Below are positions 1-64,000 of a stretch of 64,000 nt of DNA, in pieces (the first letter of the stretch is position 1; each line of letters begins with the position of its first letter). Made by a program: the position numbers and the translations under genes. Location: the NCBI GenBank assembly GCA_000828835.1, contig AP014633.1:248001-312000 (forward strand). Direction: 5' to 3'. The stretch comes from Thioploca ingrica (lineage in GTDB: Bacteria; Pseudomonadota; Gammaproteobacteria; Beggiatoales; Beggiatoaceae). A model generated the notes under the pieces. It saw only the letters and a program-made list of their open reading frames with translations, was not told the DNA's origin and made no database searches.

Positions 1-308
1 TTAGAACAAAAAATTACTACTAACTGTTCCTGTTAGAATTTTTTTAACCTAAAAAAAATAGGTGATTTAATGGCCGCTATTGAGAGAATTTAAGATAATC
101 GTTTATTGGGTTGCTACTGAACCAAGCAGGTTTTTCCTCAGTGACCAGTGGTAAACCAAATAAGTATCCTGCTGTTAAGTCTAATGAAAATAAATAAATT
201 CAATATTTGAATAAACCCTTCCGGCTTCAAAGGAGAACCAAGTAGATAACCCTTTTAAACGAGTTTAGTTGGAAAAAATCAAAACAATTAAAAGCAACAC
301 TCAATAGC
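1..308. other. Gene-free left edge with a possible EAL-domain relic
   Basis: No intact gene is visible here. On the minus strand, 251 down to 138 reads 37 codons to a stop and begins GYLLGSPLKPEGFIQ. This resembles the C-terminal tail of EAL (cyclic-di-GMP phosphodiesterase) domains, where a GY-[LF]-x-S-x-P-L-x-P-E-x-F pattern is usual. A stop codon lies two codons upstream, so at most this is a decayed end of a gene. The match is short and could be chance. Confidence 0.25.
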
Positions 309-1241
309 TTAGGTGGATTCAGAATTATTGGGTAAAGATTGAATAGGCATCGTGGTGAGTGATTTTATAACCAGTGGCGGACGATGAGTTAACATAGCCA
401 ATAGTGAGGCAATCCGTTGGCGCATTTCACGACGATCAACTATCATATCAATCGCTCCATGTTGGAGTAAAAATTCACTGCGTTGAAATCCTTCTGGTAA
501 AGTTTCACGAACGGTTTGTTCAATGACTCGTGGTCCGGCAAAACCAATGAGTGCATTCGGTTCAGCAATATGAATATCACCTAACATGGCTAAGCTGGCT
601 GAAACACCGCCCATGGTTGGATCAGTTAACACCGAAATAAAGGGAAGTCCAGTTTGATTAAGACGATTAAGAACGGCACTGGTTTTACCCATTTGCATCA
701 GTGAAAATAGACCTTCTTGCATACGAGCACCACCACTGGCCGCAAAGCAAACGAGGGGAATATGCGCTTCAATGGCGGCATTAGCCGCTCGTACAAAGCG
801 TTCGCCGACCACACTTCCCATTGAGCCACCCATAAATTTAAATTCAAAGGCACAAGCGACTAAAGGTAAGCTGTGAACTTGACCTTTGATGACCACTAAG
901 GCATCTTTTTCTCCAGTGCTTTTTTGAGCTTGCACCAATCGATCTTTATATTTTTTACTATCACGAAATTTGAGGCGATCGATCGGTGACAGTTCAACCC
1001 CAATTTCTTCACGGGGTTGGGAATCAAGAAAATGCTCTAGACGCTTACGAGCCTCAATGCGCAAGTGATGGCCACATTTGGGACAAACGTTCAAATGGCG
1101 TTCTAATTCAGGACTATATAGCACCGCTTGACAAAGCGGACATTTGCTCCATACCCCTTCGGGTACAGTATGTTTACTTTTTTTACCATCGGTGCGAATA
1201 CGTGAAGGTAATAACCTTTCAAACCAACTCAGTGTCGTCAT
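309..1241 (-). CDS. accD: Acetyl-CoA carboxylase carboxyltransferase subunit beta
   Basis: AccD pairs with AccA to move the carboxyl group from carboxybiotin (on BCCP) to acetyl-CoA, giving malonyl-CoA for fatty-acid synthesis in the cytoplasm. The protein is 310 residues, normal for the family. It has the N-terminal four-cysteine zinc ribbon (CPLC near residue 35, CPKC near 54) and the crotonase-fold core with [14 protein letters not shown] and [10 protein letters not shown], which shape the CoA and oxyanion sites. I chose the ATG at 1241 over the in-frame TTG one codon upstream. No good ribosome-binding site precedes it: the nearest purine run (GAGG, about 14 nt away) belongs to the structured element that abuts the gene, so its expression signals may have been replaced. 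The usual neighbour folC is not in view. Confidence 0.96.
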
Positions 1242-1249
1242 CAAATTGC

Positions 1250-1660
1250 GCGAGAAACCTCGTCCTGGAGGACGGGGAGGGATAGCGCGTCGGCGATAGC
1301 CGACCCAGTTCTCGCTCCTCTTTTCGTTAGGCTATCTGTGTAAGTAAAAATGAGGTGCTGGTCTTTCCCAGCAGTCAACCGGTTAAGGTGTCCCCGTAAG
1401 GGGCTAGTGACGCGGCGGTTGCCCGCCATCTCCCTTCGACAAAGCTCACCAGCGGCTCCTACTAGGGCTAGTAGCGGTTAAAACCTTCGGGGCTTTACCT
1501 TTCCCCAGCATAATCCTAACCTTTTAGAGCAGTGGACTCAGGAAGCATCCACGGGTAAGTCTTAACGACCTCTGGTCAGCGTAGCTGCTCTTGCGAACAT
1601 CTGAGTCTGGTCAACCTAGCTTTGACAAGCTCCGTCCTTGAGGGCGGGGTAGTTGACAGG
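1250..1660. mobile_element. Structured non-coding element, probably an IS200/IS605-type relic or omega-RNA
   Basis: About 400 bases without a credible gene are packed with perfect or near-perfect hairpins. The two ends carry similar 8-bp hairpins: CCTCGTCC/GGACGGGG near 1258-1277 and CTCCGTCC/GGGCGGGG near 1630-1649, the second followed by TAGTTGAC. Internal stems include GTCGGC/GCCGAC (about 1290), CCCC/GGGG (1393), CTACTA/TAGTAG (1458) and GTGGA/TCCAC (1530-1552). A hairpin followed by TAGTTGAC resembles the ends of IS200/IS605 insertion sequences, whose TnpB or IscB nucleases use a structured omega-RNA. That family link comes from memory of such ends, not from a search. No transposase or nuclease gene remains. 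Orientation is uncertain. Confidence 0.45.
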
Positions 1661-1788
1661 GGTTTATTTATCATTCCTTATCCAACGAAATAAATAGTCA
1701 ACATTATAACTAAAAATAGGATTAACTGGCTGGTAATTTGCTGAGCGGTTATTAACAAATAATTTTTATTATATAATTTAATTACTTT

Positions 1789-3093
1789 ATGAAAGCTAAA
1801 CTAAACCACTTAAAACTATCTGAAAATTCAATAGAACGGTTTATACCGATTAGTAAACAAGACATTATCACTGATTTACTCGCAAATGCTCAGTGGATAC
1901 CGGAACAACGACAGCAATTTGCTGATTTTTGTAACTTGGTTACAGCTCTTTATCATTATAAATTTCATAACTATTTGGAAAACTTAAAAAATTATTATAG
2001 GCCTTTTAATCCGGATACCGATACCATTGCGTGTCAATATTCGGTAGAAGAACAGCAGCAGCGTTATAATCAGTTCATTAAGGAAATACATCAACTTCTC
2101 AATCATGCTAATTATGAACCCTTATCAGTGAATGATATTAACCAAGCCATGACAGCAGATTCCTATTATGGGGTTAAAGTTTCGGTCGATTGGGATGATT
2201 TTGCGGAGATTATTATTTATTATCGTGATTTTTCCACCTTAGTAAAACTGAAACGCACTTGGAGTAGTTTATTTTTAAGAACCAACCAGTCTGAAATCAC
2301 AATCTATAAGAAATTATTTTTACTATTAAAATTTAAAACCATGCCGGAACGGATTAGAGAATGGGTAGCGATTAACGGTAACCATTTAGAAAAACAAGCC
2401 CAAAAACGGATTCGTCAAGCACGTCAAGCTTGGCCAACCAATATGAATGAAGAACACATTTTTATTAAACTATTTAAAGATATTCCGCTCAGTGATTTGG
2501 AAATGTTGTTTCCTAATCAACAAGTGCGATTTAAGCTATTTGATAAAATTAAATTGGGTGTCACTGGTGGGGGTGGAACTATCGCTGGAATTATTTCTGT
2601 CATCAGTAAAGCCGGTCTTATTTTTACCAGTCCGATTACTTTTATCGCGGCTTTTTTAGGATTTATAGGCATTATTTTCCGCCAGATCATGGGATTTTTT
2701 AATCAACGAACTCGATATATGATGAAGTTATCACAAAATCTTTACTTTCTTAATCTAGATAATAATTTAGGCGTTATCAATTATCTGGTTGATATGGCTG
2801 AAGAGGAAGAATGTAAAGAAGCGGTTTTGGCTTATTATTTTCTTTACATTCATGCGGATAAAAATTATACCAAAGAAAAACTTGACCAAGCGATTGAAAA
2901 TTATCTTCACCATCAATATGGTGTGGTGGTTAACTTTGAAATTGAGGATGGATTGCGCAAATTACGCCAAGAGGGATTATTAAATGAAGTAGAGGGTATT
3001 TTAACCGTGGTTGATTTACCACAAGCTTGTCTATTGTTAGATAAAAAATGGGATGATTGTTTCGTACCAACACAGCCAATGCAAATTTTATAA
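1789..3093 (+). CDS. DUF3754 (TMEM143-like) membrane protein
   Basis: A 434-residue protein of unknown function that I place in the DUF3754/TMEM143 family from its overall pattern: a hydrophilic N-terminal half with the WDDFAEIIIYYRD segment and a later hydrophobic hairpin. Two membrane segments lie at about residues 258-300 (GGTIAGIISVISKAGLIF, then TFIAAFLGFIGIIF). The C-terminal part (LRKLRQEGLLNEVEG) looks like a small helical domain. The start is the first ATG after an AT-rich leader; no strong ribosome-binding site is visible. It lies 52 bases upstream of the DUF2058 gene on the same strand, so the two may be co-transcribed. Confidence 0.7.
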   Translation: MKAKLNHLKLSENSIERFIPISKQDIITDLLANAQWIPEQRQQFADFCNLVTALYHYKFHNYLENLKNYYRPFNPDTDTIACQYSVEEQQQRYNQFIKEIHQLLNHANYEPLSVNDINQAMTADSYYGVKVSVDWDDFAEIIIYYRDFSTLVKLKRTWSSLFLRTNQSEITIYKKLFLLLKFKTMPERIREWVAINGNHLEKQAQKRIRQARQAWPTNMNEEHIFIKLFKDIPLSDLEMLFPNQQVRFKLFDKIKLGVTGGGGTIAGIISVISKAGLIFTSPITFIAAFLGFIGIIFRQIMGFFNQRTRYMMKLSQNLYFLNLDNNLGVINYLVDMAEEEECKEAVLAYYFLYIHADKNYTKEKLDQAIENYLHHQYGVVVNFEIEDGLRKLRQEGLLNEVEGILTVVDLPQACLLLDKKWDDCFVPTQPMQIL

Positions 3094-3145
3094 TCCGTTA
3101 AACCGGTAAAAATCTTCATTACAATTAAAGACTTTAAATTATTAT

Positions 3146-3718
3146 ATGAGTAATTCTTTACGAGATCAATTATTAAAACAAGGTTTAGTGTCAAAAGAAC
3201 AAGCTAAACAGGCTGAAAAACAAGCTAAATTAAAAGAGCATCAAGGACAAAAAACTCAAAGCAAAAAACAAAAAGCGAATAAAGCCATTGTCGACAAAGA
3301 ATCCATAAGTTATCTAGCAGCTAAAGCCAGAGAAGAAGAAATTGCGCGTGCTAAGGAATTAAATCGCCAAAAGGAAATTGAACGCGAAAAGAAAGCTTGG
3401 TGGTCACAGGTACGCGATATCATTGACTGTCAACATGTGAATGATCCCGACGCAGAGGGCACTTATTATTTTTTGGAAGATAAATGGGTAAGAAAAATCG
3501 AGGTGACTCTCAAACAACGTCAATTGCTTGCTCGCGCTGAATTAGCGATTACTGCAATCGATGAAAAATATTATCTCGTCCCAGCAGCGGTGGCGGAGAA
3601 AGTACAGGCGCGTGTTCCAAAAATCGTGGTTTGTTTTCATCAAGCTGCCAACGGGCGCATTGCTGAACAAGATGAGGCTTATATTGCTTATCCGATACCA
3701 GATGATTTAATTTGGTAA
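3146..3718 (+). CDS. DUF2058 (YaiL-like) protein
   Basis: A 190-residue protein matching the DUF2058/YaiL family. The N terminus MSNSLRDQLLKQGLVSKEQ is followed by a long Lys/Gln/Glu-rich helix (about residues 15-95) and a compact beta-rich C-terminal part (ADGTYYF-like segment, then AYIAYPIPDDLIW). The family is annotated as nucleoprotein or polynucleotide-associated, with no established reaction. The charged helix fits nucleic-acid or ribosome contact, which is inference. It lies downstream of the DUF3754 gene and converges on the DprA-like gene with a 5-base gap between stop codons. Confidence 0.8.
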   Translation: MSNSLRDQLLKQGLVSKEQAKQAEKQAKLKEHQGQKTQSKKQKANKAIVDKESISYLAAKAREEEIARAKELNRQKEIEREKKAWWSQVRDIIDCQHVNDPDAEGTYYFLEDKWVRKIEVTLKQRQLLARAELAITAIDEKYYLVPAAVAEKVQARVPKIVVCFHQAANGRIAEQDEAYIAYPIPDDLIW

Positions 3719-3723
3719 TCAAT

Positions 3724-4998
3724 TTAGTCAAATAAGGCGCATTGTGTGCCATGAGAAACATTAACATTAATGTATCGTGCTGGTTTAGTTAATTTTTTAA
3801 TTTTGCCCATTTCTAGAGCACGTTTTAACCATAGCCGTAATTGCAGCGGATGTAAATTGAGAATTTCGGCGAGTTCTGGTTCCGTTTTCTCTGTACTCAA
3901 CTGTTGTTCAAGATAAGGCCAGACGATTTCAAATAAATCAATTGGTTGATGAAGCGGTTGCTCACAGTCTGTTATGACGGGTTTTAGAGCTATATTTGCT
4001 GTTGGCGGAATAGCATTGTTTGCTAACTTATTGAAAGTTTTACTCAGATGCGTTAGTTGTTGACGCAAATCAGTCATCGCTTGCAAGGTGGGTTTATCTA
4101 AGGCAATCCCACCTTGGTTGAGTAACGACTGATTACCTAAAGACATCGATTGAGCTTGACGCACCAATAACGGTACCCAGCCCGCGGTTAAATTTTCGCT
4201 AGCACCCATCCAAGTTCCGTCTTCTTGATGTTCACTGTTAACCACTAACGCCCAATCTGATAAAGCGTAGATATATTTATTGCAAGCCATCGCATTGCCA
4301 ATATTAAAGCCAACCTGTGGATCAAAAGGAGAAATCAGCACTAATCGGTCTTCCCGCAAAGCTTCTCGATATTTACCCACTAAGGACATCCGTGCCAAAC
4401 TATCTGATAGTACGCCCACAGCGGTTCCACCATGAATCAAAGCGGTTGACATGGCTTCAGAATCCACGCCGCGATCACCACCGGAAAGGATGGTAATTCC
4501 TTGTTGAGCGGATTTCTTGGCAATGAGTTTAGTAAATTCAGTGATATCTTCGTCTACTTCGCGTGATCCCACCACAGCTAATCCGCCTTTTTGGAGTAAG
4601 TGCGCTGGTCCAACGCCATAAAAAATCGGCGGTGCTAATTGTCCCAATTGTTTCTTCAAGCGTAGCGGATAAGTTTTGTCACTACGACTGATTACCCACA
4701 AACCTTTATGAGTCCAAGTTTCAACCGCCAGTGTTAACGCGCCTCCACGCATTAATAACGCCACTAACCGTTCAGCGGTAACCGTTTTATGTTGTTCAAA
4801 ATGCTTAATTCTTAGCGTAGAAGCAGTATCCAATAAATCAGCCGGGCGTATATTTTGTGCTTGTAACTGTTGTGCTAACCAAGCATACTCAGAAGGTGTG
4901 AGTGGTTCAATATAAATAGCTGTTTTTTTACCAAAATGTCCGCATAGAAGTAAAGTCGCTTGGGTATCAAGACTCAGTAAATGATCAAGATTATTCAT
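3724..4998 (-). CDS. DprA/Smf-like Rossmann-fold protein, divergent
   Basis: DprA proteins load RecA on incoming single-stranded DNA during transformation. This 424-residue protein has the same core: VVGSRE near residue 142, SGGDRGVDSEAM near 171 (canonical form SGxAxGID), a helical N-terminal SAM-like region and a C-terminal winged-helix stretch (LAEILNLHPLQLRLWLKRAL). It departs from housekeeping DprA where the family has the F-x-x-RN motif: here it reads GFNIGNAMACNKYIYALSDWA. It is also longer than the usual 360-380 residues and is not beside smg or topA. I read it as a specialised DprA-like paralogue; its role in competence is unproven. The 210 bases upstream are AT-rich with repeated TTATCAGTTAAC and TTGATAAC words. 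Confidence 0.75.
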   Translation of the reverse strand: MNNLDHLLSLDTQATLLLCGHFGKKTAIYIEPLTPSEYAWLAQQLQAQNIRPADLLDTASTLRIKHFEQHKTVTAERLVALLMRGGALTLAVETWTHKGLWVISRSDKTYPLRLKKQLGQLAPPIFYGVGPAHLLQKGGLAVVGSREVDEDITEFTKLIAKKSAQQGITILSGGDRGVDSEAMSTALIHGGTAVGVLSDSLARMSLVGKYREALREDRLVLISPFDPQVGFNIGNAMACNKYIYALSDWALVVNSEHQEDGTWMGASENLTAGWVPLLVRQAQSMSLGNQSLLNQGGIALDKPTLQAMTDLRQQLTHLSKTFNKLANNAIPPTANIALKPVITDCEQPLHQPIDLFEIVWPYLEQQLSTEKTEPELAEILNLHPLQLRLWLKRALEMGKIKKLTKPARYINVNVSHGTQCALFD

Positions 4999-5225
4999 GT
5001 TTTAGTTATCAGTTAACAATTATCAGTTAACATAATTAATTAACGATTCAACATTTATTGATAACAAATTACGATTACATAATAATTGATAACTCTTGCT
5101 GGATAAACAGCAATCATTCATTGATAACTAAATAAACGTTTATTAAAAATTGACAGCGGTTATCTAATATTATTAAATACTTAATTAATTGCAACAAGAC
5201 TTACTCGTCAATGGGAGTAAACACC

Positions 5226-5693
5226 ATGGAGTTAAAACGGGAATATGAACAAGATTTTCATCAATGGATTGAACACCACATTACTTTGCTACGCAGCGGC
5301 CGGTTTAACGAGATTGACGTTGAGCACTTGATTGAAGAGTTGGAAAGTATGGCCGGACGTGACAGAAATGAATTGGTAAGCCGATTAAAAATCCTGATAG
5401 CTCATCTGTTGAAGTGGCAATTTCAATTGCAACAATTGAATGAAAAATGGCAGGAATTTGACGGCAGAAGTTGGCAACGTTCAATCATAGAACAACGTTC
5501 TCAGGTTGCTGATTTATTAGAAGATATCCCCAGCTTAAGACATCACTTGAATGAGTCAGTGAATTTAGCTTATCCTAAAGCCGTCAATTTGGCTATTGAT
5601 GAAACGAAGCTACCTAAGTCTCTATTTCCTAAAACTTGTCCATACACCGTTGAACAAATTGTAGACAAAGAATTTTATCCACCAAGCGAATAG
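5226..5693 (+). CDS. DUF29 family protein, copy 1
   Basis: A 155-residue DUF29 protein of unknown function. The family signature is clear: an N-terminal acidic/aromatic helix (MELKREYEQDFHQWIEHH), a DVEHLIEELESMAGRDRNEL segment near residue 35, and the C-terminal motif LPKSLFPKTCPYT. I start at 5226 because GGGAG lies eight bases upstream; the in-frame ATG at 5211 has no ribosome-binding site. It is the first of two tandem copies with duplicated upstream sequence. DUF29 genes are common and often multi-copy in cyanobacteria and filamentous sulfur bacteria. Confidence 0.85.
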   Translation: MELKREYEQDFHQWIEHHITLLRSGRFNEIDVEHLIEELESMAGRDRNELVSRLKILIAHLLKWQFQLQQLNEKWQEFDGRSWQRSIIEQRSQVADLLEDIPSLRHHLNESVNLAYPKAVNLAIDETKLPKSLFPKTCPYTVEQIVDKEFYPPSE

Positions 5694-5797
5694 CACCCGT
5701 TGGGTAAAGGGGAGGTTTTTCAGCAAAATATTCGTTTATTTGTGCTTAGATACTTATTAATTGCAACAAGACTTACTCGTCAATGGGAGTAACCACC

Positions 5798-6265
5798 ATG
5801 GAGTTAAAACGGGAATATGAACAAGATTTTCATCAATGGATTGAACACCACATTACTTTGCTACGCAGCGGCCGGTTTAACGAGATTGATGTTGAACACC
5901 TGATTGAAGAATTGGAAGGAATGGCCGGACGCAATAAACATGAATTAATCAGTCGCTTAATCGGTTTGATAGCTCATTTACTTAAATGGCAATTTCAATT
6001 AAAACAATTGAGTGAAAGGTGGCAAGAATTTGATGGTAGAAGTTGGCGTCGTTCAATCATAGAGCAACGTTATCAGATCGCTTATTTACTTGAAAGTATC
6101 CCTAGTTTGACGAATTATTTGAGTGAGTCAGTGAATCTGGCTTATCCTAAAGCCGTCAATTTGGCTATTGATGAAACTAAGCTACCGAAGTCTCTATTTC
6201 CTAAAACTTGTCCATACACCGTTGAACAACTGATAGACAAAGAGTTTTATCCACCCAGTGAATAG
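5798..6265 (+). CDS. DUF29 family protein, copy 2
   Basis: A 155-residue tandem duplicate of the gene before it. The duplication includes the leader (from TTGCAACAAGACTTACTCGT) and the GGGAG ribosome-binding site eight bases before the ATG at 5798. The first 100 or so bases and the last third are nearly identical to copy 1, while the middle has diverged (for example GRNKHELISRLIGL against GRDRNELVSRLKIL). Identity concentrated at both ends suggests recent duplication with partial gene conversion, or diversifying selection on the middle helices. Function unknown. Confidence 0.85.
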   Translation: MELKREYEQDFHQWIEHHITLLRSGRFNEIDVEHLIEELEGMAGRNKHELISRLIGLIAHLLKWQFQLKQLSERWQEFDGRSWRRSIIEQRYQIAYLLESIPSLTNYLSESVNLAYPKAVNLAIDETKLPKSLFPKTCPYTVEQLIDKEFYPPSE

Positions 6266-6280
6266 CCCACGTTGTTGGGT

Positions 6281-6327
6281 CAATGCCATTTCGCTCTCCC
6301 GCCCCAAAACTTAACTGAATGGCATTG
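6281..6327. repeat. Palindromic dispersed repeat
   Basis: Perfect 10-bp arms CAATGCCATT and AATGGCATTG enclose a CTCTCCC-containing core. A related copy with TGCCATTAA/TTAATGGCA arms around a CTCCC-AAA-GGGAG core is at 61306-61377, so this is one member of a dispersed MITE-like or terminator-like family. It follows the DUF29 pair and the 3' end of btuB faces it, so it may also act as a terminator. Confidence 0.55.
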
Positions 6328-6353
6328 GCATTTTGCAGGCTAAGTGAGTTGAA

Positions 6354-8183
6354 TTATTGTTGATAATGGAGACTAGCAAACCAAAGTCGTCCTGGCATAT
6401 TGAAAAAACGAGCAGTTTGATATTCTTTGTCTAGAATATTTTCCAAGCGGAACTTTAAAAACCAATGTTTATTAACGGTATATTCTCCATTCAGATTGAA
6501 AATTCCATAGCCAGCTAACCGTTGAGTATTTTGTGCATCTTCATAACGATGGCTTTGGGCTGACCATTGAATGGCTAAGCGAGCGGCGCCTTGTTGTTGA
6601 GCCAGTTCTAAATTAAGCGTTCTTTCGGCTCGTCGTGGTAATAGATTACCGGTGGCATCATCTTCGGGTTTTAACCAGGAAAAATTGGCATTGAAATCCC
6701 AGCCGGCATTATGCCAACCAACTGAACTATCCATACCGGTGATGTTCGCTTTATTAAGATTATCCGCAAAAAATTGATTCGTAGTCGTATCAAAGTAAGT
6801 CGCAATTAATTGCTCAATTCGGGTATGGTAAAAATTAAGTGACCAATTAGTCGGAGATTGTTGCGTACTGAGAAATCCGATTTCAAAACTCTCTGCTTCT
6901 TCTGGTTCAAGATTAGGATTACCAAAATTGGGATAATACAATTCATTAAAAGCTGGAGCTTTAAAAGCGGTACCGTAAGCCGCAATAAAGCGCGTTTGAG
7001 GACTGAGCGCGTAACTCAGACCCAGATTGCCCGTCGTATGACTGCCAAATTGTTCATTATCATCATAACGTAATCCCGTGGTCCATTTAGTTTTATCCAC
7101 TTGGGTTTGGTATTCCAAAAATAGACCGTGATTATCACGCGAATCGATCAGATAAGCGGTTGTGCTATCTACTTGCTCTTGTTGATAATCGTAACCCACT
7201 GTGAGTAACTTTTCGGGCGTAAACTGAAAATTATTTTGCAACGTGGCTACGGTACGATTGGTATCAAAATAAGTTTGGGGAACGTCATGACCAAAGTTAT
7301 CAATTTCATCCAAACTATTACCCACATTCAGATTGATTAACCAATGCTCATTAGCCATATAATCGGTTTTAAGGCCAACCACTTGCTGCAAAAAATCCGC
7401 TTCGTTGTCCCAAGCAGAGTCATATTGATTATTGCCTTGCGTCTGCCAAGCGTAGGCTTCAATATTACCTTGTTCACCCAGTTGTGAACCCACCTTAGCA
7501 CTGAAGGAAGTGTTCTCATAACCATCATCATCCGGTTCAATGGTAAAACAGCCCGCATTCAGATTGCTTTGACAAGCGTTGAAGCCATCAGTTTGTAAAT
7601 GATTAGCATGAATGCTGTACCAAACCTTTGGAGTAGCACCGAGTAACCCACCGCCGATTTGTTGAGTTCCTTCACTACCCAAGCCGCCATTGAGTTCCAG
7701 CTGCGGTTTACCTTTGCCTTTACGCGTAAAGATTTGGATAATGCCACCCAGCGCTTCGGAACCATATAAACTAGAACGTGGACCCCGCACAATTTCAATA
7801 CGCTCAACGTCAGCTAAAGGTAAATCTTGCCAAGCCACATTACCGACAGTCGCCGAACCGATTTTTACGCCATCGACTAACACTAACACATGGTCAGGTT
7901 CAGTACCACGCATGAAAATGGACGTTGCTTTGCCTAAACCACCACTGTTATTCATATCCAAACCCGCTTGGCTGCGTAATAATCCCGGTAAAGTCATCGC
8001 TTGACTTTGCTCGATTTCTTGACGAGTGATAACCGTAACCGCAGCGGAAGAATCATCAACCGTTTGTGCAGTACGAGTTGCAGTAACAATGATTTCTTGA
8101 GGCGTACCTTGAGATCGACTTGTCAATGGATAGAACGAGCAGATAAATAATAACGAATTTGTGAAAAAATAAAGATTTTTCAA
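6354..8183 (-). CDS. btuB: TonB-dependent vitamin B12 receptor
   Basis: Outer-membrane receptor that imports cobalamin with energy from TonB-ExbB-ExbD. The 609-residue precursor has an N-terminal signal peptide (about residues 1-24), a TonB box (EIIVTATR), a plug domain (about 35-155, with GGLGKATSIFMRGTEPDHVL and RIEIVRGPRSSLYG) and a 22-strand barrel ending in an aromatic terminal strand (LWFASLHYQQ). A calcium/B12-type acidic loop, EPDDDGYEN, lies near residue 216. The start is TTG at 8183, backed by GAGG about six bases upstream. The assignment to cobalamin rather than iron is strongly supported by the riboswitch just upstream. No btuCDF or cobalamin-synthesis genes are in the window. Confidence 0.93.
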   Translation of the reverse strand: MKNLYFFTNSLLFICSFYPLTSRSQGTPQEIIVTATRTAQTVDDSSAAVTVITRQEIEQSQAMTLPGLLRSQAGLDMNNSGGLGKATSIFMRGTEPDHVLVLVDGVKIGSATVGNVAWQDLPLADVERIEIVRGPRSSLYGSEALGGIIQIFTRKGKGKPQLELNGGLGSEGTQQIGGGLLGATPKVWYSIHANHLQTDGFNACQSNLNAGCFTIEPDDDGYENTSFSAKVGSQLGEQGNIEAYAWQTQGNNQYDSAWDNEADFLQQVVGLKTDYMANEHWLINLNVGNSLDEIDNFGHDVPQTYFDTNRTVATLQNNFQFTPEKLLTVGYDYQQEQVDSTTAYLIDSRDNHGLFLEYQTQVDKTKWTTGLRYDDNEQFGSHTTGNLGLSYALSPQTRFIAAYGTAFKAPAFNELYYPNFGNPNLEPEEAESFEIGFLSTQQSPTNWSLNFYHTRIEQLIATYFDTTTNQFFADNLNKANITGMDSSVGWHNAGWDFNANFSWLKPEDDATGNLLPRRAERTLNLELAQQQGAARLAIQWSAQSHRYEDAQNTQRLAGYGIFNLNGEYTVNKHWFLKFRLENILDKEYQTARFFNMPGRLWFASLHYQQ

Positions 8184-8291
8184 GTATTTTCCTCAGGGTT
8201 ATGGGATTAAATTCTATTGCCGGAGGAATACAGACAAATAAGCAAAGGGGCTTTTATGTCCGTTGCCCTGCGCAACCTACATAACAGTTAT

Positions 8292-8460
8292 TAAGGCCGG
8301 TCTCCGGACTCATAAGTTGGTTTTAATACCTGGGTCAATCGCCTTCCCACGATAGCACGCAGTGACTTTCATGATTGACCTTACCCTTATTTACCGTTGC
8401 GAGGGCAGTGTTGGAGTTACACCAACTTCCCGTTTATCTTTCTGAGCCAGTCAGTAAGCA
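8292..8460 (-). promoter_or_regulatory. Cobalamin (B12) riboswitch
   Basis: Read on the minus strand, the leader contains the cobalamin-riboswitch core: GGGAA, then GGTGTAACTCC, then the B12-box-like CTGCCCTCGCAACGGTAA (about 8393-8410). It closes with the paired end AGTCCGGAGACCGGCC (about 8295-8310). It lies about 110 bases upstream of the btuB start and is expected to shut off btuB translation or transcription when adenosylcobalamin is plentiful. The boundaries are approximate. Confidence 0.95.
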
Positions 8461-8539
8461 CCTTAATAAAAGAATTGTCACCGAGGAAACTCAACTCTGT
8501 CAAGCGGATTTTGGATTTACTTTTACCTGGTTCCCAAAT

Positions 8540-9256
8540 TCAGCTAAATTCTTTATCATCTAATTTTTTGTTTAATAATGTTAAATAGATGCTTGATTCC
8601 TGAAATTCTTTGACTTCCATACTACGATTTTTGGAAAAATCATATACCTTTTTATATTTCTCAGATTGAATAATCTCTTGATATTTTTGGTCTTTGCGAA
8701 ATAAATTTCTTATTATAAAATCAACAAATACAAACGGATAAATCAGAACTTTAGACGAAATTCTAATGTTATTAATAGCGCCTATTTGTAATTCACTTTT
8801 TGCGTGTGAGGTTACGGCATAGTCATAATCAAATCGAAGGTGAGAAGTATTAGTGAGTTTGAGAGATTCTTCTTTTAGTAAATCTTGGTAAAAGTCACAC
8901 AGCGTTTCATCATAAGAATCACAATAATAATATTCAACTTAACTGAGGTCTTCTACAGTTAACACCGGATAAGGGTAAAATGCTAATTTGTATTTAGTTA
9001 ATTCATCATTGTTAAATTCATAATAAATCTGTACTATTGACCGATCTATCAATAAAAAGCTAAATTGACGGATTTTAATAAGTTCTTCATATTCTTTAAC
9101 ATAATAAATATCTTTTGTAATACCTGACTGATAGTTAGGCCAACTAATTGTTAAGTTATTTCTTTGATAATTATGTTCAAGAATAAGACGACCAAATACT
9201 TTAAATGTTTCTTTCATATTCGTATAGAAGTCATCAATGTTAAAAGCTTTACCCAT
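8540..9256 (-). pseudogene. DUF2290-like gene interrupted by an in-frame stop
   Basis: The open frame from 9256 encodes 105 residues and stops at 8939-8941 (TAA). Reading on in the same frame gives 132 more sense codons to a TGA at 8540-8542, for 239 codons in all. The downstream part includes HLRFDYDYAVTSH, then ELQIGAINNIRISSKV and a YPFVFVDFIIRN segment. That order (FDYD, SH, RI.S, P..F..FI.RN) resembles DUF2290 proteins, which are about this long. There is no good start codon just after the TAA, so I read one gene with a nonsense mutation. It could also be a sequencing error or stop readthrough. It starts 2 bases after the helicase stop codon, so the two formed an operon. Confidence 0.7.
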
Positions 9257-9258
9257 AG

Positions 9259-11463
9259 CTAGTTATTAGATTTTATGGCTTCTAAAATATCTGGATTATG
9301 GCGAATTTTCTCAATTAACAAGTCACGATCATGTTGAATAATATTATCAAGAAATTCATCCTTTTTTTGCGTTTCATTATCATCTTGTCTGGACAAGATA
9401 GATCTTCTCCTTCTTACTTCTTCATCACTGGGTTGTTGAAATTTAAAACAAGGATAGTCAGCTAGGATTGACTTTATTTCATTTTCTAGTTCATTCATAG
9501 CATTACCATGTCCACTAAGATAACACCAACCTCTCGCTCTAGTAATCGCTACAAATAGTGCATTTCTTGCACGAAACAGAGAATCACTTACTGCTTGTTG
9601 AGCATTCATCACAAATACGACATTCCCTTCATTCCCTTTCGCTCTAAAAGCCGTTGTCAAAGTGACTGTGCCTTTTTCTTTAAATACCGAGGCACTTTCA
9701 ACAATACCGGGTATGGTTGAACGAATGCTTAAACGGTCTAACTCTTGTCGTATTAGAGATAAATCATTTTTGGCACTTTTAGTATCTAGCGTTATTACAA
9801 TAATTTCAGTTGGGTCAACTTTTCCGGTTTCAACAAATTGCTGAATTTCAGAAACAATAAAATGGATTTCTGCTTCTAGAGTTAAATAGGATTTAGCCTG
9901 AATAAGTCCTTGTTCTCCCTTCTGATGTTCCTTTAATAGGGTTTCCAACTTATTTTTACTAAACGCTGCTGGCCTTTCGACAACCATGGTGTCTCCGGCA
10001 ACAAATGTTTCACGGTTAGCCGGTTCAATGACTTGATAACCTAAAGCATTCCAAGTTTTTCTATTTTCTATCCGTTCAATATCTCCTTTTTGGCTGTAAA
10101 GTCCCAAAGTCAACCCGTGAGCAACCATCAATACCACCCGAGGATTTCTATAAGAATTCGCCAAAACATAATCTTTATCTATGGAACCATACTTACCATC
10201 TAAAATCGAATTAGACAAGTTCGGTTTCTCATCTTTAGAAAGACCAAATAAATCTTTTGGTTCTTTTATTTGCACGTTGGTTAAGGTTTGAAATTCATCA
10301 TAGGCCCAAACAATGCGCTTTTTTTCTGGTTCACCTTTGGTCAAATAGAATACGGTTTCAAAGACTGAAGGAGGCAAATCTTGTGCTTCGTCAATCAATA
10401 CTAAATCATAAACTGGTTGTAATTTTTCTTGGGCCTGTTTCAATAAATCTTTAAATATAGAATCTAAGGAAACACCGCCTCTGAATGAAAAAGATGGTAT
10501 GTTATAGTGTTGACAAAGAGACCAATATAATCCCGGCTCAGTTGTCCTTCCACCCCAAGCATGTAAAACTTCTACACTATCCCAATTAACAGGTTGTTTT
10601 GCTTCACGAGTATAATATTTAGAAATAAGTTCTCTTATTTGAGGATACATACTTCGCGTATGAAATAAAAACAATATTTTATAGTCAGGAAATTCTTGAT
10701 GAGCAATCGCTGCTTTAAGGCAAAGTATGACGGTTTTGCCGGTACCGGCAAGCCCCCTAATCCGCTGAGGACCATCAGCAATTTGCATCGCTACTTGTCT
10801 TTGAAATTCATCTAACTTAAAAGTTTCTTCTAAGGATTTCTGGATAAAATCATTTTTAGTTTTTGGTAACTTAATCTGCGGTTGTTTATTTCGTAGCGTG
10901 TCAGTACCTTCTAGTACAGATAGCGCTTTGTTATATTTATCATCGGACACTGGGAGTAATTTAGAATTATCAATTGCTGAAAAGAAATTTTTTAGCGCTG
11001 TTTCGACTTTTTCTTTACTAAGTGCTTTTTCAACCAACATTTCCCTAAAAGATTCTAACTCCTCTTGAGAATTTTGAATAAAGATTTCTATTTTTGAAAT
11101 AGGAAGCAAGGCTTTACCTTCTCTACGGTTATAAAGAGTAGAATCTTTTGATAATCGAGTATCGATTTCTCTAGCAAAGTTAGCCAGTACAATATCTCTA
11201 GAATAAAGTATTTCGCCATTAGTAGCAGTCCAATAATCTTCTTCCATATTAGCAATTTGATGGTCAACAACATCAATAAGTACAATTCCATACTTTTTAG
11301 AAAGAATAACAAATGAGGGAATTTCCTCAATGGGTACACTGATTGAGGGCTTTTTATAACCGCAATATCCTACTTCATCTTTTAGGAAGGTTTGCAATTT
11401 TTCCCAAACTTGTTTCTCACTGATGCTACCTTTTATATCAATACTTCCAGCTATAAATTCCAT
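9259..11463 (-). CDS. UvrD-like superfamily 1 helicase, possible defence gene
   Basis: A 734-residue superfamily 1 DNA/RNA helicase. Motifs seen: Walker A GLAGTGKT (residues 237-244), Walker B IDEAQD (357-362), the motif-V-like TLTTAFRAKGNEGNVV and motif VI FVAITRARGWCYLSG near the C terminus. The first 200 residues hold a separate alpha/beta region (SKKYGIVLIDVVDHQI near 55-70), which could be a degenerate NERD- or nuclease-type domain; that is a guess. It is co-directional with, and 2 bases from, the DUF2290-like gene. The neighbourhood (HsdS relic, several toxin-antitoxin genes) suggests a defence role, but no known two-gene system was recognised with certainty. Confidence 0.8.
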   Translation of the reverse strand: MEFIAGSIDIKGSISEKQVWEKLQTFLKDEVGYCGYKKPSISVPIEEIPSFVILSKKYGIVLIDVVDHQIANMEEDYWTATNGEILYSRDIVLANFAREIDTRLSKDSTLYNRREGKALLPISKIEIFIQNSQEELESFREMLVEKALSKEKVETALKNFFSAIDNSKLLPVSDDKYNKALSVLEGTDTLRNKQPQIKLPKTKNDFIQKSLEETFKLDEFQRQVAMQIADGPQRIRGLAGTGKTVILCLKAAIAHQEFPDYKILFLFHTRSMYPQIRELISKYYTREAKQPVNWDSVEVLHAWGGRTTEPGLYWSLCQHYNIPSFSFRGGVSLDSIFKDLLKQAQEKLQPVYDLVLIDEAQDLPPSVFETVFYLTKGEPEKKRIVWAYDEFQTLTNVQIKEPKDLFGLSKDEKPNLSNSILDGKYGSIDKDYVLANSYRNPRVVLMVAHGLTLGLYSQKGDIERIENRKTWNALGYQVIEPANRETFVAGDTMVVERPAAFSKNKLETLLKEHQKGEQGLIQAKSYLTLEAEIHFIVSEIQQFVETGKVDPTEIIVITLDTKSAKNDLSLIRQELDRLSIRSTIPGIVESASVFKEKGTVTLTTAFRAKGNEGNVVFVMNAQQAVSDSLFRARNALFVAITRARGWCYLSGHGNAMNELENEIKSILADYPCFKFQQPSDEEVRRRRSILSRQDDNETQKKDEFLDNIIQHDRDLLIEKIRHNPDILEAIKSNN

Positions 11464-11570
11464 TGTACGAAACCTATGATCAAAAATTAAGGGATGTTTT
11501 TAAAAAGTATGCACTAGATTGTTAGATATTGTAAATAATAAACTATTAAGCGTAAGATGAGTGCTGCAAT

Positions 11571-11605
11571 GATGGGTTTCGGCTTCGCTCTACCCATCCT
11601 ACAAA
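11571..11605. repeat. Short palindromic dispersed repeat (GGGT...GCTTCGCTCT...ACCC)
   Basis: ATGGGTTTCGGCTTCGCTCT followed by ACCCATCCTAC is a copy of the short palindrome family found at 19803, 20752 and 61240, with a variant (GGACACGCTTCGCTTTGTCC) at 23400-23482 and 29098. The arms pair TGGGT with ACCCA around a GCTTCGC core. Here it supplies the start of the HsdS-relic reading frame. Confidence 0.7.
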
Positions 11606-11745
11606 GTCTTTCCAGTCAAACCGAAATCGCCACCCATATCACAGCAATTCGCGCTCAAGCCAAACAACTCGAACAAGAAGCCAAAAAAATTGTAGAACAG
11701 GCAAAGCAACCAGTGGAAAAGATGATTTTAGGCGACGTTTCTTGA
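11600..11745 (+). pseudogene. Relic of type I restriction specificity subunit (hsdS C terminus)
   Basis: The frame reads SLSSQTEIATHITAIRAQA, then KQLEQEAKKIVEQAKQPV and EKMILGD. This is the coiled-coil C terminus typical of HsdS subunits (EIAxHIxxIRxxAKxLxxxA...VEKMILG). Only about 48 residues remain, with no DNA-recognition domains. The upstream start (11557) falls in a palindromic repeat that has replaced the rest of the gene, so the 62-codon open frame is a chance fusion. No hsdM or hsdR is in the window. Confidence 0.65.
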
Positions 11746-11772
11746 TTATTGAAAAATATAAGGATGATAGCC

Positions 11773-12012
11773 ATGAAAGTTGATGAATTACAACCTATTA
11801 TCAAAACAATTTTGAACTTATCACCCCAAGAACAGTTTGAGATCATCACAATTTTATTACGGAATATTTTGGATATTCATAAAGTTGACGAGATACCCCA
11901 ATATCAGGATGATTATAAAATAACACTTAAAGCTGGAACAGCTAAAGGTTTAGTAATTATCGCTGATGATTTTGATGAACCTTTAGACGATTTTAAGGAT
12001 TACATGCCATGA
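11773..12012 (+). CDS. DUF2281-like antitoxin, apparently orphan
   Basis: A 79-residue protein with an N-terminal helical part (MKVDELQPIIKTILNLSPQEQ) and the C-terminal pattern KAGTAKGLVIIADDFDEPL plus DDFKDYM. That pattern is typical of DUF2281-type antitoxins that precede PIN-domain toxins, the C-terminal tail normally binding the toxin. I start at 11773 because AAGGAT lies about eight bases upstream; the ATG-like starts further up have none. Its stop overlaps an ATG (ATGA) that begins a toxin cut off after 11 codons, so it has lost its partner here. Confidence 0.75.
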   Translation: MKVDELQPIIKTILNLSPQEQFEIITILLRNILDIHKVDEIPQYQDDYKITLKAGTAKGLVIIADDFDEPLDDFKDYMP

Positions 12013-12044
12013 ATTTATTGCTGGATACACCTACACTCATTTGA
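12009..12044 (+). pseudogene. Relic of a PIN-domain toxin (first 11 codons)
   Basis: ATGA overlap with the antitoxin stop, then MNLLLDTPTLI and a TGA stop. PIN toxins of this group begin MNLLLDTHTxxWW or similar, with the Asp as first metal ligand. So the toxin start is present, but the frame stops where a Trp (TGG) is usual and no further homologous sequence follows. The toxin gene is truncated or deleted. Confidence 0.6.
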
Positions 12045-12063
12045 TTTTTATAAGGAAATAAAT

Positions 12064-12273
12064 ATGCAACCGGCAACCTTTGCCAATTTAGTTGAACAAA
12101 TCCAACAATTGTCAACCGATGAAAAACAGGAACTATGGCAATTACTAGAAAAATATCTGCTTGAAGAACGGCGAAACAGTATTTTTTGTGCTTATCAAGA
12201 GGCACGAGCGGTAGAGGATACCTTAGAATTTTCAAATGATATTCATTCGCTGAAACAACGTCTCAGTGTATGA
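12064..12273 (+). CDS. Putative antitoxin of the following RelE-type toxin
   Basis: A 69-residue mostly helical acidic protein (MQPATFANLVEQIQQLSTDE...). Its stop overlaps the toxin start by 4 bases (ATGA), the usual antitoxin-toxin arrangement. A ribosome-binding site, AAGGAAATAA, lies just upstream. No DNA-binding motif is obvious. I call it an antitoxin from its position and size. Confidence 0.7.
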   Translation: MQPATFANLVEQIQQLSTDEKQELWQLLEKYLLEERRNSIFCAYQEARAVEDTLEFSNDIHSLKQRLSV

Positions 12274-12539
12274 TAGAAATTGCCTTCAGCCCGGCATTTG
12301 AGCGTAACTTTCGTAGACGTTTCAAAGGTAGAACGTATTTGCAAGCCAGACTCTGGCAACGGGTAGAAATATTTCTTGAAAACCCGTTTGATTCTCGCTT
12401 AAGAACACATAAACTGACCGGCAGTTTGAAAGAATTATGGAGTTTTAGTGTCGAATACGATATACGAGTGGTTTTCTACTTTGTAACAGACGAAAAGGTC
12501 GTATTTGTAGACATCGGTACGCATGATGAAGTGTATTAG
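12270..12539 (+). CDS. RelE/YafQ-superfamily mRNA interferase toxin
   Basis: An 89-residue type II toxin of the RelE/ParE/YafQ fold, which cleaves mRNA on the ribosome or blocks gyrase. Family traits seen: the N-terminal strand MIEIAFSPAFERNFRRRF, basic helices, the HKLTGSLKELWSFSVEYDIR segment (residues 47-66, typical L.G.....sr.R.vy form) and the closing VVFVDIGTHDEVY, with a C-terminal HxxVY-like end. It appears intact and is paired with the 69-residue gene upstream. This is the one apparently complete module in the island. Confidence 0.85.
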   Translation: MIEIAFSPAFERNFRRRFKGRTYLQARLWQRVEIFLENPFDSRLRTHKLTGSLKELWSFSVEYDIRVVFYFVTDEKVVFVDIGTHDEVY

Positions 12540-12653
12540 CAATGATAGGTGTGCAGTGCACACCCTACAAGGCTCATAATATTCATCATTTAGTTTTTAA
12601 CTACGAAGCCAAATCATTAAATTATGATAAATAAATAAAATAAAGTGACGCTC

Positions 12654-14030
12654 TCAGCGAGGATATAACCGCATAAGTAATCCATGACGTGGTTTCATTG
12701 TCATCGTTACATCTCTCTCAATCAGGTAATTTGGTACTAATTTTAAAGTATAGCGTTGCGCAATTTGAGCGAGTAATAATGACATCTCCAACAACGCGAA
12801 ATGGTTACCTAAACAAAAACGAGGCCCTACGCCAAAGGGTAAATAAGCGTAACGATGTTTCACACTTTCTTCTCTAGTAGCAAAACGTTCTGGCCAAAAT
12901 TGCTCTGGGTTAATCCAAAAATCGGGATGGTGATGAATATTATAAAGACTAACGAATACGGTGCTTCCAGCCGGAAGAGGATAGCCGTTTATCTCCGTAT
13001 CTCGTAATACTAATCGTGCCACCAAAGGGGCTGGCGTATAGTGACGCAATACTTCGTCGACAACCTGTCGGGTATAAGTTAATTGTGGTAAATCTTCTAA
13101 GGTAGGCAAACGCTCAGCCAATACGGTTGCTAATTCATCTTGCACTCGCTGTAACACGAGCGGATGTTGGTCCAAAGCATACCAAAGCCAAGTCATGGCG
13201 GCCGCTGTGGTTTCATGACCGACTCCTAACAACGTGGCGACTTGGTCCCGTACTTGTTGCCGATTCATGGTTTCACCACTGATTTCATCCCGTGTTTGTA
13301 ATAAGAGTTCTAACAGATCATCATTCTGTTCACCACTCATTTGTCGTTGCTGAATGAGACGATAAATAATATCATCCAGCGTTTGTAAAGCTTGTTTAAA
13401 GCGTCGATTACGCGGTGTGGGCCAGTTAAGCGGAGGTAATAACGGATTTTTTAAACTGGTAGCGGCATGTTCGATTAAGATGGGTAAGACAGTCTGCAGG
13501 GTATCAAGAGGAGTGATCACGTCAACGCTAAACAAGGTACGACAAATAATGTCTAATGTCACCTTGACCATTTCCTCCAAAACATTGATGACTTCCCCAG
13601 GTGAATAAGTAGAATGCCACCGTTGCAACAACTGTTCGCCGGCGGTGGTCATGTGGATTGCCATCCTTTCTACCGGCCGTTTATGAAATAGCGGCTGTAA
13701 CATTTGTCGCTGGCGTTTCCAATCCTCGCCATAACTTTGTAATAAACCATTCCCTAAAATTAAAGCTAACCCCACCGGCTTTGCTTGTTGACTTAAAGAA
13801 CCAAAGGTTTCCAAATCGCGAATTAATATTTGCTCGGCCATATCTGGATGACACGCCACATAGACCGTTTTTGGTCCAAGTGAAAATCGTAACAAATCAC
13901 CGTAATCACGTTGACATTGTTGTAATGTCGTTAACAGATCCCGTCGACCGGCTAATAAATGACCAAGTAATTTAAATCTACGTGGACCTGGTACTTGGCG
14001 TTGGCGGAAATAAGAGCGATTAAACCACAT
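12654..14030 (-). CDS. Cytochrome P450
   Basis: A 458-residue soluble P450 monooxygenase using heme-activated oxygen. All signatures are intact: the I-helix oxygen motif GVGHETT (about residue 270), ExxR in EVLRHY, the PERF motif, and the heme loop FGVGPRFCLG with the ligand Cys near 406. No membrane anchor or fused reductase is visible, so it needs separate ferredoxin/reductase partners. It resembles bacterial fatty-acid or terpenoid hydroxylases, but the substrate cannot be read from sequence. It is transcribed away from the MarR gene with 125 bases between them and shares that control region, so it probably belongs to the same regulon as the operon that follows. Confidence 0.93.
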   Translation of the reverse strand: MWFNRSYFRQRQVPGPRRFKLLGHLLAGRRDLLTTLQQCQRDYGDLLRFSLGPKTVYVACHPDMAEQILIRDLETFGSLSQQAKPVGLALILGNGLLQSYGEDWKRQRQMLQPLFHKRPVERMAIHMTTAGEQLLQRWHSTYSPGEVINVLEEMVKVTLDIICRTLFSVDVITPLDTLQTVLPILIEHAATSLKNPLLPPLNWPTPRNRRFKQALQTLDDIIYRLIQQRQMSGEQNDDLLELLLQTRDEISGETMNRQQVRDQVATLLGVGHETTAAAMTWLWYALDQHPLVLQRVQDELATVLAERLPTLEDLPQLTYTRQVVDEVLRHYTPAPLVARLVLRDTEINGYPLPAGSTVFVSLYNIHHHPDFWINPEQFWPERFATREESVKHRYAYLPFGVGPRFCLGNHFALLEMSLLLAQIAQRYTLKLVPNYLIERDVTMTMKPRHGLLMRLYPR

Positions 14031-14089
14031 GATTATTCTCCAATTTTGTATATTTAGCTATAATAGCTTTACTTAATTTTGAGTGAGCG

Positions 14090-14111
14090 TATAATATGGT
14101 TACATATTATA
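14090..14111. promoter_or_regulatory. Perfect palindrome, probable MarR operator
   Basis: TATAATATG, four bases GTTA, then CATATTATA: two perfect 9-bp arms between the divergent P450 and marR genes. The word GCGTATAAT occurs at 14088 and again at 14115. MarR proteins bind palindromes of about this size, usually over their own promoter. The arms also look like -10 boxes, so binding would block transcription in one or both directions. Confidence 0.6.
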
Positions 14112-14155
14112 TTTGCGTATAATAATCGGTCGATGGACTCAGGTAAATACCTTAA

Positions 14156-14689
14156 ATGAATGAAATAACCAAACTGGCGGAAAAATTACAACGTGAAATC
14201 GCTTTAAATCGTGATTTTGTCTCTCAGGAGGAAACCGTGTTGTTATCTTTTATGCACACTTGGCAGCACTTAGATCGGTTGGGAAAGCTATTTTTTCCGC
14301 GCTTTGGCCTATCCGACGCGCAATTCAACGTGTTGATGGTTTTGTGGGATTACCGCGAGACCGGAATGCGCCAACACGAATTAGCTAGCCTTCTCATGGT
14401 TAATCGCGCTAGCGTTGGGGGAGTAATTGATCGGATGGAAAGACAAGTATTAGTCCAGCGACAACGCGATCCCGTGGATCGACGCTCCAACTACGTGCAT
14501 ATTACCGCTGCCGGAATCGCTTTGTTGGAGAAGATCAAACCCGTTTACTATGCTTTGTTCCCCCCCGCCTTTGCCAATTTGAATAGCCATCAGCAACAAG
14601 AGTTTTTCAAGCTGTTGGAACAATTTCGCCAGGGTATTTTGCAGGTAAACGAGCGCTTAAAGGAAAAAAACAATGAACCCAGCCAGTGA
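14156..14689 (+). CDS. MarR-family transcriptional regulator
   Basis: A 177-residue winged-helix regulator. The DNA-binding part lies near residues 60-125: LSDAQFNVLMVLWD, recognition region HELASLLMVNRASVGGVIDR, and wing RDPVDRRSNYVHITAAG with the conserved D-x-R-[RS] turn. Flanking helices form the dimer interface. It probably senses a small, perhaps lipophilic, ligand and controls itself, the operon it heads and the divergent P450. The next gene overlaps it by 17 bases, so they are translated from one message. Confidence 0.93.
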   Translation: MNEITKLAEKLQREIALNRDFVSQEETVLLSFMHTWQHLDRLGKLFFPRFGLSDAQFNVLMVLWDYRETGMRQHELASLLMVNRASVGGVIDRMERQVLVQRQRDPVDRRSNYVHITAAGIALLEKIKPVYYALFPPAFANLNSHQQQEFFKLLEQFRQGILQVNERLKEKNNEPSQ

Positions 14690-15779
14690 ATTAACCTTGA
14701 GCCGACCACTGTGGATTATTTCCCGTCGCCAAGACCTCCTCTGGTTTCACGGCTCAGTGATAGCGGGGTTGATATTGCTCGGCATTTTTCTTAACCTCGC
14801 GCCTTTAAATAGTGCCAATTACACCACCACCCACCCGGCTGTCATCCTGTTACTGCTGTGGGGAATATTTTTCGACGGCACTCACGTGTGGGGCACTTAT
14901 GCGCGTACTTACTTCGCCGCTCACGATACGCATTCCCGCTTGGGCTTACCCAGTCACCTGGCATGGGGATTCTTGCTGATTGGGCCAGGTTTAGCGATAG
15001 TGGATTATCTCTGGTTTATTCCCGAACCATCGCTAGTAGGACAAGCCGGTATCCTATTTCGACATTTCTTAGTGTTCGCTTACCTCTGGGCTTTCTGGCA
15101 TCTCATCCGTCAACACTACGGCATTCTGGTGCTCTACCGCCGCAAAGCCGGTGAAACCACCGGTCAATTGGATACCGTATTCTTGTGGCTCGGCAGTTTA
15201 TACCCCTACCTCCGATTTTCTCTGAGTGGGGCTTATTTACAGAGTCATTTACCCCATCCGTTACCGATGGCTTGGTTTGAGACCACTCGCTTCCTACTCG
15301 ATATCACTTTTTTCCTGAGTATGATGGGGTTAGCCGGCTACGCCTTCTACCAGTATCGTCATCAGCCTTTTCATTTCCAGCCTAAACACGGGTTTTTAGC
15401 GATTGTCGTCAGTTTTCATTGGCTGGTTTTTAGCTTACTTGACAATTTGCTGGTCATTACCGCCGTCCTGACGATTTTTCACAACCTGCAATACCATCGC
15501 ATCGTTTGGCAATATGAACGCGGATGTGGGCGCATTCCGATGGGTTCCATGTTTCGCTATCTCGGTTGGGGAATTTTATTTGGTTTATTCTGGTATGGTC
15601 CGCGTATCCTGGGCGTAGCGGTAGCAACAGACGATTTGATCCGCAATATTTTATTGGGATTTGGTTGGGGAATTGCCTTTCATCATTACTACACGGATTC
15701 ACGTATCTGGAAAGTGCGACGTTATCCAAGCATTGCGCAATCTCTGGATATCGGAGCTATACCGAATCATACCTCATGA
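14673..15779 (+). CDS. Polytopic membrane protein with conserved-looking histidine motifs
   Basis: A 368-residue protein with about eight membrane segments. I do not recognise the family with certainty. Notable are histidine clusters at the membrane edges: FDGTHVWGTYARTY (near residue 68), FWHLIRQHYGIL (near 140, H-x4-H), FHNLQYHR (near 270, H-x4-H) and FHHYYTDSRIWKVR near the end. Spaced His pairs in a membrane protein recall membrane diiron enzymes (desaturase, hydroxylase or Brp/Blh dioxygenase types), so an oxidative lipid enzyme is possible. AAAGGA precedes the ATG at 14673, inside marR. Its stop overlaps the next start (ATGA), showing tight coupling to the FAD oxidase. Confidence 0.7.
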   Translation: MNPASELTLSRPLWIISRRQDLLWFHGSVIAGLILLGIFLNLAPLNSANYTTTHPAVILLLLWGIFFDGTHVWGTYARTYFAAHDTHSRLGLPSHLAWGFLLIGPGLAIVDYLWFIPEPSLVGQAGILFRHFLVFAYLWAFWHLIRQHYGILVLYRRKAGETTGQLDTVFLWLGSLYPYLRFSLSGAYLQSHLPHPLPMAWFETTRFLLDITFFLSMMGLAGYAFYQYRHQPFHFQPKHGFLAIVVSFHWLVFSLLDNLLVITAVLTIFHNLQYHRIVWQYERGCGRIPMGSMFRYLGWGILFGLFWYGPRILGVAVATDDLIRNILLGFGWGIAFHHYYTDSRIWKVRRYPSIAQSLDIGAIPNHTS

Positions 15780-17071
15780 GTACTAATTCCATCTGGCACG
15801 AAGTCCCGCCGCTATTGACTGCGCCGCTACCTCCTCAAACTCGGCAACGTATCCATACTGTCGTCATTGGCGCTGGCTTAACGGGTTTATCAGCGGCTTA
15901 TCATTTGGCTCAACAACGAGAAGTCGTCGTGTTGGAGGCGGGAGAGATCGGCGCTGGTGCTTCAACGCGGAGTACCGGCATGTTGACCCCCGGCATTGCT
16001 CAAAATTTGACCGATTTAATTCGCCGAGTTGGTGCAAAAGAAGCTCAGCACCTGTATCAACAGACCTTACACGCTATTCAGTATGTGGTAACCCTGCTGG
16101 AACGAGAACAGATTGATTGTCAATTGCAGCTAAATGGCCAATTAATCGTGGCACAAGGGAAACAAGGACGTCATCGCTTAGCAGCTCAAGCTCAAGCTTT
16201 TGCAAAGTTAGAATTACCTTGCCAACCGCTGGATACTACGGGTTTGTGGCAACGGCTTCGATTAAGAGAAATACCTCCGGGACCAGCTCATTTACCAGCG
16301 GCGTTATATCTTCCGCTAGCTGGTAGCCTGCATCCTGGTCGGTTAGTGCATGGTTTAGCCGGTGCGGTTCAAATTCGGGGCGGCAAAATTTACCCGCATA
16401 CCCCCGTCGTGCACATCGGTAACCAACGACCGGCATCGTTATCCCTAGCGAATGGCAGCGAAGTGATCGCTGATCAAGTTATCCTAGCGACCGGTGGCTA
16501 TACACCCCAGTTAGGTCTGTTGCGAGGACGAATTCTACCGGTGCAATTGCAAGCGTTAGCTACGGAACCGTTAGCGACTGAGACGTTAGCTCAGCTTGGC
16601 TGGGCCGGTCGAGAGTGCATTACCGATTCGCGCCGTTTATTCAATTACTTTCGGCTAACAGCCGATCATCGTATCGTTTTTGGTGGTAGTTGGCCCAAAT
16701 ATGGTCAAACGCAGTCGGCACTCAACCCGGCGGATCTGGTATCGCGGCTAAATCATACTTTTCCTGCCGATGTTGCTTTACCGGTGGCGATGACTTGGAG
16801 CGGTATCATCGATTATGTGCTAGATACTTTGCCCATTATCACTCGTCTTCAGACTCATCCGGCGGTTATTTATGTCGGCGGTTGGTGTGGACATGGCATT
16901 GCGTTGAGTATCGCCGCCGGCGCTTGGGTGGCGCACTTAAGTGAATTAGGAACTTGGCCAGCTAATGTACCCCAATTTCGCCAGAAACCCCCGTTATTGC
17001 CTACGGAATGGGCACGACAACTCGGTTTTTGGGCTGGAATTCGGCTCATGTCGTTTTTGGATAATTCATAA
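15776..17071 (+). CDS. FAD-dependent oxidoreductase (DAO family)
   Basis: A 431-residue flavoenzyme of the D-amino-acid oxidase/glycine oxidase family, which oxidises amines or amino acids. Seen: the dinucleotide-binding motif VVIGAGLTGLSAAYHLAQ (about residues 29-46) with VVVLEAGEIGAGAS after it, VILATGGYTPQLG in the middle, and the C-terminal FAD segment YVGGWCGHGIALSIAAGAWVA. I start at the ATG at 15776, which overlaps the previous stop as ATGA; an open frame from 15524 would cover 250 bases of the preceding gene. In this operon an amine or amino-lipid substrate is plausible, which is inference. Confidence 0.88.
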   Translation: MSTNSIWHEVPPLLTAPLPPQTRQRIHTVVIGAGLTGLSAAYHLAQQREVVVLEAGEIGAGASTRSTGMLTPGIAQNLTDLIRRVGAKEAQHLYQQTLHAIQYVVTLLEREQIDCQLQLNGQLIVAQGKQGRHRLAAQAQAFAKLELPCQPLDTTGLWQRLRLREIPPGPAHLPAALYLPLAGSLHPGRLVHGLAGAVQIRGGKIYPHTPVVHIGNQRPASLSLANGSEVIADQVILATGGYTPQLGLLRGRILPVQLQALATEPLATETLAQLGWAGRECITDSRRLFNYFRLTADHRIVFGGSWPKYGQTQSALNPADLVSRLNHTFPADVALPVAMTWSGIIDYVLDTLPIITRLQTHPAVIYVGGWCGHGIALSIAAGAWVAHLSELGTWPANVPQFRQKPPLLPTEWARQLGFWAGIRLMSFLDNS

Positions 17072-17100
17072 TGAACTGAATGGTGTAAGGAGATTGAAAT

Positions 17101-19554
17101 ATGTCAAACCCCAGTGCCCTTAACCCAGAATTGCACCGCCTCTTAGAACTCTGTCACCTTGATTTTACCTGGGTGCGTGGTGAAGGTGTTTGGCTGTATG
17201 ACCAACAGGGGCGACGGTTTCTCGATGGTTATGCTCAATACGGTGCGGTCATCCTGGGACATAATTTTCCTCCCGTAGTCGCCGCACTTCAGGAAGCTTT
17301 AGCTGCGCAACAACCGGCAATGGTTCAGCCTTATCGCGCTCCTCATGCCGTCGCTCTGGCAGAAAAGTTAGTACAATTAGCACCCCCCGGTTTAAGTCGC
17401 TGTTTATTTACTACTTCGGGCGCAGAAACGGTGGAAGCCGCTATCAAATTAGTGCGAATGCGCACCGGTCGCTCGTTAATTCTCTCTTGCACTGGCTCTT
17501 ATCACGGTAAAACCATGGGCGCCCTCGCGGTATCAGGACAAGCGCGTTACCAAAACGATTTCGGTTTAGTGGCACCCGGGTTTGCCAAGGTTCCCTTCGG
17601 AGATAGTGAACAACTTGCTGCCTTTCTGCACCAGCATCATCAACAAGTGGCGGCGTTGTTTTTAGAACCGATTCAAGGCGAACGCGGCGTCATCATTCCA
17701 CCAGCCGGTTATTTGCGCACTGCCCGCGAACTTTGCAGTCAGTATGGCATCGCCTTCGTGCTCGATGAGATTCAAACCGGTTTAGGACGTACCGGGCAGT
17801 TATTTAATTGCGAATATGAAGACATTACCCCGGATCTGCTACTCCTAGCCAAAGGCTTAGGCGGTGGAATATTCCCGCTGGGGGCGATGTTGGTCAATGC
17901 TGAGTTTTGGGATAGCCGATTTGCGTTAAATCATTCGTCTACCTTTGCCAATAATAACTTAGCTTGTCGAGTGGGCTTGGCCGTGCTCAACTCGCTCACC
18001 GAGGAAGGTATCATGGCTCAAGTTGCTGCCAAAGGTACCCAGTTATTGAACGGTTTACAACAGTTAGCGCAACGCTATCCCCGCACCATCGCGGTAGTAC
18101 GCGGGCAAGGTTTACTGTGCGCCATCCAGTTACGTCCTCACGGTGCCAATGCCGGGCTGTTTCGTTCCTACTTAGAACATCAAGGGTTGTATGCCTACGC
18201 CGTCGCTTCACTGTTAGCAGAGCAATCGGCTTTGCTGGTGCTGCCAGCGCTGGGTGATAATCATGTGTTACGACTAGCTCCACCGCTGATTATCAGTGAA
18301 GCGGAATTGGAACAGGTTTTAAGTAGTCTGGAACAAGTATTTGCTATGCTGGAATATCATGCGACCGAGGTATTGGTACGAAGTCTGACTCGGGTTGCTA
18401 AAACCGATGCCGTTATTTCTCTATCGGCTCGACACAACGATCAGCAACCACTGCCAATCACGCTACCTCCCTTATCTCGCTGCCAAACTTCAGAACCCAG
18501 TTACGCTTTTATCATGCACTACACCCGACCTGAAGATATTTTAATCACCGATCCCACATTGACGCGGCTATCGTCTCAGGAATTACACCACTATATGTCT
18601 TATATGGCGCAAATGCCCGCCGGGGTGGTTTACGAAGTTCCGCCGTTACGTTCACCATGCGGTAATACCGCTAAAGGTTGGCTAATTGCTTTGGGAATGT
18701 TACCCGAAATGATGTTTCGTCGAGGTCGTGCTCAAGTTGTTGTAGAAATCAAGCGAGCGGTCGATCTCGCTGCTGAACTCGGTGCGCAAGTGGTTGGATT
18801 AGGTGCTTTTACCAGCACGTTTAGTCGTCGCGGGTTGGAGGTGATTGGTCGAGGGCCGGTGATTACCACCGGTAATGCGTTAACCGCTGGAATGGCAGTG
18901 GCGGCGCTTAATCAAATGTTAGCGCAGCACCAACTCGGTTTAACCACAGTCAAAATAGGTATCGTGGGTGCTAGTGGTTCGGTCGGTTCCTTGTGTTCCA
19001 AATTACTAGCGCGAGCTCACCCGGCTGCGATGATACTCATTGGTAATCCCAGCTCCGGTTTGGGTAATTTACAACGGTTATCTGCCCAGTTAGCGGCTAA
19101 TCATTCTGTTTCAATTGACTGTTCAACCGATTTAGCTAAGTTACGTCACTGTAACGTCGTGTTATCGGCTACTTCTGCTGGCCGCAGTGTGTTAGATAAG
19201 GTGCCGTTCCGTCATGGTACCCTTATTTGTGACGTTGCTCGTCCGCCAGATACTTCTGCACAGTTACGTCATCGTCCAGATTTGACTGTTATCGAAGGCG
19301 GCTTAGTGGCTTTACCTGATCCGACTTTGTGTTTTGGAACTGGTAATATTCAAGGGTTTCCCGCTGGTATTCAACTCGCTTGTTTGTCAGAGACAATTTT
19401 GCTGACTTTAGCTGGTGAAACCCAAGACCGAGGTATCGGTGATGATGTACCGTTGGCAGAAGTCGATAGGATAATGGCTTTGGCAGCCATGCACGGGTTT
19501 AAGTTGGCTGAGTTACCACGAACTGTGGGTGTCGCTGTGCTCTATCAATCATAA
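17101..19554 (+). CDS. Class III aminotransferase fused to an acyl-ACP-reductase-like domain
   Basis: An 817-residue two-domain enzyme. Residues 1-425 are a PLP aminotransferase of the ornithine/omega-amino type: SYHGKT near 133, LDEIQTGLGRTG with Asp222, and LLAKGLGGG with PLP Lys251. Residues 465-817 resemble cyanobacterial long-chain acyl-ACP reductase: LGAFTSTF (567), TTGNALTAG (589), the nucleotide-binding loop GIVGASGSVGS (620), and QLACLSETILL with Cys761, aligned by eye to the acyl-accepting cysteine of that family (ACFAEAMLL). Together the domains could reduce an acyl-ACP or acyl-CoA to an aldehyde and transaminate it to a long-chain amine. The order is opposite to PigE of prodigiosin synthesis (reductase first). 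Substrate and chain length are unknown. Confidence 0.88.
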   Translation: MSNPSALNPELHRLLELCHLDFTWVRGEGVWLYDQQGRRFLDGYAQYGAVILGHNFPPVVAALQEALAAQQPAMVQPYRAPHAVALAEKLVQLAPPGLSRCLFTTSGAETVEAAIKLVRMRTGRSLILSCTGSYHGKTMGALAVSGQARYQNDFGLVAPGFAKVPFGDSEQLAAFLHQHHQQVAALFLEPIQGERGVIIPPAGYLRTARELCSQYGIAFVLDEIQTGLGRTGQLFNCEYEDITPDLLLLAKGLGGGIFPLGAMLVNAEFWDSRFALNHSSTFANNNLACRVGLAVLNSLTEEGIMAQVAAKGTQLLNGLQQLAQRYPRTIAVVRGQGLLCAIQLRPHGANAGLFRSYLEHQGLYAYAVASLLAEQSALLVLPALGDNHVLRLAPPLIISEAELEQVLSSLEQVFAMLEYHATEVLVRSLTRVAKTDAVISLSARHNDQQPLPITLPPLSRCQTSEPSYAFIMHYTRPEDILITDPTLTRLSSQELHHYMSYMAQMPAGVVYEVPPLRSPCGNTAKGWLIALGMLPEMMFRRGRAQVVVEIKRAVDLAAELGAQVVGLGAFTSTFSRRGLEVIGRGPVITTGNALTAGMAVAALNQMLAQHQLGLTTVKIGIVGASGSVGSLCSKLLARAHPAAMILIGNPSSGLGNLQRLSAQLAANHSVSIDCSTDLAKLRHCNVVLSATSAGRSVLDKVPFRHGTLICDVARPPDTSAQLRHRPDLTVIEGGLVALPDPTLCFGTGNIQGFPAGIQLACLSETILLTLAGETQDRGIGDDVPLAEVDRIMALAAMHGFKLAELPRTVGVAVLYQS

Positions 19555-19567
19555 TACTACCTTTTCC

Positions 19568-19850
19568 TCATTTTAAGTGAGTCGTATGCGGTTAAAAATG
19601 ACATTAACCCTATTTGTAACGACAATTTACTCATTTTAAGTTAGGCATAAGTGGTTAAAAGTGAGGTGAACACGGTTTATATCGACAATTTTCTCATTTT
19701 AAGTGAGGCGTGATCGGTTAAAAGTGAGGTGAATTCGGTTTATATCGACAATTTTCTTATTTTAAGTGAGGTGTAAGCGGTTTAGTTAACGTAGATAAGG
19801 AACGGTGGGTGTCGCTGCGCTCTATCCACCCTACATTGGTTTAATTTGGA
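19568..19850. repeat. Tandem array of 63-bp repeats, left of the PIN cassette
   Basis: Units begin at 19568, 19631, 19694 and 19757, exactly 63 bases apart. The core words are TCATTTTAAGTGAGGCG, CGGTTAAAAGTGAGGTGAA and GGTTTATATCGACAATTTTC. The last unit diverges after GGTTTAGTTAACGTAG and runs into a short palindrome (19803-19836) and CATTGGTTTAATTTGGA. The same series recurs to the right of the PIN genes, offset by 943 bases. No gene is visible in this stretch. Confidence 0.9.
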
Positions 19851-19892
19851 TTACGCCATCATCTTTTAAACAACTATTTTAAACTAACCATA

Positions 19893-20360
19893 ATGAAACA
19901 ACAAACGATTTACCTAGATACTTCAGTTATTGGAGGTTGCTTTGATGAAGAGTTTGCCCCTTGGTCAAAAGGACTTATCAAAGATTTACAATTAGGTCAT
20001 TTCAAAGCAGTCGTATCAGAATTAGTGGCTGCTGAAATACAAAATGCTCCTTTACCGGTTCGCCAACAACTAGCGACAATTCTTGAACTTGATCATGAAT
20101 ATCTTATGGTCACCGAAGTGGCTACTACACTTGCTGATGTTTATCAACAGCGTCATATTTTGACTCCCAAATACTATGACGATGGATTACATATTGCCTT
20201 AGCTACAGTGGCACAAGTAGATTTACTGGTCAGTTGGAATTTTAAACATATCGTACACTTCGATAAAATTCGTTTATTCAAGATTGTTAATCTAGAACAG
20301 GGCTATAAAACTTTGTTAATTTATTCGCCTCGTGAGGTAACACATTATGAAGAATTTTAA
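19893..20360 (+). CDS. PIN-domain ribonuclease toxin
   Basis: A 155-residue PIN-fold protein, normally a metal-dependent RNase. It begins MKQQTIYLDTSVIGGCFDEE with the first metal-binding Asp near residue 9. It has an Ala/Glu helix with VSELVAAEIQNAP (catalytic Glu near 48), DDGLHIALATVAQVDLLVSWN with Asp residues near 102, and NFKHI near 118. All acidic positions of the fold appear intact. It overlaps the small gene after it by 14 bases. The pair is inserted between the aminotransferase-reductase gene and the SCP2-like gene of an otherwise continuous operon and is framed by direct repeat arrays, so it is probably an acquired addiction cassette. Confidence 0.85.
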   Translation: MKQQTIYLDTSVIGGCFDEEFAPWSKGLIKDLQLGHFKAVVSELVAAEIQNAPLPVRQQLATILELDHEYLMVTEVATTLADVYQQRHILTPKYYDDGLHIALATVAQVDLLVSWNFKHIVHFDKIRLFKIVNLEQGYKTLLIYSPREVTHYEEF

Positions 20361-20538
20361 GCTTAACACGCTGGAAATGACTCGCCAAATTCGTGATGAA
20401 CATTATCATTTATTGCAAGCTAAATCAGTTGCAGAAAGAATTGCTTTTTATCGTCAGAAGGCACAACAAATGTTAACTGAGGTTGAATCAATAAAAAAGT
20501 CAGGTAATCCTAATTCTAAGTTAGACATTATCGATTAA
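20347..20538 (+). CDS. Small antitoxin-like partner of the PIN toxin
   Basis: A 63-residue basic, helical protein (MKNFKLNTLEMTRQIRDEHY...). It overlaps the PIN gene by 14 bases; CGTGAGG about ten bases upstream could serve as ribosome-binding site. The arrangement toxin first, then small partner, is seen in a subset of PIN modules. The last nine codons and stop (SKLDIID) lie inside the first unit of the downstream 63-bp repeat array, so the C terminus may be repeat-derived. Antitoxin function is inferred from position only. Confidence 0.65.
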   Translation: MKNFKLNTLEMTRQIRDEHYHLLQAKSVAERIAFYRQKAQQMLTEVESIKKSGNPNSKLDIID

Positions 20539-20790
20539 AAGTGACATTAATCCTATTTAGAATGATAATTTTCTCCATCACAATGAGGCGTAAGCGGTTA
20601 AAAGTGAGGTGAATGTGGTTTATATCGATAATTTTCTCATTTTAAGTTAGGTATAGGCGGTTAAAAGTGAGGTGAATGTAGTTTATATCGACAATTTCCT
20701 AATTTTAAGTTAGGCGTAAGCGGTTTAGTTAACGTAGGATGATAAGAAACGGTTGGTGTCGCTTCGCTCTATCCACCCTACATTTGTTTA
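20511..20790. repeat. Tandem array of 63-bp repeats, right of the PIN cassette
   Basis: Units fall at about 20511 (degenerate), 20574, 20637 and 20700, again 63 bases apart, ending with GGTTTAGTTAACGTAGGATG, a short palindrome (20752-20784) and CATTTGTTTAATTTGGAG. Unit order and divergence match the left array one by one, for example the first unit of both reads TTAAAA-TGACATTAA. So the whole array was duplicated around the toxin genes rather than growing independently. Confidence 0.9.
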
Positions 20791-20805
20791 ATTTGGAGCG
20801 TTATT

Positions 20806-21147
20806 ATGACTCATTTAAATCAAGCTTTATATAATTTTATCGCTATTTATCATACCACTGAAAATTTAGTACTTGAACAAGAAGATTGGCAATGTGCTAT
20901 CAAGTTGCTTGCCACCGACAGTCAAGAGACGTTGACTTTACGCCTGGTAAATGGACGGGTAATAGAGATAGGTTATGATTTGAACCAAGAAGATTTGTTA
21001 GTTAAAGCAGATGAGGCAACTTTATTAGATATTCTTGAATTCCGCCGCGACCCAAATGAACCTTATCTCTTTGGTGAACTCACTATTCAAGGTGCTGAGG
21101 CGAATTTTTTACGTCTAGATTATGTAGTGACGCAATTATGTCAATAA
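20806..21147 (+). CDS. SCP2-like sterol/lipid-carrier domain protein
   Basis: A 113-residue single-domain protein resembling SCP-2 lipid-binding domains: an N-terminal helix, a strand-rich middle (ETLTLRLVNGRVIEIG), then ADEATLLDILEFRRDPNEPY and the pattern LFGELTIQGAEANFLRLDYV, which matches the G-x-hxhxGdxxxxxxL end of the family. It would present a hydrophobic substrate or intermediate to other enzymes. GGAG lies seven bases before the ATG. It overlaps the permease gene by 10 bases, so it sits inside the operon and probably carries the lipid made there. Confidence 0.65.
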   Translation: MTHLNQALYNFIAIYHTTENLVLEQEDWQCAIKLLATDSQETLTLRLVNGRVIEIGYDLNQEDLLVKADEATLLDILEFRRDPNEPYLFGELTIQGAEANFLRLDYVVTQLCQ

Positions 21148-22475
21148 CTAACATTAAACCACCTCAGACGATGACGCTTATTGCTACCGGTAGCGGGACA
21201 GCGATGGCTTCAGTCTGTGCAGTTGGATTATTACAGATTGAACAAACCTTGGGTGGGATAGGAGCAGTCGCTGCGATTAGCATCGCTGGGTTACTGTGTT
21301 TGGTGTTGGCACGTGCTTTGGCAAGATTGACAACCATTTTGCCGAGTGGGGCTGGTTTAATGGCTTTTTTATCTCGCGCTTTTGGTCGACCAGTCGGAAT
21401 TTTAGTGGTGGTGCCCTACTTGATCCTGATGTTGTTGTTAGTTGGATTTGAAGCTTTAATTGTGGGCGAGTTAGTGGCACGATTGTTACCGATTCCAGTT
21501 ATTGTGACGGCGGTTGGATTTCTAGTTTTGACCTGGGCAGTCTGTCGCGCCGGTATTCAGATCGGCTATTTAGCGCAAGCGGTGACAACTTGGGCACTAT
21601 TTGCCTGTCTGACCGGTATTTCATGCGTCACTTTGCTAACCGCATATCAACATGGAGAATTACTCGCGCACCTCTCTTCGGCTGTACCCACCTTCACTAC
21701 TTTTATTGCTGGGATAGGACAAGCTTTATTTCTTTTTATGGGCTTTGAACTGCTCACTGCGCATGTTGAAGTCGCTGATAAGCAATCCGTTGGACGAGCT
21801 TTGTCGGGCAGTGTTGGAGTGCTGATGTTATTTTATATTATCACGGCACTGGGGTTCGCTTGTTTGACTGAACTACCTCGAACTCACTCAGGTTTTGTGC
21901 TACCACAATTGCTCCTCGCCGAACAAACCGGTCGGTTAGACGTGATTCTGCTGATTATTATCACTGGCTTACTGGCTTCATTCTCTTCTTTTAATGGTGC
22001 GTTGTTGGCTTTATCTCGTTTTGCCTACGCACTAGCAAGTCAAGGTCTATTACCGCGTCAATTAGCCCAATTAGAATCACGCACGCTGACCGCTAGACCG
22101 GCATTACGCTGGTTATTGGGATTAACGGTTAGTTTCACGGTCATCATTTATCTTTTGTCTTGGTATCAAACTGTGATTTTGGCAGCCGCGATAGCAACCG
22201 CTTTAGTTTATGCCGCTGTGCTGTTGGCACGTGAACGAGTACCGTTTCGTGAAAGTGAACGCGCTTATCACCAACAACTAATGAGTGCGGCTCTCGCTCT
22301 CAGCTTGGTAGGATTAGGCGTGGGTGTTATCGTCACTGCTGAGAACGTTCGTCAATCGACTGTACTGCTGTTGGTTATGGCCTACGGTATTGCGGCTTTG
22401 CTCTTAACTAAGCGACATCATAAACAATCTCAACCGACACCCATTCGCAGAGGAAAACCTCAACATGCCAATTAA
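21138..22475 (+). CDS. APC-family amine/amino-acid permease
   Basis: A 445-residue inner-membrane transporter with about 12 hydrophobic segments. It begins like APC members (GSGTAMASVCAVGLLQIEQTLGG, then LARALARLTTILPSGAGLMA) and keeps the TM6-like stretch with GIGQALFLFMGFELLTAHVE. Substrates are usually amino acids or amines, exchanged or driven by protons. Its start overlaps the SCP2-like gene and its end overlaps the diiron gene by 11 bases. It may import an amine donor or export the product; neither can be told from sequence. Confidence 0.85.
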   Translation: MSITNIKPPQTMTLIATGSGTAMASVCAVGLLQIEQTLGGIGAVAAISIAGLLCLVLARALARLTTILPSGAGLMAFLSRAFGRPVGILVVVPYLILMLLLVGFEALIVGELVARLLPIPVIVTAVGFLVLTWAVCRAGIQIGYLAQAVTTWALFACLTGISCVTLLTAYQHGELLAHLSSAVPTFTTFIAGIGQALFLFMGFELLTAHVEVADKQSVGRALSGSVGVLMLFYIITALGFACLTELPRTHSGFVLPQLLLAEQTGRLDVILLIIITGLLASFSSFNGALLALSRFAYALASQGLLPRQLAQLESRTLTARPALRWLLGLTVSFTVIIYLLSWYQTVILAAAIATALVYAAVLLARERVPFRESERAYHQQLMSAALALSLVGLGVGVIVTAENVRQSTVLLLVMAYGIAALLLTKRHHKQSQPTPIRRGKPQHAN

Positions 22476-23322
22476 CACCAGCATTAAACATTGGGTTAAC
22501 AAAGTACCGTCACGACAATGGCAAAAAGCAGATCAGACCTTACTCCAAATGGGTACCACGTTACCAACAGCGATTGCCGAATCGCGACCACTAGCAGAAG
22601 TACACCGTTTAGATCTATCGCTGTTTGTCGTGTTTGAAGAAGCGGCGCTGCGTATCTCCGGTGCGTTGACGCGTAGCGCTCCGAATGCAGACGCCCTTAA
22701 CTTTTCTGCGCAACAAACGTTGGACGAAGCCCGTCATCGGGAAATTTTTTGGCAACGCTTAGGCGATTCTTGTCAAGCTTCAGGTCAAGCGCAAGCGACG
22801 ATCAGTGAAGCGATTCTAACGCCACCATTGCGGCGTTTTTTAGAACGCTGTTATGAGGTCGTGGATAGCGGCGAGTTTATCGAAGGTTTGGTGCTGATGA
22901 ATCTCGTCTTCGAGGGCATGGCTTATCCGCTATACGCTTATGAACGACGTTATTGGCAACCCGTTGATCCTTACCTCGCTGCCTTGGTCAATAGCGCTTT
23001 TATCGATGAATCGCGGCATGTAGCTTACGGTGCGTATATCGTCAACCAATTATTGCAGGGTGACAGTGCCCGCCAAGCCAAAGTTAGGAAACTGTGTCAA
23101 GAAGCCAGTTTGGCGATGGGCGAAATATTTACCTACTACATCCATAAATTTGTAAAATTATTCGATAGTGTTGCCCATTTGCATAAAGATTTATTTGCTA
23201 CGGCTGAATTTGCACCAGGTCGCTTAATCGCAGCAACCCCTTATCAGGAACAAATAGCAGTTATTCAGGCGAGTATTGCTAAACAACATACCGAACTGTT
23301 GGCACGAGCGGGATTAATTTAG
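22465..23322 (+). CDS. Ferritin-like diiron oxygenase
   Basis: A 285-residue four-helix-bundle protein with a complete set of carboxylate and histidine ligands for a dinuclear metal site: FEEA (Glu58/59), LDEARH (Glu88, His91), Glu residues at 140 and 150-160 (EFIEGLVLMNLVFEG), and DESRH (Glu182, His185). The paired E-x2-H motifs are those of R2-like oxidases and of N-oxygenases and related diiron enzymes. In this operon it could oxidise the amine made by the aminotransferase fusion or act on the aldehyde, as aldehyde-deformylating oxygenase does. The overall length fits, but the reaction is inference. Confidence 0.85.
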   Translation: MPINTSIKHWVNKVPSRQWQKADQTLLQMGTTLPTAIAESRPLAEVHRLDLSLFVVFEEAALRISGALTRSAPNADALNFSAQQTLDEARHREIFWQRLGDSCQASGQAQATISEAILTPPLRRFLERCYEVVDSGEFIEGLVLMNLVFEGMAYPLYAYERRYWQPVDPYLAALVNSAFIDESRHVAYGAYIVNQLLQGDSARQAKVRKLCQEASLAMGEIFTYYIHKFVKLFDSVAHLHKDLFATAEFAPGRLIAATPYQEQIAVIQASIAKQHTELLARAGLI

Positions 23323-23399
23323 ATAACCCTGACCGGTTTTTTTGGCGCGAGTAGGATTAATTTACTCACCTTACGCAATTTTTTTACGTTCTGAAAACA

Positions 23400-23482
23400 A
23401 TGTAGGTCGGACAAAGCGAAGCGTGTCCGACAAACTTCTAAAAAGATTCAGTTGGACACGCTTCGCTTTGTCCAACCTACAT
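23400..23482. repeat. Long inverted repeat (cruciform) inside the operon
   Basis: Two 29-bp arms, 23400-23428 and 23454-23482, are complementary with a single mismatch and enclose a 25-base loop. Each arm is one copy of the GGACA-AAGCGAAGCG-TGTCC palindrome variant also found at 29098. It fills the only sizeable gap (200 bases) in the second half of the operon. It could attenuate transcription or protect the message. Confidence 0.9.
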
Positions 23483-23521
23483 AAATTTTTTGAAACGGGT
23501 CAGATTTTTTGGGAGATTAAA

Positions 23522-23932
23522 ATGGATACTTATCATCGTTTTCATACTGGAGGAAGTTACTGGCTAATGCGCGCTGAACATTTAGCCGTCGTGTTGATTG
23601 GCATTGCCTTGGTGCTCTGGCACTGGTCAGAATTAAACTGGCTACGTTTCATCGCGGTATTTGTCATCACTGATTTATTGGGCTATTTACCTGGCGCAAT
23701 CGCTTATCGTCGCGCTGGCAGAGGTCAAATTGCACCGCTTTATCATTATCTTTACAACTTAACTCATTGTTATCTAACGTGGCTGCCGATTACCGCGTGG
23801 TGGGTATGGAGTATCGGGGGGTGGGAATGGGCGATGTTAGCGATACCGATTCATCTCTCTGGCGATCGCGGGGTATTTGGCAATGTGTTTAAACCAGTCT
23901 CCCTGCCTTTTGAGCCGGTAGCTGAGAAATAG
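23522..23932 (+). CDS. Small membrane protein of unknown function
   Basis: A 136-residue protein with about four hydrophobic segments (for example LAVVLIGIALVLWHW and FIAVFVITDLLGYLPGAIAY) and histidines near the membrane (YHYLYNLTHCYLTWLP, then IHLSGDRG). I do not recognise a family. I start at the ATG at 23522, preceded by GGGAG nine bases upstream; a longer open frame from 23342 runs through the inverted repeat and is not credible. Its stop is 2 bases before the next gene, so it is co-translated with it. Confidence 0.75.
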   Translation: MDTYHRFHTGGSYWLMRAEHLAVVLIGIALVLWHWSELNWLRFIAVFVITDLLGYLPGAIAYRRAGRGQIAPLYHYLYNLTHCYLTWLPITAWWVWSIGGWEWAMLAIPIHLSGDRGVFGNVFKPVSLPFEPVAEK

Positions 23933-23934
23933 CG

Positions 23935-24894
23935 ATGGAATTTGAACAATTTATTGATCATCCCTCCGGTTTTCTCGCGTTATCGCCACACAACCAGCGG
24001 TTTACAGTCACAAATTTACCCGGATTTATCGCTTATCGTGAGCAAGGTCAACATTGGATCAGCTTTGGCGGGGTTCATGCACCGGTTGATGCCCGAACTG
24101 AATTACTGCGACAGTTCTTGACTCAAGCTCAACAACAGCGGCGTAAGGTGTTGGCGGTGCAGGTTCGGCAAAATCAAGTACCACTGTTTCAACAATTCCC
24201 GGCGACTATCAATCAACTCGGCAGTAATTTCAGCCTCAGTTTAAAAAACTACAATTTAGCCGGAACGCGCAAGATGAAACTCCGTCATAAAATCAAACAA
24301 GCTCAGCAAGCCGGTTTACACGTAGTGGAGATTGGAGCAGAGTTACCCAAAGATGAGGCGACCTTTGCGCAGTTATTTGAAATCAGCAATCACTGGCTGG
24401 CGGCGAAGCGGAAAAAAGAGTTGAATTTCATGATTGGGGAAATTGGTACGCCGGCGGAAACACAACGCCGTATTTTTGTGACGCTTAACGCCAGCAACCA
24501 GCCGATTGGCTTTATCACTTATGTTCCCGCTTGGGGAGAACGTCCAGGTTACTTACATGATTTGACTCGCCGCTTACCCAATGCGCCACCTGGGGCGATG
24601 GAATTGTGTAATATCCGAGCGTTGCAACGTCTACAAGCCGAAGGCGTTGCTTGGTTACACTTCGGTTTTACGCCTTTTATCGTCGAAGCACCCGAATTAC
24701 CTGATGCCAATCGAATAATGGCGCGGTTAGTACGCTGGCTTCGTCAATATGGTCGGGTAATTTATCCCGCTGCCAGTCAAGCTGCCTATAAATTAAAATG
24801 GGGAATCGATAGCATCGAACCAGAATATATCATCGGTTTCCCTTTATCCTTTCGAGCGATTTGGGATTTGTTAGTTTTGACGAGATCCCTTTAA
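23935..24894 (+). CDS. DUF2156 / MprF-type GNAT-fold transferase
   Basis: A 319-residue cytoplasmic protein that resembles the DUF2156 catalytic domain of MprF-type lysyl-/alanyl-phosphatidylglycerol synthases. Landmarks: FRVTNLPGFIAYREQG-like N-terminal strands, the RKMKLRHKIKQAQQAG basic helix near residue 114, PIGFITYVPAWG, and LHDLTRRLPNAPPGAMEL, the RR...P.G.mE pattern typical of the family. The membrane flippase half of MprF is absent. Such enzymes use aminoacyl-tRNA or acyl donors to modify lipid headgroups or amines. Next to an amine-forming enzyme and a lipid kinase, an amide-forming role on a lipid is plausible but unproven. Confidence 0.8.
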   Translation: MEFEQFIDHPSGFLALSPHNQRFTVTNLPGFIAYREQGQHWISFGGVHAPVDARTELLRQFLTQAQQQRRKVLAVQVRQNQVPLFQQFPATINQLGSNFSLSLKNYNLAGTRKMKLRHKIKQAQQAGLHVVEIGAELPKDEATFAQLFEISNHWLAAKRKKELNFMIGEIGTPAETQRRIFVTLNASNQPIGFITYVPAWGERPGYLHDLTRRLPNAPPGAMELCNIRALQRLQAEGVAWLHFGFTPFIVEAPELPDANRIMARLVRWLRQYGRVIYPAASQAAYKLKWGIDSIEPEYIIGFPLSFRAIWDLLVLTRSL

Positions 24895-24908
24895 ATGTGG
24901 AGCTAAAA

Positions 24909-25805
24909 ATGCGCACTCGGATTATTCTCAATCCCACGGCGGGTGCAGGTCGAGCCGCTAAACGCTTACAAGCGCTACGGCCGTTGCTAGAAAATCATTG
25001 GCGTCATATCGATTGGCAACAGAGTCGCAGTGCTCAACATCTCACCGACCTCGCCACCGAAGCCGCTCAAGCCGGTTATGAGCAAGTTATTGTCGCCGGG
25101 GGTGACGGCACCGTCCATTTTGTCGCTAATGGATTAGTGGGGAGCCATACCGCTTTGGGCATTTTACCGCTGGGCACCGGTAATGATATCGCTGTGAACG
25201 TGGGGCTACCTCGAAATATCGAAGCGGCAGCTCGGGTGCTCATTCAAGGACATCGAGGCTACTTTGATGTCGTTCAAGCTGGAACAACTCGATTTTATTA
25301 CTGTGTACTGGGAATGGGTATGGATACGCTTGCCTTACAGCGAATCAATGCGTCATGCTTACCGCGAGGCAAATTGATGTACAGCGGCTATGCGCTACGC
25401 ACTTTGCTTGACTATCAATCCCAATGGTTAACCATTCAAGGCGATGGGATTCAATTTAGTGGGCTAGTGACCTTTGTTGCCGTAGCGAACACAGCGACTT
25501 ATGCGGGCGGGATTCCGATTGCACCGGGTGCGCGAGTAGATGATGGTTATTTGGATGTTTGCATCATTCCGGCGATGCCGCTGCTCAAAAGTTTGAGGTG
25601 CTTTGGTCGCTTGCTGAAGGCTAATCATGTGCATATGCCCGAAGTTTTATACAAACCGAGTACGACACTCCAATTAACCAGTAAATCTCCGTTGCCCATT
25701 ACCCTAGACGGAGAATTAACCGATTTAACCACCCCTTTAACAGTCAAGATATTACCCAAAGCGTTGTCAATTTTAGGGGGAACGCCACGAGGTCAATCTT
25801 TATGA
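24909..25805 (+). CDS. Diacylglycerol/sphingosine-kinase-family lipid kinase
   Basis: A 298-residue lipid kinase of the DagK/YegS/LCB5 family, which transfers ATP phosphate to a lipid hydroxyl. It begins MRTRIILNPTAGAGRAAKR, has the nucleotide motif VAGGDGTVH (near residue 60), LPLGTGNDIAVNVGLP (about 85) and the late DGELTD. I start at the ATG at 24909 with GGAG seven bases upstream; the longer frame from 24861 overlaps the previous gene. It overlaps the next gene by 4 bases. It may phosphorylate the amino-lipid made by this operon, as sphingosine kinases do for a long-chain base; that is inference. Confidence 0.9.
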   Translation: MRTRIILNPTAGAGRAAKRLQALRPLLENHWRHIDWQQSRSAQHLTDLATEAAQAGYEQVIVAGGDGTVHFVANGLVGSHTALGILPLGTGNDIAVNVGLPRNIEAAARVLIQGHRGYFDVVQAGTTRFYYCVLGMGMDTLALQRINASCLPRGKLMYSGYALRTLLDYQSQWLTIQGDGIQFSGLVTFVAVANTATYAGGIPIAPGARVDDGYLDVCIIPAMPLLKSLRCFGRLLKANHVHMPEVLYKPSTTLQLTSKSPLPITLDGELTDLTTPLTVKILPKALSILGGTPRGQSL

Positions 25806-26980
25806 ATCACACTCAAGACGCAGATGTTATCATCGTTGGTGCTGGCATTGCTGGCTCTGGGCTAGCTTGCGCGCTGGCACGTTATAATTTACGAATTTTA
25901 TTGCTAGAAAAACGGCGCCGTTTAGGCAGTATTCATCGTGGCGACAGCTTAGTACCAAAAAATACCGCCTTGTTAGCCAAGTGGGGAATCTTGGAGGCTT
26001 TCATTCAAGCCGGTGCTGAACCGATCACCCACATGGAATTACATCATCACCGTCATGGACGCATCTACCGCGCCCCGTTATTAGCCGGTTCTTCACCCTA
26101 TCTGGTGTTACCTCATGCCAAGATTGAAAAAACCTTATTAGAACAAGCGTTAGCCACCGGTAAAGTTAATTTAGTCCAACCCGCTAAAGCTTTGAATTTA
26201 ATTCATCGTGACCAACTAGCTATCGGTGGAATTCGTTACCAAGATGAACAAGGTACTCACGAAGTGTATGCGCCGATCGTCGTGGGTGCGGATGGCCATA
26301 AATCAATTATCCGCGAACAAATCGGTGTTGAAGTGGATGCTTATCACTATGACCATGCTTATTTTGGTTTAGAAGCGCAACGTCCCACTCACTACGAGAA
26401 CGCCATGCGGGTACAGTTACATCCAGAGGGTGGCGTGTTGTTGATGCCTCGACCTGACCGAGTTGGTGTAGGCATGTTAGTCGCCGCCAATAGTTCCAAT
26501 TACTGGTTAAAGTTACCGGATGCGGAACTCACTCAAATTCTAGTTAGTCGCGCACCAATTCTCGAAGGAATGCCGCTATACCGAGAAGGTTCCCATGTTT
26601 ACTCCCTAGTACGCAGCCATGCTAAACGTTATTGGCTTGAGGGTGCCGTCATCATTGGCGATGCGGCTCATACCACTAATCCAACTGCCGGGCAAGGAAT
26701 GGCGATGGCATTAAGCGATGCCGGTGCGCTGGCAGAACAAATTGGCCCGGTGCTGGCGGCGGGTGAGACTACCTTGACCAATGCCCTCACTCAATATGGA
26801 CAGCAGCAGTGGTCAGTTAATCAAAAGTTAGTTCGCTCTTCCCACCGACTAGCGCTAGTCTATGCCAAACGCGGTCCATTTTGGCATCGGTTAAAAACGA
26901 CCGGAATAAAATTATTGGCCAACCCGTTAGCAGTGAGCTTGACTCGTCCGGTGATTGCTTCGTTTTTGGAGAGTGCTTAA
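25802..26980 (+). CDS. FAD-dependent monooxygenase (UbiH/PHBH type)
   Basis: A 392-residue flavin monooxygenase. Motifs: VIIVGAGIAGSGLACALARY (residues 9-28) for FAD binding, VVGADGHKSIIREQIG (about 160, the DG motif for FAD/NADPH), and IIGDAAHTTNPTAGQGMAMA (about 282, the GD motif). No membrane anchor is obvious. It is the last gene of the operon, joined to the lipid kinase by ATGA. UbiH-like enzymes hydroxylate rings; others oxidise squalene- or geranylgeranyl-type lipids. The substrate here is unknown. Confidence 0.88.
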   Translation: MNHTQDADVIIVGAGIAGSGLACALARYNLRILLLEKRRRLGSIHRGDSLVPKNTALLAKWGILEAFIQAGAEPITHMELHHHRHGRIYRAPLLAGSSPYLVLPHAKIEKTLLEQALATGKVNLVQPAKALNLIHRDQLAIGGIRYQDEQGTHEVYAPIVVGADGHKSIIREQIGVEVDAYHYDHAYFGLEAQRPTHYENAMRVQLHPEGGVLLMPRPDRVGVGMLVAANSSNYWLKLPDAELTQILVSRAPILEGMPLYREGSHVYSLVRSHAKRYWLEGAVIIGDAAHTTNPTAGQGMAMALSDAGALAEQIGPVLAAGETTLTNALTQYGQQQWSVNQKLVRSSHRLALVYAKRGPFWHRLKTTGIKLLANPLAVSLTRPVIASFLESA

Positions 26981-27051
26981 AGAAGAGACCCAATATCTAG
27001 GTAGATTAACTGTTAAGTGGGTAACACTGCACTTTTGCCCACCTTACTTAG

Positions 27052-27303
27052 CTACGGTTCATCTTTAAATAACTGTTCAATGACTTCTTCTTTACTCATT
27101 TGAAAATGTTGGGCTACATCCGTTAGAATAACTGATAACGTACCAACACGTAGAGCATTGTGTTGTGGAATAGTCATATGATGCTCACCCATTTCAAGGG
27201 TAGTTAAACGGATATGGCTACCCGTTTGACGAGTTACTTGATATCCAAAGATTTTAAGCAAATAGATTAACCTTTGCCCAGATAGGTTACGTGGTAATCT
27301 CAT
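27052..27303 (-). CDS. hicA: HicA-type mRNA interferase toxin
   Basis: An 83-residue HicA-like toxin. It has the double-stranded-RNA-binding-like fold signature: LIYLLKIFGYQVTRQTGSHIRL with the catalytic His in GSH, then MTIPQHNALRVGTLSVIL, the usual H-x2-TIPxHxxLxxGTL pattern. It cleaves mRNA and is neutralised by HicB. Its start overlaps the upstream antitoxin stop by 4 bases. Here the antitoxin comes first, the reverse of the classical hicAB order but common. Confidence 0.88.
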   Translation of the reverse strand: MRLPRNLSGQRLIYLLKIFGYQVTRQTGSHIRLTTLEMGEHHMTIPQHNALRVGTLSVILTDVAQHFQMSKEEVIEQLFKDEP

Positions 27304-27506
27304 GCGGCAATAATCTCCTCGCGGACAAAATGTAACCGAATGAGCTTAGGTCGGTCAGGCTCTTCAAAGTGGCAGTGTACCGCGTCACGTACTTGATCAT
27401 ATAAATTAGCTAAGTTATCAACTTCCGTATAAATTGAAGTACCGATTGCCCGAGCGATATAGCCCCCTTCAGCGGCTTCTTCTATGACAAAAATTAGTTC
27501 ATTCAT
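27300..27506 (-). CDS. hicB: HicB-like antitoxin
   Basis: A 68-residue acidic protein: MNELIFVIEEAAEGGYIARA, then the DNLANLYDQVRDAVHCHF helix. The partial RNase-H-like HicB fold (EEAxEGGYxAxA...) is recognisable. The C-terminal DNA-binding domain of larger HicB proteins is missing, so this is the short form. I start at 27506 with AGGATATT upstream; a longer frame from 27569 lacks a ribosome-binding site. Confidence 0.82.
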   Translation of the reverse strand: MNELIFVIEEAAEGGYIARAIGTSIYTEVDNLANLYDQVRDAVHCHFEEPDRPKLIRLHFVREEIIAA

Positions 27507-27701
27507 AGGTAATATCCTGTTTAAAACTAAAAATAGCAAGTTGGGTACGTTAGAATCAAAGTAACGCACTGACCAATAGTAATCAATTTGAGGTGTTATT
27601 AAAAGGAACAGTGTATTACGCTACACTAATGTACCCTCTTCTCGCTCGCTACCAAATTTTACTGGGTCATATCTGCATACAATAGCTTCTGCTAATAGGC
27701 A

Positions 27702-27722
27702 TTACCAAGCAAAGCTTGGTAA
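27702..27722. repeat. Perfect short palindrome
   Basis: TTACCAAGC, AAA, GCTTGGTAA: 9-bp perfect arms, followed by CGAG. It resembles the CGTTCCC-type hairpin at 35534-35563. It lies between convergent or parallel units (MFS end and the HicB promoter side) and may act as a transcription stop or simply be a dispersed repeat. Confidence 0.75.
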
Positions 27723-27775
27723 CGAGTGACTATTGAGTGATGGGTTATGCTATCAAGGAAACGTTAGGTTACGAC

Positions 27776-28984
27776 TCAGATTACCTGATAGCGGGTGAGT
27801 GCAAAAGAAAAGTATAAAATATTCACTAACATGATAGCGTATGGAAAACCATCAACTCCAAAAGTGTCCATAGCAACGCCAATCATGAGGATACCTATCG
27901 TTCCTCCAACGTTGTCCATCACTGAATAGGCAGCAGTCGCGGTGATTAATTCATTTTTGAATCGTTCTCCAATAACGGCAAGACAGATGGAATACAATGC
28001 CCCAGTTACGCCTCCCCAAATTAACATCAATATCCAAACTTGGTAGTTGACGTAAATCGCAATCGGTAAATAAACTGCACAAGCCATATTCAAAAAAATA
28101 ATAATGATCACTACATAGCGTCTATCAAGAAAATCAGAAAGCCATCCTAAAGGAGCGTCAAACAATAATGCGCCTAGAATGAATGCCGTATATAAAAATG
28201 AAGCTCCTTCCAGAGAAAACCCGTTATGCTTCCCATAGAGTACGATAAAGGAAGAGGCTCCAAAGTGGGATGCGGCACCCACTGCCACAGCAAACATGAT
28301 GGCCGGGGAGAACCGAATCAGTTGTAGCAGGTTGCTGGATTGGGATTGTTGATATAAAGGAATAAAAGGAACAACAAATATTATCGGAATAGTCGCGAGT
28401 AAACTGATTCCGGCACTCACGACAAAAGGTAATTGTAAGGGAACATTCACTAAAATTTTAGAAATCCAGAGGTGATCTAATAAACTCGGGTTGAGTAACT
28501 CAATCAATTGGAGGATCACCGGCCCCGTTGCTAAACCCAAAGAAATAGATACTCCAAACAAAGCGACTGTCAAGCCTCGATATTTGTTTAAGGAAATACT
28601 ATTCACCCCGATTTGTAACAAGACTAAAAAGAGAAACATGCCAATTCCATAAATCAGCACTAAAATGAACCAACGGAATTCATCAGAAACGTAAGAGAGC
28701 AAGATTGCGGTAGGAACGCACAAGAAGGTGGAAAGAATAAACCCCCTTAACAATCCTACGGTAGTCAATAACTGGGGTAGAAAGAAACACATGGGAATGG
28801 CTATCGCTGTTTCTGCGGACATAATGATACCAATTAGAGTATTACTGAAGCCATAAGCTTCCATGGTAGTGGGAAAAATGATGGCGTTCATTCCTACCGG
28901 TACCGAAGCCAAAAAAGCACTTAAAATACTGATAACCATGCTTATTGAGCTTTTTTTATATAAAAATGATAACATTGGGATCAC
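27776..28984 (-). CDS. MFS transporter
   Basis: A 402-residue major facilitator with 12 hydrophobic segments. It has the loop-2/3-like stretch and the central LGWLSDFLDRRYVVII segment, a G-x-L-[SA]-D-x-x-x-R-R motif between TM8 and TM9. Its substrate is unknown. The GTG at 28984 and the ATG at 28975 are both possible starts and neither has a strong ribosome-binding site. Stand-alone gene; no obvious operon partners. Confidence 0.88.
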   Translation of the reverse strand: MIPMLSFLYKKSSISMVISILSAFLASVPVGMNAIIFPTTMEAYGFSNTLIGIIMSAETAIAIPMCFFLPQLLTTVGLLRGFILSTFLCVPTAILLSYVSDEFRWFILVLIYGIGMFLFLVLLQIGVNSISLNKYRGLTVALFGVSISLGLATGPVILQLIELLNPSLLDHLWISKILVNVPLQLPFVVSAGISLLATIPIIFVVPFIPLYQQSQSSNLLQLIRFSPAIMFAVAVGAASHFGASSFIVLYGKHNGFSLEGASFLYTAFILGALLFDAPLGWLSDFLDRRYVVIIIIFLNMACAVYLPIAIYVNYQVWILMLIWGGVTGALYSICLAVIGERFKNELITATAAYSVMDNVGGTIGILMIGVAMDTFGVDGFPYAIMLVNILYFSFALTRYQVI

Positions 28985-29097
28985 TGCTCAATGGGTTGGT
29001 AAATTGTGTTTTATTTAACTCTCCCTTTCTCAAGGAGCATCAGGGAAGTTGTAGTTCATCATCGATTTGTAAAAAGAACAATGGTTTCAGAACCTGG

Positions 29098-29129
29098 TCG
29101 GACACGCTTCGCTTTGTCCGACCTACATT
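29098..29129. repeat. Short palindromic dispersed repeat (GGACACGCTTCGCTTTGTCC)
   Basis: GGTCGGACACGCTTCGCTTT followed by GTCCGACCTACATT forms a hairpin with arms GTCGGACA/TGTCCGAC around a GCTTCGC core. It is identical in core to the arms of the cruciform at 23400-23482. It sits between the divergent-looking MFS and sensor genes. Confidence 0.85.
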
Positions 29130-29219
29130 CGGGGAGGTGAGATCCCCGTGAGCCTTTTCGATACGAGAGATGATTTTTAATGGTTTCCACTGACACGAGA
29201 ATGACGAGTAATGGAGCTA

Positions 29220-30344
29220 TTAAAGAATCGAACATGAATTATGCTTGTGCTGTTTTAGCTCTTTGATGAGCGATAAACGATTGTGGTTAACAATGCTGGA
29301 AAAATTACGGGTGAACCATACGAGAGAACCTATCACAAAAGTAATGAAAAAGCCGGCGACGATTGCCCGTATGGTGGCTCGCTTGATAGGCATAAGCCGT
29401 TTAAAATAGTTATCAGCGGTAATGTCCATGCCAAGTATGCCTACGAAACTGCCGTTATCATCGTAAAAAGGGACATAGGCACCAAAGAAAGTTCCCCATT
29501 GATCAATATAAGGCTCTTTTGTAACGATAGTGCTTTGTGTTCTCAGTGCTTCACCTAAAAGACCACTGGGGTCATCGTATTCTTGCATGATGTCTACACT
29601 ATCCTCCACGCCATCTCCATCTGCATCCCCTTTTGGGGTAGGATCTAAAATAAAATAGATCTTGTCGTTTTTAAGAATGACGGTGTAGATAAATTTGATT
29701 TGCTTATTGAGCGCTAAGATTTGAGCAAAAGGTTTGATAGCGTTCTGATAGGCTTTAGTCTCTTCTTGTTCTTTGTGGATGAAGGTGCGATGTAATTGGG
29801 GGTCGATAGTCGTTGTCATGGCCTGGGCTGCTCGCACCAATCCTTCACGAATTTCGTCTTTCTGTGCCTCCAAGGCGTGGTAAAAGATGAAGTAAGATGT
29901 CAAAAATATCGCAATAAATGTTACTGAACCGATGAAAAGTGCTTCTGTTAATGGATAGAACCGATAATTTTCAGCATACGTTTGGATGCCTTGACACTGC
30001 TGAAAATAGTTTCTTCTCATCGTAACAAGTATGACGTCATGATCACTGTCGGTGCTAGAGTCCCCTTTGTTTTCAGGAGTGGAAGAATCTTCAGCAAGTT
30101 GCTGATCGTCTGTATCAGGATGAAGTACCAATAACCTTCGAGTCATCCATCCGCCGACAATGATTCCTCCTATTAATAGGAGGGCAAAAGAGAAGATGCG
30201 AGCCTTACCCCAGAGAAAATTTTCAGTCACAACGCTCTGCACTTCTTTGGGTACCAGGGGTTGTTGTGCGTTACTGGTGTTCACTAAAAGAATAAAGCCG
30301 ATGGTCACCAAAAATTTAGATTTCATTTTCAAGTTTGACGGCAT
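29220..30344 (-). CDS. Membrane Cache-type sensor protein without an output domain
   Basis: A 374-residue protein. It has an N-terminal signal-like segment (about 8-26, ending NTSNAQ), a membrane segment at about 48-70 and another at about 125-148. A periplasmic ligand-binding domain of the Cache (PAS-like) class runs from about 165 to 325: IKFIYTVILKNDKIYFILDP, then YIDQWGTFFGAYVPFYDD and FVGILGMDITAD. A final membrane segment lies at 332-350. An EF-hand-like DADGDGVED (about residue 240) may bind calcium. Cache domains normally feed a kinase, GGDEF or chemotaxis module, but this protein ends about 25 residues after the last membrane segment, so it is either a truncated receptor or signals through a partner. 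Confidence 0.8.
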   Translation of the reverse strand: MPSNLKMKSKFLVTIGFILLVNTSNAQQPLVPKEVQSVVTENFLWGKARIFSFALLLIGGIIVGGWMTRRLLVLHPDTDDQQLAEDSSTPENKGDSSTDSDHDVILVTMRRNYFQQCQGIQTYAENYRFYPLTEALFIGSVTFIAIFLTSYFIFYHALEAQKDEIREGLVRAAQAMTTTIDPQLHRTFIHKEQEETKAYQNAIKPFAQILALNKQIKFIYTVILKNDKIYFILDPTPKGDADGDGVEDSVDIMQEYDDPSGLLGEALRTQSTIVTKEPYIDQWGTFFGAYVPFYDDNGSFVGILGMDITADNYFKRLMPIKRATIRAIVAGFFITFVIGSLVWFTRNFSSIVNHNRLSLIKELKQHKHNSCSIL

Positions 30345-31083
30345 TGTTCAATATGGTCACTTGTTATTTTTTATAACTGTCTTCCCCTTGTATTAATTCT
30401 TTCCGTGTAAAAGGAAAAGCCATCGATGTGAGAAAAATGCCCAAATTTTTTTGGTCAACGATTTCGTTTTCCTTTAACTAACTCCATCAGGTAGTTTGAA
30501 CACGGGATAGAATTAACTGCAAAATAATGCAAAGAAAATACCATAATTAATGAATTTGCCGAGGAGTGAAAAGAATTTTCAGGTTACAATTTACCCAGGA
30601 AATTGAGTGAGAAAGTCTTATTTAATTTTTAGAGTGGAAAAAGATCGAAGTTCTATAGACACATTGTGTATTTACATAGAGAATTTTATGCAATTTTATT
30701 AACTGGTTATACCGTAATAGGCGCTATGTCGCAACAAGGGGACTCCTTATGATCTTTAAATTATTCTCTTTTTTTCATCCGGCTAAATTCAGTACCCGTT
30801 CTTGGTGTTCTTCTAAATTCCAGCTATAGCTAATAAACCCTTTTAGATTCCGGTTTCAGTCTCCAAATTAATACTTTAGATGAATTTGATCCGGTTACTA
30901 ATCAATAATAGCTCGGTTCTCGATGATATTTAGATTCAGTTCCAAAAACAAACTATTATAAAATGGTGTAATCACTCTTGGCAGGTTTTCATTTGTTAAG
31001 TAGACTTAAATAAGTGACAAAAGATTTTTGACTTTGATTTCGTTGCAGTTAGTTATATATATTATTAATAGAGAGATAAAAAA
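30345..31083. other. Gene-poor AT-rich stretch before rpoZ
   Basis: About 740 bases with no convincing gene. An ATG at 30750 with AAGGGGAC-like upstream sequence opens only 26 codons. No tRNA-like or strong terminator structure is visible. The right end holds the likely rpoZ promoter; the left end is the control region of the Cache-type sensor. Confidence 0.5.
31028..31058 (+). promoter_or_regulatory. Possible sigma-70 promoter of rpoZ-spoT
   Basis: TTGACT at 31028-31033, then an 18-19 base spacer and TTATAT/GTTATA at 31052-31058, about 25 bases before the rpoZ start. The spacing is slightly long, so this is only a candidate. Confidence 0.35.
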
Positions 31084-31308
31084 ATGGCACGCCTTACCGT
31101 AGAAGATTGCTTAAAACATGTTAATAATCGTTTTAATCTGGTATTACTCGCCAGTAAACGTGCTCGTCAATTAGCGATGGGCGCAACACCTTTAGTCCCC
31201 GTTGAAAATGACAAACCAACCGTCGTCGCGTTGCGAGAAATCGCTGCCGGGAAAGTGACGCCGGAGAATTTTGAGAAACTCGATGCGGGGGTAAGTTCAC
31301 TCAGATAG
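31084..31308 (+). CDS. rpoZ: RNA polymerase omega subunit
   Basis: A 74-residue omega subunit, which helps fold beta-prime and, with it, forms a ppGpp-binding site on RNA polymerase. It begins [20 protein letters not shown] and has the conserved helix [12 protein letters not shown], followed by [20 protein letters not shown], as in Escherichia coli. The GAGAGAT ribosome-binding site is about ten bases upstream. It is 21 bases before spoT, the standard gammaproteobacterial gene pair, which ties polymerase assembly to the stringent response. Confidence 0.96.
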
Positions 31309-31329
31309 GCTTAGTTTACCAATGCAGTT

Positions 31330-33534
31330 ATGCCCGTTTCCTTAGATCTTCCTTCGCGCTTATTGAGTAGTGACCTGTGTCAATTACTGGAAGCCTATCT
31401 TGAACCAGAGCAGGTCAAAGCGGTTTATCGTGCTTATTTATTTAGTGCCGAGGCGCATGATGGTCAGCAGCGGTTATCCGGTGAACCTTACATTTTTCAT
31501 CCACTCGCAGTGGCTTATATTTTAGGCCAAATGCGTATGGATAGCCAAACCTTGTGTGCGGCACTGCTCCATGATGTGATTGAAGATACGGGCATTGCTA
31601 AAAAACAATTGATTAATGAATTTGGGGAAAAAATCGCTGAATTGGTGGACGGCGTCAGTAAACTTTCTTCTATCCAATTTGAAACGCGTGAGCAAGCGCA
31701 AGCCGCTAGTTTTCAAAAGATGTTACTCGCCATGAATCAAGATATTCGGGTTATCATTATTAAATTAGCTGATCGCTTGCACAATATGTATACTTTAGGG
31801 GTGATGAAGCCGACATCACGACGTCGAATTGCGCACGAAACGTTAGAAATCTATGCGCCGATTGCCAGTCGTTTGGGAATGAATGCCGTGCGTCTCAAAT
31901 TGGAAGAACTCAGTTTTGCAATACTTTATCCTTTTCGTTATCAAGTATTAAAAGATCGGTTGCAAAAGGCACGAAATAAGCGGCTTGATATTCTCCGCTC
32001 GATTCAATCGACGTTTGAACAACATTTGCATAAGCACCATTTGAATGCTCAAGTGGTTAACCGAGAAAAACATTACTATGGTTTGTACTATAAAATGTTG
32101 GAATATAAAAGCGCTACTTCTCTTGACAAAAGAAAATCTTTTGCTCGAGCAACCAATATGTGTGCTTTTCGGATCATTGTTGATACAGTGGATGCTTGTT
32201 ATCGCGCTTTGGGAGTGGTCCACAGTTTGTATAAACCGTTGTGTGAACGTTTTAGAGACTATATTGCTATCCCTAAAATTAATGGTTATCAATCGTTACA
32301 TACCATTTTATTTAGCCCGCATGGTTTTTTAATCGAAGTGCAAATTCGTACGGCTGACATGCATGAGTTGTCCGAAATCGGTATTACGGCTTATGGTTTC
32401 TATCAATTGGATCAACCCTCGGTGGGTTTACCTAAACCGACCTCCCAACTGGCTCATCAACGCGCTACGGAGTGGTTGCAAAGTCTAATCGAAATGTCAA
32501 AAAATGCCGGCGATTCCGTCGAATTTTTTAACCAAGTGAAAATGGATTTGTTTCCTGACGAAGTCTATGTATTTACGCCAAAAGGAAAAATTTTGCAATT
32601 ACCCAAAGGCGCAACCGCTATTGATTTTGCCTACGCTATCCATAGTGATGTGGGTAATCGGTGTATCGCCGCAAAGATTGATAATCAATATGTTTCGCTT
32701 TCAGTTCCCTTAGTGAGTGGGCAAACGGTTGAAGTCATCACCACTCCTTGGGCGCGTCCCCATCGCAGTTGGTTAAATTTTGCCGTCAGTGCTCGTGCTC
32801 GTAGCCACATTCGGCATTTTTTGAAGGTACTTGAACATGACGAAGCCATCAGTTTAGGCAAACGATTGCTTGATAAAGAATTAGCGAGTTACGCTTTGTC
32901 AATCGACCATTTAACGGCAGAACAACAGAGTCAGTTGTTAAAAAATTTGAAGGTTGATAGTCTAGATAAACTTTTAGCTGAAATCGGTTTAGGTAACCGG
33001 ATGGCCCTGGTGGTCGCTTCGCAATTAAATTTGACTTTAGAATCATCATTTAAAACCCCCTCACCCATAAATGGCAATCAATATAGACCTTTAATTATAA
33101 GAGGAGGAGCCGGTATTTTAGTCACGCTATCGCGTTGTTGTCGACCGATTCCAGGAGACGAAATTGTTGGTTTTATGAGTGCCGGCAGAGGTCTTATCAT
33201 TCATCAAGTCATTTGCAAACATGTCGCTGAATATCAATATCATTATCCGGATAAAATCCTCTCGGTGGAATGGGAATCCAATTTAGAAGAGGATGAATTT
33301 TTAGTCGATATCCATGTTGACGTACTGGATAAAAAAGGGGTTCTCGCAACCGTATCAGCGGCCATTGCTAATATGGGGAGTAATATTAAGTATGTTGCCA
33401 ATGAAACCGATGAGGGTGTTTCCAGTTTACTGAAATTTTGTATTTCGGTACGAAGTCGTGACCATTTAGCCGCTATTATCCGCCATTTACGGCGCTTAGA
33501 AGTCGTTAATCGAATTCAACGAAGTAAGAACTAA
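31330..33534 (+). CDS. spoT: Bifunctional (p)ppGpp synthase/hydrolase
   Basis: A 734-residue SpoT/Rel enzyme that makes and degrades the stringent alarmone (p)ppGpp. Domains in order: an HD hydrolase (HDGQQRLSGEPYIFHP at about 41, LLHDVIEDTG near 80), a synthetase (about 230-345, with CAFRIIVDT, RFRDYIAIPKINGYQSLHT and VQIRTADMHELSE), TGS (about 405-465, with VYVFTPKGKILQLPKGATAID), a helical/zinc-finger region (TLSRCCRPIPGDEIVGF), and a C-terminal ACT domain. The intact HD motif and RFRD loop fit the bifunctional rather than the synthetase-only RelA type. The length matches E. coli SpoT (about 700). Confidence 0.95.
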   Translation: MPVSLDLPSRLLSSDLCQLLEAYLEPEQVKAVYRAYLFSAEAHDGQQRLSGEPYIFHPLAVAYILGQMRMDSQTLCAALLHDVIEDTGIAKKQLINEFGEKIAELVDGVSKLSSIQFETREQAQAASFQKMLLAMNQDIRVIIIKLADRLHNMYTLGVMKPTSRRRIAHETLEIYAPIASRLGMNAVRLKLEELSFAILYPFRYQVLKDRLQKARNKRLDILRSIQSTFEQHLHKHHLNAQVVNREKHYYGLYYKMLEYKSATSLDKRKSFARATNMCAFRIIVDTVDACYRALGVVHSLYKPLCERFRDYIAIPKINGYQSLHTILFSPHGFLIEVQIRTADMHELSEIGITAYGFYQLDQPSVGLPKPTSQLAHQRATEWLQSLIEMSKNAGDSVEFFNQVKMDLFPDEVYVFTPKGKILQLPKGATAIDFAYAIHSDVGNRCIAAKIDNQYVSLSVPLVSGQTVEVITTPWARPHRSWLNFAVSARARSHIRHFLKVLEHDEAISLGKRLLDKELASYALSIDHLTAEQQSQLLKNLKVDSLDKLLAEIGLGNRMALVVASQLNLTLESSFKTPSPINGNQYRPLIIRGGAGILVTLSRCCRPIPGDEIVGFMSAGRGLIIHQVICKHVAEYQYHYPDKILSVEWESNLEEDEFLVDIHVDVLDKKGVLATVSAAIANMGSNIKYVANETDEGVSSLLKFCISVRSRDHLAAIIRHLRRLEVVNRIQRSKN

Positions 33535-33598
33535 ATTATTGGTTCGCTATTGCCATAATCTAATTGAGTTTGATTTTTCTCCAGAATGAGGACATGAC

Positions 33599-34126
33599 GT
33601 GGAAATTTATGAACCACTCAACAAATCTTTACATTATGTCGGTGCATTAATGAATGCGGCTGAAGCCCATGGTTTATTATGTGGAATGTTATGTATTCCG
33701 CAATTTTTTTCCTTAGAAGAGTGGTTTAAGCATATCATTAGTCCGGTCACTTATGAAGATGGTTTAACCACTGAATGTCAACAACAACTGACTTTGCTAA
33801 AAAACTATACCGTAGAACAATTGAATTCTGCCCTGGCTGGATTTCAACTCCTATTACCCCCAGATGACACTCCTTTATCCGAGCGGATTCAAGCTTTAGC
33901 GGGTTGGTGTGAAGGTTTCTCATTTGGTTTAGGGATAGCCGGTATTCAAACTCAAGGTCTTTCCCAGGATGCCGCCGAATTTATTAAAGATACCGTTGCC
34001 ATTTCCCGCTTGGCACCGGTTGAACAAGAAACGGATGAAGCCGAAGCGGATTATATTCAACTGATTGAATACCTGAAAGTGGGTGTAATTACTTTATATG
34101 AAGAAATGATGTTCGCAGAAGGATAA
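33599..34126 (+). CDS. ygfB: UPF0149 (YgfB/YecA-like) protein
   Basis: A 175-residue all-helical protein of the UPF0149 family, function unclear. Signatures: AEAHGLLCGMLC near residue 19, LPPDDTPLSERIQALAGWCEGF near 85, GLGIAG, and the acidic DEAEADYIQLIEYLKVG end. The start is GTG at 33599 with GAGG six bases upstream. It is directly upstream of pepP with a 1-base gap, the same pair as ygfB-pepP in E. coli. Confidence 0.9.
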   Translation: MEIYEPLNKSLHYVGALMNAAEAHGLLCGMLCIPQFFSLEEWFKHIISPVTYEDGLTTECQQQLTLLKNYTVEQLNSALAGFQLLLPPDDTPLSERIQALAGWCEGFSFGLGIAGIQTQGLSQDAAEFIKDTVAISRLAPVEQETDEAEADYIQLIEYLKVGVITLYEEMMFAEG

Positions 34127-34127
34127 C

Positions 34128-35444
34128 ATGGATAAAACTGAGTTTAAGAATCGTCGACAACAATTAATCAATTTGATGGGCGCCGGCAGTATGGCTATTT
34201 TACCCGCTGCGCCTATGCGAATCCGTAACCGAGAAGTTCATTATCCCTATCGTCAGGATAGTAATTTTTATTATCTGACCGGGTTTCCTGAACCCGAAGC
34301 ACTGGCGGTTATTGTGCCACATCGTGAACAAGGACAATATATTCTATTTTGTCGCGAAAAAGATCCCGAAAAAGAAACTTGGCATGGTCGTCGGGTTGGG
34401 TTAGAAGGTGCTTGTGAACACTATGGAGCTGATGATGCGTTTCCCATTACTGATGTTGATGATATTGTCCCGGGGTTAATGGAAAGTTGTCGGCGCTTAT
34501 ATTATCCGATGGGCTATTATCAAGAATTCGATGAAAAAATCATGGAATGGATGAATCAACTGCGTGGACGCGCCCGTGCCGGCGTCGTGGCACCCAAAGA
34601 AATGGTGACTTTAGATCATGTTTTACATGAAATGCGGTTATGTAAAAGTGCTGCCGAAATTGAAGTGATACGAACCGCGGCAGCAGTGACCATTCGTGCT
34701 CACAAACGGGCAATGCAATCTTGTCGTCCCGGTCTATTCGAGTATCAACTGGAAGCGGAGATTAGCCATGAATTTTTGCAAAGTGGTTGTCGTTCGCCGG
34801 CTTACCCCGCTATCGTCGGTGGTGGTAAAAATGCGTGTATTCTTCATTATACCGACAACAGTGAGGTCTTGAATGAGGGCGATTTAGTCCTAATCGACGC
34901 GGGTGCTGAATGGGATTATTACGCTGCCGATATTACCCGCACCTTTCCAGTTAATGGCCATTTTACTAAACCACAACAACTTATTTATGAACTGGTTCTC
35001 AAAGCGCAACGTGCCGCAATTGATAAAATTTATCCCGGTTATCATTGGAATGAACCCTATGAAGCTGCAGTTGAAGTGGTTACTAAAGGGTTAATCGAAT
35101 TCGGTTTACTGGTTGGTAAATTAGATGTCTTGATAGAAGAAGAAGCTTATAAACGTTTTTACATGCATCGCATTGGTCATTGGCTGGGAATGGACGTTCA
35201 CGATCCCGGTGAATATAAGGTCGATGAAGTTTGGCGAACTTTAAAACCGGGGATGGTAATGACCGTCGAACCAGGAATCTATATCCCTGCGGCTGAAGAT
35301 ATCGCTAGAGAGTGGTGGAATATTGGGGTACGCATAGAAGATAATATCTTAGTTACCGAAGGCGGACATGAAATCCTCACGGCTGATTTACCAAAAACGG
35401 TAGCCGAAATTGAAGCTTTAATGGCTGCTAGAGAAGCGTTTTAA
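34128..35444 (+). CDS. pepP: Xaa-Pro aminopeptidase
   Basis: A 438-residue M24B metallopeptidase that removes an N-terminal residue preceding proline. The creatinase-like N-terminal domain (about 1-170) is followed by the pita-bread catalytic domain with all five metal ligands in context: LIDAGAEWDYYAADITRTF (two Asp, near 258 and 269), HRIGHWLGMDVHD (His, near 350), TVEPGIYIP (Glu) and RIEDNILVT (Glu). Length and start MDKTEFKNRRQQL match E. coli PepP. Translationally coupled to ygfB. Confidence 0.95.
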   Translation: MDKTEFKNRRQQLINLMGAGSMAILPAAPMRIRNREVHYPYRQDSNFYYLTGFPEPEALAVIVPHREQGQYILFCREKDPEKETWHGRRVGLEGACEHYGADDAFPITDVDDIVPGLMESCRRLYYPMGYYQEFDEKIMEWMNQLRGRARAGVVAPKEMVTLDHVLHEMRLCKSAAEIEVIRTAAAVTIRAHKRAMQSCRPGLFEYQLEAEISHEFLQSGCRSPAYPAIVGGGKNACILHYTDNSEVLNEGDLVLIDAGAEWDYYAADITRTFPVNGHFTKPQQLIYELVLKAQRAAIDKIYPGYHWNEPYEAAVEVVTKGLIEFGLLVGKLDVLIEEEAYKRFYMHRIGHWLGMDVHDPGEYKVDEVWRTLKPGMVMTVEPGIYIPAAEDIAREWWNIGVRIEDNILVTEGGHEILTADLPKTVAEIEALMAAREAF

Positions 35445-35533
35445 TACACACGTCGATCGGTAACTCCTTGCCAACACTAAAATAACACGAAATGGATTCA
35501 TTGAGGTCGAAAGTGTGCATAGGCGCACTTTAC

Positions 35534-35563
35534 CTCGTTCCCACGCTGGAGCGTGGGAACGAG
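35534..35563. repeat. Perfect 14-bp hairpin repeat (CTCGTTCCCACGCT)
   Basis: CTCGTTCCCACGCT, GG, AGCGTGGGAACGAG: two perfect 14-bp arms with a 2-base loop. This is a classical dispersed palindromic element. It lies just after pepP and may stop transcription there, although no T-run follows. Confidence 0.9.
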
Positions 35564-35587
35564 TAAACGAGTAAATTAGTAAGCAGA

Positions 35588-35755
35588 AACATTTAGTTAG
35601 TAACTTGTAACATTTAATTATTAATAATGAAAATTTAATTACTAATCGAGAACATTTAATTAGTAAACATTAATATTTAATTTCTAACTAGTAATATTTA
35701 ATTACTCATTGAGAACATTTAATTAGTAACCATTAACATTTAATTACTCATTGAG
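35588..35755. repeat. Eight tandem 21-bp AT-rich repeats
   Basis: Units start at 35588, 35609, 35630, 35651, 35672, 35693, 35714 and 35735, exactly 21 bases apart. The consensus is AACATTTAATTAGTAACCATT, with variable last third. Twenty-one bases is two helical turns, so the A/T tracts fall on one face and the DNA is likely curved. The array ends about ten bases before the ferredoxin start and contains no gene. Confidence 0.95.
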
Positions 35756-35764
35756 ATTAAACAG

Positions 35765-36088
35765 ATGACAGAAAGTTATTATCGCTACCACGTATTTTTT
35801 TGCATTAACCAACGTGAAGCGGGTCAACGTTGTTGTGGCAATCATAATTCTCAAGCCATGCGTGATTACCTGAAAAAACGGACTAAAGAGTTAGGCATTG
35901 TTGGACGTGATGGAGTACGAGCCAATACCGCGGGTTGCCTGGATCGATGTAAACAAGGTCCAGTTATAGTCATTTATCCTGAAGGCGTTTGGTACACTTG
36001 GAAAGATAAAAATGATATTGATGAAATTATTAGCGAGCATTTGCAACAGGGACGCATTGTCGAACGGTTGCGAATAGCGGCAGAATGA
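35765..36088 (+). CDS. Thioredoxin-like [2Fe-2S] ferredoxin
   Basis: A 107-residue thioredoxin-fold ferredoxin. It begins YYRYHVFFCINQREAGQRCC, with cysteines near 13, 22 and 23, and has NTAGCLDRCKQGPVIVIYPEG with the later pair (near 58 and 62), the pattern C-x(9-12)-C...C-x3-C of the family. Electron-transfer role inferred. No classical ribosome-binding site is visible; the start ATG follows the 21-bp repeat array. It overlaps the hydrolase gene by 4 bases, so the two are coupled. Confidence 0.9.
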   Translation: MTESYYRYHVFFCINQREAGQRCCGNHNSQAMRDYLKKRTKELGIVGRDGVRANTAGCLDRCKQGPVIVIYPEGVWYTWKDKNDIDEIISEHLQQGRIVERLRIAAE

Positions 36089-36738
36089 GTGAATTATTAT
36101 CTCCCCTTTCACCACCAATCTTAATTGCTGGTCCGGCGGGTCAATTAGAAATTTTAGTCACCTCTCCCCAAAAGGTAACTCATTCTAACCGACCTTACGC
36201 CATCATTTGTCATCCTCATCCACTTTATGGTGGTAGTATGACCAATAAAGTGATTTACATTCTCGCCACGACTTTTAACCAGTTAGGGGTCGGTGCTGTG
36301 CGCTTTAATTTTCGCGGGGTGGGTCAAAGTACTGGTCAATTTGATCACGGACAAGGAGAAACGGAGGATTTATTGGCGGTGGCTGATTGGGTAAAGACGC
36401 AATTAAAGCCAACTCAATTATGGTTAGCGGGTTTTTCATTTGGTAGTTATGTGGCACTCAAAGGATACGAGCCGGTGAAAGCCCAACGACTCCTGTTAGT
36501 TGCTCCTCCCATAGAACGTTTCAATTTAGCCGCTTGGCAAATCGGTAATATACCGACCTTAATTATTCAAGGAGGTAAAGATGAGATTGTTTCACCGCTA
36601 GCGGTATCTCAATGGGTTGCTATTCAACCTCACCGCCCCCAACTCTGTTGGCTCAGTGAAGCGGATCATTTCTTTCATGGTCATTTGCATGAATTGCGGC
36701 AAACGATTATAACGACCTGGGGAAATCAGCTTAGTTAA
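36085..36738 (+). CDS. Alpha/beta-hydrolase
   Basis: A 217-residue cytoplasmic alpha/beta-hydrolase. Landmarks: CHPHPLYGGSMTNKVIY (the oxyanion-side HPHP motif, near 46), RFNFRGVGQSTG (about 77), the nucleophile elbow GFSFGS (Ser near 117), an Asp in GGKDEIVSP and the His in EADHFFHGH. The Ser-Asp-His triad looks complete. Close relatives are annotated as OsmC-associated or dienelactone-like hydrolases of unknown substrate. Starts within the ferredoxin stop (ATGA). Confidence 0.88.
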   Translation: MSELLSPLSPPILIAGPAGQLEILVTSPQKVTHSNRPYAIICHPHPLYGGSMTNKVIYILATTFNQLGVGAVRFNFRGVGQSTGQFDHGQGETEDLLAVADWVKTQLKPTQLWLAGFSFGSYVALKGYEPVKAQRLLLVAPPIERFNLAAWQIGNIPTLIIQGGKDEIVSPLAVSQWVAIQPHRPQLCWLSEADHFFHGHLHELRQTIITTWGNQLS

Positions 36739-36766
36739 AGATCAATCGATTACTGGAGTCAGCGGG

Positions 36767-37075
36767 ATGGAAATTACTTACGACGAGAAAAAAGATACTT
36801 TATTGATTCAACTCAATGATAAACCCATTATTGGGGTCATCGCTTATGGAAATCAGGTTAACGTTAAACTCACTAAAAAAGGGGTTGGACAGATCACCAT
36901 TCGAGAAGTTAAAGCCACCGGTTTATTACCAATCGCTATATCGTCACCCCCTGAATTGATTGAACTACATAATCAATCAATACCAATGAAAGACGGGATA
37001 AAAAAACTTAAAAAGAAGTGTTGTAAAAATTATAAAAAGGGGAAACAATGCTCGAATTGTCCAAAATTGGCTTAA
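36767..37075 (+). CDS. DUF2283 protein with a cysteine-rich tail
   Basis: A 102-residue protein. Residues 1-75 fit DUF2283 (MEITYDEKKDTLLIQLNDKP and later a similar strand pattern). The last 25 residues are different in character: KKLKKKCCKNYKKGKQCSNC ending PKLA, with four cysteines among lysines, which could bind a metal or nucleic acid. Function unknown. AGCGGG-type ribosome-binding sequence lies upstream. Confidence 0.7.
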   Translation: MEITYDEKKDTLLIQLNDKPIIGVIAYGNQVNVKLTKKGVGQITIREVKATGLLPIAISSPPELIELHNQSIPMKDGIKKLKKKCCKNYKKGKQCSNCPKLA

Positions 37076-37126
37076 CATCAATTTAACATCGTTAAAGGGC
37101 AACCGCAAAGGTTACCCCTACAGATA

Positions 37127-38056
37127 ATGAAAATTATTGTTACTCAACAAGGTGTGGCTTTAATTATCGCTTTATTGGTAGTCAGTTTTGCCACCCTTTT
37201 GGCAGTAGCCATGACCACTCGGCTGCAACTCGATATTGCTCGTACTGCCAATATTATTCAAGGTGACCAAGCTTATCTATACACGTTAGCCGGAGAAAGT
37301 TGGGCTAAGCGCATCTTATTTCGCGATGGCAAAAATACGACGATTGATAGTCTTAATGAAGTGTGGGCGACTTCGCTACTCCCTTTGCCGCTGCCGGGGG
37401 GTGTTATCCAAGTTCAGTTAGAAGATTTACAAAGTCGCTTTAATCTAAATAATCTAGTCAATAACGATCAGCCTAATTGGCTAGCTATCACTGTTTTTCA
37501 ACGACTGTTGACGGTTTTAGATTTACCCCCTGAACTCGCTGCAGTTGTCGTCGACTGGATAGATAGTAATAATGAACCACAATTGCCAAATGGTGCCGAA
37601 GAGAATACTTATCTGGCTAAAACGCCGGCTTATCGAACGGCGAATCGACCACTACGAAGTCCTTCAGAAGTCCGTTTATTAGCTGGCTTTGATACCGACA
37701 GTTATCAAAAACTATTGCCTTATGTCACTACTTTGCCCACTCCTACACTGATTAATATCAATACCGCTTCCCTCCCGATATTAAGAGCCGTGGTAACCGA
37801 TTTAAGTGAAGTCAATGCTCAAGCCATTATTGCGACTCGACAGAATCAACCCTTTAATTCTTTACCAGATTTCCTAGTTCACGAAGCTTTGGCGGGGTTA
37901 AAAGTAGAAACCAATAATCTGGCTGTGTCTAGTCAGTATTTTTTGTTTACGGCGTCAGTACAGATTGGACGAGGTAAAGCGCAGTTATCAAGTATTCTGC
38001 ACCGGTTACCTCATACCGTCCAAGTGATTTACCGTGCTCAAAACACCGAACTGTAA
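37127..38056 (+). CDS. gspK: Type II secretion minor pseudopilin GspK
   Basis: A 309-residue GspK, which caps the pseudopilus tip with GspI and GspJ. The N terminus has the pilin-like hydrophobic helix GVALIIALLVVSFATLLAVA after a short basic leader, and the K-type soluble domain is recognisable (SRFNLNNLVNNDQP, VDWIDSNNEPQLPNGAE, RPLRSPSEVRLLAGFD, NINTASLPILRAV). No other gsp gene is in the window, so this copy is separated from the remainder of its system, which is unusual for this gene. The secreted proteins in this window could be cargo, but that is speculation. Confidence 0.93.
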   Translation: MKIIVTQQGVALIIALLVVSFATLLAVAMTTRLQLDIARTANIIQGDQAYLYTLAGESWAKRILFRDGKNTTIDSLNEVWATSLLPLPLPGGVIQVQLEDLQSRFNLNNLVNNDQPNWLAITVFQRLLTVLDLPPELAAVVVDWIDSNNEPQLPNGAEENTYLAKTPAYRTANRPLRSPSEVRLLAGFDTDSYQKLLPYVTTLPTPTLININTASLPILRAVVTDLSEVNAQAIIATRQNQPFNSLPDFLVHEALAGLKVETNNLAVSSQYFLFTASVQIGRGKAQLSSILHRLPHTVQVIYRAQNTEL

Positions 38057-38068
38057 TAAGCTAATCTT

Positions 38069-40663
38069 TTATACCCAAAGCATCATGCCCATTTCTTGAG
38101 GATGAGAAAGTAATTCATGGTGAGGATAAGCACGAATTTGATACTTCAGTCCACCACACCACTCGGGTTGAAAGGTGATAGTGTAAAGATATTCGCCGGT
38201 TTCTGGTAATGGTCGTTCCGGTACCAAGCGATAAGTTTGGATTGACTCTGCTTGGAAATCCGGTTGACGTGAACCGAGAAACTCGGGGTGATAGATTTGA
38301 CGTGATAGCAATAGTTCAATAGTGACATCGCTGGCTTGCAACTGATTTAAATATAACGCCACTTGGAGAGTAACCGACTCACCATAATTGAGTTGTTGAG
38401 TGGGTGGAATAGCCAGTTGGCGAATGCGAACCCCATTCCAGCAGTTTCTAATATTGGCTTTCCAATGAGCTAATGTTTGCGCTTGAACATAATTGTTATC
38501 ACTGAGTCGCTTACCCTGTTGACTCGCCGGCAAGTAAAATCCCTTGATGTAATCATTGAGCATTCTGACGGTATTAAAGCGAGGTAAAATGCTGGCCATA
38601 GAACGCTTGGCTTTTTTAATCCAACCTGACGAATAGCCATATTTACCCTGGTCATAATAGAGCGAAATCACTTCATCTTGCAAGACTTCATAAAGAGAAC
38701 GGACATCTTCCTGATCCCGCAATTCTTCATTGCTATGCGGCGAAGGTTTAATGCCCCAACCATTATCACCTTCATAGCCTTCTGCCCACCAACCATCGAG
38801 AATACTCAGATTGATAGCGGCATTGATAGCGGCTTTCATTCCCGAAGTCCCGCTGGCTTCTAATGGATAAATCGGATTATTTAACCACACGTCCACACCA
38901 GACACCAAGCGCCGTGATAACCCTAAATCATATCCTTGCACCACTAACAATTTACCCAGAAAGTCAGGTTCACCACCCAAATGATACAAGGCTTTGAGTA
39001 AATTCTGCCCCGGTATATCGGCCGGATGAGCTTTACCCGCAAAAATAAACACCACCGGTTTACTTGAATCCGTTAACAGCATTCTCAAGCGTTCCAAATC
39101 TTTGAGTAACAGGGTAGCCCGTTTATAAGTGGCAAAGCGGCGGGCAAAACCGATAGTAAGAATGTTAGGATTATTGGGGTCGATAAATTTAAGTATCCGT
39201 TCCAAATGGGTTTTGCTAATTTGATGTCGGGTATGTTGGGCAGTAAGCGCTCGGCGAATAATGTCCAACATCCGTGATTTGACGTTCTGTTTAATTTGCC
39301 AAAATTGCTGATCCGGAATCGCTTCGATAACCGCCTGCCAAGTCTGAGTATCACAGAGATAGCGATGCCATTCTATTCCTAACTTGTCATTAAATAATTC
39401 GTTCCAATCGCGGGCCAAAATTGAGGAAATATGGACGCCATTGGTGACATAACGCATTGGATTTTCTGCGGGTGCAATGGCTGGCCAAAATTTGGCGCAA
39501 ATTTCCGCAGAAATGTTACCGTGGATACGACTGACGCCATTGAGGTGGCGTGCGCTTTTAATCGCTAAAGTAGTCATATTAAAATCGGGTCCATCTTGAG
39601 GTAGACAACCCAAATCTAAAAAAGCTTCTGGAGATAAACCGAACTCCTGTTGAGCAAAGTGACCCAAATAATTCATCATCAATTCGCGAGGAAAATGATC
39701 ATGTCCAGCGGGTACCGGCGTATGGGTAGTAAAAACGGTATTCGCGGCGACGGCTTCCAAAGCGGTTTCAACCGCATGACCGGCGACTTTTAATTCCCGT
39801 AACCGCTCCAGAATAAGAAAAGCAGCATGACCTTCATTAATATGCCAAATCGTGGGTGAAATCCCCAATCTTCTCAACATTCGCACCCCACCGATACCCA
39901 AGACAATTTCTTGCTTAATACGGGTGTGTTGATCACCACCATACAGTTGGTCGGTAATCGCACAATTGTCGGCGTTATTATGCAATACATTGGTGTCCAG
40001 TAAATACAAATGAATATGTCCAATTCGGACTTGCCAAGCTCTAACAAAAACTGGCGTTGCCCCGATTTTAATTTCGATTAGAATTGGTGTCCCGGTGTTG
40101 TCAACCACCGGACTCAGTGGTAAATGTCGTGGATCGTTGATATGCCGAGAAACAATTTGGTTTCCTTCATGATCAATCTGTTGAGAAAAATAACCCTGAT
40201 GGTAAAACAAACCCACTCCGACAAAAGGTAAGCGCATATCACTCGCGGTTTTACAGTGATCCCCGGCTAGAATACCTAAGCCACCGGAATAGACCGGTAA
40301 ACTTTCATGAAAGCCGTATTCAGCACAAAAGTAAGCAATTAAATCATTTTTGGCTAATTGAGTACCACCTTCGCGGCGTTCTTTAGCTTGATAAAACGCA
40401 TCATAACGAGATAATACTTGATGATAATCATTGAGAAAAGAAGGATTAGTAGCCGCTTCATTTAACTTCGCTTGCTCAATATTTTGCAGAAATAATTTCG
40501 GATTATGTCCAACCAACATCCATAACTCTTTATCCAACCTTTCAAACAAATTACGGGTTGGAATGTTCCAGCTATACCTTAAATCATCAGTTAATTCTTT
40601 CAGCCGATTTAATATTGGCGGTAAGATCGGTGTAACTTCAAGGCTAAATTCTTGTATAGACAT
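38069..40663 (-). CDS. glgP: Alpha-glucan (glycogen) phosphorylase
   Basis: An 864-residue GT35 enzyme that releases glucose 1-phosphate from storage glucan by phosphorolysis. It belongs to the form with an N-terminal DUF3417 domain (residues 15-125: LKELTDDLRYSWN). Core landmarks: LAYFCAEYGFHESLPVYSGGLG-like segment near 113-135, WHINEGHAAFLILERLREL (about 275), and the PLP lysine in SGTSGMKAAINAAINLS (about 603). A C-terminal domain of about 120 residues follows. It is next to glnA, not in a glg operon, and its start is isolated by the glnA terminator. It complements the secreted GH13 enzyme in glucan use. Confidence 0.93.
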   Translation of the reverse strand: MSIQEFSLEVTPILPPILNRLKELTDDLRYSWNIPTRNLFERLDKELWMLVGHNPKLFLQNIEQAKLNEAATNPSFLNDYHQVLSRYDAFYQAKERREGGTQLAKNDLIAYFCAEYGFHESLPVYSGGLGILAGDHCKTASDMRLPFVGVGLFYHQGYFSQQIDHEGNQIVSRHINDPRHLPLSPVVDNTGTPILIEIKIGATPVFVRAWQVRIGHIHLYLLDTNVLHNNADNCAITDQLYGGDQHTRIKQEIVLGIGGVRMLRRLGISPTIWHINEGHAAFLILERLRELKVAGHAVETALEAVAANTVFTTHTPVPAGHDHFPRELMMNYLGHFAQQEFGLSPEAFLDLGCLPQDGPDFNMTTLAIKSARHLNGVSRIHGNISAEICAKFWPAIAPAENPMRYVTNGVHISSILARDWNELFNDKLGIEWHRYLCDTQTWQAVIEAIPDQQFWQIKQNVKSRMLDIIRRALTAQHTRHQISKTHLERILKFIDPNNPNILTIGFARRFATYKRATLLLKDLERLRMLLTDSSKPVVFIFAGKAHPADIPGQNLLKALYHLGGEPDFLGKLLVVQGYDLGLSRRLVSGVDVWLNNPIYPLEASGTSGMKAAINAAINLSILDGWWAEGYEGDNGWGIKPSPHSNEELRDQEDVRSLYEVLQDEVISLYYDQGKYGYSSGWIKKAKRSMASILPRFNTVRMLNDYIKGFYLPASQQGKRLSDNNYVQAQTLAHWKANIRNCWNGVRIRQLAIPPTQQLNYGESVTLQVALYLNQLQASDVTIELLLSRQIYHPEFLGSRQPDFQAESIQTYRLVPERPLPETGEYLYTITFQPEWCGGLKYQIRAYPHHELLSHPQEMGMMLWV

Positions 40664-40732
40664 CTGTTGTTTTCCATCAATCAGTTAGAACGGTGGTTTT
40701 TTCTCATAAAAACCAAGATGAAGAGTATGATA

Positions 40733-40762
40733 CAAAATAAAACCCCCCTTTATCAGGGGGGG
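40733..40762 (-). terminator. Rho-independent terminator of glnA
   Basis: On the minus strand the sequence CCCCCC, TGATAAA, GGGGGG is followed by TTTTATTTT. It lies 70 bases after the glnA stop codon and before the glgP start, so it ends the glnA message. Confidence 0.88.
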
Positions 40763-40834
40763 AAGAGGATGAATCAGTTATTAAGTGGTTTAACTCATTA
40801 AGTTGTCAACCCAAGAACCCGTTTCATCATCGCT

Positions 40835-42244
40835 TTACAAACTGTAATACATATCAAATTCAATTGGATGAGTCGTCATACGCAAGCGGGTAATATCATC
40901 CATTTTGAGTTTAATATACGCATCAATGACATCATTGGTAAATACGCCACCGGCTAACAGGAAATCACGACCTTTATCCAGATATTCTAAAGCTTGTTCT
41001 AAAGAGAAACAAACGGTTGGAATATTCTTTTCCTCTTCTGGCGGTAAATCATACAAATCTTTATCCATTGCTTCACCAGGATGAAGCTTATTTTGAATAC
41101 CATCTAAACCCGCCATCATCATCGCTGCAAAAGCGAAATAAGGATTCGCAGTAGAATCCGGGAAACGGATTTCAACGCGACGGGCTTTAGGATTAGTGAC
41201 ATAAGGAATTCGTATCGATGCGGAACGGTTCCGTGCAGAGTAAGCTAATAAAGTTGGCGCTTCAAAACCGGGCACGAGACGCTTGTAACTATTAGTCGAG
41301 GGGTTAGTCAAGGCATTGATAGCGCGAGCATGTTTTAAAATACCACCAATGTAGTAGAGAGCTATTTCAGATAAATTACCATATTTATCACCGGCGAATA
41401 TATTCTTCCCATCTTTGCTTAAAGATTGATGGACATGCATACCGTTACCATTGTCACCAACTAAAGGCTTAGGCATAAAGGTAACCGTTTTGCCGTAACT
41501 TTTAGCGACATTCATCACCACATATTTGAGAATTTGAACTTCATCCGCTTTCTTGACTAGCGTATTAAAGCTCACTCCAATTTCACCTTGTCCAGCGGTA
41601 GCGACTTCATGATGATGAACTTCTGGCTTTAAACCCATTTGCAGGAGAGATAAACACATGGCGGAGCGGATATCATGTAAAGAATCCACGGGTGGTACCG
41701 GAAAGTAGCCGCCTTTTAAACCCGGACGATGTCCCAAATTACCATCGGCATAAATTTTTTCCGAATTCCAGTTGGCTTCATGCGAATCAATTTTGCAAAA
41801 GCAACCACTGATATCAGAACCCCACCGAACATCATCAAAAATAAAAAACTCATTTTCGGGACCAAAATAAGCGATATCAGCAATACCCGTTGATTTAAGA
41901 TAAGTTTCAGCCCGTTTGGCCAGTGAGCGTGGATCACGTTCATAACCTTGCATGGTCGAGGGTTCAATGACATCACAACGGAGGTTTAAAGTCACTTCAT
42001 CCGTAAACGGATCCAGAATAGCGGTGGTTGAATCGGGCATCAAAATCATGTCAGATTCATTAATCCCTTTCCAACCGGCAATAGAAGAGCCGTCAAACAT
42101 TTTGCCGTCAACAAAAGTCTCTTCATCAACCGTTTCTACCGCTGCCGTGACATGTTGTTCTTTGCCTTTGGTATCGGTAAAGCGTAAATCCACAAACTTA
42201 ACATGATGTTCCTTAATTAAATTTAAGACATTTTCAACAGACAT
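40835..42244 (-). CDS. glnA: Glutamine synthetase, type I
   Basis: A 469-residue dodecameric enzyme joining ammonia to glutamate with ATP. All landmarks of the GSI-beta type are present: [18 protein letters not shown] (about 48-65), the Glu-rich [13 protein letters not shown] (about 127), [13 protein letters not shown] (near 210), NGMHVHQS (near 264), [17 protein letters not shown], and the adenylylation tyrosine in LYDLPPEEE (near 398), where GlnE acts. Length matches E. coli GlnA. AAGGAGC lies nine bases before the ATG. No ntrBC follows; a strong terminator does. No NtrC or sigma-54 site could be identified by eye in the leader. Confidence 0.97.
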
Positions 42245-42412
42245 TAAATTCTTGCTCCTTGAAATTAAACGTGAGATAAAATAATTAGTGGCTTAGTCAT
42301 CGTCGATAACCGTGAACTAAAATAATTCTCTCAAATCTTACAACGAAAATAGGTAGTGAGTTAAATGGCTTTTCCCCCGTTAGCAATCTGCGAGTTGGCT
42401 AACGAGTTACTT

Positions 42413-42490
42413 ACTCAGGTTACGCACGGCTGCGCTACCCCCTTTGACAAAAGGGGGGGGAACGGAAATAGTCTAATGCGTAACCTGAGT
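42413..42490. repeat. MITE-like inverted repeat
   Basis: Perfect 14-bp ends ACTCAGGTTACGCA and TGCGTAACCTGAGT bound a 78-base element. Inside is a second hairpin CCCCCTTT, GAC, AAAAGGGGG. It sits between the cation-efflux stop and the glnA promoter region. The nested palindromes suggest a non-autonomous mobile repeat or bidirectional terminator. Confidence 0.85.
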
Positions 42491-42524
42491 GAATCACACT
42501 TTAAATCTCCTGGTCAGTTAACTA

Positions 42525-43616
42525 TTAACTGAAATAAACTCGAATGGCATGAATTCTAGATTCACCTTTAGCTAATTCAACCAACTGCTGTGACAGCGTT
42601 TGAGCCTCTGCTATATCTTGCACTATTGTTAAAGATAAATAAATATCCACCGTTAATTTACCGGTCAAGTAATGTAACGTAATATTTTCAATGGCTTTAG
42701 CGGCATCTATGGATTGCCAACATCGCTGTAAATCAGTCGTAATTTCATGACGTAAAGGTAAATTTAAATTCGGTTCTACTTTCTCATCAGGTTCTGGGTC
42801 AATATGGACCAGTACATCAAAAATTCCCTCTATTTTGGCAATCAAATGAGCACGTACTGTTTCGGCAATTTGATGTCCTTCAGAAACACTAATTGAGGGA
42901 TTAACTAAAATATGAACATCAACTAAAACCTGCGATCCCATCGAACGAGTACGTAATTCATGTAAAGTCCGTACTTCCGCAATCGAAGTAATCACTTGTT
43001 TAATTTCATTTAACTGGTTTTCATCTAGACCGGTATCCACTAATTCCTTGGCACCACCCCATCCTAATGACCAACCAATATAGGCAATCATCAGACTGAC
43101 TCCCATCGCCGCAACCGCATCTAGCCAGATGATCCCGCTCATGCTACCGCTAATCCCAATCAACACCATCACTGAAGAAATCGCATCACTGCGATGATGC
43201 CAAGCACTGGCTTCTAACATTTTAGAACGTAAGCGCTTGGCAATATGTTGCGTATATTGGCATAAAGCTTCTTTAACTAAAATGGTCAGGATGACCACGG
43301 CTAGGCTGATACGCGTTGGTTGCCATAACAAAGTAGGGTCTAATAACCGTCGTCCACTATTGATTAATATCCCTACGGCGACGATTAAAAGTAAACTACC
43401 TACCGCAATGGTAGCTAAAGTTTCAAAACGAGCATGTCCATAAGGATGATTCACATCGGCATCCAGTGTACTATATTTTGCAGCGATTAACACAATACCA
43501 TCACTGATTAAATCAGATAAAGTATGAAATCCATCGGCAATTAAAGCCTGTGAATGTCCGATGATACCCAATAAAATTTGAAGGAAAGATAATAAAGCAT
43601 TGATCACCGCACTCAA
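42525..43616 (-). CDS. Cation diffusion facilitator (metal efflux), start uncertain
   Basis: A CDF-family antiporter that exports divalent metals against protons. It has six membrane segments, the HSQALIADGFHTLSDLISD motif (TM2 metal site), GWHHRSDAISS-like AWHHRSDAISSVMVL in TM5 (His and Asp ligands), and a C-terminal cytoplasmic dimer domain (from about 215). The first standard start is the TTG at 43616, which has no ribosome-binding site. Homology continues upstream in frame (NERYFATRHVARLSAVI matches the family N terminus) to about 43703, but no ATG, GTG or TTG occurs there. An ATC at 43703 with AGGA five bases upstream is a possible start, or the true 5' end is lost. Confidence 0.85.
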   Translation of the reverse strand: MSAVINALLSFLQILLGIIGHSQALIADGFHTLSDLISDGIVLIAAKYSTLDADVNHPYGHARFETLATIAVGSLLLIVAVGILINSGRRLLDPTLLWQPTRISLAVVILTILVKEALCQYTQHIAKRLRSKMLEASAWHHRSDAISSVMVLIGISGSMSGIIWLDAVAAMGVSLMIAYIGWSLGWGGAKELVDTGLDENQLNEIKQVITSIAEVRTLHELRTRSMGSQVLVDVHILVNPSISVSEGHQIAETVRAHLIAKIEGIFDVLVHIDPEPDEKVEPNLNLPLRHEITTDLQRCWQSIDAAKAIENITLHYLTGKLTVDIYLSLTIVQDIAEAQTLSQQLVELAKGESRIHAIRVYFS

Positions 43617-43703
43617 CCGTGCAACATGCCGGGTGGCAAAATAACGTTCGTTTTGAGCTGGGTTAACTGAATTGACCCTATTGAAGTCTTTAGTAGCGAT
43701 GAT

Positions 43704-44061
43704 TTGTTCCTGCCAAAGCGGGTATCTTTGATGGGCAAATTAATAATGTAATATTATATCGTTATTTTACGTAAAACTAAATAATAAACTCTCACCGATT
43801 ATTAACCCCAAAATGGGCACAGCTCATTGAAAAAAAAGTAACCCCTCTCCAAAGTGCTTGTCATTGTTTTATCTCTAAATCTATAAATTAATATTTAAAA
43901 TTACTTAGTTACAAACGATAGTTTTTTTATATATTAAAAGACTGCCCTAATACCTTGAAAATTTAGTATTATAAAAATAATGTCAGAATTATTTTATCGG
44001 TCTATACTATTTATAATTTGACGCATAAGCGTTACATCGATATTTGTAAGGAGATTTAGGT
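43704..44061. other. AT-rich intergenic region
   Basis: No gene is visible in these 350 bases. They separate the divergent cation-efflux and giant secreted-protein genes, so both promoters should be here. AT content is too high to choose a -10/-35 pair with confidence. GTAAGGAGATTTAGGT before 44062 contains a strong ribosome-binding site for the giant gene. Confidence 0.5.
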
Positions 44062-47000
44062 ATGACATTGTTTACCTCTCGCATTGAGGTCCATTGGATC
44101 ATTCGGTATATCTTATGGTTATTTCTTTTGTTTGGCAATTGGCTTTCAGTTGCGTGGAGTGAAGTACCAACCTCAGTTAATCTGACTTTGATTGATACCA
44201 AAATAAATGGCATTGATAATGTTACCGGACTCAACCAGGTTAATTCAGTCGCTATCAGTTCTGACGGTAGGCACCTTTATGCGACTAGTTTCGATGGTGC
44301 GATCACTGTTTTTAGTCGTGACAATGGTAGTGGTAAATTATCGTGGGTTCAAACGGTCAATAATAGTGATTTAGACAATAATGGCTTGAACGGTGCCAGT
44401 GCGGTACTCGTCAGTCCGGATAGTAAACATGTCTATGTGGCCAGTGCCCTTGATAAAGCGGTGGTGGTTTTTACGCGAGATCAGACCACTGGAAAGTTAA
44501 CTTTAGTTGAAATTCAACAGGATGGCAGTAGTGGTGGTGATGGTTTAGAAGGTGCTAATGCTTTAGCCATGAGTGCTGATAATTTACGTCTTTATGTGAC
44601 GGCTGTTAATGATAACGCTTTAACGGTATTTGCACGAAATGTGAATAGCGGCGGTTTAACCTTTCTCAGTAAGCAACAACAAGGTTTAACTACACCAACG
44701 CATGTCACAGTAAGTCAAGATAATGTGTTTATTTATGTTACCAATAGTAATTCGGTTAGCCGCTTTACTCGTAACCCCACTCAAGGAGAAATCGCTTATG
44801 TCGATACTTTAAGTAGCAGCGGGGTTGACGGTGTTGCGGATCTCAATGGTGCTCAAAGTATGACGATTAGTCCGGATAATAATCAGGCTTATATCGTGAG
44901 TAGCGATAACAGTGCTTTACTGGCTTTTAGCCGAGATGCCAGTGGTAAATTGACTTTTTTGCAAACTTATCGAAATAATGATAATGGAATAAAGGGATTA
45001 GGTGGGGCACATTCTGTCGTTGTTAGTCCAGATGGTCGTTTAGTTTACGTGGCTGGCATGAATAATAGTGCCATTGCGGTATTCAATCGTGATACCAATA
45101 CCGGTTTACTGAGTTTCAACAATCTGGTACAAAATAGTAGTAGCTTAGATGGTGTTACTGCGGTAACGACGAGTCCAGATGGCAACCATATTTATACTGC
45201 TGCAACTTTTAGCAAGGCGATTAGTGCCTTTACAACTAAATCGACTGATTTAGAGATTACCTTAACCAGTTCTGAAAAAGTACCTATCAATAGTCCATTA
45301 ACCTACAATATTACGGTCAATAATAAAGGTGGCGAACCGGCAACCGGTATTACCTTAATCGATACCTTACCCACCGGCGTTACTTTTGCTCCAATACAAT
45401 CGACTCAAGGTTGTAGCTATGACGCTAATACTAATCAAGTCACTTGCTCATTAGGTGAACTGCAACCGAACACCACAGCTTCAGCGCTGGTAACAGTAAT
45501 AACCCCAGCAACCGTTACAACAAGTACCTTAACCAATAAAGTAGCGGTGACTGCCAATCAAGCGGATAGCAATTCAGCTAACAATACCGCTGAAAAAAGT
45601 ACCCAATTATCAGAAACCGTTTCCAAGGCTGATTTAAAAGCAGAGATTTCAACTAATTTAGAAACCGCTAGTATTAACAGTCCCTTAATTTATACGGTTA
45701 CGGTCACCAATCAAGGACCCGATCTGGCTAATAAGGTTGTATTAACCAGTACGTTACCAACTGGGGTAATTTATGATGCGACCAAGAGTGCTTCGTTTTG
45801 TACCAACACCGCCGGTACGGTTAGTTGCCAATTGGGTACAATGGAAGTTAATAAACCCGTACAGGTAGCGATTCATGTTACGACACCGGGAACGCCAGGA
45901 ACTCTGAACTTTACTACCCGTGTCAACAGCGATGATTTTGATCCAACGTCGACTAACAATACGGCCAGTAAAACAATCAATGTTGCTAATCTTCAATTTG
46001 ACTTAGTTATTGTTGATGCAGTAGCCAATCCCTCCACCAATATTAATGTGGGTAGTGATCTCACTTATACCGTCACTGTCGCTAATAACGGTCCGACTCA
46101 AGCCAGCGAGGTTACTTTAACCACCACTTTGCCGTCGCAAGTAAGTTATATTTCTAGCACACCCGCTTGCACTCAAGTTCAAGGGCAAGTAACTTGTGTA
46201 TTAGGTAATTTAAATGCTAATGCTAATCAAAAGGTTGTGATTACAGCGCGAGCAGTTCAAATATCAACGAATATCTCTAATACTTTCTCAGTCAGTGCCA
46301 GTGGGCAAGATACCAATGGTAGCAATAATTCTAAAGCAGTCACTCTGGGGAGTATTGTGGGTCAAATTGCAGATTTTGTCGTTACGGTAGATGATGGTGG
46401 TAAAACCGTATTAGTTGGTGGTTCAGTCACTTATGCTATAACGATTACTAATAATGGGAATACGGATGATTCTGTTGTTCTCAATGTGGGCTTAACGGGT
46501 AAGAACGTGACCATAGGGACTATCGAAGGTAAAAGCTGCGGTACGGGTCCGAGTTTTAGTTGTCAAATTGGTGTCATTGCGGCTGGAAAAAGTGAAAAAG
46601 TAACGGTTCAAGCCACACCCAATGAATTAGGCAATATCACTTTAACTGCTAAAGCCGAAGGCAAGGCTTTTGATCCCAACCCATCAAATAACACGGTAAC
46701 TAAAGAAACCGCCGTTTCTGACAAACAAATTGATTTAGGTGTGACTATAGCGGCTGTGCCTAATCCGGCTTTCTTAGCGAAAAACCTCATTTATACCATC
46801 ACGGTTACCAACATTGATACTAACAATCAAGCCACCGGCGTCACGGTAACACAGGAATTACCACCCGGGGTAACTTTTGTTGCTGCGAAGGCAACTCAAG
46901 GTCAGTGCACTCAAACGAATAACCTCGTGACTTGTCCACTGGGACCACTCGATCCCAATGGCAATGCTAAAATTGATACCGAAGTCACGCCACAATCCAC

Positions 47001-50000
47001 GGGTAAATTAAAAAGTACAGTTACCGTCAACAGTGCGGTTTTTGATCCACAACCCGCTAATGATACCGCGAGTATTGAAGTAGAGGTGAGTCAATTTAAA
47101 GCGGATCTCAGTTTAATCATCACCGATACCCCGGATCCAGCCGCTATCAATGATCCACTCACTTATACTTTCACCGTCACTAATAATGGTCCCGATCCGG
47201 TAACCAATATCGAATTAGTGAGTACGCTACCTCAAGGTATTACGATTAAAACGCCAGCCCAATTGACTCCAGCCGCAGTAGGTGGTAATTGCCTTGATAT
47301 GGATGTAGCGAGGGAAATTCATTGTACGATTCCCACTTTACCCAATCAAGGTACTGCAACGATGACTTTAGTCGTTACGCCTACCGTGTTGGGTGAATTA
47401 ACTAACAGCGCTTATGTTAAAGGTAAAGAATTTGATGACAATGAAGAAAATAACAAAGTCACTGCTGTAACTCAGATTAACAATCCAACCACATTGTTTT
47501 TAGTCGAAACTCAAAAAAATGGCGTTGCTGGCATCCAAGGCTTGGAAGGAATAAACGCCCTCACCGTAAGCCTAGACGGTCAGTATGTTTATGCCGCCGG
47601 TTTCACTGACAATGCTTTAGTGGTTTTTAAGCGTGAAGAAAGCGATGGACGACTCAAATTTTTCCAAGTTATTCATAATGATGCTAACGGTGTTACTGGC
47701 TTAACCAATGCGAGTAGTGTTAGCGTCAGTCCTGATAATGCCTTTGTTTATGTGACCGGTTTTAAGGACACAGCGGTGGCGGTGTTTAGTCGGGATGCGG
47801 TGAGTGGCGTACTCAATTTTGTCGAAGTTCAAAAAAATGGTGCTGCTGGTGTGCAAGGTTTAGGTGGTGCTTTTGCAATTTTAGCCACCACCAAACAAGT
47901 TTATGTTGCTGGAAGTAGTGATGATGCCATTGCGATTTTCAATCGGGATTCCAAAACCGGCCAACTGAGCTTTCAAGAAGCGATTAACTTCGCCGATGCT
48001 TCACAGAGTTTAGACGGTGTTAATGCGTTAGCAGTCAGTCCTGATGGCTTGTATTTATTTGCCGCGAGTCTCAATAGTAATCGTTTATCGGTATTTCGGC
48101 GTGACTCCGAAAGTGGCGCACTGAGTTTAATTCAAACGCTCACCAATAATGTGGCTGGCGTACAAGGCTTAGAACAAGCCAGTGGGGTCATTGTCAGTCC
48201 TGATGGCAAGCAAGTTTATACGGTTGGCAAAGGCAATGATAATGCTATCACCGTTTTCCAACAGGATCCGCAAACCGGTGTACTCGGTTTTGTGGAAGTT
48301 CATCGCAATGGTATCGAAGGGGTAACCGGACTGAATGGGGTAGAAGATTTAGCGATTAGCCCGCGTGGTGATTATGTTTATGTAGTCAGTAGCACTGATA
48401 ATGCCGTAGCCGTATTTCGGCGAGATCTCACCACTGGCAGACTCACTTTTGTTGATAGACGCATCGATGGGATTGATGGCGTAGACGGACTGGCGAGTGC
48501 CCGTGCAGTTGCAGTCAGTCCTTCGGGTGCTCATATTTATGTGGCTGGTTTTGGAGATAATGCCATTGCGGTTCTGAGTGTTGCCACCGCCGATTTGAAC
48601 CTGGTGATGAGTGACGGTGAAGATCCCGTCAATGTGGGTGATAACGTTGCTTATACCTTAACTTTAACTAACAATGGTCCCCATCAAGCCACTGGAATTC
48701 TGTTAACAGAACAACTCCCAGAAAATATTAACTTAATGTCATCAAGTCCCAGTCAAGGTCAATGTTTAACTGCCGAGAAACAGTTACAATGTACTTTAGG
48801 AAGCTTGAAAGCCGGTAGCAACCTGACCCTGTCACTCGTGGTAGCTACCTCTGAACCCGGGGAATTGAGCCAAACCATGACTGTCATCGCGAATGAATTT
48901 GATCCGACTCCGGTAAACGTTACCGAAACCACGCAAGTCACTGCGAAAGCAGATTTATGGGTCAATATTGACGCTACGCCAACTATCGCTCGGATTCAAA
49001 CGCCGGTAACCTATACTATCACCATTACCAACGATGGTCCTCACCCGGCGAAAGATATCACCCTTCAAAATGAAATCCCTAACGGAGTACAATTTAACTC
49101 AGCACAACTTAGTCCAGAATCAACGCCTTGCGATTTTGATGTCGACAAGCGTACTGTTAATTGTGCTATCGCTGAGCTAGCAACTGGAGCCAATCGGATA
49201 GTGACTTTGATCGTTACTCCCACCCAAGAAGGCGCTACGCTCGAAAGTATAGCTACCGTAAATGCTTCAACCTTTGATCCCAATTTACTGAATAACACTG
49301 CGAAACAGGCGATGGAAGTTTTAGTCAATATCATCGAGGAAACTTATGATAATGATGGGAAAAAGCTAGAAAATTACATTATTGGCCCCACTGGCGCTGT
49401 GATTGGCGGTTCTATTGCCGGTACGATTGATAACCAAGGGTTGATATCCAACGCTTGGATTTTACCGAATACCCTCATCAGCGGGGGCAAATTATCCAAA
49501 ACGATTACCAATGAAGGCATCATTGAAAACGTGCAATTACTGAGCGGTACGACAATTAATGGCGGAATTTTACGCGGTACCATTACCGGCTTTCCGACTG
49601 ATCTGGCGATGATCAATGCGCGAATTGCCGCAGGTACCCAGTTGAGCTATGTCATTATTGGGAGCAATAGCCAAGTTGATCCACAAGTAAAACTGGGGGA
49701 AGGGGTTACTTTTAAATCCAGCGCGAATATTCCAGAAGGAATTGATTTAACTTCACTTTTTCCGTTTATTATTGAACCCATTACCCAGAGTAAAGCCGTC
49801 AACTTAGCTATGGATGTGGTTGCTGGCGAAGGTTTAACTTTACTTGCCGCCATCAATGCCATTCCAGAACTGCGAGAAAATGATTTAACCTTTTCCCAAT
49901 CGTTAACAACCGGTTATTTATCATTGTCTTTAGCGGATGGCGAGCAAATGATATTAATCCCGCTGCGCATTTCACAACTGGCCGCGACAACTCCACCCCA

Positions 50001-51360
50001 AATGACCGAGCATTCTGACGGGAGTGTCACTTTTGTCGTTCAAGGTGGACGGCTGATTTTAGCTTACCCGGCACCACAAAGTCCTACCGATTTACAGACT
50101 GTCTTAGAAAATCTCGGCTTAAATCAAGTTCAAGCTGAAGCGGATGGCAATTTAACGATTTTTGCTCAAAATCAATTCCAAACGCGTCCCGATTTACATA
50201 CTCAACAAATCAGTCCGTTATTACCATTGGGTTTAGAAGCGACGCCTTCACCGCTAGTACAAGGTTCAAGCCTATTTGTCCTGAGATTTGTTGATACCGA
50301 GAATAAACACCGGCAACAATTTTTCTATCCGACTCCCGCTCATCAGGAAGAACTGTACCTAGCATTACAAGGTTTTCCGGGTGCCAGTGCCGTTGAATTT
50401 TATAATACGGGTAAAGTTTCAGTAAAAATTGGGGCACGCACTTATTCTGGGGTATTTGACTACCCAGTCAAAACTGGGAATGCGAACACGGTGACGCAAT
50501 TACTGCCGGTACCCGATAAAAATGGCGACGGCAGTGAAGACATTCGAGTTCTTTATGCGAATGGTGATCAACAACTCGTTTATCTTTTACCTTTCCCAGA
50601 GATTGCCGAGGAAATTCAAGCCATTCCCGCAGTTCAATCGACTGGTTATGTGGTGTCTCAAGACATTCAGGGTAACTTACTCTTAATCCAAGGGAATAAT
50701 CGTTTATTAATGACCACGACCAATTTGAAACAACTGGATAAAGCAACACCGGCTCAAATGACGATTAATTCAGACGGCAGTGCTGAATTTATTACCAACT
50801 CTGGATTACAAGCTCTAACTCAACCGATTGTGCAAGAAATGACCAGCCTAAAAAATGCTGTACGTGGTTTAGGGATAACTACTATCGTCACCGAATCGAA
50901 TGGCAACCTCAGCTTACCGGTAACGACAACTCGCAGCTTTAATGCACGTCCGGCGCTGAGATCAACCCCGACGTGGTTAGCCATGCCGCTGGGATTAAAC
51001 ACGGTACCGACTTCTTTACCAGGCGTATTAACCACCATGCTAGTTTTTAGAGATGAAACCGGTACTAAACGTCAACAATTGATTTATCCAGCCGCGAAAT
51101 ATCCAGATAATCTTTATCAATTCTTCGCTCGTCAACCCTCGGTTGAAACAGTTACTTTCGACAATGACGGTACCGTACTAGTCCGGGGTGGTAGCTTCAA
51201 TTTACACGGCATATTTGATTACGTCGTGACTAACACTGGCACACCAACCGGTGGTATTCAATTTAGTTCAACGACAGACATCAATGGAGATGGTATCACT
51301 GATTTTGCAGTCATCTATGCCAATGGGGAAAGACAAGTGATTTATCAAATACCGCAATAA
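44062..51360 (+). CDS. Giant secreted beta-propeller / DUF11 repeat protein
   Basis: A 2432-residue protein with an N-terminal signal segment (about residues 11-34). Domain order: a seven-bladed lactonase/YVTN-type propeller (about 45-390; repeat pattern ...VSPDGxxVYVAG...NAIAVFxRD...), six DUF11 Ig-like repeats (about 395-1140; each with YTVTVTNNGP and later a TLP-G-V motif), a second seven-bladed propeller (about 1146-1500), two more DUF11 repeats (about 1510-1756), a strand-rich Gly/Thr/Ile region like a beta-helix (about 1767-1890), and two homologous C-terminal modules each ending in NGDG...YANG...QxxYxxP. DUF11 units are typical of cell-surface adhesins or matrix proteins. Neither sorting signal nor autotransporter barrel is seen. 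No enzyme active site was recognised. Confidence 0.85.
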   Translation: MTLFTSRIEVHWIIRYILWLFLLFGNWLSVAWSEVPTSVNLTLIDTKINGIDNVTGLNQVNSVAISSDGRHLYATSFDGAITVFSRDNGSGKLSWVQTVNNSDLDNNGLNGASAVLVSPDSKHVYVASALDKAVVVFTRDQTTGKLTLVEIQQDGSSGGDGLEGANALAMSADNLRLYVTAVNDNALTVFARNVNSGGLTFLSKQQQGLTTPTHVTVSQDNVFIYVTNSNSVSRFTRNPTQGEIAYVDTLSSSGVDGVADLNGAQSMTISPDNNQAYIVSSDNSALLAFSRDASGKLTFLQTYRNNDNGIKGLGGAHSVVVSPDGRLVYVAGMNNSAIAVFNRDTNTGLLSFNNLVQNSSSLDGVTAVTTSPDGNHIYTAATFSKAISAFTTKSTDLEITLTSSEKVPINSPLTYNITVNNKGGEPATGITLIDTLPTGVTFAPIQSTQGCSYDANTNQVTCSLGELQPNTTASALVTVITPATVTTSTLTNKVAVTANQADSNSANNTAEKSTQLSETVSKADLKAEISTNLETASINSPLIYTVTVTNQGPDLANKVVLTSTLPTGVIYDATKSASFCTNTAGTVSCQLGTMEVNKPVQVAIHVTTPGTPGTLNFTTRVNSDDFDPTSTNNTASKTINVANLQFDLVIVDAVANPSTNINVGSDLTYTVTVANNGPTQASEVTLTTTLPSQVSYISSTPACTQVQGQVTCVLGNLNANANQKVVITARAVQISTNISNTFSVSASGQDTNGSNNSKAVTLGSIVGQIADFVVTVDDGGKTVLVGGSVTYAITITNNGNTDDSVVLNVGLTGKNVTIGTIEGKSCGTGPSFSCQIGVIAAGKSEKVTVQATPNELGNITLTAKAEGKAFDPNPSNNTVTKETAVSDKQIDLGVTIAAVPNPAFLAKNLIYTITVTNIDTNNQATGVTVTQELPPGVTFVAAKATQGQCTQTNNLVTCPLGPLDPNGNAKIDTEVTPQSTGKLKSTVTVNSAVFDPQPANDTASIEVEVSQFKADLSLIITDTPDPAAINDPLTYTFTVTNNGPDPVTNIELVSTLPQGITIKTPAQLTPAAVGGNCLDMDVAREIHCTIPTLPNQGTATMTLVVTPTVLGELTNSAYVKGKEFDDNEENNKVTAVTQINNPTTLFLVETQKNGVAGIQGLEGINALTVSLDGQYVYAAGFTDNALVVFKREESDGRLKFFQVIHNDANGVTGLTNASSVSVSPDNAFVYVTGFKDTAVAVFSRDAVSGVLNFVEVQKNGAAGVQGLGGAFAILATTKQVYVAGSSDDAIAIFNRDSKTGQLSFQEAINFADASQSLDGVNALAVSPDGLYLFAASLNSNRLSVFRRDSESGALSLIQTLTNNVAGVQGLEQASGVIVSPDGKQVYTVGKGNDNAITVFQQDPQTGVLGFVEVHRNGIEGVTGLNGVEDLAISPRGDYVYVVSSTDNAVAVFRRDLTTGRLTFVDRRIDGIDGVDGLASARAVAVSPSGAHIYVAGFGDNAIAVLSVATADLNLVMSDGEDPVNVGDNVAYTLTLTNNGPHQATGILLTEQLPENINLMSSSPSQGQCLTAEKQLQCTLGSLKAGSNLTLSLVVATSEPGELSQTMTVIANEFDPTPVNVTETTQVTAKADLWVNIDATPTIARIQTPVTYTITITNDGPHPAKDITLQNEIPNGVQFNSAQLSPESTPCDFDVDKRTVNCAIAELATGANRIVTLIVTPTQEGATLESIATVNASTFDPNLLNNTAKQAMEVLVNIIEETYDNDGKKLENYIIGPTGAVIGGSIAGTIDNQGLISNAWILPNTLISGGKLSKTITNEGIIENVQLLSGTTINGGILRGTITGFPTDLAMINARIAAGTQLSYVIIGSNSQVDPQVKLGEGVTFKSSANIPEGIDLTSLFPFIIEPITQSKAVNLAMDVVAGEGLTLLAAINAIPELRENDLTFSQSLTTGYLSLSLADGEQMILIPLRISQLAATTPPQMTEHSDGSVTFVVQGGRLILAYPAPQSPTDLQTVLENLGLNQVQAEADGNLTIFAQNQFQTRPDLHTQQISPLLPLGLEATPSPLVQGSSLFVLRFVDTENKHRQQFFYPTPAHQEELYLALQGFPGASAVEFYNTGKVSVKIGARTYSGVFDYPVKTGNANTVTQLLPVPDKNGDGSEDIRVLYANGDQQLVYLLPFPEIAEEIQAIPAVQSTGYVVSQDIQGNLLLIQGNNRLLMTTTNLKQLDKATPAQMTINSDGSAEFITNSGLQALTQPIVQEMTSLKNAVRGLGITTIVTESNGNLSLPVTTTRSFNARPALRSTPTWLAMPLGLNTVPTSLPGVLTTMLVFRDETGTKRQQLIYPAAKYPDNLYQFFARQPSVETVTFDNDGTVLVRGGSFNLHGIFDYVVTNTGTPTGGIQFSSTTDINGDGITDFAVIYANGERQVIYQIPQ

Positions 51361-51444
51361 TCGGTTACTCACTTTTATGGGGTTGGGTTACGGCTAATGC
51401 CTAACTCAACCTGATCTACCACCGAATGGTTTCCCTCACCCCAG

Positions 51445-51465
51445 CCCTCTCCCAAAGGGAGAGGG
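51445..51465. repeat. Perfect palindrome of the CTCTCCC family
   Basis: CCCTCTCCC, AAA, GGGAGAGGG: perfect 9-bp arms, in a CACCCCAG-preceded context typical of a widespread dispersed repeat. A shorter copy is at 61333. It may terminate the giant gene's message or be an inert repeat. Confidence 0.8.
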
Positions 51466-51565
51466 AGCTCAAATTGAAAAAATTTAATCAAGATGAGTTT
51501 AAGGTCACTTAACTCCATAAAAAAACTTAAATTAAGTAGCGCAAATCGCAATAGCTAAGCAAGGT

Positions 51566-52036
51566 ATGCAAATTGATCTCATCTGTCTGGGTAAAAATCG
51601 GCCTACTTGGGTTAATACGGGTTTCAATGAATACGCTAAACGATTACCCGCTTATTGTACTTTGACTCTCAAAGAAATTCCCCTGCGTAAGCGTACTAAG
51701 AATGCGGATTTAATTCGATTACAGCAACAAGAAGGCGAGCAAATGTTAGCCACCATTGCACCCAATGCTCATGTTATCGCTTTGGACGAACGTGGAACTC
51801 ATTGGAATACCATCCAATTAACTGAGCAATTATCTCATTGGATATCAACTTATTCCAAGGTTGCATTACTTATTGGTGGTCCAGAAGGGTTAGCTACCGC
51901 TTGTTCACAGCGTGCGCAACAATATTGGTCTTTATCTCACCTAACTTTACCTCATTCACTGGTGCGAATTATTGTGGCTGAGCAATTGTATCGTGCTTGG
52001 AGTTTATTAAATAATCATCCTTATCACCGCGCGTGA
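51566..52036 (+). CDS. rlmH: 23S rRNA (pseudouridine-1915-N3)-methyltransferase
   Basis: A 156-residue SPOUT methyltransferase that methylates pseudouridine 1915 in helix 69 of 23S rRNA. It has the deep trefoil knot signature LLIGGPEGL (near residue 104), VIALDERGTHWNT (about 72) and the C-terminal LTLPHSLVRIIVAEQLYRAW with the terminal HPYHRA. Length and end match E. coli RlmH (155 residues, HPYHRE). It sits immediately before maf. The usual rsfS neighbour is absent. Confidence 0.95.
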   Translation: MQIDLICLGKNRPTWVNTGFNEYAKRLPAYCTLTLKEIPLRKRTKNADLIRLQQQEGEQMLATIAPNAHVIALDERGTHWNTIQLTEQLSHWISTYSKVALLIGGPEGLATACSQRAQQYWSLSHLTLPHSLVRIIVAEQLYRAWSLLNNHPYHRA

Positions 52037-52108
52037 TAGACAGTGAAGTCATAAAAATGGCTCTTTCCTACTCCGGCAGAATAATCTAGAATACCATTTA
52101 CTATAATA

Positions 52109-52675
52109 ATGATTTATTTAGCTTCTCACTCCCCTAGACGACGCGAATTGTTGGAGCAAATTCAGGTTCATTACCAACCTTTGGCTATTACGGTGGATGA
52201 AACCCGGTATGCACAAGAGATTCCTCAAGAGTATGTCACTCGCTTAGCGCTAATCAAAGCGAGAACGGGACGCTTGGCTGCGCCCACCAGTGCGCCGGTA
52301 TTAAGTGCAGATACAGTCGTCGTGTGTCAGGGTCAGATTTTTGGCAAACCGCTTAATAAAGCAGATGCACAACAGATGCTTAAGCAATTATCCGGAACGA
52401 GTCATCAGGTGATGACTGCCGTCGCCGTAGTGACAACGACTCAAGAATCAGTGTGCCTGAACATAAGCCAGGTTTATTTTCGTTCCTTGAGTGACCAGGA
52501 AATAGCGGCCTATATTGCGACTCACGAGCCATTGGATAAAGCGGGAAGTTATGCAATTCAAGGAGTTGCTAGTATTTTCATCGAACGTATTGAAGGAAGT
52601 TATTCCGGGGTGATGGGCTTACCACTTTATGAAACCGCCGGGTTATTAGCGAAAATAGGTATAAAAATTCTTTAG
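52109..52675 (+). CDS. maf: Maf-type nucleotide pyrophosphatase
   Basis: A 188-residue Maf/YhdE house-cleaning enzyme, which hydrolyses dTTP/UTP and modified nucleotides to monophosphates. Motifs: the N-terminal LASHSPRRRELL (residues 4-15) that binds the phosphates, the metal/catalytic SADTVVV (about 67), the FGKPLNKADA loop, KAGSYAIQG (about 146) and ERIEGSYSGVMGLPL. The AGSYAIQG form points to the YhdE (dTTP/UTP) type rather than YceF. It follows rlmH by 72 bases on the same strand. Confidence 0.93.
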   Translation: MIYLASHSPRRRELLEQIQVHYQPLAITVDETRYAQEIPQEYVTRLALIKARTGRLAAPTSAPVLSADTVVVCQGQIFGKPLNKADAQQMLKQLSGTSHQVMTAVAVVTTTQESVCLNISQVYFRSLSDQEIAAYIATHEPLDKAGSYAIQGVASIFIERIEGSYSGVMGLPLYETAGLLAKIGIKIL

Positions 52676-52763
52676 TCACTCGGTAAATTCGCCCAGTTTT
52701 GGCGACATACAATGACTTTCCAATAAACTTTTCCTAGGAGCAAGTATATTAAGGAAAAAAATA

Positions 52764-53369
52764 ATGGCAAATGAAAAACATCTGGCCATCCTGCGGCAAG
52801 GCGTACCGGCATGGAATAGTTGGAGAAAACAAGCTAGAAGCACTTATCCCGACTTATCCGGGTGTAACTTAATTGGAATGAACTTGGCGAAGATAGATAT
52901 GTTTCGTGCTAATCTCAATAAAGTGAATTTAACGGATGCAGATTTATCCGGGGCTAATTTATCCGGGGCTAATATCAGTGAAGCCAATCTCATGAGAGCC
53001 AACTTGATCAAAGCCGATTTAAGTGAAGCGAATTTAAGCGAATCTTACTTAGCGCGAACTAACTTTACTGAAGCCAATTTAGCCGAAGCTAATTTAACCA
53101 AAGCCTATTTAATTGAATCTTATTTATCGGGCGCGAATTTATCAGAAGCGAATTTATTTAGAAGTAATTTATTTGAATCTGACTTATTTCGTGCTAACTT
53201 AACCGGTGCTAATCTATTTAAGGCGAATCTGACTGAAACGAATTTAATTGAAGCGAATTTAACTGGCGCTAATTTATTTAAAGCCACTTTAACAGAAGCC
53301 GATTTTAGTGGTGCCAAGTTGGAGGGAGTTTATATTGAAAGTAATCGGGTTAATAAGATTAATCGTTAA
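52764..53369 (+). CDS. Pentapeptide-repeat protein
   Basis: A 201-residue protein made almost entirely of about 28 A(N/D)Lxx pentapeptides (residues 30-185), which stack as a right-handed quadrilateral beta-helix. The repeats contain Glu/Ser/Thr/Phe in variable positions. A short N-terminal region (MANEKHLAILRQGVPAWNSW) precedes the helix. Such proteins are soluble scaffolds; some protect DNA gyrase, but nothing here shows a target. AAGGAAAAAAATA provides a ribosome-binding site. Confidence 0.92.
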   Translation: MANEKHLAILRQGVPAWNSWRKQARSTYPDLSGCNLIGMNLAKIDMFRANLNKVNLTDADLSGANLSGANISEANLMRANLIKADLSEANLSESYLARTNFTEANLAEANLTKAYLIESYLSGANLSEANLFRSNLFESDLFRANLTGANLFKANLTETNLIEANLTGANLFKATLTEADFSGAKLEGVYIESNRVNKINR

Positions 53370-53521
53370 TTGAATTGGCGTTAATTAATTTAGGTTAACT
53401 CATTTAGTTTATTAACCTAAACAATAAAGTTAAGTTTTATCACTGTCAGGGTGGCAAATTAAACTAGTTTTCTTTGCCCCAACTGTTTGCTTTTCTTACC
53501 AACACCATAGGAGTATTTTTC

Positions 53522-54130
53522 ATGAAAAAATATAGGCTACCAACCCTTATTTCACTGGCATTAAGTCCAATTTGGATTTTAGCTCAAGAAGCCGCTCCAC
53601 CTCCCGCTGCGGCACCACAAGCACAATCTTCAACTCCAGCAACTCCTCCCGCCACCGAAAAGACCAAGAACAAGCCACAAGATTTAATGAAAAAGCATCA
53701 AGCGCATAGAGATTACATGCGCGAACAAATGGAGAAACTTTCCCAAACCGATGATCCTGAAGAACGCGAGCGAATAAGAGCAGAGATGCGACAACATCAG
53801 GAAGAAATGCAACAAGAAATGTGGGAGTCAGGTTCAATGCCTGGTTGGGGAGGTGATCCGAGGTGGGGAGGTGATCCACGCTGGGGTGGTGGTCCGTGGG
53901 GTGGTCCTGGTCCACGTTGGGGTGGACCAAATTGGGATAATAATCCTGGCCCACAATGGGGTGGCCCCAGTTACTATGATATGCCACCAGGTAGATCCGG
54001 GAATGCACCTAACTTTTCTGATAAAAAAGCTTTTGGTGGACATCAAGCCAAAATTGAACAACGGTTAGAAAATATTGAAAAACTTCTTCAACAAATAGCA
54101 GATACTTTAGCCAAACAAGAGAAGAAGTAA
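53522..54130 (+). CDS. Secreted Pro/Gly/Trp-rich protein
   Basis: A 202-residue protein with a clear signal peptide (MKKYRLPTLISLALSPIWILA, cleaved near AQ). It has an Ala/Pro/Gln linker, a charged helical region (about residues 55-100, ERERIRAEMRQHQEEMQQEM), a tandem WGGDPRWGGGPWGGPGPRWG tract (about 108-142), and a C-terminal heptad-like helix (IEQRLENIEKLLQQIADTLA) that is probably a coiled coil. AGGAG seven bases before the ATG at 53522 decides the start over one at 53474. Not a recognised family. A cell-envelope or extracellular structural role is likely. Confidence 0.75.
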   Translation: MKKYRLPTLISLALSPIWILAQEAAPPPAAAPQAQSSTPATPPATEKTKNKPQDLMKKHQAHRDYMREQMEKLSQTDDPEERERIRAEMRQHQEEMQQEMWESGSMPGWGGDPRWGGDPRWGGGPWGGPGPRWGGPNWDNNPGPQWGGPSYYDMPPGRSGNAPNFSDKKAFGGHQAKIEQRLENIEKLLQQIADTLAKQEKK

Positions 54131-54402
54131 TTGGTATCCAAATAATGGTGGAAACCAATAAACTTCATTAGTTCACTTGAGTCGTCACCCCCAACATTAG
54201 AACGATGTGAGTTATGTAGCAACCAGGGGGTGCGACCTCTAGTTACACTTAAATCACGTCGAAAACTAATAACCAAAGATGAAAAAAATCACCCAGTGAA
54301 CTACTCTAGGCATAAGGAAGAACGCTTCCTTTTCAGTTTAGCTACATTAGCTTGAAATAAGGTTACTTAATCACTTAACGAATCAAATAAATAGGCCATG
54401 AT

Positions 54403-54750
54403 ATGACAAAAGAACAGCTAAAAAACAATCTCACTTCAGGTAGTGCCTGGCTGCGAGGATTTTTTATGTTGTTGTATACCATGATAGGTATGATTGCGCT
54501 TTTTATTGCGGTAATTGTTATTTTATTTCAATTTGGTTCAGTACTACTGACGGGTAAACCCAATGAACCGCTATTTCCATTTGGACAAAGCCTTAGCACT
54601 TATATTTCTCAAATATTATTCTATCTGACTTATAATACCGAATCAAAACCATTTCCATTAAGTCATTGGCCAGCGGAAACGGAATATAACCACTTCACGG
54701 TAACTCGCCCTCCAGAAATGAAATCCACATCGTCACGTCATGAAGAATAA
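54403..54750 (+). CDS. DUF4389 membrane protein
   Basis: A 115-residue protein with one long hydrophobic stretch (about residues 22-50: GFFMLLYTMIGMIALFIAVI...) and a second shorter one near 65-80. It has DUF4389 features: SGSAWLRGFFMLLY, FQFGSVLLTGKPNEPLFPFG and an ending FPLSHWP-type segment. The function is unknown. The 270 bases before it contain a stem CACCCCC...GGGGGTG (54187-54233) but no gene. Confidence 0.85.
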   Translation: MTKEQLKNNLTSGSAWLRGFFMLLYTMIGMIALFIAVIVILFQFGSVLLTGKPNEPLFPFGQSLSTYISQILFYLTYNTESKPFPLSHWPAETEYNHFTVTRPPEMKSTSSRHEE

Positions 54751-55173
54751 AACCTAAACTACATTGTCAATTGAGCGTTACGTATGTAGTATCGGTAACA
54801 AATTTATTACCCACTTTGACAGCGAAAAATCTATTAATCAACTCCATCTCAGGAGGGGTGAGGAGGAGGTTAGGAGAACGTGAGATGTTCCTAACCACTT
54901 TCTTGGTATTTATCAAAAACTCACTTCTAAACTTAATGCCATCCTATCATTCAATAGGATTACCAAATCGATTTAAAGTTATTTTCTGTCAATTCTATCT
55001 CAAAAAAAATCTTTAGCACTGAGAACCCGATCGATTTTTCTATCCCGAATATAAAAGAGAAATGACAACCAATATCGGTTGGCTTTTTTAGTTGACTAAG
55101 TGCTAGACTATTAGCAAAAAAAATAAATAATCATATGAGTTTGGGTCTCATACCATCGATTCAGGAGAAAATT
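54751..55173. other. Intergenic region before the GH13 gene
   Basis: About 420 bases without a convincing gene. The stretch includes a G-rich segment (about 54853-54880), a GTTAGGA/TCCTAAC hairpin near 54870 and the terminator at 55066. TCAGGAG precedes the ATG at 55174. The promoter of the GH13 gene should lie in the last 80 bases, but no strong -35/-10 pair stands out. Confidence 0.5.
55066..55090 (+). terminator. Candidate rho-independent terminator
   Basis: CAACC, AATATC, GGTTG followed by GCTTTTTTA. A short 5-bp stem with a good T-run, placed 315 bases after the DUF4389 stop and about 85 before the GH13 start. Confidence 0.6.
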
Positions 55174-58100
55174 ATGAATAGATTTTTATTGAGTTTATGG
55201 CTATTATTTTTTACCACAATAACCTATGCCCAAGAACCTCCACGCACGGTCTTTGTTCACTTGTTTGAATGGCGATGGGATGACATTGCCAAAGAATGCG
55301 AAACATTTCTCGGTCCGAAAGGATTCGCTGCTGTTCAAGTATCACCACCAAATGAACATCGAGTTGTTCCTAATTATCCCTGGTGGGAACGTTATCAACC
55401 GGTGAGCTATCAATTGGTGAGTCGCAGTGGCGACCGTCAATCATTTACAGATATGGTCAAACGTTGTCAGGCCGTTGGCGTCAAGATTTATGTGGATGCC
55501 GTTATTAATCACATGACCGGCGCCAAATTTGACCCTGATCCTACTTTCGGTACCGGAATTGGTGGTACCTCCTTTGATTATTACAAATACCCTGATTACA
55601 ACCAGCCCGAACACTTTCACGCTTGCAACCGTGACATTAGTGACTATCACAATAAATGGGAAGTGCAGAATTGTAATCTCGTTAAACTCGCTGATCTCAA
55701 CACCGGTTCAGATTACGTCCAACAAACCATTGCCAATTACTTAAATGATTTAGTAAATATCGGTGTGAAAGGCTTTCGCATTGATGCCGCTAAACATATC
55801 GATACCAATGAACTTCATCAGATCCTAGCCAAAGTGAATATTTCTTCTGGAGACATCTACCAAGAAGTCATTGAAACGCCCGGCGAACCAATTCAAGCAC
55901 CAGAATATTTTCAGAATGGGTTAGTGACCGAATTTGATTATGGCAAGAAACTCGCTGAATCTTTCAAAGGTGAAGGTGGACGTTTGGCTAATTTGAAAAC
56001 GTTAGGTGATAGTTGGCAGGAACTCATGCCCAGCAACAAAGCGGTCGTTTTCACAGATAATCACGATAAACAACGTGGTCATGGTGGTGGTGGAAATTAT
56101 CTGACCTATAAAGATGGGAAACAGTATGAGTTAGCGAATGTTTTTATGCTCGCTTGGCCTTACGGTTATCCCCAGATCATGTCAAGTTACGCTTTTGATA
56201 ATACGGATGCTGGCCCACCCAGCACTAACGGCATAACTAACCCGATTTACCAAGGAGATACGCCGAATTGCTTTAAAGAGTGGGTGTGTGAACATCGTTG
56301 GCGTTCTATTGCCAATATGGTCGCTTTTCGTAATTACACCGCTTCTGCCTCGCAGGTCGGCAATTGGTGGGATAATGGCAATAATCAGATCGCTTTTAGT
56401 CGCGGTGACAAAGGATTTGTGGTCATCAATAAAGAGTCTACGCCCCTAGAAAAAACTTTTCAAACCGGTCTGCCGGCCGGTCAATATTGCAATACCTGGG
56501 ACAGTGAACTGGTCAATGAACAATGTACGGGTACAACGATTACCGTTAATGAGGATGGTACGGCTTCTGTTCGGGTTGAACCGTGGACTGCTGCTGCTAT
56601 CCATGTTGGTTTTAAACCAGTTCCCCACGCTTGCCATCAGCCTACCCAGGATTGGAAACGCACGGTGGTCTTTATTTATGGCAAAACACTTCAGGGTCAA
56701 GATATGTTCATTCGCGGTGGCATTGATCACGATTATGCTAAAAAAGCGCTTAACTGGGATTGTTCCAAGTTCAATTACAATTGCGCTATCCCCATTCACC
56801 ATCGCAATCTGAAAAATGCGACCACCAAACCTTGGAAAGAAGGGGATTGTTATCTAGATTGGTATGGACAAGAGCCAACGCAAACAAGTATACCACCGAA
56901 TGTTGATGCCGGTAGTCCGGCTGATTGGACCACGAATCAATGGCCGTCTGACTGGGGTGAAAAACGGACTGTTGCCGAACATGGCTTTGGTGAAGAACCA
57001 TTGAATCAGTATGGTCATCATTATTGGATGCTCGATGTGGATATGGATTGTTCTAAAACCGTTGATGGGTGGTTTGAACTGAAATCTTATATTTCTAACG
57101 GCCCTAGTTGGGAAAAGAATATCCAGCAACCCGATACGCCTTATGTTTCTATCAATCATGTTGGGAAATGTGGCTATATCAATGTGTTTAAACGCAATGA
57201 AGACCAGCCAGTGGCGATAAAGGAATTCAATGGTACTCCTCAGCCACCTCCAACAACGCTGGGTGCGGACTACCGTGCTGAGCAAACTACTTTCTCCCTT
57301 TGGTCACCGGATACCAGTCAGGTTCAACTTTGGTTAGACGATAAAATTTATCCGCTGCAACGTGCGCTGGATGCTGACGGTTATACGAATGTTTATTCTA
57401 CGACTGTTCCTGGAGACCATCGCTTAAAAAAATACCATTTCCAAGTCAATGGCAAAACCGTCCGTGATCCTTACGGCGTCATGGTGGTGCCTAATACAGA
57501 TGACAACGTGGTGATTGACTTGAGGCAAACTGAACCGGAAGGCGGTTGGGCTAAGCATCCACCTTTAGCTGAACGAGAAGATAGTATCATTTACGAAGTC
57601 CACGTCCGCGATTTTACGATTGACGAGACCGCTGGGGTGACACCGGCGAAACGCGGTAAATTTTTGGGCATGGTTGAAACCGGCTCCACTTACCAAGGAC
57701 AAAAAACCGGTCTGGATCATTTGTTGGAGTTAGGGGTGACCCATGTGCAATTATTACCTTTCTACGACTTTACTTCCTGCCCGGATGTGAATGATACGAG
57801 TTGTTACAACTGGGGCTATGATCCACGCAATTATAATGTGCCGGAAGAACGTTATGCACTCAATCCGAATGATTATGAGGGACGTATCCGTGAACTCAAA
57901 ACCATGATCAACGCATTTCACCAAGCCGGCATTCGGGTCATTATGGATGTGGTTTACAATCACACGCATGACCAAAGTATGTTCGCGGCTATCACCAGTA
58001 AATATTATTTGGCGTCTGATCTCACCGGAGTTGGGAATACGTTAAATGCCAACGAGCCGATGGTTAGCCGTATGATCCGCGATTCCCTTGAATACTGGGT

Positions 58101-61100
58101 AAGAGAATATCATTTGGACGGGTTTCGTTTTGATTTAATGGGTGTTTTTAATCATGCCGTTGTTAGCGAATGGGGAAGCTATTTAAATAAAAAGTTCCCC
58201 GATCGTAAGTTGTTACTATACGGTGAACCCTGGAATGGTGGTAAGAACGATCCAATAGAAGGACAGCGAATTCGCTTGGGCACAGTGGCTTGTACTGCTG
58301 ACGATGCCCACATTGGTGTTTTTAATCCCAAATATCGTGATGCCATCAAAGGCAACCTCAATGATGGTGAAGGGGGCGGGATGGCCTTTAATCAAGGCGA
58401 CTTATGGCAGCAAATCCAAGTGGGCAGTCGGGGTGCTATTCAAGCGAATAAAAAGGCGATTTGTCCGCTCGAAGATCGTTGGGATCCCATGTTTGCATCA
58501 GATCCGGAACAAAGCATCAATTATGTTTCTTGCCATGATAACCTAACCTTATGGGATAAAATTCAAGCTTGGGCTAAACTCAATAACCGCTCCAAGGATA
58601 CTGAATACCTGAAACGCATTCAGATGTTTGCTAATGGCATGATTCTCACTTCCCAAGGTATTCCTTTCATCCATGCCGGTGAGGAGATGTTAAGAACCAA
58701 GGAAGGTGATCATAACAGTTATAAGTCACCGGATAGCATCAATAAAATTCGCTGGAATTGGAAAGCGGAGAATGAAAAAATATTTAAGTATTACAAAGAC
58801 GTGATAGCTTTGCGCCGTGCTCATCCGGGTTTACGAATGAATAGTTGGGATGAAATTGATGCCAATATTAAAACCTCTAAGCCCCGTTACGGTGTCGTTG
58901 TCAATCAAATCAATGCTGCTGCTAATAGCGATGAATGGAAAAAAATAATTGTCATTTATAATTCGGCAGATACTTATACTTATCCATTGCCGGCGGGGAT
59001 TTGGCATGTTGCCATAGAAAAATCTGACGTTACTGCGGCTCAAGATCAGGTTGTGTCTGGTCAGATCGTAGCGGAAGGCACCAACGTCACTCTGCTTTAT
59101 CAGACAGATCAAGTTGAATCGTTGGCTGTCAAATTGATCTCCCCGGCCGAGGGTACCCATCTAAGCGGCATATCAACCGTTACCGCTGAAGTTTCTGGTG
59201 ATGTCAAGAAAGTAGAATTCTACGTTGACTCCGATAAGATTGGAGAAGATGCGAATGCGCCTTATACCGTGGAATGGAATACGACCCATTCATCGAATGG
59301 CGAACATCAATTAACTGCCAAAGTTTATGATAATGCTGATAAGACAGTTGTATCAGCCGTCAGAAGCGTCATCGTCGATAGTTCTCCCAAGACCGCTGAT
59401 TTTCGAGAAGAGACAATTTATTTTCTATTAACCACCCGATTTTATGACGGCGATCCGGATAATAACTACTACAATCGCGATCGGATCAAAGTGGGCGATC
59501 CACAATGGCGTGGTGATTTCAAAGGATTAATTGAAAAATTAGATTATATAAAGAATTTAGGCTTTACCGCCATTTGGATCACACCGCCGGTCACCAATCG
59601 CAGTGGCTTAGATTATCACGGTTATCATGCCTATGATTGGACTGAAATCGATCCCCGCCTGGAATCAACCGGTGCCACCTACCAGGACTTTATCAATGCT
59701 GCTCACGCCAAAGGACTCAAAGTTATTCAGGATGTTGTGATCAATCATTCGTCTAATTACGGTATTCGTGGTCAAGTATGGATTGATCACCTCCCCATCA
59801 AGTATTACCGTCCACAGGGCGGAGTTGCTATCGATAATGGCCCTTACCAAGGTAATCTCGGTGATTACAAGAATCCTTATCGAGAAGACAATGACAACCC
59901 CAAGGCACCGGCTTGGTTTAAAGAAAGACAAACCGCTGATCCAGAAGGTAATAATCCACTCGTTGATCCTAAAACCGGAGAAACTGTGCCCAAACCAGGT
60001 TACAACCCCAATCGGTTCTTCGGGATTGATGCCCAGACTTTAGATCCGCAATGGTATCATTTAGATGGTTTTATGGCCGGTGGTGATTGGGAAAATCCGC
60101 AGGCATTACAACGTAAACATATGGCCGGGGACACCATTGACTTAGCCACTGAAAATCAAAATGTCAAAGATTACTTAAACAAGGCGATTTTTCGATACCT
60201 CGATATGGGTGTTGATGCGATCCGATTGGATACCGTAAAACATGTGGAACGCAACAATCTATTAGAGTATGTCAATGCCTGGAAAGCCCATAAACCAACC
60301 TTATTTGTGTTCGGAGAAAATCTCGTCAAAGGGACTGGCTGGGGTGATCTGGGCGGAGATAATGGCCCATCAGACATCAGACCTTGGTGGTACACGCGCT
60401 TAGGCAATGATAAGGGTGATCCTAACTCCGGTGGCGAATCGGGTCTGTCTGTCCTGGATTTCTCATTATTTTCCACCTTCCGCGATAACTTAAGTCATGG
60501 TCATTTCGGTGGTATTGGCGGCATATTAAACATGGATTGGGTGTATGGCGATGCTACCAAACTGGTAACCTTCTTACAAAATCACGATGTTGGCCCTGAT
60601 AATGACTTCAAATATCGTTTCAAAGGCGAGCAATGGATGGCGGCAGTGGCTTATAACTTGTTGTGGACGATTCGTGGGATTCCTTGCCTTTATTATGGCG
60701 AAGAAATCGAGTTCATGAAGGGTGCGCCTCAAGATATCTCTGGTAATAATGATACTTTAGACATGACCGGACGTGCTTATTTTGGTGATCACTTGCTCAG
60801 TGAAAAAATGGCTGAAACCCAAAATCATCCTTTATACAAACACATCCAAAGGCTCAATTTAATCCGCCGCAATATTTCCGCATTGCAAAAAGCACCGATG
60901 AGCGCGGTAAGTGAATGGGGAGGTGGCATGAGCTTTGTGCGCGACTACCACGATGGCGAAAGCTATGTAGTGGTAGGACTTGCCGCCGGCAATGACCAGG
61001 ACATTATTGTCAATGGCGTAAGAAAGGGTACTTATAAAGATGCTGTTACGGGTCATACCATTGAAGTTGCTAATGGAACACTGTCTTTTTATGTCAAAGG

Positions 61101-61170
61101 AAAATCGGCCGGGATTTATGTGTTGAATGGTTCTGGGAAAATTGGGGAAGAGGGTGTTTATTTGAAATAA
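55174..61170 (+). CDS. Secreted multi-domain amylase-pullulanase with three GH13 domains
   Basis: A 1998-residue secreted starch-degrading enzyme with a signal peptide (about 1-20, ending TYA). Domain 1 (about 25-460) is an alpha-amylase: FRIDAAKH (Asp about 202), EVIETPGE (Glu about 231), FTDNHDKQR (Asp about 295). A linking domain (about 475-690) follows, then a CBM48-like domain (about 695-780). Domain 2 (about 795-1285) is pullulanase-like: YNWGYDPRNYNVPEERY, GFRFDLMGV (Asp about 986), YGEPWNGG (Glu about 1018), SCHDN (Asp about 1122). An Ig-like linker (about 1319-1403) precedes domain 3 (1409-1990), again amylase-like: AIRLDTVKH (Asp about 1685), FGENLVKG (Glu about 1715), QNHDVGPD (Asp about 1805). 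All three catalytic triads are intact. I start at 55174, where TCAGGAG precedes it. Confidence 0.93.
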   Translation: MNRFLLSLWLLFFTTITYAQEPPRTVFVHLFEWRWDDIAKECETFLGPKGFAAVQVSPPNEHRVVPNYPWWERYQPVSYQLVSRSGDRQSFTDMVKRCQAVGVKIYVDAVINHMTGAKFDPDPTFGTGIGGTSFDYYKYPDYNQPEHFHACNRDISDYHNKWEVQNCNLVKLADLNTGSDYVQQTIANYLNDLVNIGVKGFRIDAAKHIDTNELHQILAKVNISSGDIYQEVIETPGEPIQAPEYFQNGLVTEFDYGKKLAESFKGEGGRLANLKTLGDSWQELMPSNKAVVFTDNHDKQRGHGGGGNYLTYKDGKQYELANVFMLAWPYGYPQIMSSYAFDNTDAGPPSTNGITNPIYQGDTPNCFKEWVCEHRWRSIANMVAFRNYTASASQVGNWWDNGNNQIAFSRGDKGFVVINKESTPLEKTFQTGLPAGQYCNTWDSELVNEQCTGTTITVNEDGTASVRVEPWTAAAIHVGFKPVPHACHQPTQDWKRTVVFIYGKTLQGQDMFIRGGIDHDYAKKALNWDCSKFNYNCAIPIHHRNLKNATTKPWKEGDCYLDWYGQEPTQTSIPPNVDAGSPADWTTNQWPSDWGEKRTVAEHGFGEEPLNQYGHHYWMLDVDMDCSKTVDGWFELKSYISNGPSWEKNIQQPDTPYVSINHVGKCGYINVFKRNEDQPVAIKEFNGTPQPPPTTLGADYRAEQTTFSLWSPDTSQVQLWLDDKIYPLQRALDADGYTNVYSTTVPGDHRLKKYHFQVNGKTVRDPYGVMVVPNTDDNVVIDLRQTEPEGGWAKHPPLAEREDSIIYEVHVRDFTIDETAGVTPAKRGKFLGMVETGSTYQGQKTGLDHLLELGVTHVQLLPFYDFTSCPDVNDTSCYNWGYDPRNYNVPEERYALNPNDYEGRIRELKTMINAFHQAGIRVIMDVVYNHTHDQSMFAAITSKYYLASDLTGVGNTLNANEPMVSRMIRDSLEYWVREYHLDGFRFDLMGVFNHAVVSEWGSYLNKKFPDRKLLLYGEPWNGGKNDPIEGQRIRLGTVACTADDAHIGVFNPKYRDAIKGNLNDGEGGGMAFNQGDLWQQIQVGSRGAIQANKKAICPLEDRWDPMFASDPEQSINYVSCHDNLTLWDKIQAWAKLNNRSKDTEYLKRIQMFANGMILTSQGIPFIHAGEEMLRTKEGDHNSYKSPDSINKIRWNWKAENEKIFKYYKDVIALRRAHPGLRMNSWDEIDANIKTSKPRYGVVVNQINAAANSDEWKKIIVIYNSADTYTYPLPAGIWHVAIEKSDVTAAQDQVVSGQIVAEGTNVTLLYQTDQVESLAVKLISPAEGTHLSGISTVTAEVSGDVKKVEFYVDSDKIGEDANAPYTVEWNTTHSSNGEHQLTAKVYDNADKTVVSAVRSVIVDSSPKTADFREETIYFLLTTRFYDGDPDNNYYNRDRIKVGDPQWRGDFKGLIEKLDYIKNLGFTAIWITPPVTNRSGLDYHGYHAYDWTEIDPRLESTGATYQDFINAAHAKGLKVIQDVVINHSSNYGIRGQVWIDHLPIKYYRPQGGVAIDNGPYQGNLGDYKNPYREDNDNPKAPAWFKERQTADPEGNNPLVDPKTGETVPKPGYNPNRFFGIDAQTLDPQWYHLDGFMAGGDWENPQALQRKHMAGDTIDLATENQNVKDYLNKAIFRYLDMGVDAIRLDTVKHVERNNLLEYVNAWKAHKPTLFVFGENLVKGTGWGDLGGDNGPSDIRPWWYTRLGNDKGDPNSGGESGLSVLDFSLFSTFRDNLSHGHFGGIGGILNMDWVYGDATKLVTFLQNHDVGPDNDFKYRFKGEQWMAAVAYNLLWTIRGIPCLYYGEEIEFMKGAPQDISGNNDTLDMTGRAYFGDHLLSEKMAETQNHPLYKHIQRLNLIRRNISALQKAPMSAVSEWGGGMSFVRDYHDGESYVVVGLAAGNDQDIIVNGVRKGTYKDAVTGHTIEVANGTLSFYVKGKSAGIYVLNGSGKIGEEGVYLK

Positions 61171-61237
61171 TGAAGTATTTGTTATTGGGGAATCTCTCTT
61201 TATTCTTGGGTTAGCTGGTCATCACTATGAAGCGAAG

Positions 61238-61380
61238 TAAAATTTTTTGTTGGGTTTAGCTTCGCTCTACCCAACCTACATTTTACTACCCATCCTACGC
61301 TGCACTGCCATTAAATTAAGCGATTTGAGCTTCCTTCTCCCAAAGGGAGAGGGGAATTTTTCCTTAACTTAATGGCATTG
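61238..61380. repeat. Cluster of palindromic dispersed repeats
   Basis: TTGGGTTTAGCTTCGCTCTA followed by CCCAACCTACATTTTA is a copy of the 11571-type palindrome; ACCCATCCTACG directly after is a partial second copy. Next comes an inverted repeat TGCCATTAA (61306) / TTAATGGCA (61369) around CTTCTCCCAAAGGGAGAGG, related to 6281-6327. Together they fill the 250 bases between the two convergent genes and likely terminate transcription from both sides. Confidence 0.8.
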
Positions 61381-61424
61381 ATCCTACGCTGGCTAAGTTT
61401 TCAGTAGCATCTACTTCAGTATCG

Positions 61425-63278
61425 CTATTTCGCTTCTTCCAGTATTTTTCTAATCTCCACCATTCTGAAGCTTTTCGCTAGTTTCTGTAATTCTGGCACC
61501 GCTACTGGACAATCAGGTTGCTGGCTCAAGTCACTCAAGTAATCACGAATCCGCTTAATCTCACCTTGTTTTAGCATATGCAAAAGTTTTTGCTTTTGTT
61601 CTTTACTGAGAGGTGGGCCTTTAGGGACTTCAGGCGGTGCGCTTGCTTCATACAACCATTCTAACGGTAGGAAGCGTCCTAATTCTACAAGTAGTTGGTT
61701 CAATATCACCGGCTTAGAGATATGGGCATTACATCCGGCTTCCAGGGCAAGCTGTTGGTCTTTATTAAAAGCGCTAGCAGATACGGCAATCACGGGTATA
61801 TCTTTAAAATGTAATGATTCACGCAATGCTTTGGTCGTTTGTAAGCCATCCAGAACGGGCATGTGTAAGTCCATCAACACTAAATCTGGTTGCCATTGTG
61901 GTACCCGTGTCAAGCATTGCTCACCGCTGTCCGCTTCCGCTACTTCAAACCGGAGTGGTTCTAGCAATTGGCGCAAGACGGCGCGGTTATCAGGTAAGTC
62001 ATCGGTAATCAGGATACGAAATCGCCCTAAGCCTTGGCTTCTTTGGTAGCCGATAATTTTCGCTGGGTCTGTTTGCGTGTCCACCTCGTTTAGCGTAGAT
62101 ACCGCTTCTGCTGGAATTTGCACGCGAAAAGTACTACCTTCTCCCGGTTTGCTTTCCAAACTGAGTTTGCCGCCCATCGCTGTCACTAGGCGGTGGCTAA
62201 TGGATAAACCCAGACCGGTGCCCTGTTGTTTGTAAGCGGCGTCACCAACCTGACCGAAGGGCTGAAAAATTTTTTCAGTTTGAGCGGCGGGAATACCGAT
62301 ACCGGTGTCTGTTACTTCTAGCACTAACCGGCCATCAAGGTAAGTACTGCGTAGGGTAACACCACCCCGCTCGGTAAATTTTACTGCGTTGCCCAACAGG
62401 TTCATGAGCACCTGGCGCAGCCGCTTGTCATCACAATGCAGTACTGCCGGTAAAGCGGTCGTGCTTTGATAATCGAAGAAAATACCTTTCTGTTGCGCAC
62501 GGATACGGAACATCTCGCATAAACTGAGAAAAAATGGGGAGGTTTTCCAGGTTTGGGGGAACAATTCAAAACGTCCCGCCTCGATTTTCGCTAAATCTAG
62601 AATATCGTTAATGAGGGTAAGCAGGTAATCGCCGCCACTGCGGATATTTTGTACGTTATGGCGATGTTTTTCAGAGAGCGATGGGTCGTTTTCTAGGATT
62701 TGCGCAAAACCGAGAATGGCGTTAAGTGGGGTGCGCAATTCGTGATTCATATTGGCAATGAAGGCGCTCTTGGCACGGTTAGCCGATTCGGCTTGTTCCT
62801 TGGCCTGACGTAGGGATTCTTCTAACCGCTGGCGTTCCAACAGTTCTTGCTCCAGCCTAGCGTTTTTAGCTTCTAGTTCATGGTGCAGACGTTGCAGTGC
62901 CAACTGTTTGCCCACGCGAGCCAATACTTCTTCAGCACAGAATGGTTTGGAGACATAATCGACTGCTCCCAGTTTGAAACCACGCACAATCGCTTCACTG
63001 TCCGACAAAGCACTGATAAAAATAATCGGGGTTGCTGCAGTGGGTGGGTGTTCCCGGAGTCGCCGGTACAATTCAAAGCCGTTCACATCCGGCATGATGA
63101 TATCGAGCAAAATGAGGTCTGGAGTAAAATGTCGGAGTCGGGTGAAGGTACTATTGGCGTCCTGTGCGGGCACCACGTGGTAGTTAGCCTGTTTTAGGGT
63201 AGTAAACAAGACCTGTAAGTTCGCTAAATTATCATCGATGATGAGAATCGTCCCGGCATTGTCATGGGAGGAGCGCAT
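61425..63278 (-). CDS. Hybrid histidine kinase, REC-HisKA-HATPase-REC
   Basis: A 617-residue cytoplasmic signal-transduction protein without membrane segments. Domains: N-terminal receiver (about 10-125, phospho-Asp59 in LILLDIIMP), coiled coil (about 128-168), HisKA with phospho-His179 in [18 protein letters not shown], HATPase (about 285-400; [28 protein letters not shown]) and a second receiver (about 425-550; [16 protein letters not shown]). A helical tail ([20 protein letters not shown]) follows. It starts 6 bases after the stop of the upstream kinase gene, so it receives its signal from that partner or from an upstream response regulator. No output domain is seen. Confidence 0.93.
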
Positions 63279-63284
63279 AGGAGG

Positions 63285-64000
63285 TTATATTTCCGGTTTT
63301 TCCAGATAGGTGCTTAACTCGTTGAGTTGCAGATTTTCCGCTAACGCCCGTACCCGGCGGACAAAGGCTGAATAGTCTGGATGCAGGGTTTCGACCAACG
63401 CGATTATCCCATCAATGTTACCGGCTTCGGTTAGTTGCTGCAGTTCTTCGATCAGCTTGGTTGGTGGTAGTTGTAACGTTTTCGGTTCCGCTAGGTGAGT
63501 TTCTGTATAAACCCATTCTAGACCCAGTAAAGATTCCAATAATTCATAGAGTTTTTCTGCTTTGACCGGTTTGGGCAGAAACCCGTTACTACCCACAGCG
63601 ACGCTTCTTTCCCGATCTTCCTCCAACACGCTGGCTGAGCTAGTAATGATGACGATGTCTTTGAGTTGTTCGTCGTTTCTCATCCGGTAGATCAATTCAA
63701 ATCCGTCCATGCCCGACATGCGTAAATCCGTAATTACCACATCTGGTCGTTGAGCGCGTGCCGCCGCGAGACCGGCTTCGCCATTCTCCCTCTCCCTCAC
63801 CTTAATTCCCAGCGGACTGAGCAAATTAACCAACACGGCTCGGTTGTCGGCGTGGTCGTCCACCACTAGCACCTCGGGTGCGTTGCCCTTCACGCCCAAG
63901 ATGCGGGCATGGCTGAGGGAAGAATCCACCGCAGCCGCTTCAACCACGGGTAAATTGACTGTGAACCAAACGACGGTGCCGTGCGCCAGTTGCGGTGTTG
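63285..64000 (-). CDS. Hybrid histidine kinase, C-terminal part (runs off the window)
   Basis: The open frame continues past the window edge. Inside the window it begins at the end of a HATPase domain (QLAHGTVVWFTVNLP), so the annotated GTG at 63947 is not the true start. It then carries a receiver domain (PEVLVVDDHADNRAV, phospho-Asp in PDVVITDLRMSGMDGF) and a C-terminal helical extension (TKLIEELQQLTEAGNIDGI). It lies 6 bases upstream of the next kinase, and the two resemble each other in receiver and tail, which suggests an old duplication. Confidence 0.9.
   Translation of the reverse strand, partial: TPQLAHGTVVWFTVNLPVVEAAAVDSSLSHARILGVKGNAPEVLVVDDHADNRAVLVNLLSPLGIKVRERENGEAGLAAARAQRPDVVITDLRMSGMDGFELIYRMRNDEQLKDIVIITSSASVLEEDRERSVAVGSNGFLPKPVKAEKLYELLESLLGLEWVYTETHLAEPKTLQLPPTKLIEELQQLTEAGNIDGIIALVETLHPDYSAFVRRVRALAENLQLNELSTYLEKPEI

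Follow-up and report, generated by a model that had tools for sequence, protein, structure and literature searches.

An open reading frame of Thioploca ingrica encodes an aminotransferase and a thioester reductase in one polypeptide, and its motifs, its modelled fold and a characterised relative indicate that the protein is a TamH-type amine synthase, which probably makes long-chain amines out of fatty acids. The frame lies in the window, by which we mean the whole stretch of 64,000 nucleotides analysed here. With a probability of about 0.7, we consider that the alkylamine formed by this TamH-type fusion feeds an azoxy-type pathway of N-N bond formation encoded in the same locus. The chemistry of the fusion is already known from TamH, and its setting among azoxy-type genes is the new part. 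Such a setting would explain the purpose of the fatty-amine fusion, which would then be a TamH-type catalyst employed in an unrelated pathway.

Domain structure and modelled fold of the fusion

Residues 23-413 of the fusion were matched by the Pfam family Aminotran_3 of class III aminotransferases (E 2.7e-96). A search of solved structures with the C-terminal half (window positions 18451-19551) returned the reductase region of PigE (4ppm; E 3.1e-22) and the cyanobacterial acyl-ACP reductase AAR (6jzq; E 4.5e-7). A previous sequence-only reading had aligned Cys761 by eye with the acyl-accepting cysteine of AAR and, in agreement with this, residue 311 of the C-terminal half, which is Cys761 of the fusion, is placed opposite AAR Cys294 in the alignment with 6jzq. 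The lysine, the nucleotide loop and the cysteine named in that reading are all invariant in the fusions aligned, K251 in 8/8 aminotransferase halves and G623, G626, G629 and C761 in 7/7 and in 27/27 reductase halves, the two latter alignments having the window row in common. The reductase half, modelled with AlphaFold2 (pLDDT 90.9), resembled AAR (6jzy) with a Foldseek E of 3.0e-22 and with a VIA Z of 38.3 (2.6 Å over 328 residues, about 20% identity); the runner-up group in VIA was formed by terminal domains of the carmabin pathway (Z 31.7-33.2), and the remaining matches listed had Z ≤16.5. The structure prediction therefore gave the AAR fold for this half, and not another reductase family lacking the geometry of cysteine and nucleotide loop, the outcome that had been named as speaking against the fusion. 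The frame is free of internal stops and encodes one intact aminotransferase-reductase polypeptide of 817 aa. From the motifs, the domain matches and the AAR fold it follows that the earlier observation and its first catalytic reading stand, and the predicted conversion of an acyl thioester to an aldehyde and then to an amine within one chain is well supported by the motifs, by the modelled fold and by the analogy with PtTamH, which has the same domain order.

Distribution of the fusion among genomes

The genome that contains the window comprises 4.81 Mb in a single contig. A second genome of the genus, a Thioploca MAG with the closest locus (L039), encodes a full-length copy of the fusion with 86% identity, and the fusion is therefore not an accident of assembly. 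Among the matches listed for 57 genomes searched as relatives, a number that includes the own genome, the whole protein was matched in the own genome and in one of the same genus (G001), and the best matches of the other relatives covered the aminotransferase half only. When 398 genomes of the phylum were sampled, seven contained the reductase half at E 1e-8, among them the own genome. A scan of genome contigs with an alignment of the reductase half, from which the best 80 of 554 relatives were retained, yielded 79 loci, and in 56 of them aminotransferase and reductase share one open frame in the order found in the window. In one locus (L107) the aminotransferase adjoins the reductase and the frames are not single, and 22 loci have no adjacent aminotransferase in the stretch covered.

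A tree of the fusions was built from 37 rows, namely those of the window, of five loci on plasmids and of 31 out of the 79 loci, and left out the remaining fusions, L107 and the 22 loci lacking an adjacent aminotransferase. In this tree, which was obtained by a quick method and in which several branches are long and some rows have an unusual composition, the fusions of the window, of L039-L045 and of L057 (n=9) occupy one side of a branch with an SH-aLRT of 100; these nine are referred to below as the clade. The record of L041 is labelled Klebsiella pneumoniae, probably in error, given that its fusion clusters with the fusion of a deltaproteobacterial MAG.

A phage origin was considered and rejected: 36 records of a phage collection were matched, none over 80% of the query, and the five listed match the aminotransferase half only. 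Among the viral contigs searched, no relative of the fusion was found. The G+C content amounts to 43.5-48.4% in four 4-kb steps from 12001 to 28000 and to 34.6% and 40.1% in the flanks, but as other steps of the window reach 47.4%, base composition is a weak argument for foreign origin.

Genes surrounding the fusion

The genes surrounding the fusion are given in Table 1. For the VlmO-like frame, which is listed from a TTG at 23342, the methionine at 23522 agrees with its relatives and was taken as the start. A repeat search upstream of the MarR-type gene found two short families of direct repeats and no inverted repeats.

Table 1. Features of the locus around the fusion, in window positions.
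Feature	Position	Strand	Remarks
Cytochrome P450	12654..14030	-	Divergent; accessory at most
MarR-type regulator	14156..14689	+	First gene of the row
368-aa multi-pass membrane protein	14673..15779	+	Candidate N-oxygenase
DAO-family FAD enzyme	15776..17071	+	Start overlaps stop of the membrane protein gene; possible hydrazino acid oxidase
Aminotransferase-thioester reductase fusion	17101..19554	+	ATG start, 817 aa, no internal stop; aminotransferase ~aa 1-420, thioester reductase ~aa 451-817; PLP Lys251, GxxGxxG 623-629, Cys761
Small SCP2-like protein	20806..21147	+	Sub-threshold Alkyl_sulf_C and SCP2 matches; kept behind the fusion
APC-superfamily permease	21138..22475	+	
VlmB-like diiron protein	22465..23322	+	E58, E88, H91, E150, E182, H185
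VlmO-like membrane protein	23522..23932	+	D51, H82, H111, D115
VlmA-like LPG_synthase_C (DUF2156) protein	23935..24894	+	Expected aminoacyl-tRNA-dependent transferase
DAG-kinase-like protein	24861..25805	+	Generic lipid-kinase family; 28% identity to the kinase in VlmJ position of L118; accessory
UbiH-type FAD monooxygenase	25802..26980	+	Present in L042, L044 and L045; accessory

Eighteen neighbouring proteins were scanned with Pfam, and neither an ACP nor an acyl ligase was recognised among them. The same scan bears on a fate of the amine as in tambjamines or prodiginines, where it would be condensed with a bipyrrole aldehyde. Such a fate would suit the characterised relatives of the fusion, which are TamH and PigE, but no pyrrole-unit, PigD-like or condensing enzyme was present among the 18 proteins, whereas genes of this kind are annotated around the PigE-type loci L027-L029. 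Also, the fusion obtained 508 bits with the NCBIfam model for PigE, for which the cut-off is 850, and hence falls outside this family. A tambjamine- or prodiginine-like product is, then, extremely unlikely.

The cytochrome P450 was rejected as a core enzyme: none of the remaining eight clade loci matched it, and the one match elsewhere was to the Paraburkholderia locus L037 (25%). Because it was not found in the related clusters, we regard it as accessory at most.

Relatives of VlmO, VlmB and VlmA

Azoxy natural products are few in number and have been studied mainly in Streptomyces. The VlmO-like protein, counted from Met 23522, shows 41.9-48.1% identity to proteins on 11 Streptomyces plasmid records, and its residues D51, H82, H111 and D115 are invariant in 13/13 VlmO relatives. 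VlmO is described as a membrane enzyme that forms a hydrazine and in which D51, H82, H110 and D114 were judged to bind iron (Shi, 2023, as summarised in the review PMC11705231), so that the last two positions are shifted by one residue. A match to DUF4260 was below the cut-off (E 0.017), and a weak DUF4260 match has also been reported for the VlmO relative of the azodyrecin pathway (PMC9379638). On the same 11 Streptomyces records the diiron protein of the window matches genes annotated 'VlmB-like protein'; its identity to four Streptomyces VlmB-like proteins is only 25-27%, and all six diiron ligands are invariant in 13/13 diiron proteins. VlmB, in the account of the review, leads to the azoxy group (PMC11705231). 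No match to Streptomyces APC proteins was obtained at 1e-3 with the APC permease of the window.

The protein encoded at 23935-24894 belongs to the Pfam family LPG_synthase_C (E 8.4e-47) and shows 35-39% identity to the DUF2156 proteins of five loci that carry VlmO. According to the review, VlmA joins serine, delivered by its tRNA, to an alkylhydroxylamine (PMC11705231). These families are relevant to a reading in which an aminolipid is made and no N-N bond is formed, with an MprF-like protein that would aminoacylate the alkylamine directly and a lipid-kinase-like protein that would phosphorylate the lipid. LPG_synthase_C and DAG kinases are best known from lipid metabolism, but the MprF-type match reached 91 bits against a cut-off of 600, the resemblance of the LPG_synthase_C protein is to DUF2156 proteins of loci with VlmO and VlmB, and an aminolipid would not account for the conservation of relatives of VlmO and VlmB and of their metal ligands. 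We hold an aminolipid to be improbable. The suggestion of the sequence-only reading that a free fatty amine would give bacterial lipids a new starting point is likewise not borne out, as the neighbouring genes point to an azoxy-type N-N pathway and not to lipid assembly.

In the Streptomyces locus L118 the genes for a DAG kinase, an MmgE/PrpD protein, a seryl-tRNA ligase, a DUF2156 protein, an acyl-CoA-dehydrogenase-type protein and the VlmO relative are followed by those for a flavin reductase, a VlmB-like protein, an APC permease and a PLP decarboxylase. We take this layout to correspond to that of valanimycin. In two other Streptomyces loci (L119 and L122), VlmO and VlmB are accompanied by an aldehyde dehydrogenase and by a class III aminotransferase that is a protein of its own. 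On plasmid pBPHY01 of Paraburkholderia phymatum an ACP is built into the fusion, giving an ACP-aminotransferase-reductase protein, and the neighbours are relatives of VlmO and VlmA, a DAO enzyme, an AMP-binding ligase, a P450 and a protein of the acyl-CoA-dehydrogenase type with 35% identity to that of L118. In the tree the pBPHY01 fusion falls outside the clade of the window, a placement that is unsure given the long branches. That aminotransferase-thioester reductase fusions occur next to VlmO and VlmA in two clades speaks for a functional connection.

A recurring gene set

When the genes of the window were compared with the other loci by tblastn, a recurring set emerged that consists of the 368-aa membrane protein, the DAO enzyme, the fusion, the SCP2-like protein, the APC permease, the diiron protein, the small membrane protein and the LPG_synthase_C protein; genes for the DAG-kinase-like and UbiH-type FAD proteins join it in several loci. 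The complete set of eight genes is present in L040, from a gammaproteobacterial MAG, in L057, from a Lysobacterales MAG, and in L042 and L044, both from Myxococcota MAGs; L041, L043 and L045 show parts of the set, the contigs of L039 and L043 stopping short of the VlmO position. In L040 the eight genes stand in a row, flanked by genes judged by eye to be housekeeping. A profile search for VlmO in 369 genomes sampled from the class detected it in a single one, that of the window, and the gene set is therefore rare.

Five betaproteobacterial loci, from Massilia (two), Jeongeupia, Undibacterium and an Oxalobacteraceae MAG, combine the fusion with a relative of the diiron protein and lack VlmO and VlmA, and three of the five have an APC match; part of the set therefore serves other pathways. 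A relative of VlmB was not found in the 8.6 kb covered of L045 or in 25 kb of L037. Observations of this kind can be accommodated if the N-N bond is made and the end product is a hydrazine, a hydrazone or an azo compound, with the DAO enzyme as the last oxidase and the diiron protein acting elsewhere, for example on the alkyl chain. Diiron relatives do accompany fusions that lack VlmO, and the DAO enzyme is present in 6/9 clade loci and in L037, where the VlmB relative was not found. Against this, VlmB relatives stand beside VlmO in six of the seven VlmO-positive clade loci and in 4/4 Streptomyces loci, and VlmB is reported in the review to make the azoxy group (PMC11705231). We consider a pathway ending with the DAO enzyme rather unlikely and retain the azoxy-type pathway as the preferred reading.

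A candidate for the N-hydroxylation step

Azoxy formation requires an alkylhydroxylamine. The usual N-hydroxylase, VlmH/VlmR, is a two-component flavin enzyme and belongs to the known azoxy sets. A VlmH-type protein was found in 5/5 loci of the Streptomyces/Paraburkholderia group (L037, L118, L119, L120 and L122), two of which supplied the queries, and neither VlmH nor VlmR was found in any of the nine clade loci. In the own genome VlmH had one weak match (27%, E 1.1e-5), which covers part of the query, and the search for VlmR, which had no positive control, gave nothing. As VlmH and VlmR were not found, we call the set a variant that would work like an azoxy cluster rather than a plain member. 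The 368-aa membrane protein shows the inverse occurrence: it is encoded in 7/9 clade loci, the two others (L041 and L043) lying on contigs that stop inside the cluster, and in 0/5 loci of the VlmH-bearing Streptomyces/Paraburkholderia group. This inverse distribution, a correlation seen in a small number of clusters, makes it the first candidate N-oxygenase; the N-hydroxylation could instead be the work of an enzyme encoded in another part of the genome. A Pseudoalteromonas plasmid locus with a 31% VlmO relative (L121) has neither the VlmH-type nor the 368-aa protein.

In seven aligned rows of the 368-aa protein the residues D68, H71, H143, H148, H270, N271, H338 and D342 are invariant. Among the matches listed it belongs to no family of Pfam or NCBIfam, its sequence profile retrieved nothing from the PDB up to E 10, and it had no match on plasmids. 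With its model (pLDDT 86.3) the best Foldseek E was 0.17 and the best VIA Z was 6.7 over 88 residues, which is in the chance range for helical proteins; the outcome of this search is the lack of a match and not a new fold. The UbiH-type FAD enzyme was rejected as a core N-hydroxylase, since tblastn gave no match in L040 or L057.

Since some members of the DAO family oxidise N-substituted amino acids, a hydrazino acid would suit the DAO enzyme of the window as a substrate; the NCBIfam matches of this enzyme are below cut-off.

Proposed pathway

The pathway is proposed on the basis of sequence, motifs, the modelled fold and the conserved gene set; its catalytic steps, chain length, amino acid and product are inferred. 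In the reductase domain, Cys761 would accept the acyl chain of an acyl-ACP (or acyl-CoA), and reduction with NAD(P)H would release this chain as a fatty aldehyde, which the PLP domain would transaminate to a primary alkylamine. The alkylamine would then be N-hydroxylated, with the 368-aa membrane protein as the first candidate enzyme, and the alkylhydroxylamine would be O-aminoacylated from an aminoacyl-tRNA by the VlmA-like protein. A rearrangement by the VlmO-like protein may lead to an alkyl hydrazino acid, and the VlmB-like diiron protein may oxidise this to the azo or azoxy level, the DAO flavoenzyme being a possible further oxidase.

A wider proposal is more tentative, and we put it somewhat below even odds: that in sulfur-oxidising Gammaproteobacteria and in Myxococcota a Gram-negative branch of the pathway leads to long-chain azoxy metabolites, with the amine supplied by the TamH-type fusion and the flavin N-hydroxylase VlmH/VlmR replaced by a membrane metalloenzyme of a new family (14673-15779). 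An azoxy-type set in Thioploca-like bacteria and Myxococcota would carry this reactive chemistry to other phyla, and one membrane protein is singled out by it as a candidate amine N-oxygenase.

Comparison with characterised systems

PtTamH of Pseudoalteromonas tunicata, which acts in the formation of tambjamine YP1, consists of an N-terminal class III transaminase and a C-terminal AAR-like thioester reductase with a GxxGxxG motif and Cys887 (Richardson, 2022; PMC9594044). Together with TamA it is described to convert C12 acid, once loaded on the ACP, to the C12 amine, using NADH and L-Glu, and not to accept C12-CoA in free form (PMC9594044). By this published description it is like the fusion of the window in domain order, in the GxxGxxG motif and in the catalytic cysteine, and differs in length (941 versus 817 aa) and in setting, as it is accompanied by the ligase-ACP partner TamA and by pyrrole genes, and genes for VlmO, VlmA and VlmB are not mentioned in the available portion of that article (PMC9594044). 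The novelty claimed for amine synthesis in one chain has therefore to be given up, the same order and the conversion of C12-ACP to C12 amine having been published in 2022.

PigE of prodigiosin biosynthesis is described to reduce a thioester and then transaminate the product, in reductase-first order (PMC8341465). It shares both domain families with the fusion and is the best solved-structure match for each half (4ppm), but its order is reversed and its neighbours are other ones. The sequence-only reading was right about the reversed order of PigE and incomplete in comparing the fusion with PigE only, because PtTamH has exactly the order of the window. Cyanobacterial AAR (6jzy, 6jzq) is like the reductase half in its fold and in the equivalent of Cys294; unlike the fusion, it is free-standing, its structure was solved in complex with an aldehyde-deformylating oxygenase, and the identity is about 20%.

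A genome survey of azoxy clusters dealt with actinobacteria only (PMC9379638), and in the open-access literature, judged mostly by title and abstract, we found no paper describing such clusters outside this group. In the azodyrecin pathway the alkylamine is proposed to originate from the dehydrogenase Ady2 and the transaminase Ady4 (PMC9379638), two separate proteins, whereas both functions are fused in the window. The ady and vlm clusters have relatives of VlmA, VlmB and VlmO together, as does the gene set of the window, which differs from them in lacking a detected VlmH/VlmR, in its 368-aa membrane protein and DAO enzyme, and in its Gram-negative hosts.

The interval between the fusion and the SCP2-like gene

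In the window, a PIN-domain gene flanked by two arrays of a tandem repeat is set between the gene for the aminotransferase-thioester reductase (AT-TR) fusion and the SCP2-like gene, whereas in the gammaproteobacterial MAG locus L040 and the Lysobacterales MAG locus L057 the SCP2-like gene follows immediately after the fusion. In a second Thioploca genome (L022), two similar genes that share the same initial residues come next after the fusion and occupy the position of the PIN gene of the window; the contig ends at that point.

Features at the fusion and related loci
Feature	Locus	Position	Remark
Interval between fusion and SCP2-like gene	window	19555-20805
First repeat array	window	19563-19782	63-bp unit, 3.5 copies
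PIN-domain gene	window	19893-20360
Second repeat array	window	20564-20725	63-bp unit, 2.6 copies
Similar gene pair	L022	5796-7018
Fusion and gene behind it	L025	10618-14353	Haematobacter plasmid
AT, TR and additional C-terminal part	L038	10624-14811	Leisingera plasmid, 1395 aa
Reductase-bearing protein	L030	7690-9765	691 aa
Reductase-bearing protein	L031	8171-10231	686 aa
Fusion with APC match and diiron relative	L072	6673-16537	betaproteobacterial
VlmO relative	L121	10001-10438	Pseudoalteromonas rhizosphaerae plasmid

Other architectures and neighbourhoods

The gene immediately behind the AT-TR fusion on the Haematobacter plasmid carries the annotation glycine/sarcosine/betaine reductase selenoprotein B family; its Pfam GRDB score was slightly under the cut-off. 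The gene for the longer Leisingera protein adjoins genes for an MMPL transporter and outer membrane lipoprotein sorting as well as pabB. In two gammaproteobacterial genomes (L030, L031), the reductase is C-terminal, preceded by an N-terminal part. The contig of L041 is titled as a Klebsiella pneumoniae MAG, a label that is probably wrong because its fusion is nearest to that of a deltaproteobacterial MAG.

Neither VlmO nor VlmA was found with the fusion and diiron relative of L072. The locus, the one of this group that was scanned with Pfam, also has an FA_desaturase-Metal_hydrol fusion protein and, upstream, ThiS and ThiF-rhodanese genes. A diiron relative also accompanies the fusion in L069, L078, L102 and L109. 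The L072 set is read as an amine pathway of another kind, in which sulfur might be involved.

The VlmO relative of the Pseudoalteromonas plasmid (31%) retains all four metal residues (D51, H82, H111 and D115 in window numbering) and has among its neighbours a gamma-mobile-trio recombinase gene, an MMPL gene and one for outer membrane lipoprotein sorting.
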